Below are positions 1-27,487 of a stretch of 27,487 nt of DNA, piece by piece. How positions within the stretch are numbered: position 1 is the stretch's first letter; each line of letters begins with the position of its first letter. A model generated the notes under the pieces. That model did not search any database. It worked only from the letters and a program-made list of their open reading frames with translations, and was not told the DNA's origin. This DNA comes from a virus, in IMG/VR virus record IMGVR_UViG_3300027870_000342, positions 1-27,487 of that record; one strand, given 5' to 3'. The position numbers and the translations under genes were made by a program.

Positions 1-255
1 AGACCCGCCGGTGGCGGCTTGTGCCTGCTCGACCAGCGAGCGCTTCGGTGCCTGCCAAGTCGACAGCGCGGTTTCGAAATCGGTGTCGAACTCGGCCGGG
101 GTGGCGACGAGCGACAATGGCTGCGGCAGGTTCGCTTTCGCCTTTCCGTCGAACGGCACCGGCGTCACGTTGACGCGCAGCTGGTCGTCGCCTTCGGCGG
201 CGACGGTGATCATCAGCGTCGCCTGTTTCGCGAGCGCATGCAGGGTGGTAAACAT
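1..255 (-). CDS. PRTRC system protein E-like (partial, C-terminus outside window)
   Basis: A leftward reading frame starts at ATG 253-255 behind an AAGGAA ribosome binding site and is open to the window edge, giving the first 85 residues (begins MFTTLHALAKQATLMITVAA). The N-terminus, the phrase LRVNVTPVPFDGKAKANLPQ and the following PLSLVATPAEFDTDFETALS resemble the E protein of the PRTRC (ParB-Related, ThiF-Related Cassette) system as I remember it. The biochemical role of PRTRC E is unknown. In plasmids and islands it sits with the PRTRC ThiF- and ParB-like genes; here it sits alone in a phage leftward early operon, 22 bp downstream of the DUF7673-like gene. The family call is from recalled motifs only and the C-terminus cannot be judged. 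Confidence 0.6.
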   Translation of the reverse strand, partial: MFTTLHALAKQATLMITVAAEGDDQLRVNVTPVPFDGKAKANLPQPLSLVATPAEFDTDFETALSTWQAPKRSLVEQAQAATGGS

Positions 256-277
256 CGGCAGTTCCTTGTGGTGGTGG

Positions 278-589
278 TTAATTTGCGTCTTTGGTGTAGT
301 CGCGGATGCGCCAGGAATCGGCGAGCTCTTCCCAGATCGCGTTGCCGTTCTTGAAGTACGCGTGCACTTCGCGCACTGGGGAGTAGTCGAGCTTCAGGAC
401 CTCGATGCAGTCGTCGAAGATCGCCCGGTCCAGGCAGCGGAAATCGGTCAGGTCGAATTTGAAGCGGTTGCCGTTGTAGAGGCCCAGCAGGAAGGCCGCG
501 ACATAGCGGCATTGACCGGAATTGCCCTGCGCGATCTTCAGCAGCCGGACGAGTGCCTCGACGCCTGGTGGATATTTGGTCGCGTCCAT
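278..589 (-). CDS. DUF7673-like phage protein
   Basis: A 103-residue cytoplasmic protein with no signal peptide or membrane segment. The pattern GVEALVRLLKIAQGNSGQ, then RYVAAFLLGLYNGNRFKFDL and TDFRCLDRAIFDDCIEVLKL, matches my memory of the DUF7673 family, which is common in beta- and gammaproteobacterial prophages and often lies near PRTRC-type genes. No catalytic motif is visible and no function is known. Its ATG (587-589) overlaps the stop of the upstream 49-aa gene in a TAATG arrangement, so the two are probably translationally coupled. It belongs to the leftward operon that starts at the PL-like promoter near 792-820. The reading frame is secure; the family name is moderately secure. 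Confidence 0.75.
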   Translation of the reverse strand: MDATKYPPGVEALVRLLKIAQGNSGQCRYVAAFLLGLYNGNRFKFDLTDFRCLDRAIFDDCIEVLKLDYSPVREVHAYFKNGNAIWEELADSWRIRDYTKDAN

Positions 590-738
590 TAGCGGGCGCC
601 CGCTTCAACGCTGATGCGGTACGACTGGCTGCCCAGCAGCGCGGCCGTCAGCCTGGCCGCGTCGTAGCTCGAACGAGCATGGGCGCTGAAAGTGATGCAG
701 AGGGTGGCGGTGCGCGCCGTGATGAGGAAGGGTTTCAC
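589..738 (-). CDS. Small phage protein, 49 aa, GTG start
   Basis: A short leftward gene that starts with GTG at 736-738, with GGAG placed 6 bases upstream, and ends in a TAA that shares two bases with the ATG of the next gene. The product begins MKPFLITARTATLCITFSAH and ends RISVEAGAR. Small proteins starting with an xxxxITARTxxxxxxxxA phrase are frequent in early operons of betaproteobacterial and Pseudomonas phages, often close to DUF7673-like genes. Function is unknown. It is the first gene of the PL transcript, about 47 bases after the predicted start point. The good ribosome binding site and tight coupling to the next gene are the main support. Confidence 0.65.
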   Translation of the reverse strand: MKPFLITARTATLCITFSAHARSSYDAARLTAALLGSQSYRISVEAGAR

Positions 739-791
739 GCAGGTCTCCAGTTCGCGGCTCGGCGGGTGCTGAGCTCGTTTCGTTGGAGCGA

Positions 792-820
792 ACTATAGCA
801 ATTTGCTTTTTCAAGAGCAA
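792..820 (-). promoter_or_regulatory. PL-like early leftward promoter
   Basis: Reading leftwards, a -35 box TTGCTC (820-815), a 17-bp spacer and a -10 box TATAGT (797-792) precede the leftward operon. The spacing is ideal. The -10 box and its relation to the operators are the same as at PR (2596-2624), which supports both. It would drive the 49-aa, DUF7673-like and PRTRC-E-like genes. Both flanks carry repressor operators, so it should be silent in the lysogen. Confidence 0.75.
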
Positions 821-832
821 GAGCAATTTGCT
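797..832. promoter_or_regulatory. OL-like repressor operators (two sites)
   Basis: Two exact copies of AGCAATTTGCT, an 11-bp palindrome around a central base, lie at 797-807 and 822-832, 25 bp apart centre to centre. The first overlaps the -10/spacer of PL and the second lies just upstream of its -35. The same palindrome, read as AGCAAATTGCT, occurs at PR (2609-2619). Shared sequence and geometry at two divergent early promoters identify them as binding sites for the repressor at 1818-2546 and/or the Cro-like protein at 2631-2876. Confidence 0.8.
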
Positions 833-883
833 TTTATTTTTTTACTGAACTTGCAGATGTGTGGGAGCCGGATGGCCTGGACG

Positions 884-906
884 AAAAAAAACCCCGGCTG
901 GCGGGG
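884..906 (-). terminator. Terminator of the repressor/secreted-protein operon
   Basis: Leftward, a CCCCG/CGGGG stem with a 5-base loop (906-892) is followed by eight T residues (891-884). It lies after the last gene of the leftward lysogeny operon (stop at 1059) and before the PL promoter, so it separates the lysogenic transcript from the early leftward one. The rest of the gene-free stretch 739-1058 holds PL and its operators (792-832); I see no convincing gene there. Confidence 0.75.
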
Positions 907-1058
907 CTTAGTGGAATGTTGCTGTTCTAGTTGCTTTGCTTCGCCGGTGGCGAGATGCCGCGGCTCGTGCCTAGAGCTCCGAACTGACTTTGTGGTCTGC
1001 CGGGACGGCAACAGCGAGTAAAGCCTGTTGGTAGGCGACCTGTTGGACGGCGATTGCT

Positions 1059-1400
1059 TTAGAAACCGCGTTGCGGAGTCAAAGGCTGCAACGGCTGCAG
1101 AGGCTGCAATGGTTGCAAGGGCTGGAGTGGCTGCATGCGCTGAGCTGGTTGAGCTGGTGGTGGACTGTACGATGACAAATTCGACTGGTACCCGTAGTCA
1201 GGTTGCTTCGTTCCTTCTTTACCCGTGTAAGGATTGATGTTTCCCCGCGTGCTGTAATTGTCGGTGTTCGTGCTATTGGGCGCAGTTCGTTCATGTGGAG
1301 CCACATAAGTCCCGTCCTTCTTCGTATATCCGCTTACGTGTACCTGCGCCATCGCCGAAGTCGCAGCAAACAACATTGCCGTCAAAATTGCTTTTTTCAT
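1059..1400 (-). CDS. Small secreted protein with Pro-Leu-Gln repeat tail
   Basis: A 113-residue protein with a clear signal peptide (MKK, hydrophobic core, cleavage expected after AMA near residue 18). I chose ATG 1398-1400 because GGGGA lies 6 to 7 bases upstream; an in-frame ATG 21 bases earlier has none. The mature part carries HVSGYTKKDGTYVAPHERTA (21-40) and NINPYTGKEGT (54-64), a motif pair I recall from many uncharacterised small exported bacterial proteins. Residues 90-107 are a run of Pro-Leu-Gln triplets. It is the distal gene behind the repressor, so it should be expressed in the lysogen and export its product to the periplasm or beyond. The GC content is lower than in the surrounding phage, which suits acquired cargo. 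Function unknown. Confidence 0.8.
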   Translation of the reverse strand: MKKAILTAMLFAATSAMAQVHVSGYTKKDGTYVAPHERTAPNSTNTDNYSTRGNINPYTGKEGTKQPDYGYQSNLSSYSPPPAQPAQRMQPLQPLQPLQPLQPLQPLTPQRGF

Positions 1401-1464
1401 TTTTTTCCCCAGTTTCGACATGTCGGCGTGCCGTATCGCCCTCCCCGCACCAGCCTAGCGGGAA

Positions 1465-1797
1465 TTATTTTCGTACGTTGTAGACATGGCCGCCTAGCAG
1501 CATCTTAAATGAACTTCCGTTGCCAAGAATCACTGCTTTTGGCCGATATGAGTAGGAGTAGCTGTATTCATTACAGGTTATCGATAAACTGTCATCTAGT
1601 ATAAGAACCCTATCGTAGTCACACCCGTCAAACGAGTCACCTTTCTCGCCCTTTTTATTAGGGTTATACCAACCGGTAACAGTCCAGGAACCGAGGATCG
1701 TGTAACCCTTCAAATCAGCGAGATCAGATTCTGAAATATCTGCAGAGGCGCTGACACATAGAGTGGCTAGAAATATTCCGATAATTGTCTTTTTCAT
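1465..1797 (-). CDS. Small secreted protein, two cysteines, function unknown
   Basis: A 110-residue protein that begins MKKTIIGIFLATLCVSASAD: a signal peptide with cleavage expected after ASA (residue 19). The mature protein has two cysteines (59 and 75) that could form a disulfide, an EYSYSYSYRPKAVIL segment (77-91) and a FKMLLGGHVYNV end. I recall similar Cys...YSYxYRPxAxI proteins in other proteobacteria, none characterised. It begins 20 bp after the repressor stop codon with GAGAG upstream, so it is probably cotranscribed with the repressor. Base composition is visibly AT-richer than the phage average. Location after the repressor recalls the rex genes of lambda, but the sequence is unrelated and the product is exported. 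Confidence 0.8.
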   Translation of the reverse strand: MKKTIIGIFLATLCVSASADISESDLADLKGYTILGSWTVTGWYNPNKKGEKGDSFDGCDYDRVLILDDSLSITCNEYSYSYSYRPKAVILGNGSSFKMLLGGHVYNVRK

Positions 1798-1817
1798 TTC
1801 ACTCTCTTATTGGCGAG

Positions 1818-2546
1818 TTAAAGTCCGCCCGTCCCGCTCGTATCGCGCACGCGGCCAATTATCGAAATATGCTGTTCCACCAGAGCAGGCGGTATTTCTT
1901 CTACTTGATAAGCTGGGTTAACGCTGCGCAGCAATAATGTGCCATCAAGGCGGCGACTCAGGTATTTAACGCGTAAATCGTCGCCGTATCGAAGTGCATA
2001 CATTTTTCCGTCGACGACATGGGCTTCGTCTAAGTTAACCAAGATCGTATCGCCATCAAAAAGCATCGGCTCCATGCTGTCGCCAGACACGCGGAAGCGG
2101 CGCGCACGATCCGGATTGATCCCGTGTTTCTGGAACCAACTGCGCCGATACGTGGCCGGCTCCTCATCCTCTACAAGCTCGTACACCGCATGCCGTCCAT
2201 TGCCGGCCGCGAACTCGATCCGCGATTCAGGCACATAGACGAACTCGTCGGATAGCTCGTCCTCAGGATGAACGGCTACTACGCGTGATCGCTTCATCTC
2301 GAGGAGACTATCCTGGCCGTGCGGCCGATCCATCCAGCCTTGCTCTTTTCCGCATCCCTGCTCCAGTCGGCGCGCCAAAGCATCACCGATCCCGCGTGCC
2401 CTGCCTGTGCTCGACTTCGCACCGTTCAGGATCTGGCTGAGATACATCGGCGCCGTCGCTGCCCTTTGCGCCACGGCGTCTGCCGTTTTGAATTCCGCGA
2501 CGAGTGCGCGCAAGTTTTCCAGCCTTAGTTCTTTTGAAGTTGCCAT
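1818..2546 (-). CDS. CI/LexA-type phage repressor (HTH plus S24 peptidase domain)
   Basis: This 242-residue protein has a helix-turn-helix region (about 5-60, including AVAQRAATAPMYLSQILNG) and a C-terminal S24 self-cleavage/dimerisation domain. The catalytic serine is Ser157 in FRVSGDSMEP and the lysine is Lys194 in LRVKYL. An Ala-Gly pair at 114-115 (EFAAGNG) suits RecA-stimulated autocleavage during the SOS response. I start it at ATG 2544-2546, not at upstream ATG 2601-2603, because the longer start would run through the operators and promoters. No ribosome binding site precedes ATG 2546, and the weak PRM promoter would place the RNA start about 2 bases before it, so the message is probably leaderless, as for lambda cI from PRM. 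It should hold the lysogenic state by binding the operators at 797-832 and 2560-2619. Confidence 0.93.
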   Translation of the reverse strand: MATSKELRLENLRALVAEFKTADAVAQRAATAPMYLSQILNGAKSSTGRARGIGDALARRLEQGCGKEQGWMDRPHGQDSLLEMKRSRVVAVHPEDELSDEFVYVPESRIEFAAGNGRHAVYELVEDEEPATYRRSWFQKHGINPDRARRFRVSGDSMEPMLFDGDTILVNLDEAHVVDGKMYALRYGDDLRVKYLSRRLDGTLLLRSVNPAYQVEEIPPALVEQHISIIGRVRDTSGTGGL

Positions 2547-2554
2547 CTGTCTAT

Positions 2555-2583
2555 TTAATAGCAAAACGCTAGTGCAAGGAATG
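2555..2583 (-). promoter_or_regulatory. PRM-like repressor maintenance promoter
   Basis: Leftward, -10 box TATTAA (2560-2555) and a poor -35 CATTCC (2583-2578) are 17 bp apart. The -10 box begins with the last base of operator 2560-2570, the same register seen at PL and PR. The poor -35 abuts operator 2584-2594, the place where lambda CI activates PRM. The predicted RNA start is at or within 2 bases of the repressor ATG. Assignment is by geometry; the -35 match alone would not be convincing. Confidence 0.55.
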
Positions 2584-2619
2584 TGCAAATTGCTATTGCA
2601 CATCGAAAAGCAAATTGCT
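2560..2619. promoter_or_regulatory. OR-like repressor operators (three sites)
   Basis: Three related 11-bp palindromic sites: AGCAAAACGCT (2560-2570), TGCAAATTGCT (2584-2594) and AGCAAATTGCT (2609-2619). Centre spacings are 24 and 25 bp. The consensus is identical (as reverse complement) to the two operators at 797-832. The right site overlaps the PR spacer/-10, the middle site lies just upstream of the PR -35, and the left, most divergent site overlaps the PRM -10. This matches the logic of lambda OR1, OR2 and OR3. Confidence 0.8.
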
Positions 2620-2624
2620 ATAGT
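2596..2624 (+). promoter_or_regulatory. PR-like early rightward promoter
   Basis: TTGCAC (2596-2601), a 17-bp spacer and TATAGT (2619-2624) form a near-consensus promoter. Only six bases separate the -10 box from the ATG of the Cro-like gene at 2631, so transcription should start at or next to the A of that ATG and give a leaderless message. Confidence 0.8.
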
Positions 2625-2630
2625 CGCGCC

Positions 2631-2876
2631 ATGAACCTACTCGACTACGTCAAAACACGGGCCACCCAAGTTGAGCTGGCGACCAAGCTCGCCATCACGC
2701 CGGTGCTGATCAACCAGTGGGCGAACGGCAAGCGTCCGATCCCACCCGAGCGCTGCGTCGAGATCGAGCGCGCCACGGCCGGCGAGGTGACGCGCCCGGA
2801 GCTCCGCCCTGACGACTGGCAACGTATTTGGCCAGAGCTTGCCCCTCAAGCTGCCGCAGCAGTGCAGCCGCCCTGA
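2631..2876 (+). CDS. Cro/YdaS-like DNA-binding protein
   Basis: An 81-residue protein. Residues 5-35 (YVKTRATQVELATKLAITPV followed by LINQWANGKRPIPP) form a helix-turn-helix of the YdaS/Cro kind, and the tail TRPELRPDDWQRIWPEL is a recurrent ending of this family in betaproteobacterial phages. It is divergent from the repressor and first on the rightward early transcript, so it is the expected Cro counterpart, competing for the same operators. ATG 2631 has no ribosome binding site; the PR promoter suggests a leaderless message. A terminator hairpin overlaps its stop codon. YdaS homologues are sometimes annotated as antitoxins; the context here favours Cro. Confidence 0.85.
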   Translation: MNLLDYVKTRATQVELATKLAITPVLINQWANGKRPIPPERCVEIERATAGEVTRPELRPDDWQRIWPELAPQAAAAVQPP

Positions 2877-2890
2877 CCCGGCGGCTTTTT
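2866..2890 (+). terminator. tR1-like terminator overlapping the cro-like stop codon
   Basis: Perfect 7-bp stem AGCCGCC (2866-2872) / GGCGGCT (2880-2886) with a 7-base loop that contains the TGA stop, followed by TTTTT to 2890. It should stop much of the PR transcript right after the Cro-like gene, so the replication genes need read-through, antitermination or another promoter. Confidence 0.8.
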
Positions 2891-2986
2891 CCTTGCTCAA
2901 AAGGTTGCCCGTAGGAAGTTGATACTGCTCCATTGATATAGAAACACCCCTGAAATCCTGAACGACCCCTTCACTAGGAGATGACC

Positions 2987-3259
2987 ATGAACCGCCAGAA
3001 CGACAAACCGAACCTGAAGCGCGAAAACACACTGAAGGTCCCGCTCAACGACCCCGAGGCTTCCCAGCTGCGCAAGTTCTGCACCAGCATCGGCAAGGAG
3101 ATGGCGCCGTTCATCCGCGATATCGCTTTTGCCCACATCCGCGCCGAGGCAAATCGTACCGCTGGGAAACGCCGCATGGAATGGCCACGTCATGGCCATA
3201 TGCAGCGCTTCCCAGGCCGGGCCATGGCAGCAGGCGGTTGCCAGCGGATGCGTCTTTAA
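2987..3259 (+). CDS. Small basic phage protein, possible ribbon-helix-helix type
   Basis: A 90-residue basic protein. ATG 2987 is preferred over ATG 2981 because AGGAG (2976-2980) directly abuts the latter but is 6 bases from 2987. Residues 15-50 (NTLKVPLNDPEASQLRKFCT onward) read as a beta strand followed by two helices, the layout of small mobilisation/repressor proteins of the ribbon-helix-helix class, but no diagnostic motif settles this. The C-terminal third (about 60-90) is rich in Arg, His and Met and looks disordered. It is the first gene after the Cro terminator in the early operon. Function unknown. Confidence 0.65.
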   Translation: MNRQNDKPNLKRENTLKVPLNDPEASQLRKFCTSIGKEMAPFIRDIAFAHIRAEANRTAGKRRMEWPRHGHMQRFPGRAMAAGGCQRMRL

Positions 3260-3318
3260 GGGGGATTTCAAACTGCGCGCCCTCTCCTGGGCGTATGCCG
3301 AATAGCGAAAGGAGGTCC

Positions 3319-3507
3319 ATGCCAGACCAGAAGCACAGCAAGGGAACGCCGGACGAGAGAGTCGCCTACCAGGCCAGGGTCTGGCGCGATCGCGACAAGG
3401 AAGCTATCGCCAACCGGTGCACCGCGACGCAGCGCGCCGAGTACCTGGCCCGGCAGCAGTTGCGGGAAGTGGTCGACCTGCTGGAGAAGAGCCGGGGCCC
3501 GAAGTAG
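3319..3507 (+). CDS. Small hypothetical early protein, 62 aa
   Basis: ATG 3319 follows AAAGGAGG closely. The product (begins MPDQKHSKGTPDERVAYQAR) is charged and predicted helical, including an ATQRAEYLARQQLREVVDLL helix, with no signal peptide or membrane span. An upstream in-frame start at 3181 would add a Pro/Arg-rich N-terminus with no ribosome binding site and overlap the previous gene, so I reject it. Position in the early rightward operon suggests an accessory role. I do not recognise the family. Confidence 0.65.
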   Translation: MPDQKHSKGTPDERVAYQARVWRDRDKEAIANRCTATQRAEYLARQQLREVVDLLEKSRGPK

Positions 3508-3515
3508 AAATGAAA

Positions 3516-3538
3516 AAGCCCGCGTACGAGGCGGGCTT
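3516..3538 (-). terminator. Hairpin with T-tract in the leftward direction
   Basis: Perfect 8-bp stem AAGCCCGC/GCGGGCTT with a 7-base loop. Rightwards only TT follows it, but leftwards it is followed by TTTTT (3517-3513). It is therefore a better terminator for antisense transcripts than for the operon it lies in; in the rightward direction it may only pause or protect RNA between the genes at 3319 and 3566. Confidence 0.5.
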
Positions 3539-3565
3539 AGTTAAAGCAATTTTTGAAAGCGAAAC

Positions 3566-3901
3566 ATGAGCATTGTACAACAGGGTAATCCTCCCGAAGC
3601 TGCTGCATTTGCGACCGCGCAGCATCCTTCCAGCGACGGCGCAACCCATCCCTCCTCCCTTGACATCGAGCGCATGCTGCGCGCCGATCGCGTCGCGGCC
3701 CTTCCTGCACCCACCAGCTGGAAATCGGTCGACGAGCGCCTCCCTGACGACAGCACGCTCGTCCTCATCGCCCTGAACGACGACGACGTATGGACCGGGT
3801 ACCGCGATGGCGATATCTGGCGCTACGTCGACGCAATGCCGATCAGGCAGGAGCGCGTGACGCACTGGATGCACTTGCCGGCGCACCCGGGCGCCGCCTG
3901 A
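3566..3901 (+). CDS. DUF551-domain phage protein
   Basis: A 111-residue protein. The C-terminal half (about 50-106) starts SWKSVDERLPDDSTLVLIAL and ends VTHWMHLPAHP; this W-x-S-V-x-x-R-L-P start and T-H-W-M-x-L-P end define DUF551, a small domain frequent in phage early regions. Function is unknown. The first 50 residues are low in order and unlike the usual short DUF551 proteins, which begin near the WxSVxxRLP motif. No strong ribosome binding site precedes ATG 3566 (GAAAG only), so an internal start is possible. It is part of the early accessory cluster before the replication genes. Confidence 0.75.
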   Translation: MSIVQQGNPPEAAAFATAQHPSSDGATHPSSLDIERMLRADRVAALPAPTSWKSVDERLPDDSTLVLIALNDDDVWTGYRDGDIWRYVDAMPIRQERVTHWMHLPAHPGAA

Positions 3902-3957
3902 AGGCAGGTCAATTTCGCGCGCGAGCGCACAACCGCAGCATCTAGGAGAAAAGCAAC

Positions 3958-4530
3958 ATGAATGACCAAGTAATCGAGCAGGAAATCGTCGCCAAGGGCC
4001 TGACCGCGCCACGTGTCACGCCGGACCTCATCAATGCGCTGATGACGCAGCTGTCCTTCTCGACCCACGTTTTCCCAGGCACGACCACGACCATCGCGCT
4101 TGCACAGATCGAAGGCTTCACCGTGGGCGTCGGTCAGTCGGCCTGCGTCTCAGCCGCCAACTTCAACGCCGAGCTCGGCGCCAAGATCGCGATCGACAAC
4201 GCAAAGGGCCTGGCCCGCGAGAAGTTGTGGGAGCTCGAAGGCTACGTGCTGAAGCGCACGCTGGCGAACCAGCAGCCTGCCCCTGGTGCCGCCTTCCCTG
4301 GCTACAACGCTATGCCCCCGCACCAGCAGCGCGTCGTCGACGAGAAAGCCGAACTGGACGGGAGGCTGGCCAAGCTCGAAGCCTTCTTCGATACGCCGAT
4401 CTTTGCCGGCCTGGACCCGGCAGAGCAGCAGCGCCTGCACGACCAGGCGGTGGCCATGCACGAATACGCCAACATCCTGGCGGATCGTGTCGAAGCCTTT
4501 GTGCCTGTCGCCTTGAGCGCCGCAACCTAA
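3958..4530 (+). CDS. N4 Gp49/Sf6 gene 66-like protein with C-terminal helical domain
   Basis: ATG 3958 follows AGGAG with good spacing. Of 190 residues, the first ~95 match the N4 Gp49/Sf6 gp66 phage family: STHVFPGTTTTIALAQIEGF, then SACVSAANFNAELGAKIA, then LWELEGYVL. Residues ~120-182 are a separate helical unit (VVDEKAELDGRLAKLEAFFD, then LDPAEQQRLHDQAVAMHEYA) of the kind that also occurs as a free small protein in many phages (crAss001_48-related as I recall). The two are fused here by a Pro/Gln-rich linker. Neither domain has a known activity. It sits in the early accessory cluster. Confidence 0.8.
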   Translation: MNDQVIEQEIVAKGLTAPRVTPDLINALMTQLSFSTHVFPGTTTTIALAQIEGFTVGVGQSACVSAANFNAELGAKIAIDNAKGLAREKLWELEGYVLKRTLANQQPAPGAAFPGYNAMPPHQQRVVDEKAELDGRLAKLEAFFDTPIFAGLDPAEQQRLHDQAVAMHEYANILADRVEAFVPVALSAAT

Positions 4531-4661
4531 GCAGAACTGCCTGCCCGGCCAGCCCGGGCGGTGAGAACAACGACATCGAGACAACGCATGCAGATGACCA
4601 TTTCCACCCCATCCAGCCCCCGCATGCACGGCTGCTCGCCCGCCACCCGGGGAGGCGCCAC

Positions 4662-4895
4662 ATGCTGACGCACAAGGTGATCGGCCCTGACGCCCAAGGC
4701 AAATATTCGGTCGGCTATCCCACGCCCGGCACCAGCGCCTACACCGTCGTTGTCGACGGCTGTACGGCCGGTGCGGCCGTCGACGAAGTGGCGCGCCTGA
4801 ACCGCCAGCAGCTGGCGGCCGAGAGAGGCGTCCACAACGAACGCCAGGCCTGCGGCCTGCGCGGCCTGCACTTGCCCCGAAAGGGCAAGCACTAA
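4662..4895 (+). CDS. Small hypothetical protein, 77 aa, coupled to the replication gene
   Basis: ATG 4662 follows GGGGAGGCGCC, a good ribosome binding site. The product begins MLTHKVIGPDAQGKYSVGYP, has a short beta-rich N-terminal part (to ~45) and a basic helical tail (RLNRQQLAAERG onward). Its TAA shares a base with the ATG of the replication gene (TAATG), so translation is coupled. No family is recognised. A 26-codon frame at 4588-4668 ends in its start region and may be a leader, but this is weak. Confidence 0.65.
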   Translation: MLTHKVIGPDAQGKYSVGYPTPGTSAYTVVVDGCTAGAAVDEVARLNRQQLAAERGVHNERQACGLRGLHLPRKGKH

Positions 4896-5728
4896 TGGCC
4901 AACGGTATCGACTGGTTCCGCTGGCACCACGGAAGTGTAAACGACCCAAAATTCGGTCTGGTGGCCAAAAAGGCCGGTGCGCGCGTCGGCGACGTGATCG
5001 CGGTGTGGGCACTGGTACTGGAACAGGCCAGCGCAGCGACTGATCGCGGCACGCATGGCGCCATCGACTGCGACGCCACCGACTTCCTCCTGGGCGCCGA
5101 CGACGGCACCACCGCCCGCATTCTCGACGCAATGACCGGCCGCGGCCTGATCGCCGATGGTCGCGTCGCGCGCTGGGATGAGCGCCAGCCAAAGCGCGAG
5201 CGCGTGGACAGCACGGCTGCCGACCGCAAGCGCACGCAACGTGAGCGTGACAGCCTGCGTGACACCGACAAAGAAGGCCGTGACGCCGCCGTCACACCAA
5301 GTCACGCCATGTCACACCAAGTCACGCCTAGAGAAGAGGAGAGAAGAGAAGAGTTAACTTCAAAAGCTACTACCCCTGCCGGGGTAGTCGTCGCCAGCGA
5401 GGCTGGCAACCCGCCGTCAGGCCGTCCGCAAGCAGCGGCAAAACCGGAATGCCCGCACCAGGACATCATCGCGCTGTACCACGAGGTGCTGCCCGAGTGC
5501 CCCCAGGTGCGGGACTGGACGCCGGCCCGGGCCCAGCAGCTGCGCACCCGGTGGAACGAGGATCCGCGCCGGCAAAACCTCGAGTACTGGCGACAGTTCT
5601 TCGAGTATGTGAAGGGCTGCGGCTTTCTGGTCGGCCGCGGCACTGGCGACAGACCATTCGTGGCAGACCTGGAGTGGCTGACCAAATCGAAAAATTTCAC
5701 GAAGATCCGGGAAGGAAAATATGAATAA
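4895..5728 (+). CDS. Phage replication initiation protein (lambda O-like role)
   Basis: A 277-residue protein. Residues 1-100 begin MANGIDWFRWHHGSVNDPKF and look like the winged-helix N-terminal domain of phage replication proteins that precede a DnaB-type helicase. Residues 103-125 are highly charged. A hydrophilic linker (~130-185) follows, then a C-terminal domain (~188-277, HQDIIALYHEVLPECPQVRD onward) with the shape of a helicase-loading or DnaT-like domain. It starts in TAATG overlap with the previous gene and overlaps dnaB by 8 bp. The DNA that encodes the linker carries tandem repeats and a perfect hairpin that look like the replication origin (5241-5388), the same arrangement as lambda ori inside gene O. 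Origin binding and helicase recruitment are inferred from this layout. Confidence 0.8.
   Translation: MANGIDWFRWHHGSVNDPKFGLVAKKAGARVGDVIAVWALVLEQASAATDRGTHGAIDCDATDFLLGADDGTTARILDAMTGRGLIADGRVARWDERQPKRERVDSTAADRKRTQRERDSLRDTDKEGRDAAVTPSHAMSHQVTPREEERREELTSKATTPAGVVVASEAGNPPSGRPQAAAKPECPHQDIIALYHEVLPECPQVRDWTPARAQQLRTRWNEDPRRQNLEYWRQFFEYVKGCGFLVGRGTGDRPFVADLEWLTKSKNFTKIREGKYE
5241..5388. other. Candidate phage replication origin (iterons and hairpin)
   Basis: A 20-bp unit is repeated head to tail at 5291-5310 and 5311-5330 with 18 identical bases (GTCACACCAAGTCACGCC). Within it GTCAC recurs exactly every 10 bp (5291, 5301, 5311, 5321), one helical turn. The reverse motif GTGAC lies upstream at 5247, 5259 and 5280. 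Downstream come a 23-base all-purine run (5331-5353), TTAACTT, and a perfect 8-bp hairpin ACTACCCC/GGGGTAGT (5369-5376/5381-5388). The whole block encodes the protein's linker. Confidence 0.6.
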
Positions 5729-7076
5729 CGAGATCAAGGCTCCCCCGCACAGCATCGAGGCCGAGCAGAGCGTCATCGGCGCGATCCTGCGCGACAACGA
5801 CGCTTTCGACCGGCTTGGCGACCTGCGTGCCGAGCATTTTTACCTGAGCGACCATGCGGCGATCTTCGCCGAACTGCAGCGGCAGATCATGGCTGGCAAG
5901 CAGGTCGATGTGATTTCGATGATGGTGTCGCTGAACGGCAAGGTCGCCGATGCCGGCGCCTACCTGAATTCGATGGCGCAGGCGACGCCGTCGTCGGCCA
6001 ACGCCGGCCGCTACGCTGCGATCGTGCGCGACAAGGCACTGCGCCGCGCGCTGATCGGCTTTGGCCGCGACATGGCGGATGCGGCAGTCAACTCGCCCGA
6101 GGATGGTACCGCGCTGGTCGACCGGGCTTCGTCGCGCCTCGAGCAGCTGGCGGTGTCGCGGATCCGCGTCGAACCGGTGCGCGCCGCCGACGAGATGGCC
6201 GCCCACATCGAGTTGCTCGAGCGCCGCATGTCGGGTGGTTCGAACGCGATCTCCACCGGCTTCCCGGCCCTCGACGCGCGCCTGAACGGCGGCGTGCGGC
6301 GTGGCGGACTGGTGGTGCTGGCGGCGCGCCCGAAGATGGGCAAGACCGCGCTGGCGGTGAACATCGCTTGCCATGCTGCGGTCGATCACGCCGTGTCGGT
6401 GCTGTCGATGGAAATGCCGCGCACGGAGCTGCATGACCGCAACCTGGCCGCGCTCGGCCAGATCCCGCTGCCGCACCTGCTGCAGCCGAACCTGATGACG
6501 GATCAGGACTGGGGCAACCTGACCCACGCGGCGATGAAGATCAGCACCCTGAATCTGTTCCTGGACGACCAGGGCGGTTTGCGCATCCTCGACGTGCGCA
6601 TGAAGGCAAAGGGCATGAAGCGGCGCCACGGCCTGGACCTGCTGGTGATCGACTACCTGCAGTTGATGGAGGGCGACGGCGACAACCGCAACGCGCAGAT
6701 CGAGGGCATCACGCGCGGGCTCAAGGCGCTGGCCAAGGAGCTCGATATCGCGATCATCCTGCTGTCGCAGCTGAACCGCAAGCTGGAAGAGCGGCCAAAC
6801 AAGCGCCCGATGCCGTCCGACCTGCGCGACTCGGGCGCGATCGAGCAGGACGCGGACGCCGTGATCTTCCTGTACCGCGACGAGGTGTACAACCCGGACT
6901 CGCACGATGTCGGTATCTGCGAGGTCGACGTGGCCCTGTTCCGCCAGGGCGCGCCGGGCCGGGTCGCCCTGACCTACATCGGCGAGCAAACCCGCTTCGC
7001 CTCGCTCGACCGCAGCTGGATGCCGGCCAAGCCAGTCGAGAAGGCGCGGACGCGCGGCTTGGCGGCGCACTTATGA
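5721..7076 (+). CDS. dnaB: Replicative DNA helicase, DnaB family
   Basis: A 451-residue DnaB-type helicase of near-normal length (E. coli DnaB is 471). The N-terminal domain (~8-105) begins PPHSIEAEQSVIGAILRDND, the family's usual opening. The C-terminal RecA-like ATPase has Walker A ARPKMGKT (202-209), Walker B LLVID (307-311), and the LSQLNR (348-353) and DLRDSGAIEQDAD (367-379) motifs. It would unwind the phage fork as a hexamer and recruit primase. It overlaps the replication gene by 8 bp and its last 4 bases (ATGA) overlap the integrase start, so the three genes are one transcript. Carrying its own DnaB means the phage would not need a P-like loader to recruit the host helicase. Confidence 0.95.
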   Translation: MNNEIKAPPHSIEAEQSVIGAILRDNDAFDRLGDLRAEHFYLSDHAAIFAELQRQIMAGKQVDVISMMVSLNGKVADAGAYLNSMAQATPSSANAGRYAAIVRDKALRRALIGFGRDMADAAVNSPEDGTALVDRASSRLEQLAVSRIRVEPVRAADEMAAHIELLERRMSGGSNAISTGFPALDARLNGGVRRGGLVVLAARPKMGKTALAVNIACHAAVDHAVSVLSMEMPRTELHDRNLAALGQIPLPHLLQPNLMTDQDWGNLTHAAMKISTLNLFLDDQGGLRILDVRMKAKGMKRRHGLDLLVIDYLQLMEGDGDNRNAQIEGITRGLKALAKELDIAIILLSQLNRKLEERPNKRPMPSDLRDSGAIEQDADAVIFLYRDEVYNPDSHDVGICEVDVALFRQGAPGRVALTYIGEQTRFASLDRSWMPAKPVEKARTRGLAAHL

Positions 7077-8125
7077 CGGCGCACCTGTTCCGTGTAGGTG
7101 GCGGCAAGACATGGCACTACCGCTTCCAGGTTGCCGGCAAGCGCGTGCAGCGCAGCACCCGCGAAACCGCCAAGTTGCGTGCGGACCTCGTTGCACAGAA
7201 GGCCTACCGGGACGCGGTGGTGCGCGCGAACGGCGGCCAGCCGGTGCCCACGCTGCGCGAGCTGGCCGGCGCTTGGCTGGTTATCCACAGGCCGGTGTCG
7301 AGCAAGGCCCACATCCGCAGCGTGGAAACCTTCGTCAAGCTGCACATGTACGAACTCGGCGACCGGCCGATCGGGTCGATCACCACCACGGACGTCGAGC
7401 TGGCGCGCAACAAGCACCTCGAGACCCATAAGCCGTCAAGCGCAAACCACTGGCTGCGCATCCTGAAGCTGCTGGCGATGTGGGCGGTCAAGCGCGGCGC
7501 CATCCCCGCGCTGCCGTGGAAGGTGCAGATGCTGAAGGTGCAGAAGAAGCCGCGCGCGATCCTGCCGCTGCTCGCCGCACGCGCATGGTTCGCCGCAGTC
7601 GACCAGGCCGCCGCGCGCCGCCCGGCCGTCGGTACCGCGGTGCGCATGATGTTCGGCTTGGGCCTGCGCGAGTCGGAAGCCGCCAGCGCGCGCTGGGAGT
7701 GGATCGATTGGCAGCGCGCGACCTACACCCCTGGCATCACGAAGGGGCGCGAGGCCGAACCGGTACCGATCCCTTCCTGGCTTCTCGAGTACCTGGCGCC
7801 GATGCGCGCCGACCAGGGTCTGATCGCGCCGCGCGCAAACGGCGCCCAGCTGCCGCCCGGCTTCGCAGGCCGCGCCATGCACGCCGCCAACAGCGCCTGT
7901 TCGCTCAAGGGCATCACGCCCCACCGCCTGCGCGGGACCTTCGCCACCCTTCTCTCCGAGTCAGGTGTGCCGATCCAGACCATCCAGAAGGTCCTGCGCC
8001 ATAAGCACCCGATGACGACCATGGCCTACCTCGAGAAGAACCTCGACACGGCCGCGCTCGCGCAGAACAGCATCGGCGACAAGATCGGATTCGGGCGGCG
8101 CGATAGTGGCGAGACGACCGGATAA
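7073..8125 (+). CDS. int: Tyrosine-recombinase integrase
   Basis: A 350-residue site-specific recombinase. An N-terminal arm-binding region (1-50) and SAM-like core-binding domain (~58-150) precede the catalytic domain with the full set: Arg199 (GLGLRESEAA), Lys224 (TKGRE), His284 and Arg287 (HRLRGTF), His310 (LRHKHP) and Tyr319 (TTMAYLE). It inserts and excises the phage at attB/attP. Its ATG overlaps the dnaB stop (ATGA), so it is made as the last gene of the early rightward operon. This is odd: integrase genes are normally at a prophage end next to att, but here replication genes lie on one side and packaging genes on the other. No excisionase is seen near it. Confidence 0.95.
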   Translation: MTAHLFRVGGGKTWHYRFQVAGKRVQRSTRETAKLRADLVAQKAYRDAVVRANGGQPVPTLRELAGAWLVIHRPVSSKAHIRSVETFVKLHMYELGDRPIGSITTTDVELARNKHLETHKPSSANHWLRILKLLAMWAVKRGAIPALPWKVQMLKVQKKPRAILPLLAARAWFAAVDQAAARRPAVGTAVRMMFGLGLRESEAASARWEWIDWQRATYTPGITKGREAEPVPIPSWLLEYLAPMRADQGLIAPRANGAQLPPGFAGRAMHAANSACSLKGITPHRLRGTFATLLSESGVPIQTIQKVLRHKHPMTTMAYLEKNLDTAALAQNSIGDKIGFGRRDSGETTG

Positions 8126-8157
8126 TTTCCTATGGACAAACAATTATCTTCAGTCAT

Positions 8158-8188
8158 CCGGTTCTTTCGGGCGAAAACCGGCGTTTTT
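8158..8188 (+). terminator. Possible terminator of the early rightward operon
   Basis: CCGGTT (8158-8163) pairs with AACCGG (8176-8181), and the inner TTTCG/CGAAA bases extend the stem imperfectly. CG and TTTTT (8184-8188) follow. It lies 33 bp after the integrase stop and would end the replication/integration transcript. The stem is interrupted, so strength is uncertain. Confidence 0.5.
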
Positions 8189-8260
8189 GGGCTGTTGAAG
8201 GGCATTCAAAGGCGCTCGCCGGCGAAATCCGAATGTGTAATCCGGCATGAAAAGGGTGCG

Positions 8261-8293
8261 AAATAAGGCCGAATAAAGCCGAATAAAGCCGAA
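8261..8293. repeat. Helically phased 10-bp direct repeats
   Basis: GAATAAAGCC occurs twice in direct succession (8271-8280, 8281-8290), preceded by the variant AAATAAGGCC (8261-8270) and followed by GAAGCG. The 10-bp period puts each copy on the same face of the helix, which suits cooperative protein binding (integrase arm sites, or an activator of the downstream gene at 8417). Confidence 0.6.
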
Positions 8294-8416
8294 GCGCCGA
8301 GGGCGTCGCAGACGGCAGGGTGTCATAGGAAGGCGCGGGGTATCTGGGCATGGGACTGCCGGGATGGATTCGCCGAATTACTCACAAGAAACAATGAAAC
8401 TTATCGAGGGGATTGA

Positions 8417-8785
8417 ATGAGGAAGATGGACGAGCGTGAAATGGCCGACGCGCTGCTGGTGGAGTGGCACGACTGGACCGCATCGTATCGGCCTGCTCTC
8501 GGCGTCGAGCGCACATCGGCGACCTGCCGCCAGGCGCTGAGCAGCCGCCAGTACGAAGACAGCACCGAGGCCAGCTGCAGCGGCTTGTACGTGAACGAGA
8601 TGAAGTCGGTAGCGTTCTGCGTGGACCAGCTGCCGATCGCACAACAGGTGGCAATCGGCATCGAGATGCGCAATCGTGGCTCCCGCGCCCGTGTGTGGCG
8701 CAACGACAATGCCGACACGTACGAGAACGCGGTAGAGGCGATCCGCCCGATCTTTCGTCGGCGCGGATTGTTTGACGGAAAGTAG
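8417..8785 (+). CDS. Candidate late-gene antiterminator/regulator (Q position)
   Basis: ATG 8417 follows GAGGGG with a 5- to 6-base gap. The 122-residue product begins MRKMDEREMADALLVEWHDW, then has YRPALGVERTSATCRQALSS, CVDQLPIAQQVAIGIEMRNR and a basic end IRPIFRRRGLFDGK. I recall similar proteins just upstream of the terminase genes in betaproteobacterial phages, unannotated. No motif of the known Q families is visible. The evidence for a Q-like role is purely positional: it lies between the early operon and the terminase genes, and directly after its stop come a promoter (8786-8815) and two terminators (8853-8959), as in lambda Q-PR'-tR'. It could instead be an activator of that promoter or something unrelated. 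Confidence 0.5.
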   Translation: MRKMDEREMADALLVEWHDWTASYRPALGVERTSATCRQALSSRQYEDSTEASCSGLYVNEMKSVAFCVDQLPIAQQVAIGIEMRNRGSRARVWRNDNADTYENAVEAIRPIFRRRGLFDGK

Positions 8786-8815
8786 TTGACGGCCAGAAAA
8801 GTTTCCGTTTATCAT
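8786..8815 (+). promoter_or_regulatory. Late promoter, PR'-like
   Basis: TTGACG (8786-8791), an 18-bp spacer and TATCAT (8810-8815) begin at the stop codon of the Q-position gene. TTGACGG is also repeated 15 bp upstream (8772-8778), which could be a protein-binding site. It is the only clear promoter before the long late operon. Confidence 0.65.
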
Positions 8816-8852
8816 CCGCCCCGTGGTGGGAGAGTTGCGCCCACGCAAAACT

Positions 8853-8884
8853 AAGCCCCGCGCCGAAAGGTCAGCGGGGCTTTT
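8853..8884 (+). terminator. Leader terminator 1 (tR'-like)
   Basis: AAGCCCCGC (8853-8861) pairs perfectly with GCGGGGCTT (8874-8882) around a 12-base loop, followed by TTTT and GTATTT. It lies about 30 bases after the predicted late RNA start and before any late gene, so an unmodified RNA polymerase should stop here. Confidence 0.8.
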
Positions 8885-8926
8885 GTATTTCCGAGTCTCC
8901 TCTGCCGCCACAAGCGTGTGGGGTTC

Positions 8927-8959
8927 GCCCGCCAGGTGCAAGCCTGCGCGGGCTTTTTT
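8927..8959 (+). terminator. Leader terminator 2
   Basis: GCCCGCCAGG (8927-8936) pairs with CCTG-C-GCGGGC (8943-8953) with a single bulged C, followed by TTTTTT (8954-8959). This is a strong hairpin-plus-U-tract terminator, 31 bases before the small terminase ATG. Together with terminator 1 it makes late expression depend on read-through. Confidence 0.85.
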
Positions 8960-8989
8960 ATTCGTAACGTCACTGGGAGGGAGGAAAGC

Positions 8990-9583
8990 ATGGGCCGTAA
9001 ATCGTCGCTTACCCCCGAACAGTGGGCCGAGGTCGAGCGCCGCTACCTGGTCGACGGTGAATCGATCAACGCGCTGGCGGCTGAGTTCAAGGTGAACGAG
9101 TCGTCCATCCGTCGCAGGATCAAGCCAAGCGCTGGTGGGCCGGCCGGCGGGAAGAGCCCGCTGCATACCCTGGCGGAAGAGAAGGCGCGCGTCGACGCGG
9201 AAAACAAGCGCATCACCGCAAAGATCGCGGAACTGCCGATCGCAAACCAGCTGATCGTGTCCGACTTGGCGCGCAAGCTGAGCAACATCAGCGAGCACAT
9301 CGGGTCAGCAGCGGAGATCAGCGCGGCATCGGCGCACCGCCTGTCGATCCTGGCGAACCAGCAGCTGGACCTGGTGGATGACGTCAACCCGCTAAGCACA
9401 GGGTTGCAGCTGAAGACCTTCGAGGCGCTACAGAAGATGGCGAACGGCGCGAGCGAGATCCCGATGAACCTGCTGCGCGCGAACAAGGAAACGATCGAGT
9501 CGATGAACCGCGACACCTCGCGCGACCCGCCGCCGCCCTCGACCGAGGTGACGTTCAGGATTGTCCGCCCAAATGCAAATTGA
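8990..9583 (+). CDS. terS: Terminase small subunit
   Basis: ATG 8990 follows GGAGGGAGGAAAGC. The 197-residue protein has a helix-turn-helix N-terminus (SLTPEQWAEVERRYLVDGES, then INALAAEFKVNESSIRRRI), a long central helical oligomerisation region (~60-165) and a Pro-rich C-terminal tail (SRDPPPPSTE). This matches small terminase subunits that form a ring, recognise the pac site and hand DNA to the large subunit. It is first in the late operon and overlaps the large terminase gene. P22-type neighbours suggest headful packaging, with pac probably within this gene as in P22, though I cannot point to the site. Confidence 0.85.
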   Translation: MGRKSSLTPEQWAEVERRYLVDGESINALAAEFKVNESSIRRRIKPSAGGPAGGKSPLHTLAEEKARVDAENKRITAKIAELPIANQLIVSDLARKLSNISEHIGSAAEISAASAHRLSILANQQLDLVDDVNPLSTGLQLKTFEALQKMANGASEIPMNLLRANKETIESMNRDTSRDPPPPSTEVTFRIVRPNAN

Positions 9584-10976
9584 CCTGATCGAGGCCTTCG
9601 AGCCGTTGCTCTATCCGAAGCGGATCAAGTGCTACTACGGTGGGCGCGGCGCCGCGAAGTCCGAACAGTTCGCCGAGATGCTGGTGTACTGCGCATGGAA
9701 GTACGGCGACAAAATCCTGTGCGGCCGCGAGTTCCAGAACTCGATCGAGGATTCCAGCTACGCGCTGATCGTCGAGAAGATCGACAAGTTCGGCCTGCGC
9801 GGTTTTTTCGACGTGCAGGCGACCGCGATCTTCGGGCGCAATGGCTCCTGCTTCAAGTTCGTCGGCCTGGCGCGCAACATCGCATCGCTCAAGTCGAAGT
9901 TTGGCTACACGAAGGTGTGGATCGAAGAGGCCGAGACGGTGCAGGCCGGCACCTGGAAGGTGCTGATCCCCACCATCCGGGCCACGAATTCGGAGATCTG
10001 GATCTCGTTCAACCCAAACGAGGCCGAGGCGGCAACGTACCAGCAGTTCGTCGCGCCCTATGTGGACGCGATCAACAAGCAGAACTTCTTCGAGGACGAC
10101 TACATCTACGTGCGCAAGGTGTCGCACCGGGACAACCCGTACTTCCCGGAGACGCTGCGCGTCGAGATGGAGCGGGACAAGCAGGCCAACTTCAAGCGGT
10201 ACCTGCACGTGTGGGAAGGTGAATGCAACGCCGACTACGACGATTCGATCATCGAGGCCGAATGGATCGACGCCGCAGTGGACTCTCACCTCAAGCTGAA
10301 CTACCGCACGCGCGGCGAGCGTGTCCTGGGCTTCGACCCAGCCGACAGCGGCAGCGACGCGAAGGCGGTCACGAAGCGGTACGGCATGCTGGTCGAAGAC
10401 GTCAGGAAGTGGGACCACGGCGATATCGACGATGCGATCGCACTCGCCTTCGACGAGGCCTTCGAGTATCGGGCCGACGTGATCGTCTACGACAGCATCG
10501 GCGTGGGCGCCGGCGTGAAGGTCGGCTTGAAGGAGCGGATCGGCACCAGGTCGACCGAAGTTCAGGGCTTCGGCGCAGGCGATGCGCCGCGGCCAGGTCG
10601 GTACAAGGAAGACAAGAAAAATGAGGACGTGTTCCGCAACCTGCGCGCCCAAGGCTGGTGGCTGCTGCGCGACCGCTTCGAGAATACGTACAAGGCGATC
10701 ACCAAGGGCGAGTACTTCGACCCCGCCGACCTCATCAGCCTGTCGTCATCGATCAAGGACCTGGACGTGCTCAAGGCCGAACTGGTGCGACAGCAGCGTA
10801 AGCGCTCGTCGGGATCACGGCTGATCCAGCTGGTCAGCAAGGACGAGATGCGCGCACGAGGCGTCAAGTCCCCGAACATGGCCGACTCGCTGATGATGTC
10901 GTTCATGTTGCAGGAAAAGAAAGCACCGGCTTATGACTTCACTAAATCCGCCGCATCCGGCGCAAGGGCACTTTAA
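9573..10976 (+). CDS. terL: Terminase large subunit (packaging ATPase/nuclease)
   Basis: A 467-residue packaging motor, close to Sf6 gp2 (470). Walker A is GGRGAAKS (23-30), Walker B VWIEEA (115-120, catalytic Glu), and the coupling motif WISFNP is at 143-148. The RNase H-like nuclease domain shows Asp255 (GFDPADSG), Asp307 (VIVYDSIG) and Asp438 (NMADSLMMSF). This fits the Terminase_3/PBSX-type branch. I start at ATG 9573; an in-frame TTG at 9561 would add four residues. The gene overlaps terS by 11 bp and meets the portal ATG in a TAATG overlap. Confidence 0.95.
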   Translation: MQIDLIEAFEPLLYPKRIKCYYGGRGAAKSEQFAEMLVYCAWKYGDKILCGREFQNSIEDSSYALIVEKIDKFGLRGFFDVQATAIFGRNGSCFKFVGLARNIASLKSKFGYTKVWIEEAETVQAGTWKVLIPTIRATNSEIWISFNPNEAEAATYQQFVAPYVDAINKQNFFEDDYIYVRKVSHRDNPYFPETLRVEMERDKQANFKRYLHVWEGECNADYDDSIIEAEWIDAAVDSHLKLNYRTRGERVLGFDPADSGSDAKAVTKRYGMLVEDVRKWDHGDIDDAIALAFDEAFEYRADVIVYDSIGVGAGVKVGLKERIGTRSTEVQGFGAGDAPRPGRYKEDKKNEDVFRNLRAQGWWLLRDRFENTYKAITKGEYFDPADLISLSSSIKDLDVLKAELVRQQRKRSSGSRLIQLVSKDEMRARGVKSPNMADSLMMSFMLQEKKAPAYDFTKSAASGARAL

Positions 10977-13219
10977 TGGCTAACGACCTGAAACAAGCGC
11001 AGGACATGTACCAGGACGCGCTCGACGCGACCCGCGAGCAGCGCATGCAGATCGAGGAAGACCTGAAGTTCTCCGACCCGTCGAACCCGCAGCAGTGGGA
11101 CGAGGCGGTCAAGCGGCAGCGCGAGAACGACCCGGGCGGCGCGCGGCCCTGCCTGGTGATGGATCACACCGGCCAGTACGTCGCCAACGTCGCCGGCCAG
11201 GTGAACAAGTCGCCGCCGGCAATCCACACGGTACCGGTTGGTTCGGGCTCGGATGTGAAGGTGTCCGAGCAGCTCGACGGCATGATCCGCCACATCGAAT
11301 ACGCCAGCCGCGCGCAGACGCATTACGGCACCGCACTGACATCGGCCGCCCGCACCGGCATCGGCTACCTGATCGTGCGCCCGGAATATGTCGACCGCGC
11401 GATGGGCTACCAGGAACCGCGCATCAAGGCGGAGGCAGATCCGCTGCGCGTGGTGTTCGACCCGTGGAGCGTCGAACTGGACGGCAGCGACGCCACCTTC
11501 GGTTACCTGCTCACCTCGATGAGCGAGCGCGAGTTCGAACGCAAGTACGGCGCCAAGGCCGAGAAGGTCAGCTTCGGCGCCGACCAGCGGCAGATGGACG
11601 GCCAGGGCGATCGCAAGTCGGTCATGGTCGCAGAGCAGTGGTACAAGGAAGAAAAAACCCGCAACACCATCATCTGGGTCGGCCTGGACGGTCAGGAGAC
11701 CAGCGGGCCGGAGGACGACTACCACGCAGCCTGCCAGGCAGCCGGCCGCCAGCTGCTGTTCGTGCGCAACTACAAAGAGAAGGTCCAGTGCGTGAAGTGG
11801 CGCACGATGAGCGGTGCGGAGATCCTCGACACGGCAAAGAACGCGGACGGCAGCGAGGCGCTGTACCCGGCCGACGCAATCGGCATCGTCCCGGTGTACG
11901 GTTACTGGGGCGTGACCGATGGTCGCCTGAAGTACTGCGGCATTCCCCGCCGCGCGATGAACCCGCAGCGCGCGTACAACTATCACAAGTCGGAGGAGCT
12001 GGCCTTCATGGGCAGCGCGCCGAAAGCGCCGTTCATGGCATCGGTGCGCGCGATCCGCGGCCTCGAGGCGTTGTGGGACCGCGCCTCGATCGATTCGCGC
12101 GCCTACCTGCCCTACAACGACGTCGACGAGAGCGGCCAGCCGGTATCCGCACCGACCCGCCCGAACATCGCGGTCAACCTGCAGAACCACATCCTCGGCG
12201 CGCAGGAAGCGTTGCACGACCTCGAGGCGACCATCGGCATGTACCAAGCCAACCTGGGCGCACCGAGCAACGAATCTTCCGGCGTGGCGATCGACGCGCG
12301 CAAGCAGCAGGGCGAGGCCAGCACGTCGCACTTCCCGCAGAACCTAGCTTCGTCGCTGGGACAGGTCGGGCGCATCGTCGTGCAGATGTCGACCAAGCTG
12401 ATCGACACCAAACGCCAGCAGCGCATCATGGGAATCGACATGAAGCCGGGCAGCGTGACGATCGACCCAAAACAGCAGCAGGCCGTGCAGCAAGCCGACC
12501 AGGGCGTGATCATCAACCCGAACGTCGGCCAGTACGACGTGCGGGTGGTGGTAGGCGCGAGCTTCAGCACGCAGCGCAGCCAGGCGCAGGCAGCGCTCGG
12601 CGAAGTGATGCGTAACAACCCGGAAATGACGCCGGCGATCGCGCCGCTATGGGCCCAGAACCTCGACATCCCGCACGCCGAGAAGCTGGCCCAGGTGCTG
12701 ACTGCGATGGCGCCGCCGCAGGTGCAGTCGATCCTCAATCCGGACGCCGGCAAGCAGCCGAAGCCCGAGCAAATGATGCAGCAGGTACAGCAGGCCCAGA
12801 AGGCGCTGCAGGAAGCGATCCAGCACGCGCACGAAGCGCAGGCCGAAGCCGACCAGGCGCAGCAGCAGTTGCAGGACAAGAGCGAGGAACTGCGCACGAA
12901 GGAGCGCGAGCTCGACATCAAGGCCTACGACGCGGAAACGAAACGCCTGCAGCTGACCAGCTCGGCGATGACGCCCGAGCAGATCCAGTTGATGGTCGCG
13001 CAGACGGTCGACACCATGCTGAGCCACGCTGCCCCGTTGCCATCCGAGGCGTCGCAGCCGGTCGCACAGCCGGTGGAGCAGCAGCAGGCCGCAGCGCCGG
13101 CGCCGCCCGATCCGGCGCCCGAACAGACAGACGATCCAGCTGCATTGGAGCAGCCAGCAACCCCACCGAACCCGCCAAGCGCGGGTTTTTCTTTGCCTGA
13201 CCCACCACAAGGAGCATGA
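10976..13219 (+). CDS. P22-type portal protein
   Basis: A 747-residue portal, near the 725 of P22 gp1. It begins with a helical segment (ALDATREQRMQIEEDLKFSD), then the phrase RPCLVMDHTGQYVANVAGQV and the GYLIVRPEYVDRAMGYQEPR / VVFDPWSVELDGSDATFGYL region typical of the P22 portal family. Residues ~590-675 are a long Gln/Glu/Ala-rich helix that corresponds to the C-terminal barrel of P22 portal, and the end is Pro/Gln-rich. Twelve copies form the capsid vertex for DNA passage. It starts in TAATG overlap with terL and its ATGA end overlaps the scaffold start. A terminator-like hairpin is embedded 10 codons before the stop. Confidence 0.93.
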   Translation: MANDLKQAQDMYQDALDATREQRMQIEEDLKFSDPSNPQQWDEAVKRQRENDPGGARPCLVMDHTGQYVANVAGQVNKSPPAIHTVPVGSGSDVKVSEQLDGMIRHIEYASRAQTHYGTALTSAARTGIGYLIVRPEYVDRAMGYQEPRIKAEADPLRVVFDPWSVELDGSDATFGYLLTSMSEREFERKYGAKAEKVSFGADQRQMDGQGDRKSVMVAEQWYKEEKTRNTIIWVGLDGQETSGPEDDYHAACQAAGRQLLFVRNYKEKVQCVKWRTMSGAEILDTAKNADGSEALYPADAIGIVPVYGYWGVTDGRLKYCGIPRRAMNPQRAYNYHKSEELAFMGSAPKAPFMASVRAIRGLEALWDRASIDSRAYLPYNDVDESGQPVSAPTRPNIAVNLQNHILGAQEALHDLEATIGMYQANLGAPSNESSGVAIDARKQQGEASTSHFPQNLASSLGQVGRIVVQMSTKLIDTKRQQRIMGIDMKPGSVTIDPKQQQAVQQADQGVIINPNVGQYDVRVVVGASFSTQRSQAQAALGEVMRNNPEMTPAIAPLWAQNLDIPHAEKLAQVLTAMAPPQVQSILNPDAGKQPKPEQMMQQVQQAQKALQEAIQHAHEAQAEADQAQQQLQDKSEELRTKERELDIKAYDAETKRLQLTSSAMTPEQIQLMVAQTVDTMLSHAAPLPSEASQPVAQPVEQQQAAAPAPPDPAPEQTDDPAALEQPATPPNPPSAGFSLPDPPQGA
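13169..13190 (+). terminator. Terminator-like hairpin inside the portal 3' end
   Basis: AACCCGC (13169-13175) pairs perfectly with GCGGGTT (13181-13187) around a 5-base loop and is followed by further T residues (13188-13190, then CTTT). It lies within the coding sequence, 30 bp before the stop. It would cut transcription ahead of the scaffold and coat genes unless polymerase is antiterminated or ribosomes mask it. Confidence 0.6.
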
Positions 13220-14052
13220 CTTTGGACCCTAATCAAACCGCATCGCCAACTGGCGGCGCACCCGCCGCGGCGGGCGAGACCGCAAACAACGGCGCCGAGC
13301 ACGAATTCAACCCGGGCAACCCGGGCGAAGGCACTGCCGCCGGCGCTGGCGAAGGCGAAGGCAAAGAGCCGGGGACGGAAGCGAAAAAGGAAAAGACGCC
13401 CGAGCAGCGCGAGATCGACCGCCTGCGCCGCCGCGTCGACAACCTGACGCGCCAGAAGTACGAGCTGCGGGCGGCCACGCCTGCGGCGGCAGCACAGCAG
13501 CAGCAACCCAGCCAGGCGGACGACGACGAGCCCGTGACGCTGACCCGCGCCGAACTGCAGCGGCAGATCGAAGCGCAAGCACGCCAGCTTGCACCATCGA
13601 TGACCGAGCAGCAGGCCGAGGCCGAGCGTCGCCATGGGGTGGTCACAACGCTGGCCAAGGAATGGGGCCCGGAAAAGTTCGACACCCTTTCGGCCGAGCT
13701 GGACGAGGCCTTCGGTGGCCTCGCGGATCGCAGCGGCATGCCCAAGCCTGCCACCGACGCGATCTTCCACGCCGACAACCCGAAGGCGGTCATCGAATAC
13801 CTGACCGACCCCGACAATGCGGACGAAGCGGACCGCCTTTCGAAGATGACAGCTGTTCAGGCCGGGCGCGCGATCGCCAAGCTTGAGGGAAAGCTCGACG
13901 CCGAGAAAGCCAGCGCGAAGCCCAAGCCAAGCAATGCGCCCTCGCCCCTCGAGCCGGCGCGCGGCGGCGGTGTGCCCAACGGCATGCCGGACCCATCCAA
14001 CACCAAGGCCTACATCGCCTGGGCAAATGCCCAGGAACGGGCACAACGCTAA
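13216..14052 (+). CDS. Scaffolding protein
   Basis: A 278-residue, highly charged, Ala/Glu/Pro-rich protein between portal and coat, the place of P22 gp8 (303 aa). The first 60 residues are disordered, then QREIDRLRRRVDNLTRQKYE (64-83) is a coiled coil, with more helix at ~105-150. The basic/charged C-terminal helix PSNTKAYIAWANAQERAQR could be the coat-binding end, as in P22. It guides coat assembly and leaves the procapsid before packaging. The ATGA overlap with portal and the weak sequence conservation are both usual for scaffolds. Confidence 0.85.
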   Translation: MTLDPNQTASPTGGAPAAAGETANNGAEHEFNPGNPGEGTAAGAGEGEGKEPGTEAKKEKTPEQREIDRLRRRVDNLTRQKYELRAATPAAAAQQQQPSQADDDEPVTLTRAELQRQIEAQARQLAPSMTEQQAEAERRHGVVTTLAKEWGPEKFDTLSAELDEAFGGLADRSGMPKPATDAIFHADNPKAVIEYLTDPDNADEADRLSKMTAVQAGRAIAKLEGKLDAEKASAKPKPSNAPSPLEPARGGGVPNGMPDPSNTKAYIAWANAQERAQR

Positions 14053-14065
14053 ATAGGAGCCTCAC

Positions 14066-15340
14066 ATGGCAAACGCACTCGTCACTTCGCAGGTCGTCAC
14101 CAACGAAGTGCTGCGCATCGCGCACAACAGCTCGGCATTCCTGGGCAACATGAATTCGGACTACAAGGATTCGTGGGAGAAGGAGCTCAAGCCTGGCCAG
14201 AAAGTCAGCGCCCGCGCCCCGGTCCAGTTCACCCACCGCACCGGCGAGACCGCCAACGTGCAAGACGTCACCGAGCGCAGCACCGACGTGACCCTGCAGC
14301 CGCTGCTGGGTCTCGACTTCGCGGTTGGCTCGACCGAACTGGCCACCTCGATCGGCGGCGACGGCAAGGTTAGCAAGGCGTTCAAGGAGCGCTACCTCAA
14401 ACCGGCCGGCCTGAAGCTGGCGGCGATCCTCGACTACAACCTCGGCAACATCCTGAAAAACGGTGCACACCAGATCGTCGGCACGCCTGGCACCCCGCCG
14501 GCCACCTTCGCCGACCTGCTGCAGGCCGGTGTGCCCCTGGACCGCATGAGCGTGCCGCGCGACGGCATGCGCATGGCTGCCATCGAGCCTGGCGCGAACG
14601 CGACCATCGTCGCGGGCCTGGCTGGCCTGTTCAACAACAAGGAAGTGCTGGGCGAGCAGTACAAGACCGGCATCATCAAGACCGGCGCCGGCCTCGACAT
14701 CGCGATGTCGCAGAACGTGCCGTCGCACACCGTCGGCCCGCTGGGCGGCGCACCGGTGGTGAACGGCGCAGGCCAGGGCATCACCAATGCCGGCGCCACC
14801 GACAACCCGTATGCGGCCACCACCAGCCTGGTGACCAACGGCTGGACCGCCGCTGCCGCGCTGCGCCTGAACCAGGGCGACACCTTCACGCTGGCCGGCG
14901 TGTTCTCGGTCAATCCCGAGACCAAGCAGTCGACCGGCGTGCTGCAGTCCTTCCTGGTGACGGCTGCCGTCTCGTCGGATGCCGGCGGCAACGCCACCAT
15001 CGTGTGCAGCCCGGCGATCATCGCCGGCGGCGCCTACCAGAACGTGACGGCGCGCCCGAACGCAGGCGCCGCGCTGACGGTGACCTCGGGCGCCGCCAAC
15101 ACGACCTACACCCAGAACATGGTGTGGCACCGTGACGCGATCACCTTCGTCTCGCCCAAGCAGGAACTGCCGGGCGGCATGGACATGGCCTACCAGGCAT
15201 CGATGGCCGACGAGGGCGGCGTGTCGCTGCGCTTCGTGCGCGGCTACGACATCACCAACAACAAGTTCGTCAGCCGCTTCGACATCCTCTGGGGTGCTGC
15301 CGTGACGCTGCCGAACTTCGCGGTGCGCCGTACCAACTAA
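14066..15340 (+). CDS. Major capsid (coat) protein, P22 gp5-like
   Basis: A 424-residue coat protein (P22 gp5 is 430). It begins MANALVTSQVVTNEVLRIAH, followed by the GETANVQDVTERSTDVTLQP block and a DFAVGSTELATSI stretch typical of the P22 coat family (HK97 fold with an inserted I-domain; residues ~230-345 are the Gly/Ala/Thr-rich inserted part). The end MADEGGVSLRFVRGYDITNN is also characteristic. AGGAGCCTCAC lies before ATG 14066. A strong hairpin follows the gene (15350-15374). Confidence 0.95.
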   Translation: MANALVTSQVVTNEVLRIAHNSSAFLGNMNSDYKDSWEKELKPGQKVSARAPVQFTHRTGETANVQDVTERSTDVTLQPLLGLDFAVGSTELATSIGGDGKVSKAFKERYLKPAGLKLAAILDYNLGNILKNGAHQIVGTPGTPPATFADLLQAGVPLDRMSVPRDGMRMAAIEPGANATIVAGLAGLFNNKEVLGEQYKTGIIKTGAGLDIAMSQNVPSHTVGPLGGAPVVNGAGQGITNAGATDNPYAATTSLVTNGWTAAAALRLNQGDTFTLAGVFSVNPETKQSTGVLQSFLVTAAVSSDAGGNATIVCSPAIIAGGAYQNVTARPNAGAALTVTSGAANTTYTQNMVWHRDAITFVSPKQELPGGMDMAYQASMADEGGVSLRFVRGYDITNNKFVSRFDILWGAAVTLPNFAVRRTN

Positions 15341-15349
15341 AGCAGGCCC

Positions 15350-15374
15350 GGGGCCGGCTCGCAAGGCTGGCCCC
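15350..15374 (+). other. Strong hairpin after the coat gene, no T-tract
   Basis: GGGGCCGGC (15350-15358) pairs with GCTGGCCCC (15366-15374), nine pairs with one G-U, around a 7-base loop. No U-tract follows (GCTTCCCC), so it is more likely an RNA-stabilising 3' hairpin for the highly expressed coat message, or a processing/pausing site, than a terminator. Confidence 0.5.
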
Positions 15375-15403
15375 GCTTCCCCATCCATTTCAGGAGAATC
15401 ACC

Positions 15404-15556
15404 GTGTACCCACTCAATATGCAACTGGTCAAGGGCATCGGCTTTGCCGTCGCGAACGACGAAGACGAGCACAAGGATCTGACCGACAAGGGCTATGGCC
15501 CGGCTTTCGTCCCGGCGCCAGAAGCGGCCGGCAGCAAGAAAAAAGCGGCCGAGTAA
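15404..15556 (+). CDS. Small hypothetical virion-cluster protein, 50 aa
   Basis: A short gene with a GTG start at 15404, seven bases after AGGAG (15392-15396). The product begins MYPLNMQLVKGIGFAVANDE, then DEHKDLTDKGYGPAF and a Lys/Ala-rich tail (AAGSKKKAAE). It is close in shape to small proteins between the coat and head-completion genes of other phages. It ends 3 bp before the next ATG. The ribosome binding site and tight packing support a real gene. Function unknown. Confidence 0.65.
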   Translation: MYPLNMQLVKGIGFAVANDEDEHKDLTDKGYGPAFVPAPEAAGSKKKAAE

Positions 15557-15559
15557 GCC

Positions 15560-15955
15560 ATGACGACGGCCCGCACCATCATCACGCTCGCGCTCGAGGC
15601 GATGAACCGCCTCGCGCCGGGCGAGGCCCTCGACGCCGACCTGGCGGCCGTGTGCCTGCGCCGGCTCAACGCAATCGCCGATGACTGGAGCGCGCGCCGC
15701 GACTTGCTGCCGGTCGCCAGCTTCTCCGACCTCGACACCGCCAACGTGGTGCCGTCCGGCTACCAAGGCGCCCTGGCGGCGTCGCTGGCGGTCGCTCTGG
15801 CGCCGGCCCTGCTCGGCGGCGTAACGCCCAGCTTGCTCATGGCCGAGAAGAAGGCGCTGTTCAACGTGGCAAACAACGTGCTCCCGGCCATCCTTTCGGT
15901 GAACCCGCTGTCACCACGCTGCGACAGCAGCAACATCCTGAATGGGTGGAACTGA
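15560..15955 (+). CDS. Head completion/head-tail adaptor, P22 gp4-like
   Basis: A 131-residue mainly helical protein in the place of P22 gp4 (166 aa). The opening MTTARTIITLALEAMNRLAP, then LDADLAAVCLRRLNAIADDW and the helix YQGALAASLAVALAPALLGG follow the adaptor pattern seen in gp4/gp6-type connectors: a helical bundle that binds the portal after packaging. P22 gp4 is also a muramidase with a longer C-terminus; this shorter protein lacks that extension. Its TGA overlaps the ATG of the next gene (TGATG). Confidence 0.8.
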   Translation: MTTARTIITLALEAMNRLAPGEALDADLAAVCLRRLNAIADDWSARRDLLPVASFSDLDTANVVPSGYQGALAASLAVALAPALLGGVTPSLLMAEKKALFNVANNVLPAILSVNPLSPRCDSSNILNGWN

Positions 15956-17340
15956 TGGCCGGCCGCAACTACATCCCTTGCATCGGCCCGAGCTACCACC
16001 TGGACGACCGCAAGGCGGCGGTGCAGACGGCGATCAACTGCTACCTTGAGCAGGTCGAAGGCCTGGGCGAGACGCGCACCCTGACCCAGGTATCTGCGCC
16101 CGGGCTGGCAGCCTACCTGTCGCTGGGCGCCGAGGTGCGTGGCCAGCGTAACGTCGAGGGCCGCTGGTTCGTCGCCGCCGGCGGCGCGCTGCTCGAGATC
16201 ATCGACGGCGCCGCCGTCAACCGCGGCACGCTGTCGAGCGGCGCCGGCGTGGTCAACATGGCGCACAACAACACCCAGCTGGTGATCGTCGGCGGCACTG
16301 GCGGCGACGTGTTCAACCTGGCCAGCAACGCGATCGCGCCGATCACCTCGGAGGGCTGGCGCGGCTCGAAGTCGGTCGGCTTCATCGACGGCTACACGAT
16401 CTTCGTCGCGCCCGGCACCGACCAGTTCTATATCACCGCGCTCGACGACGCCAGCACGATGGATGCGCTCGACTTCTCGTCGGCAGATGCCCAGCCGGAC
16501 AACATCGTCAGCGCCCTGGTGCTGCACCGCGAGCTGATCCTGCTCGGCCTGTACACCACCGAGATCTGGGGCAACAGCGGCGGCGCGATGTTCCCGTTCG
16601 CGCGCTACAACTCGGCACAGGTCGACGTCGGCTGCGTCGGCAAGGATGCCTGCATCGTCGCGGCCGACTCGGTGTTCTGGATCGGCCAGACCCGCACCGG
16701 CAGCGGCATTGTGTACCGCATGACCGGCCATGCGCCGGTGCGCGTGTCGACGCGCGCGATCGAGCAGCTGCTGGCCAAGTCGACCGACCTTGCCGCAGCC
16801 AGCATGTGGACCTACCAGGTCGACGGCCACGAGTTCGTCGCCATCAACGCACCAGGCCTGGCCACGACGCTGGTGTTCGACGCGGCGATGCAGCAGTGGC
16901 ACGAGCGCGCCGAGTGGCAGGCCGGCTGGGCGCCGTTGCGCGTCACCTCGGTGTGCTTCGTCAACGGTGGCCAGTACGCGGGTGACGCCGCCGGCAACCT
17001 GTACCGGTTTGACCCGGAGGTGTACGTCTACGGCAGCGACCCGCTGGTGCGTGAACGCACCTGGCCGCACATGGTGAAGGCCAGCATGGAACCGATCGCG
17101 TTTGCCGGCCTCGAGCTGGCCTGCACCACCGGCCACGGCGGCGCCGTGACGCTGGAACTGTCGAACAATGGCGGCTTCACGTTCGGGCCCCCGCTGATGC
17201 GCTCACTCGGCGCGATCGGCCAGTGGATGCAGAAAGTGCGCTGGCTGATGCTCGGTACCGCGCACGATCGCGTGTTCCGCATTCGCTGCTCGGATCCTGT
17301 TCCGTTCAACATTCACGCGGTGGCGGTGGCCGATGCTTAG
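15955..17340 (+). CDS. Packaged DNA stabilisation/tail hub protein, P22 gp10-like
   Basis: A 461-residue protein (P22 gp10 is 472). It begins MAGRNYIPCIGPSYHLDDRK and is beta-rich throughout, with IGQTRTGSGIVYRMTGHAPV and PVRVSTRAIEQLL segments typical of the gp10 family, a beta-propeller-like hub between gp4 and the tail needle/tailspikes. I start at ATG 15955 (TGATG overlap with the previous stop) and not at GTG 15946, which would add three residues. Its end overlaps the next gene by 8 bp. Confidence 0.9.
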   Translation: MAGRNYIPCIGPSYHLDDRKAAVQTAINCYLEQVEGLGETRTLTQVSAPGLAAYLSLGAEVRGQRNVEGRWFVAAGGALLEIIDGAAVNRGTLSSGAGVVNMAHNNTQLVIVGGTGGDVFNLASNAIAPITSEGWRGSKSVGFIDGYTIFVAPGTDQFYITALDDASTMDALDFSSADAQPDNIVSALVLHRELILLGLYTTEIWGNSGGAMFPFARYNSAQVDVGCVGKDACIVAADSVFWIGQTRTGSGIVYRMTGHAPVRVSTRAIEQLLAKSTDLAAASMWTYQVDGHEFVAINAPGLATTLVFDAAMQQWHERAEWQAGWAPLRVTSVCFVNGGQYAGDAAGNLYRFDPEVYVYGSDPLVRERTWPHMVKASMEPIAFAGLELACTTGHGGAVTLELSNNGGFTFGPPLMRSLGAIGQWMQKVRWLMLGTAHDRVFRIRCSDPVPFNIHAVAVADA

Positions 17341-17800
17341 CGTCCCGCCACCAACCCGGGTCGCTCTCGGCACGATCGACATCGGGGGCAAGAAATTCGA
17401 GCTGTTCGTATCGCCGGAATGGGCGCGCTATTTTCAGTCGCTCAACGGCCAGGTGCTGGCCGGTGGCGTCGCGCTGGCTGGAAGCTCGCCACATAGCGCT
17501 CTGCTGGCCGAGAGCGCCGAGGCGCCGGACTGGTTCCCCTCCCCGCCCGGGCCGCCCGGAGCAAAGGGGGATCCCGGGCCAGCGCTCTTCCTGCTGCAGG
17601 ACGATGCGCGCGAGGACGCGCCGCTGCTGCCGCCGCCGGCCAGCGCGCCTGCCGGACCGGTTCCGGGCAGCTTCACAACCTTGATGGCGAGCGCCGGTTT
17701 CGGCTGCAACGGCAAGGCTGCGCAGGCGGCCGTGGCATCGGGCGGCACGCTGGCCGGCGTGATCGCCGCATTGGTAGCAAACGGCATTCTCTCAAGTTAA
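17333..17800 (+). CDS. Collagen-like virion protein in the gene 26 slot
   Basis: A 155-residue protein. The N-terminal 60 residues (VALGTIDIGGKKFELFVSPE, WARYFQSLNGQVLAGG) look like a trimerisation or attachment domain. Then comes a collagen-like run GPPGAKGDPGP (73-83), a Pro-rich linker (~98-112), and a C-terminal domain FGCNGKAAQAAVASGGTLAG ending in a hydrophobic helix (VIAALVANGILSS). It occupies the position of P22 gene 26, the trimeric tail needle. Collagen-like triplets support a trimeric fibre, but the length is short of a full needle (gp26 is 233 aa). The role as plug or short fibre is inferred. Confidence 0.7.
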   Translation: MLSVPPPTRVALGTIDIGGKKFELFVSPEWARYFQSLNGQVLAGGVALAGSSPHSALLAESAEAPDWFPSPPGPPGAKGDPGPALFLLQDDAREDAPLLPPPASAPAGPVPGSFTTLMASAGFGCNGKAAQAAVASGGTLAGVIAALVANGILSS

Positions 17801-17809
17801 GGAACCCAG

Positions 17810-18181
17810 ATGGCATCGAACAAAACCTTCCGCTTCGGCCCGGTCGCGCTGAGCGCGGTCCTCACTACCAACCTGCTCAATCCGCCCGCGGCGGCCGGAG
17901 GCGTGAACGCTGGCGCATCGCCCCAGTACATCGTCCTGAAGCACCTGCGCGTCGTGAACAGAACCGGTCTCGCCGTTCCGTTCTCGATGTGGCTGGGCGC
18001 GACTGGCGCGAACGCAGCCGGCACCGAGGTGATCGGACAGGGCCAGGTCGTCACCGCCAACAGTTCGTACGACTGGTATGGGCTGCTGCGGCTCGACGCG
18101 GCCGACTTCCTGGTGGGAGGCGCAGGTACAGCGAACGCCTTGTCGATTTCGGGCGAAGGCGAGATCGGGGTGGCCGGCTGA
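17810..18181 (+). CDS. Putative minor structural protein, beta-rich
   Basis: A 123-residue protein with AAGGAA before ATG 17810. The sequence is beta-rich: YIVLKHLRVVNRTGLAVPFS, then MWLGATGANAAGTEVI and a SISGEGEIGVAG end. Similar short proteins (V-x-N-x-T-x-x-x-x-x-x-x-L-x-x-G-A-T-G) occur in the structural clusters of other phages, without a defined role. No signal peptide or membrane span. Its TGA overlaps the next ATG (TGATG). Decoration, head-tail joining or fibre-base protein are all possible. Confidence 0.7.
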   Translation: MASNKTFRFGPVALSAVLTTNLLNPPAAAGGVNAGASPQYIVLKHLRVVNRTGLAVPFSMWLGATGANAAGTEVIGQGQVVTANSSYDWYGLLRLDAADFLVGGAGTANALSISGEGEIGVAG

Positions 18182-18642
18182 TGGAAATCACCTATGGCAA
18201 GGGCTTCGAACCCGTCGTGTCGATGCGCCAGAAGGTCGAGCGCGTGCAGGAGGCGCTGGCCAAGCTGCCCCAATACGAGCCGAAGACCACGCACCGCTTC
18301 CATGCTGGCATGTACTGCCGCGAAGTGTGGCGTGCAGCCGGCGTGATGGTGGTCGGAAAGGTGCACAAGAAGGAGCATTTTTACCTGATCGTCAGCGGCA
18401 CCGTGTGCATCAGCGACGGGATCGGCGAACCACAGCGCTTTACCGGGCCGCACATGATCGAAAGCCTGCCCGGCACCAAGCGCGCGGTGTTCGCGGAAAC
18501 CGACGTGCTGTGCATGACGTTCCACCGCACGGATGCCATCACCGTCGAGGCGGCCGAGGATGAACTGGTCGAGGAGGAGGAAGCGACCATGTACAGCCCC
18601 GGCAATCTAATCAGGAACCAGAATCAGGGAGTATTGCGATGA
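18181..18642 (+). CDS. Cupin-fold phage protein
   Basis: A 153-residue protein. Residues ~36-120 read as a single cupin barrel: THRFHAGMYCREVWRAAGVM, VVGKVHKKEHFYLIVSGTVC and ESLPGTKRAVFAETDVLCMT. His62 and His66 could serve as metal ligands. The last 35 residues are acidic (EAAEDELVEEEEA) then polar. Similar cupins are scattered in structural regions of phages and have no proven function; small-molecule or sugar binding in the virion, or a host-directed enzyme, are options. It is coupled on both sides (TGATG upstream, ATGA downstream), within the tract that carries P22 gene 14. Confidence 0.75.
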   Translation: MEITYGKGFEPVVSMRQKVERVQEALAKLPQYEPKTTHRFHAGMYCREVWRAAGVMVVGKVHKKEHFYLIVSGTVCISDGIGEPQRFTGPHMIESLPGTKRAVFAETDVLCMTFHRTDAITVEAAEDELVEEEEATMYSPGNLIRNQNQGVLR

Positions 18643-19352
18643 CTTTTTGGGTTGCAGGGGCAGCAGTAGTTGCGGGTATCGGCGGCGCCATGATCGGCTC
18701 GAACGCTGCGGGCGACGCTGCGGACTCGCAGGCCGAGGGGACCGCCAACGGCATTGCCGAGAATCGAAGGCAGTTCGATATCACCCAGGCCAACCAAGCG
18801 CCGTACCTGGCTGCCGGCAAAGCCGCGCTCGGTACGCTGGCTTCGGAAAATGACACGCCGCTCGATCAGAGCAAGATCCAGATGGATCCTGGCTACCAGT
18901 TCGGCCTCCAGCAGGGTCAGCAGGCCATCGCCCGCCAGACGGCAGCAGGTGGTGGACGGATCTCCGGCGCCGCATTGAAGGCCGCGGCGCAATATGGCAC
19001 CGATTACGCGACCACCGGTTACAGCGCAGCGTACGGCCGCGTCAACCAGGCTCGCACCGACCGCCTGAACCGGCTTGCAGCGCTGGCAGGGGTTGGGCAG
19101 ACCGCTACGCAAAACGTAGGCGCCGCTGGCGCGCAGGCCGCAGGCGCGAACAGCGCGCTGATGGTCGCCGCAGGCAACAACGCCGGCGCGGCCCAGATCG
19201 CACAGGGCAACATCTGGGGCGACGCTGGTAACCAGCTCGCGGCGCTCTACGGGCGTAATTACGGAACTGGCGGGATCACGGACGCGCAGGTAAATCAGAG
19301 CCATACGGACGGCATGGCGTACATCAACAGGCAGCTTGCGAGCGAAGGATAA
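18639..19352 (+). CDS. DNA ejection protein, P22 gp7-like
   Basis: A 237-residue protein (P22 gp7 is 229). It has a hydrophobic Gly/Ala-rich N-terminus (VAGAAVVAGIGGAMIGSNAA), typical of ejection proteins that enter the host envelope. A Gln-rich middle follows (GYQFGLQQGQQAIARQTAAG), the GYQF...GxxAIxRxxAAxGG..SG motif of this family, and Ala-rich helices. It is ejected with the DNA to help form a conduit across the cell envelope. The ATGA overlap with the cupin gene and a 2-bp gap to the next gene place it in the gp7-gp20-gp16 order. Confidence 0.85.
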   Translation: MTFWVAGAAVVAGIGGAMIGSNAAGDAADSQAEGTANGIAENRRQFDITQANQAPYLAAGKAALGTLASENDTPLDQSKIQMDPGYQFGLQQGQQAIARQTAAGGGRISGAALKAAAQYGTDYATTGYSAAYGRVNQARTDRLNRLAALAGVGQTATQNVGAAGAQAAGANSALMVAAGNNAGAAQIAQGNIWGDAGNQLAALYGRNYGTGGITDAQVNQSHTDGMAYINRQLASEG

Positions 19353-19354
19353 CA

Positions 19355-20611
19355 ATGGCAAACGACAACATCTTCCAGCAGTACCTGACCAAGCCAAAGT
19401 CCGTGCTCGAGTACACGGCCGAGATGGACCAGGCGGACGCGCGCCGGCAGTCACTGCAGCAGAACGCGCTGGAACTGGCTGCTGGCCAGCAGAAGATGGG
19501 CGACTACCAGCGTGAGCGCGAGGGCGAAAATCAGTTGTCGCGACTGCTGAGCGCTGGCGGGACGCCTGACCAGGTAGCGGCCGGCCTGGCGCAGGCCGGC
19601 TACGGCAAGCAGGCACTGGCCTATACGAAGCAGCAGCAAGAGCTGGCGAATTCCAAAGCGACCGCCGGGCACCTCGACGCACAGTCGGGCAAGCTGAAGA
19701 GCGAGACGGGCAAGCTCGATTTCGAACAGCGAGAATCCAAACGCCAGAAAGCCATTACCGATATCGCCGCGTTCACCGATGCGCAGCAGGCGGCTACCAG
19801 CCTGCAGCTGCACATCGCTGCGGGCGATATCGATCCGGCGCAAGGTCAGATGATCATGCAGACGATCCCGCAAAACCCGGCCGACTTCCCGAAGTGGCAA
19901 ATTGGGATGCTGCAGCGGATCATGGCTGCCAAGGACAGCGCCGCCCAGATCGCGCCGGACGCTGGGCAAGTGCTGGCCGCACAGACGCAGACCGCTACAA
20001 ACGCGGCGACGAACGCGACTTCGCGCGCGAACAATGCCGCCACCGTGCGCGCCTCCATGGCGAATGCCGGCGCAACGCGAGAAGTGGCGGCGGCCACCCG
20101 GGACGCAGCCACCATCCGGCGCGACCAGGAAACCGAGATGAAGCTGGGCGACGACTACCGCAAGCAGTCAAAGGAATTCAAGGACGTCGGCGACGCCTAC
20201 CGCCAGATCCAGGTCACGCTGGACAAGGCAACGACCTCGCCGGCGGCAACGCTGGCCGGGGCGACCAAGTTCATGAAGCTGCTCGACCCGGGTTCCGTGG
20301 TACGCGAGTCCGAGCTGGGCATGGCCCTGGCCGCTACCGGCGCGTTCGATCGCGCGGCCAACTATGTCGAGTCGCTGAAATACGGCAAGGTGCTGACGCA
20401 GCAGCAGGTCAACGATTTCAAGGGCATCACAGCACAGATCTACAAGGCCGCGCAGGTCGGCCAGCAGCAAATCGATGCCAGCTACACCAAGCAGGCCAAG
20501 ACTTACAAACTGCGCCCGGAAATGATCGTGCAGGATCTGGGCCAGAACGCGCCGGCAGGCGGGAATGATGTGCTTTCCGCAGCCGACGCCATCCTGAAAG
20601 GCGGTAAATAA
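19355..20611 (+). CDS. DNA ejection protein, P22 gp20-like position
   Basis: A 418-residue, strongly helical protein rich in Gln, Ala and Lys (P22 gp20 is 471). It begins MANDNIFQQYLTKPKSVLEY; coiled-coil segments occur at ~25-60 and ~95-130, and an Ala/Thr/Asn-rich repeat-like stretch lies at ~208-255. The C-terminal domain (~265-390) is more globular. Position between the gp7- and gp16-like proteins and the composition support an internal virion protein ejected with DNA. Direct similarity to gp20 cannot be shown by eye. The stop overlaps the next start (TAATG). Confidence 0.75.
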   Translation: MANDNIFQQYLTKPKSVLEYTAEMDQADARRQSLQQNALELAAGQQKMGDYQREREGENQLSRLLSAGGTPDQVAAGLAQAGYGKQALAYTKQQQELANSKATAGHLDAQSGKLKSETGKLDFEQRESKRQKAITDIAAFTDAQQAATSLQLHIAAGDIDPAQGQMIMQTIPQNPADFPKWQIGMLQRIMAAKDSAAQIAPDAGQVLAAQTQTATNAATNATSRANNAATVRASMANAGATREVAAATRDAATIRRDQETEMKLGDDYRKQSKEFKDVGDAYRQIQVTLDKATTSPAATLAGATKFMKLLDPGSVVRESELGMALAATGAFDRAANYVESLKYGKVLTQQQVNDFKGITAQIYKAAQVGQQQIDASYTKQAKTYKLRPEMIVQDLGQNAPAGGNDVLSAADAILKGGK

Positions 20612-22659
20612 TGGCGAGTTCCGAGGAATACGCAGCCTGGATCGTCAAGAACGCCGACAAGAAGGGGACGCCGGAGTTCGAAACGGTCGCACAGGCATAC
20701 AAGCTGTCGCGCGCCGCGCCGGCCGCGCCTGCCCCGGCGCCGGCCAGCACCGGCGGCGGCACGCTCGTCGACGGCGCCAAGGGCTTGGCGTCGGGTGCTG
20801 GCAAGGGTTTCGGCGGCATGGTGCTGGGCGCGCAGCGCCTGGTGGGAAAAGGCCTCGAATCGGTCGGGGCCGACACCGCCGGCAAGTGGCTGGTGAAAGA
20901 CGCGGACGACGGCCGCGCCCGGCTCGAGGCGGAGAACGCGCCGTACAAGGCCGCAAGCCCGATCGCGAACATGGTCGGCGACGTCGGCGGCTCGATCGTC
21001 GCGACGCTGCCGGTCGGTGGCGCGCTACCAAATGCCTTGCGCGCCGCGAGCGGTGCAAAGCTGGTCGGCATCGTGCCGCGTGCCGCCCAGGCCGCTGGCG
21101 TCGGCGCAGTGTATGGCAGCGTGACTGGCACCGCAGGATCGAACGCCGACACGCTGGCCGGCATGCTGGCCGATGGCGCGAAAGGCGCCGGGACCGGCGC
21201 CCTGGTGGGTGGCCTGGCTACGCCGGCGACCGCCGTGGTCGGCGCAGTAACCGGCAACGCGATGCAGCGCCTGTCCAAGACCAGCGCGGCCGAATACGCG
21301 AAGCAGAAGGTGGCGGAGGCGTTAGCCCGGGATGCAATCGGTACTCATTTCACAAGCGGTGCAGGAAATCCACTGGTTCAAGCCGCCAAGCGCTTCACCA
21401 CGCTGGGTCCCGAGGCGACGCTGGCCGACGCCGGCGGGCGCAACACCAACCAGCTGCTCGACACGCTGGCCACCCTGCCCGGCCGCACCAAGGACGCGGC
21501 CTACAACGTGCTGCGGCAACGCACGGCCGGCGTGGGCGCGCGCATGCGCACGGCTGCCGAAGAGGCGCTCGACACGCAGGGCCAGCGCTTGCCGACGACA
21601 GTGGAATCGTTGATTACGCGCCGCCAGACGGACTCAGCCCCGCTGTATGCCAAGTTGCGCCAGATCGAGATCGACCCAAGTCCTGAGCTGACGGCGACCG
21701 TGCTAGCCGCGCAAGAGATCGGCGCACTGCAGCTCGGCCGCAAGATCGCGGCCGCGCGACAGGACCCGTTCACACTCGATGCTGCAGCGCCGGCACGCTG
21801 GAGCATGCGCGACCTGGACGCCGTCAAGCAAGGCATCGACCAGAAATTAGCGAGCCGGGAAGCACGGCACGCTGATGACACGCTGACGCCTCTCGGCACC
21901 GCCTATCTCGAGCTGAAAAACAAGCTGGTTCCGGCACTCGATGCCGCCACCACCAACCCGCACACCGGAGAATCGCTGTATCGCAACGCCCGCGATGCCT
22001 TCTTCAAACCATCCCAACTGATGGACGCCGCGAAGGCCGGCAAGCTGGCGATCGACCGCGACGAGGCCAGCATCATGAGCACGATAAAGGGGATGTCGGG
22101 CAACGAGCTGCAGGCGTTCCGGATCGGCGCGTTCGAAGGGCTGCGCGGCAAGCTCGGCACCCAGGGCGGCCAGACCAACATCATGAACATGTGGAAGGAG
22201 CCGGCGACGCAGGAGAAGCTGAAGGCGGTGTTCGGCGATCAGCGCTCATACCGCGAATTCGCCGCCGCCGTCGCCAAGGAGGCGCAGCTCAAGCGCCTAC
22301 AGAGCGTCGGCGCCGGCTCCCAAACGGCCGCGCGCGCTGCCGGCATGGGCGATCTCGACCTGTCGGCGCTGACCGAGGCCGGCGCCGGCATCGCGGCGGC
22401 CAAGTCCGGCAACCTGCTGTCGGCGCTGGGCGCGGCCAGGAACACATGGACCCGTGTGGCGACGCCGCAATCGGTGCGCGACCAGATGGGCGGCCTGCTG
22501 CTGGCCAAGGGCACCACTGGCGCGCAGAACCTGAACAGCCTCGAGGCGCTGGTCCAGAGCATCAACAGCCGCAACCTGCAGCTGTCGAACAACGTCGGCG
22601 TGTTCGGCGGCCAGTTCGGCGGGAAGCTCGTCACGCCAGCGCCGTCGCAGTTGAAATAA
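20611..22659 (+). CDS. DNA ejection protein, P22 gp16-like position
   Basis: A 682-residue protein (P22 gp16 is 609). The N-terminal 35 residues (SSEEYAAWIVKNADKKGTPE, FETVAQAYKLSR) are a short helical module common at the start of large ejection proteins. A Gly/Ala-rich amphipathic/hydrophobic region (~50-220, with VGGSIVATLPVGGALPNALR and GAVYGSVTGTAGS) could insert in membranes, and the remainder is helical. In P22 gp16 is needed for DNA entry across the inner membrane. It is last in the ejection trio and is followed by two tandem terminators. Confidence 0.8.
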   Translation: MASSEEYAAWIVKNADKKGTPEFETVAQAYKLSRAAPAAPAPAPASTGGGTLVDGAKGLASGAGKGFGGMVLGAQRLVGKGLESVGADTAGKWLVKDADDGRARLEAENAPYKAASPIANMVGDVGGSIVATLPVGGALPNALRAASGAKLVGIVPRAAQAAGVGAVYGSVTGTAGSNADTLAGMLADGAKGAGTGALVGGLATPATAVVGAVTGNAMQRLSKTSAAEYAKQKVAEALARDAIGTHFTSGAGNPLVQAAKRFTTLGPEATLADAGGRNTNQLLDTLATLPGRTKDAAYNVLRQRTAGVGARMRTAAEEALDTQGQRLPTTVESLITRRQTDSAPLYAKLRQIEIDPSPELTATVLAAQEIGALQLGRKIAAARQDPFTLDAAAPARWSMRDLDAVKQGIDQKLASREARHADDTLTPLGTAYLELKNKLVPALDAATTNPHTGESLYRNARDAFFKPSQLMDAAKAGKLAIDRDEASIMSTIKGMSGNELQAFRIGAFEGLRGKLGTQGGQTNIMNMWKEPATQEKLKAVFGDQRSYREFAAAVAKEAQLKRLQSVGAGSQTAARAAGMGDLDLSALTEAGAGIAAAKSGNLLSALGAARNTWTRVATPQSVRDQMGGLLLAKGTTGAQNLNSLEALVQSINSRNLQLSNNVGVFGGQFGGKLVTPAPSQLK

Positions 22660-22678
22660 GTTACCCACAGCCCCTCCG

Positions 22679-22704
22679 GCCCACCCTCACCAGGTGGGCT
22701 TTTT
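22679..22704 (+). terminator. Tandem terminator 1 before the tailspike
   Basis: GCCCACC (22679-22685) pairs perfectly with GGTGGGC (22693-22699) around a 7-base loop, followed by TTTTT (22700-22704). It starts 20 bp after the ejection gene stop. Confidence 0.85.
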
Positions 22705-22710
22705 CATTTC

Positions 22711-22735
22711 AGCCTCGCACTTCGCGGGGCTTTTT
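22711..22735 (+). terminator. Tandem terminator 2 before the tailspike
   Basis: AGCCTCGC (22711-22718) pairs with GCGGGGCT (22724-22731; one U-G pair) around a 5-base loop, with TTTTT at 22731-22735. The two terminators share the sequence GGGCTTTTTCATT. They would end head-gene transcription before the tailspike and lysis genes unless polymerase is modified. Confidence 0.8.
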
Positions 22736-22749
22736 CATTAGGACGACCG

Positions 22750-24165
22750 ATGCCAGCTAGTCAGCCAGCAAATTTCAACCTGCAAGAGTTCACCGACGCC
22801 GGCCAGCTGCTGGTCGGTGGCCGGCTCTACACCTACGCATACGGGACCACGGCGCAGAAAACCGCCTTCACCGATCCGGCCGGCACGATACCGCACACGT
22901 ACACGAACGACGGTGCGGGTGGCCAGTACATCGCGCTGAACGCGCGGGGCGAGCTACCGGCGCCGTTGTACCTGGGGACTGGCGCATACGATATCTCCCT
23001 GAAGCGCGCGGACGGGTCGACCGTGTGGACGCGTAAGGCCGAGGGGGTAGCCAATGCGGCCAATGCCGCTGCAGCAGCGTTGGCCGCACCGGGCGGCGCT
23101 TCGCTGATCGGGTCAAAAGCCGGCCCACTTGATCAGGTTATCGATGGCCTTACGCTTCGAACCACGAGCAATTTCAGCTCGATCAAGAACATGAAGAAAG
23201 GACTGCTGGACTCCGGGGAAACAGCAGTCCTCGAGTTTGGCACGCAAGCATATTGCGGCGGGTATAACGGATATGGTGACGGCGGCGGGGCCATGTTCGA
23301 AGTTGTCGCGCCTGACGCACCGATCGGCATCTTGAGCGACGACGGCGTGTGCAAGTTCAGGCGCATTAGCGGCCATGACTCCATGTCCCAGTCCTTAGCT
23401 GTGCAAGGGCCGGTTATTGCAGCGCACCGCGGCTACGCGGGCATTTCGATCGGCGAACCGGTAGGCGGCGGCGTCCAAGGTATTGGGTTCGTCCCTGAGA
23501 ACACCATTCAAGCGCTCAACTTCGCGGCTTCACGCGGTGCTTGGGGCGTGGAGGGGGACACGCAAATCACCTCCGATGGACAGCTTGTCGTAATGCACGA
23601 CGACACCGTGAATCGCGTCACTGGTGGTGTTACCACCGGGCTGGTCAAGTCGTTCACGCTCGCCCAGCTCAAGGCAATGGATGTGGGCTCCTACGCCTCG
23701 CCGCGATACGCCGACGCGCGCGTGATGGATTACGCCGAATGGTTCTACTGGTGCCGTCGCCTCGGCCTATCACCTGTTGCAGAGGTGAGCGTTGAGCTGA
23801 CGAATGCGCTGGCGAATAAGTTCGTCCAAGCCATGCACGCTCAGTACACCAACGGCAAGGGCGTGATCGTTTATGGCACCAGCCTGGCCACCCTGGCATT
23901 GATCCGCTCCAAGTCGGCTGAGTGCGCCCTTGCGATCAGCGTCGGTTACGGGGTGGCACCAACCGCGGAGGTACTGGACTACGTGTATGAACTCGGCAAT
24001 GCAGGAGCCATGTTCACTGGTGGCGTGCTGAGCACTGCGCCCGAATCTATCAGCCTGGCCGACGAGCGAGGGCTGTTCACTATGTACGCGATTGCCAACA
24101 CGCCCGGCGCGATTACGTCGTGCGCGCGGCTTGGCATCGACATCGTCGTCAGCGACCTCTATTAA
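22750..24165 (+). CDS. Tailspike with glycerophosphodiester phosphodiesterase domain
   Basis: A 471-residue tail protein. Residues 1-100 are a particle-binding domain (FTDAGQLLVGGRLYTYAYGT, then QKTAFTDPAGTIPHTYTN and YLGTGAYDISLKRADGSTVW) of the kind found on many podovirus tailspikes. An Ala-rich linker (~100-115) and a short beta domain (~120-205) follow. Residues ~222-471 are a GDPD TIM barrel: His226-Arg227 (AAHRG), Glu250-Asn251 (PENT), Glu268/Asp270 (VEGDTQ), second catalytic His283 (MHDDTVNRVTGG) and Glu345 (PVAEVSVE). It should hydrolyse a glycerophosphodiester, most likely in a capsule, O-antigen or other surface glycan, to expose the receptor. AGGA lies before ATG 22750. Confidence 0.88.
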   Translation: MPASQPANFNLQEFTDAGQLLVGGRLYTYAYGTTAQKTAFTDPAGTIPHTYTNDGAGGQYIALNARGELPAPLYLGTGAYDISLKRADGSTVWTRKAEGVANAANAAAAALAAPGGASLIGSKAGPLDQVIDGLTLRTTSNFSSIKNMKKGLLDSGETAVLEFGTQAYCGGYNGYGDGGGAMFEVVAPDAPIGILSDDGVCKFRRISGHDSMSQSLAVQGPVIAAHRGYAGISIGEPVGGGVQGIGFVPENTIQALNFAASRGAWGVEGDTQITSDGQLVVMHDDTVNRVTGGVTTGLVKSFTLAQLKAMDVGSYASPRYADARVMDYAEWFYWCRRLGLSPVAEVSVELTNALANKFVQAMHAQYTNGKGVIVYGTSLATLALIRSKSAECALAISVGYGVAPTAEVLDYVYELGNAGAMFTGGVLSTAPESISLADERGLFTMYAIANTPGAITSCARLGIDIVVSDLY

Positions 24166-24172
24166 GACCCCT

Positions 24173-24967
24173 ATGAATCTGATTTCTCAACTTCACAACT
24201 TGACGCCGGGTTGCCGCGAATTCCAGCCAGTTTCACTGTTCCCGCTGGGGGCAAACACCTTCGACTACAGCGGTACGTACAAGCTGGTGTGCAATAAGAC
24301 GGATCCGGCCAACGCCGCGCTTGCGGTATATGACCTCGGGTTCTTGAAAGCAGGCGCCCGTGTCGCACTCGACATCGAGGCGCGCTGCGTGAGCGGCTCG
24401 ACGGGCACCGTCACCCTGGAGTCGCGCGGTGCCGCCGAAAATCTCGTCTACGACCGCAAGCTTGTCGCGCTCGACACCGTGTCGTCATCCCAGTGGGTGC
24501 CGCTCCGCCTTGAATGGATCGTTGCGCACGGCGGCCAGTTCCTCAGCTCTACCTTGGGCGGATCGACGGCAAGCATTGGCGTGGTGGAATTTCGCAATGC
24601 GCGGTTCCGCGTCTACGGCAACGACAGCCGGGCCGGCGGAATTTACGCCTGCAACCTGCTCCGGTCGGGCGGCGTCTGGACGATCGACACCAGCCTTTTC
24701 CACAACATCGGCACGTTCAAGGTGATGTCGACGGCCGGTGGAGAAATCACGCTGGCGTTCAAGGAGCTGGAAGCCTTGCTGCCGGTGCCGCTGGTTTCAG
24801 CGGACACCGGCAATGCGCCGGCGAGCACCGGGTTCGTCAGCGCCGGGCCGCACACCATCACGAAGAACAGCATGAAGATCCGGCTGCTGAAGGCTGATGG
24901 GACGTTTGTCCCCGATGTAACGGTCGGCGGCGACACGCGCATCAACGTCGCACTCCATTTCCAGTAA
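24173..24967 (+). CDS. Beta-rich tail-associated protein, possible fibre/receptor-binding
   Basis: A 264-residue protein that starts 7 bp after the tailspike stop; the ribosome binding site before ATG 24173 is weak. It begins MNLISQLHNLTPGCREFQPV. The middle (~25-165) reads as a jelly-roll-like, carbohydrate-binding-type beta sandwich (GTYKLVCNKT, ARVALDIEARCVSGSTGTVT, WVPLRLEWIVAHGGQFLSST). The last ~90 residues are also beta-rich (VWTIDTSLFHNIGTFKVMST, then TFVPDVTVGGDTRINVALHF). No catalytic motif is seen. Location suggests a second tail component or an adaptor/chaperone for the tailspike. Family not recognised. Confidence 0.7.
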   Translation: MNLISQLHNLTPGCREFQPVSLFPLGANTFDYSGTYKLVCNKTDPANAALAVYDLGFLKAGARVALDIEARCVSGSTGTVTLESRGAAENLVYDRKLVALDTVSSSQWVPLRLEWIVAHGGQFLSSTLGGSTASIGVVEFRNARFRVYGNDSRAGGIYACNLLRSGGVWTIDTSLFHNIGTFKVMSTAGGEITLAFKELEALLPVPLVSADTGNAPASTGFVSAGPHTITKNSMKIRLLKADGTFVPDVTVGGDTRINVALHFQ

Positions 24968-25024
24968 CAGCAACCTGGGCGCTCAGCATCCTGCCGGTCG
25001 CCGACTCAAAACAATATTTCACCT

Positions 25025-25420
25025 ATGAAAGCATTCAAAATGAGCGAACCTTTTTCCGGCACAGCTGCCGGTGTGGTCGGCTGGAAGTTCATCGGCGGCC
25101 TGGCCGGGATGGGCGCTATCGGTGCCGCACTCGCTGCCTTCGTCGTCATGGCGATGACCAAGCCCAAGAGCGAGCAGGAATGGCGCGTGGCCCTGGCCTG
25201 CACACTGGTCGGCTCGATTGGCGGTGGCGCCGCGCTGGTGCGTTACCTCGGCATCCAGAGCTGGGCCGAGGACACCTTTGGCATGGTGGCAATGATGGCC
25301 ATGGCGTTCACGTGCGGCCTGCCGGCCTGGGCACTCGTGCGCGCGCTGTTCAAGTACCTCGACAAGCGCAAGGATGCCGACCTGATGGAGATCGTCAAGG
25401 ATGTGAAGGAGGCAATCTGA
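25025..25420 (+). CDS. Holin-like membrane protein, possible dual start
   Basis: A 131-residue protein with three predicted membrane spans (about 23-44, 54-75 and 84-108) and a charged cytoplasmic tail (KYLDKRKDADLMEIVKDVKE). It lies directly before the endolysin and overlaps it by 1 bp (TGATG), the place of a holin. The N-terminus MKAFKMSEPF has two Met codons 5 residues apart with two Lys between them. This recalls lambda S, where a longer, more positive form acts as antiholin. Ribosome binding sites are poor for both starts. Holin function is inferred from topology and context. Confidence 0.8.
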   Translation: MKAFKMSEPFSGTAAGVVGWKFIGGLAGMGAIGAALAAFVVMAMTKPKSEQEWRVALACTLVGSIGGGAALVRYLGIQSWAEDTFGMVAMMAMAFTCGLPAWALVRALFKYLDKRKDADLMEIVKDVKEAI

Positions 25421-25884
25421 TGCCGCCCACCGCATTCATCGCCATGATGGCCCCGGCCGCGCAGGAGTGCCAGCGAGTGACCGGCATCCCGGCATCGTTC
25501 ACCCTGGCGCAGGCTGCGCTCGAATCGTCCTGGGGAGCGCGCGCGCCGGGCAACAACCTGTTCGGGGTCAAAGCCGACCGCAGCTGGAAGGGCAAGACCG
25601 TCGACGTTGCGACGCAGGAGGTCATCAATGGCAAGCGCATCGCGATGACCTGTAAATTCCGCGCCTACGACAGCTGGGCCGATTGCATGGTCGACCACGT
25701 GCGCTTCTTCAAGGTCAATCCGCGATACGCCCCGTGCTTCCGCGAGACGACCGGCGAAGGCTGGGCGCGCGCGGTGGCCGCCGCCGGCTATGCGACCGAC
25801 CCGAACTATGCGAAGTCGCTGATCGCGGTCATGCGCGGCCGGAACATGGCCCAGTACGACATCGTGCCGAGGGCAGCAGCGTGA
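25420..25884 (+). CDS. Endolysin, glucosaminidase (FlgJ-like) domain
   Basis: A 154-residue lysozyme-like enzyme. FIAMMAPAAQECQRVTGIPA, then FTLAQAALESSWGARAPGNN and LFGVKADRSWKGKTV are the hallmark of the glucosaminidase/FlgJ muramidase family; Glu35 in AALESSWG is the catalytic acid. Further family positions are FRAYDSWADCMVDHVRFF and YATDPNYAKSLIAVM. It cuts peptidoglycan glycan strands. No signal peptide or anchor is present, so release should depend on the holin just upstream. ATG 25420 (TGATG) is preferred. It overlaps Rz by 4 bp (GTGA). Confidence 0.92.
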   Translation: MPPTAFIAMMAPAAQECQRVTGIPASFTLAQAALESSWGARAPGNNLFGVKADRSWKGKTVDVATQEVINGKRIAMTCKFRAYDSWADCMVDHVRFFKVNPRYAPCFRETTGEGWARAVAAAGYATDPNYAKSLIAVMRGRNMAQYDIVPRAAA

Positions 25885-26363
25885 GCCGCCTGGAGCGCAT
25901 TCTGGTCGGCTTGATCGTGCTGGCCGGCCTGCTGGTGCTGGCCGCGCTGGGCGTGCGCTGGTATGGCGCCCGGCAGTTCGACGCTGGCCACGCTGCAGCA
26001 GTTGGCGAGCGAGCCGCAGCCGACTCCATCGCCGTGCTGCGCCGTACCGAAGAGAATTCAGTCCTAGTCGCAAGCCAGGGCGCCATCAACCTGAAAATCA
26101 CCGAGACCAAACATGAAGAAATGCAGCCTGTTCGCGAGCGCATTGTTACTCAGCGCGTGTACGTCGGTTCCGGCATCTGTGGACCTGCCGCCGCGCCCGA
26201 CGCCGAAGTTCCCACCCGCAGCGATGAAGCCAATCCACTCGGCCGGCTGGTTCGATCGGACGTTGAGCGAGATCTTGTCGCGCTGAAGCTGGCCGTCGAG
26301 GAAGACCTGGCCACCGGTCGAGCCTGCCAAGTCGCAGCGCGCGAACATGGGCTGACACCATGA
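25881..26363 (+). CDS. Rz-like inner-membrane spanin
   Basis: GTG 25881 overlaps the endolysin stop (GTGA). The 160-residue product has a short cytoplasmic N-terminus (SRLER), one membrane anchor (ILVGLIVLAGLLVLAALGV, ~7-25) and a periplasmic Ala/Glu/Arg-rich helical part, including HEEMQPVRERIV. This is the i-spanin layout. Together with the nested Rz1 lipoprotein it would fuse inner and outer membranes in the last step of lysis. The assignment rests on topology, position and the nested lipoprotein gene. It ends in ATGA overlap with the next gene. Confidence 0.88.
   Translation: MSRLERILVGLIVLAGLLVLAALGVRWYGARQFDAGHAAAVGERAAADSIAVLRRTEENSVLVASQGAINLKITETKHEEMQPVRERIVTQRVYVGSGICGPAAAPDAEVPTRSDEANPLGRLVRSDVERDLVALKLAVEEDLATGRACQVAAREHGLTP
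26113..26286 (+). CDS. Rz1-like outer-membrane spanin lipoprotein (nested in Rz)
   Basis: A 57-codon frame lies entirely inside the Rz gene in the +1 frame. Its product begins MKKCSLFASALLLSACTSVP: a lipoprotein signal with lipobox LSAC and acylation expected at Cys16. The mature part is Pro-rich (DLPPRPTPKFPPAAMKPIHS) and ends with a short helix (WFDRTLSEILSR), the classical Rz1 composition. Lol-dependent sorting to the outer membrane and pairing with Rz are expected. The embedded arrangement is the same as lambda Rz/Rz1. Confidence 0.9.
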   Translation: MKKCSLFASALLLSACTSVPASVDLPPRPTPKFPPAAMKPIHSAGWFDRTLSEILSR

Positions 26364-26731
26364 GCAGCGCTGCCAAAATTGATAGCGCGAGGCGCGCCGC
26401 CATCCTGGCCAGGGTGATACTGATCCCGAAGGGCTGCTGCCACTTCTGCGGATACCAGCTCGGCAAGGGCGCGCTGTGGTGCTCGACGGGATGCGCTACT
26501 GACTATGAGCGGGAGCGGATCGACCTCCTTGAGCCGAAGACGATCGAATTCGGTGTGCTCAAGGGTGGCAATGTGGTTCCGGTGATCAGCAAGAGGATTC
26601 ATGGCGCCGAAGATGCGACGCCGCTGCAGACGATCAGCAACGACATGCTGGCCTATTACCAGCGGCTGGACAAAGCGGCGCGCGTGTTCCTGACGAAAAG
26701 CCAAATCGATCAAATTCGGGCGGGCGCTTAG
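26360..26731 (+). CDS. Cys-cluster (zinc-finger-like) protein after the lysis genes
   Basis: A 123-residue protein coupled to Rz by ATGA. Residues 26-45 hold CCHFCGYQLGKGALWCSTGC, that is Cys27-x2-Cys30 and Cys41-x3-Cys45, a probable zinc site. The remainder is a helical/beta domain of unknown type (TIEFGVLKGGNVVPVISKRI, then TISNDMLAYYQRLDKAARVF). It ends the rightward late operon. Candidates are an HNH-like relic, a regulator or a host-takeover factor, but no nuclease motif is visible. Family not recognised. Confidence 0.75.
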   Translation: MSSAAKIDSARRAAILARVILIPKGCCHFCGYQLGKGALWCSTGCATDYERERIDLLEPKTIEFGVLKGGNVVPVISKRIHGAEDATPLQTISNDMLAYYQRLDKAARVFLTKSQIDQIRAGA

Positions 26732-26763
26732 CGGAAAGTCAGCCGATTTTGTCGGGAAAAGCG

Positions 26764-26784
26764 AAGAAACGGTGGGCGTTTCTT
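26764..26784 (+). other. Hairpin after the late operon
   Basis: AAGAAACG (26764-26771) pairs perfectly with CGTTTCTT (26777-26784) around a 5-base loop. It lies 33 bp after the last late gene and 20 bp before the end of the opposing gene. The T-tract is poor in both directions, so this is a weak terminator candidate between convergent operons. Confidence 0.45.
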
Positions 26785-26803
26785 GAAACATCACGCGAGA
26801 GAC

Positions 26804-27331
26804 TCAAGGACGAGCCGTACGTGAACCCGTTTCCTCACCTGCCGCCGGGTGCTTCGTTTCTTTAGCGCCTTGACCCGGAAGTGGCTTGCTGTCGAGAGTT
26901 TGTTTGGGCACGGTCGTGAGTGGATTAACGGCCTTACCGCCAGTCTGCTGGCTTGGTGCTCGAACCGCGTTAGGCGCAACCACTTGGGCAGCAGTTGCTG
27001 TGCTCGGGGGGCTAGCATTCGGGACCGGATATACGTACGGCAGAGCTGCAAGCAAGACCTGGAGAAGCGCCAACCCTACAGACACAATAGTGAGCCACGT
27101 TACCGCGTTCTGCAGCTTGCCATTTTTCTCATCAAGAAAAGTGATATGCGCTTTCAAGTCATCAACAGACTGTCTAAGTTCCGTACTTGATTGATTAGCT
27201 TGCTTGGAAAGCTTAAGCAGCAACGTACTGAATGAAATAAATACTAATGATGGACTACGGGGCTGCTGCGCAGCGTGGAAGATATCATTAAAGATTTCAT
27301 CGATGGGCCGATCTGGGTCTCTGCCAAACAT
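26804..27331 (-). CDS. Single-span membrane protein at the prophage border
   Basis: I start this gene at ATG 27329-27331 (MFGRDPDRPIDEIFNDIFHA), nine bases after GGAGGA, giving 175 residues. The upstream ATG at 27412 would run through a strong terminator hairpin and has a poor ribosome binding site. Residues ~45-85 are a coiled coil (LLKLSKQANQSSTELRQSVD, then LKAHITFLDEKNGKL). One membrane span follows (NAVTWLTIVSVGLALLQVLL, ~87-110), then a Pro/Thr/Lys-rich tail of ~60 residues. It is AT-richer than the phage body and convergent to the late operon. It could be a prophage exclusion/conversion gene or a host gene at the border; I do not recognise the family. Confidence 0.7.
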   Translation of the reverse strand: MFGRDPDRPIDEIFNDIFHAAQQPRSPSLVFISFSTLLLKLSKQANQSSTELRQSVDDLKAHITFLDEKNGKLQNAVTWLTIVSVGLALLQVLLAALPYVYPVPNASPPSTATAAQVVAPNAVRAPSQQTGGKAVNPLTTVPKQTLDSKPLPGQGAKETKHPAAGEETGSRTARP

Positions 27332-27357
27332 CCTTACGCTTCCTCCACTGGTGGCAT

Positions 27358-27405
27358 AAAAAAACAGCACCGATATTAGATGATCATCTAATATACAGTG
27401 CTGTT
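27358..27405 (-). terminator. Terminator of the tRNA-Pro transcript
   Basis: Leftward from the tRNA, outer arms AACAGCAC (27405-27398) and GTGCTGTT (27370-27363) enclose a perfect 22-bp palindrome ATATTAGATGATCATCTAATAT (27394-27373 region, 11-bp arms). TTTTTTT follows (27364-27358). This long hairpin plus U-tract fits a Rho-independent terminator for the tRNA, 38 bases after its CCA. Confidence 0.75.
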
Positions 27406-27442
27406 GATCCATACAGCTTCTGCTGTAAGTCTTTGATTCTCT

Positions 27443-27487
<45 letters not shown>

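Follow-up and report, generated by a model that had tools for sequence, protein, structure and literature searches.

The antiterminators of phages lambda and 21 (Q), Pseudomonas aeruginosa (AlpA) and the Caulobacter gene transfer agent (GafZ) all bind between the -35 and -10 elements (PMC6606751, PMC7969949, PMC11150451). Q and AlpA are loaded at a promoter-proximal RNA polymerase pause, and the polymerase is then carried through terminators (PMC6606751, PMC7969949, PMC9371919). The known Q and AlpA promoters depend on a -10-like element close to where transcription starts, and the GafZ site between -35 and -10 is near-palindromic, with terminators being bypassed as well (PMC11150451). Since Q-like antiterminators share a mechanism and almost no sequence, many of them are left without annotation.

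In this study, we describe a candidate Q-type late switch with an unrecognised antiterminator in a soil phage of podovirus type. The stretch of DNA analysed here, referred to as the window, comprises the 27,487 bases of virus record IMGVR_UViG_3300027870_000342.

Gene organization and the 122-aa protein

The window encodes a DnaB helicase (5721-7076) and a tyrosine recombinase (7073-8125), followed on the + strand by the gene of a 122-aa protein (8417-8785), which is the candidate late antiterminator (Q analogue). The first late gene, terS (8990-9583, + strand), was assigned to the small terminase subunit from weak HTH and terminase-small-subunit matches and its position directly 5' of terL (PF04466, starting at 9573); the gene of a P22-type portal starts at 10976. 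In the interval that separates the recombinase and 122-aa genes, three tandem GCCGAATAAA-like 10-mers were observed (8258-8297), with similar ones in the related contigs L003 and L015, and these could be recombinase arm sites. The window ends (27440-27487) in what looks, on the minus strand, like the 3' portion of a tRNA, and the same feature occurs at L125:15-72, close to the left end of a related contig; a trimmed prophage end or an attachment site is the probable explanation. The phage of L125 has the 122-aa gene, and inspection of its minus strand by eye (L125:4008-6848) showed a reverse transcriptase like those of diversity-generating retroelements together with lectin-like target ORFs.

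The initial annotation had regarded the 122-aa protein as a member of no recognised family and devoid of a known Q signature, and both statements held. The protein gave no match in Pfam, PHROGs, NCBIfam, PDB sequences or 50,697 phage records, and a plasmid search returned nothing except a single alignment at E=0.6. In IMG/VR, four further distinct copies were found (75-99% identity to the window protein), namely those of L001 (99%), L015 (83%), L002 (75%; L003 is identical to L002) and L004 (75%). In all copies, hence in five phages including the window, the order gene, promoter, leader and terS was kept; as only these five close homologues are at hand, the link between gene and promoter may partly reflect common descent. 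Pairwise dN/dS was 0.14-0.23 for divergent pairs and 0.03 for the near-identical pair, demonstrating that the gene is real and that purifying selection acts on it. No distant homologues beyond the five were detected via alignments, terminase neighbours or the promoter pattern, and a match in the genome contigs, L005 (Thermoleophilia), proved spurious because it falls on a stretch of unrelated ORFs.

Comparison with 21Q, lambda Q and AlpA revealed no family, profile or fold match. Namely, PF06530 was not matched by the window protein (P0001) at E<=1 or by the five members at E<=10, likeness to lambda Q was absent from the Pfam, PHROG and PDB sequence searches, and AlpA, the structure of which has been published (PMC9371919), was not matched in the PDB sequence search. 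The alignment of the 122-aa protein scored an hhalign probability of 0.7 against a nine-member Q21 alignment, and probabilities of 0.1-0.7 were obtained against the phrog_19609 and Q21 sets; since the alignment is shallow (Neff 1.3), distant homology to the Q sets is compatible with these null results. Direct homology to phrog_19609 or Q21 was not found at the level of either sequence or profile. Structure models from two different lead sequences were of low confidence (pLDDT 50 and 53), too poor to reveal an HTH such as the sigma-R4-like one with which phage 21 Q forms a ring in the RNA exit channel, and Foldseek searches with them gave no match in PDB or viral structures.

Late promoter and spacer palindrome

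Directly 3' of the TAG stop of the 122-aa gene, the + strand carries a -35 element TTGACG (8786-8791) and, after 18 nt, a -10 element TATCAT (8810-8815), which together match the consensus at 10/12 positions, so that the promoter proposed in the initial annotation is indeed present. In the five phages TAGTTGAC at the -35 element is invariant, and the -10 element reads TATCAT or CATCAT. This was the best site in the 7-14 kb region (2 found versus 0.8 expected in shuffles) and the sole match to a stricter promoter pattern in the whole window. A different reading, in which a second TTGACG at 8772 serves as the -35, the spacer as the -10 and TATCAT as a -10-like pause site, was rejected on account of the TTCGAT found in L002.

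The promoter spacer contains the palindrome GAAAAGTTTC (8796-8805, + strand, -27 to -18), the proposed binding element of the 122-aa protein, which occurs once in the window (0.08 occurrences expected). Its consensus GAAAA(G/C)TTTC (GAAAASTTTC) was invariant in 9/10 columns among the five phages, a conservation that would be expected of a Q-type binding element between -35 and -10. Invariant fourfold-degenerate sites of the 122-aa gene amounted to 7/38 in the same phages; thus the palindrome, as well as the two leader blocks described below (+1 to +22 and between the hairpins), is far more conserved than synonymous sites. Such invariance would be very improbable had these positions drifted as fourfold sites do, the binomial values for this comparison being indicative only, as they ignore shared ancestry and the blocks were chosen after looking. 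The promoter-plus-palindrome pattern was found in 63 other stretches of IMG/VR, none of which had a homologous gene or was followed by a terminator within 260 nt, and both were present in 5/5 family members.

Initial transcribed block and predicted pause

With the start site predicted at 8823, the first 22 transcribed positions (8823-8844, + strand) form the block GTGGTGGGAGAGTTGCGCCCAC (block A), of which 21/22 columns are invariant. The pattern of the five phages, GTGGTGGGAGAG(T/G)TGCGCCCAC, in its exact form occurs within IMG/VR only in the five-phage family. At 8828-8839 on the + strand, all positions of the extended elemental pause consensus G-11 G-10 T-3 G-2 Y-1 G+1 (PMC6062546) are matched, with the RNA 3' end predicted at C8838 (+16); such matches occur at 0.76 per kb in the window, corresponding to 0.011 expected over the 15 start positions concerned. 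The predicted +16 pause lies near the pause at +16/+17 of lambda pR' (PMC7876045), although this correspondence was noticed after looking and amounts to a prediction. A -10-like sigma-pause element was looked for at +1 to +22, but none of the hexamers there keeps A2 and T6 in all five phages, the best candidate being GAGAGT (8830-8835) in the window, which is GAGAGG in L002 and L004.

Leader hairpins

Two strong terminators had been assigned to the interval before terS; both hairpins were found, the second of which is a strong intrinsic terminator, but the first looks weaker. Hairpin 1 (8853-8882, + strand; -20.9 kcal/mol, z -4.1) is followed by a short T-run (8881-8884, tail TTTTG), and hairpin 2 with its T6 tract (8927-8959, + strand; -22.0 kcal/mol, z -4.4) consists of a stem at 8927-8953, the ten pairs of which are all unvaried in the five phages, and the tail TTTTTT at 8954-8959. 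In L004, the inner half of hairpin 1 is replaced yet the stem is kept, with two pairs changed on both sides, and in L002 the U-run of this hairpin is broken (CTGTTG). As the leader covariation is confined to those two pairs and 46/500 shuffles scored as high, it supports hairpin 1 weakly. Counts of terminator-like patterns across the whole region were at chance level (6 found, 7.4 expected), and the case for the leader hairpins is thus founded on the fold z-scores and the conservation in five phages.

Between the hairpins lies a further block, ATTTCCGAGTCTCCTC (8887-8902, + strand; block B), in which 16/16 columns are invariant among the five phages. Hairpin 1 is retained even though its terminator tail is not. 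The single-sequence fold also suggested that block A pairs at long range with sequence 3' of hairpin 1, a reading that was discarded because the extended helix is broken in L002. The leader RNA is conserved, and a search of the window against Rfam gave no match.

Late operon

It had also been claimed that no other promoter stands before the late operon and that further terminators lie inside it, and the present analysis agrees on both counts. A promoter scan of the + strand from 8960 to 26400 yielded two 9/12 promoter-like sites, at 12402 and 26352, neither of which is placed to drive the operon. Inside the operon, the + strand carries a terminator-like hairpin within the portal gene (13168-13188) and two tandem terminators at 22678-22731 (22678-22700 and 22711-22731). 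The late operon, of about 17 kb, is thus without a competing promoter and contains further terminators.

These features bear on the possibility that the 122-aa protein acts on the late promoter at initiation, as a classical activator or as a repressor, with no antitermination. A palindrome within the promoter would suit an ordinary operator equally well; however, the promoter already stands at 10/12 to consensus, and activation alone does not bypass two terminators before the first late gene and more downstream. We therefore regard an initiation-level regulator as unlikely.

Antiterminator genes of terminase relatives

The best annotated relatives of the window TerL are those of the APSE phages (about 50% identity). 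In APSE-1, the P5 protein encoded between the helicase and the late genes is a PF06530 antiterminator (1.9e-50). Closer relatives were found in IMG/VR, where L051, L054 and L055 encode TerL proteins 72-73% identical to that of the window and carry a phrog_19609-type protein in the same interval, with short ORFs between it and the leader. The L051 and L054 proteins, both of which were scanned, matched phrog_19609 ('unknown function') at 1e-16 or better, and the former also matched phrog_79 at 3.6e-05 ('anti-termination protein Q-like'). When the phrog_19609 and Q21 sets were compared by hhalign, the probability was 93.9 (E 1.6e-07) over 112 columns, which is nearly full length. On the strength of this profile comparison, phrog_19609 is probably an unannotated antiterminator Q family, a branch of the Q21 superfamily.

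Members of this family, which belong to Burkholderiales phages, were located at L022:5821-6246, L026:2501-2914, L051:2545-2913, L054:4198-4587 and L055:4554-4919, as well as in L027-L047. In IPK, Magia and L027-L047, the phrog_19609 gene is followed by a promoter, a conserved leader and a terminator, so that the Burkholderia/Paraburkholderia phages Magia and IPK and their IMG/VR relatives have the gene-promoter-leader-terminator order of the window. The promoter of IPK and Magia overlaps the end of the phrog_19609 gene and precedes a leader hairpin and the terminator. A DNA match between IPK and the window was dropped, being confined to terminator 2, but it led to the phrog_19609 family. Other phages with a related terminase (L012:2700-2890, L060:760-1010, and L053 and L057) likewise seem to carry, immediately upstream of terS, a promoter-like stretch, a leader and at least one terminator, the sequences of which differ.

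The occurrence of Q-type proteins in the same interval of phages with a similar terminase also speaks against antitermination by RNA alone, in which the leader RNA (block A, hairpin 1 and block B) would act in cis like HK022 put and the 122-aa protein would do something else. Conservation of the leader exceeds that of its neighbours, its invariant blocks are unneeded by terminators alone, and hairpin 1 kept its stem in L004 and lost its T-run in L002, all of which would suit a functional RNA. Invariant DNA is, however, also found in the promoter spacer, which precedes the start and whose conservation an RNA cannot explain, and the leader is always accompanied by the 122-aa gene; an RNA-only mechanism thus appears improbable. 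Another possibility, that the noncoding conservation 5' of terS chiefly reflects packaging (cos/pac) or attachment, with incidental promoter and hairpins, is very improbable. Although the stretch, like lambda cos, directly precedes the terminase genes, the conserved positions are those of the promoter, +1 to +22, the hairpin stems and the T-run, and in headful phages with a P22-type portal pac is usually found inside the terS gene.

Proposed mechanism

The Q-PR'-tR' geometry on which the initial annotation was built is real, is conserved with the gene in five phages and sits where terminase relatives have Q-type antiterminators. Judged by this anatomy, the locus is best explained as a Q-type late switch whose antiterminator has gone unrecognised, and this reading is quite likely the correct one. 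In such a switch, the near-consensus promoter (8786-8815) would probably be active unaided and would yield no more than a leader RNA of some 60-137 nt, ending at the two leader terminators as long as the antiterminator is missing. The 122-aa protein, encoded by the last gene of the early operon, would bind the GAAAASTTTC palindrome between -35 and -10, be loaded onto RNA polymerase at the promoter-proximal pause (predicted RNA 3' end at +16) and travel with the polymerase, allowing it to read through the leader terminators and the ones at 13.2 kb and 22.7 kb.

A more specific and tentative version, which we consider possible but rather doubtful, is that the 122-aa protein evolved independently as an antiterminator, has a fold unrelated to those of 21Q, lambda Q and AlpA, binds the spacer palindrome and loads at the +16 elemental pause without a -10-like sigma-dependent pause. 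With protein, proposed binding element, pause and terminators lying within 600 bp, the cassette is a compact, testable case and could serve to test the need for a sigma-dependent -10-like pause in the loading of such factors. The same anatomy, namely a short gene abutting a promoter with a conserved spacer palindrome, a terminator and terS, may be used to search for other unrecognised antiterminators.

Comparison with known antiterminator systems

The resemblance of the 122-aa protein to Q is one of anatomy, and membership of any Q family is unsupported by its sequence. As with phage 21 Q and other PF06530 proteins (including APSE P5 and QuuD), its gene lies between the replication genes and the late operon, and as with phage 21 Q a promoter with a sequence element in its spacer and one or more terminators stand 5' of the late genes. 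Unlike 21 Q, to which no sequence or profile similarity was detectable, the locus has a palindrome in place of the direct repeats TGAGCA, and the -10-like pause element of the phage 21 promoter was not found.

With the phrog_19609 proteins (IPK, Magia, L027-L047, L051, L054 and L055), the 122-aa protein shares its short length and, for L051, L054 and L055, a related terminase, but it has no similarity to them, and the promoter and leader sequences differ. AlpA is likewise small and without sequence similarity to Q, with an element between -35 and -10 and terminators before the first gene (PMC7969949, PMC9371919); it differs in its dependence on a -10-like sigma pause located at -1 to +5 and in its element GGGACGN5GGTA. 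GafZ, likened here by description, differs in acting with GafY and IHF, and it agrees with the present locus in its palindromic element between -35 and -10 and in the bypassed terminators. Common to the locus and to late promoters of the Q type is, finally, the presence of terminators between the late promoter and the first late gene.
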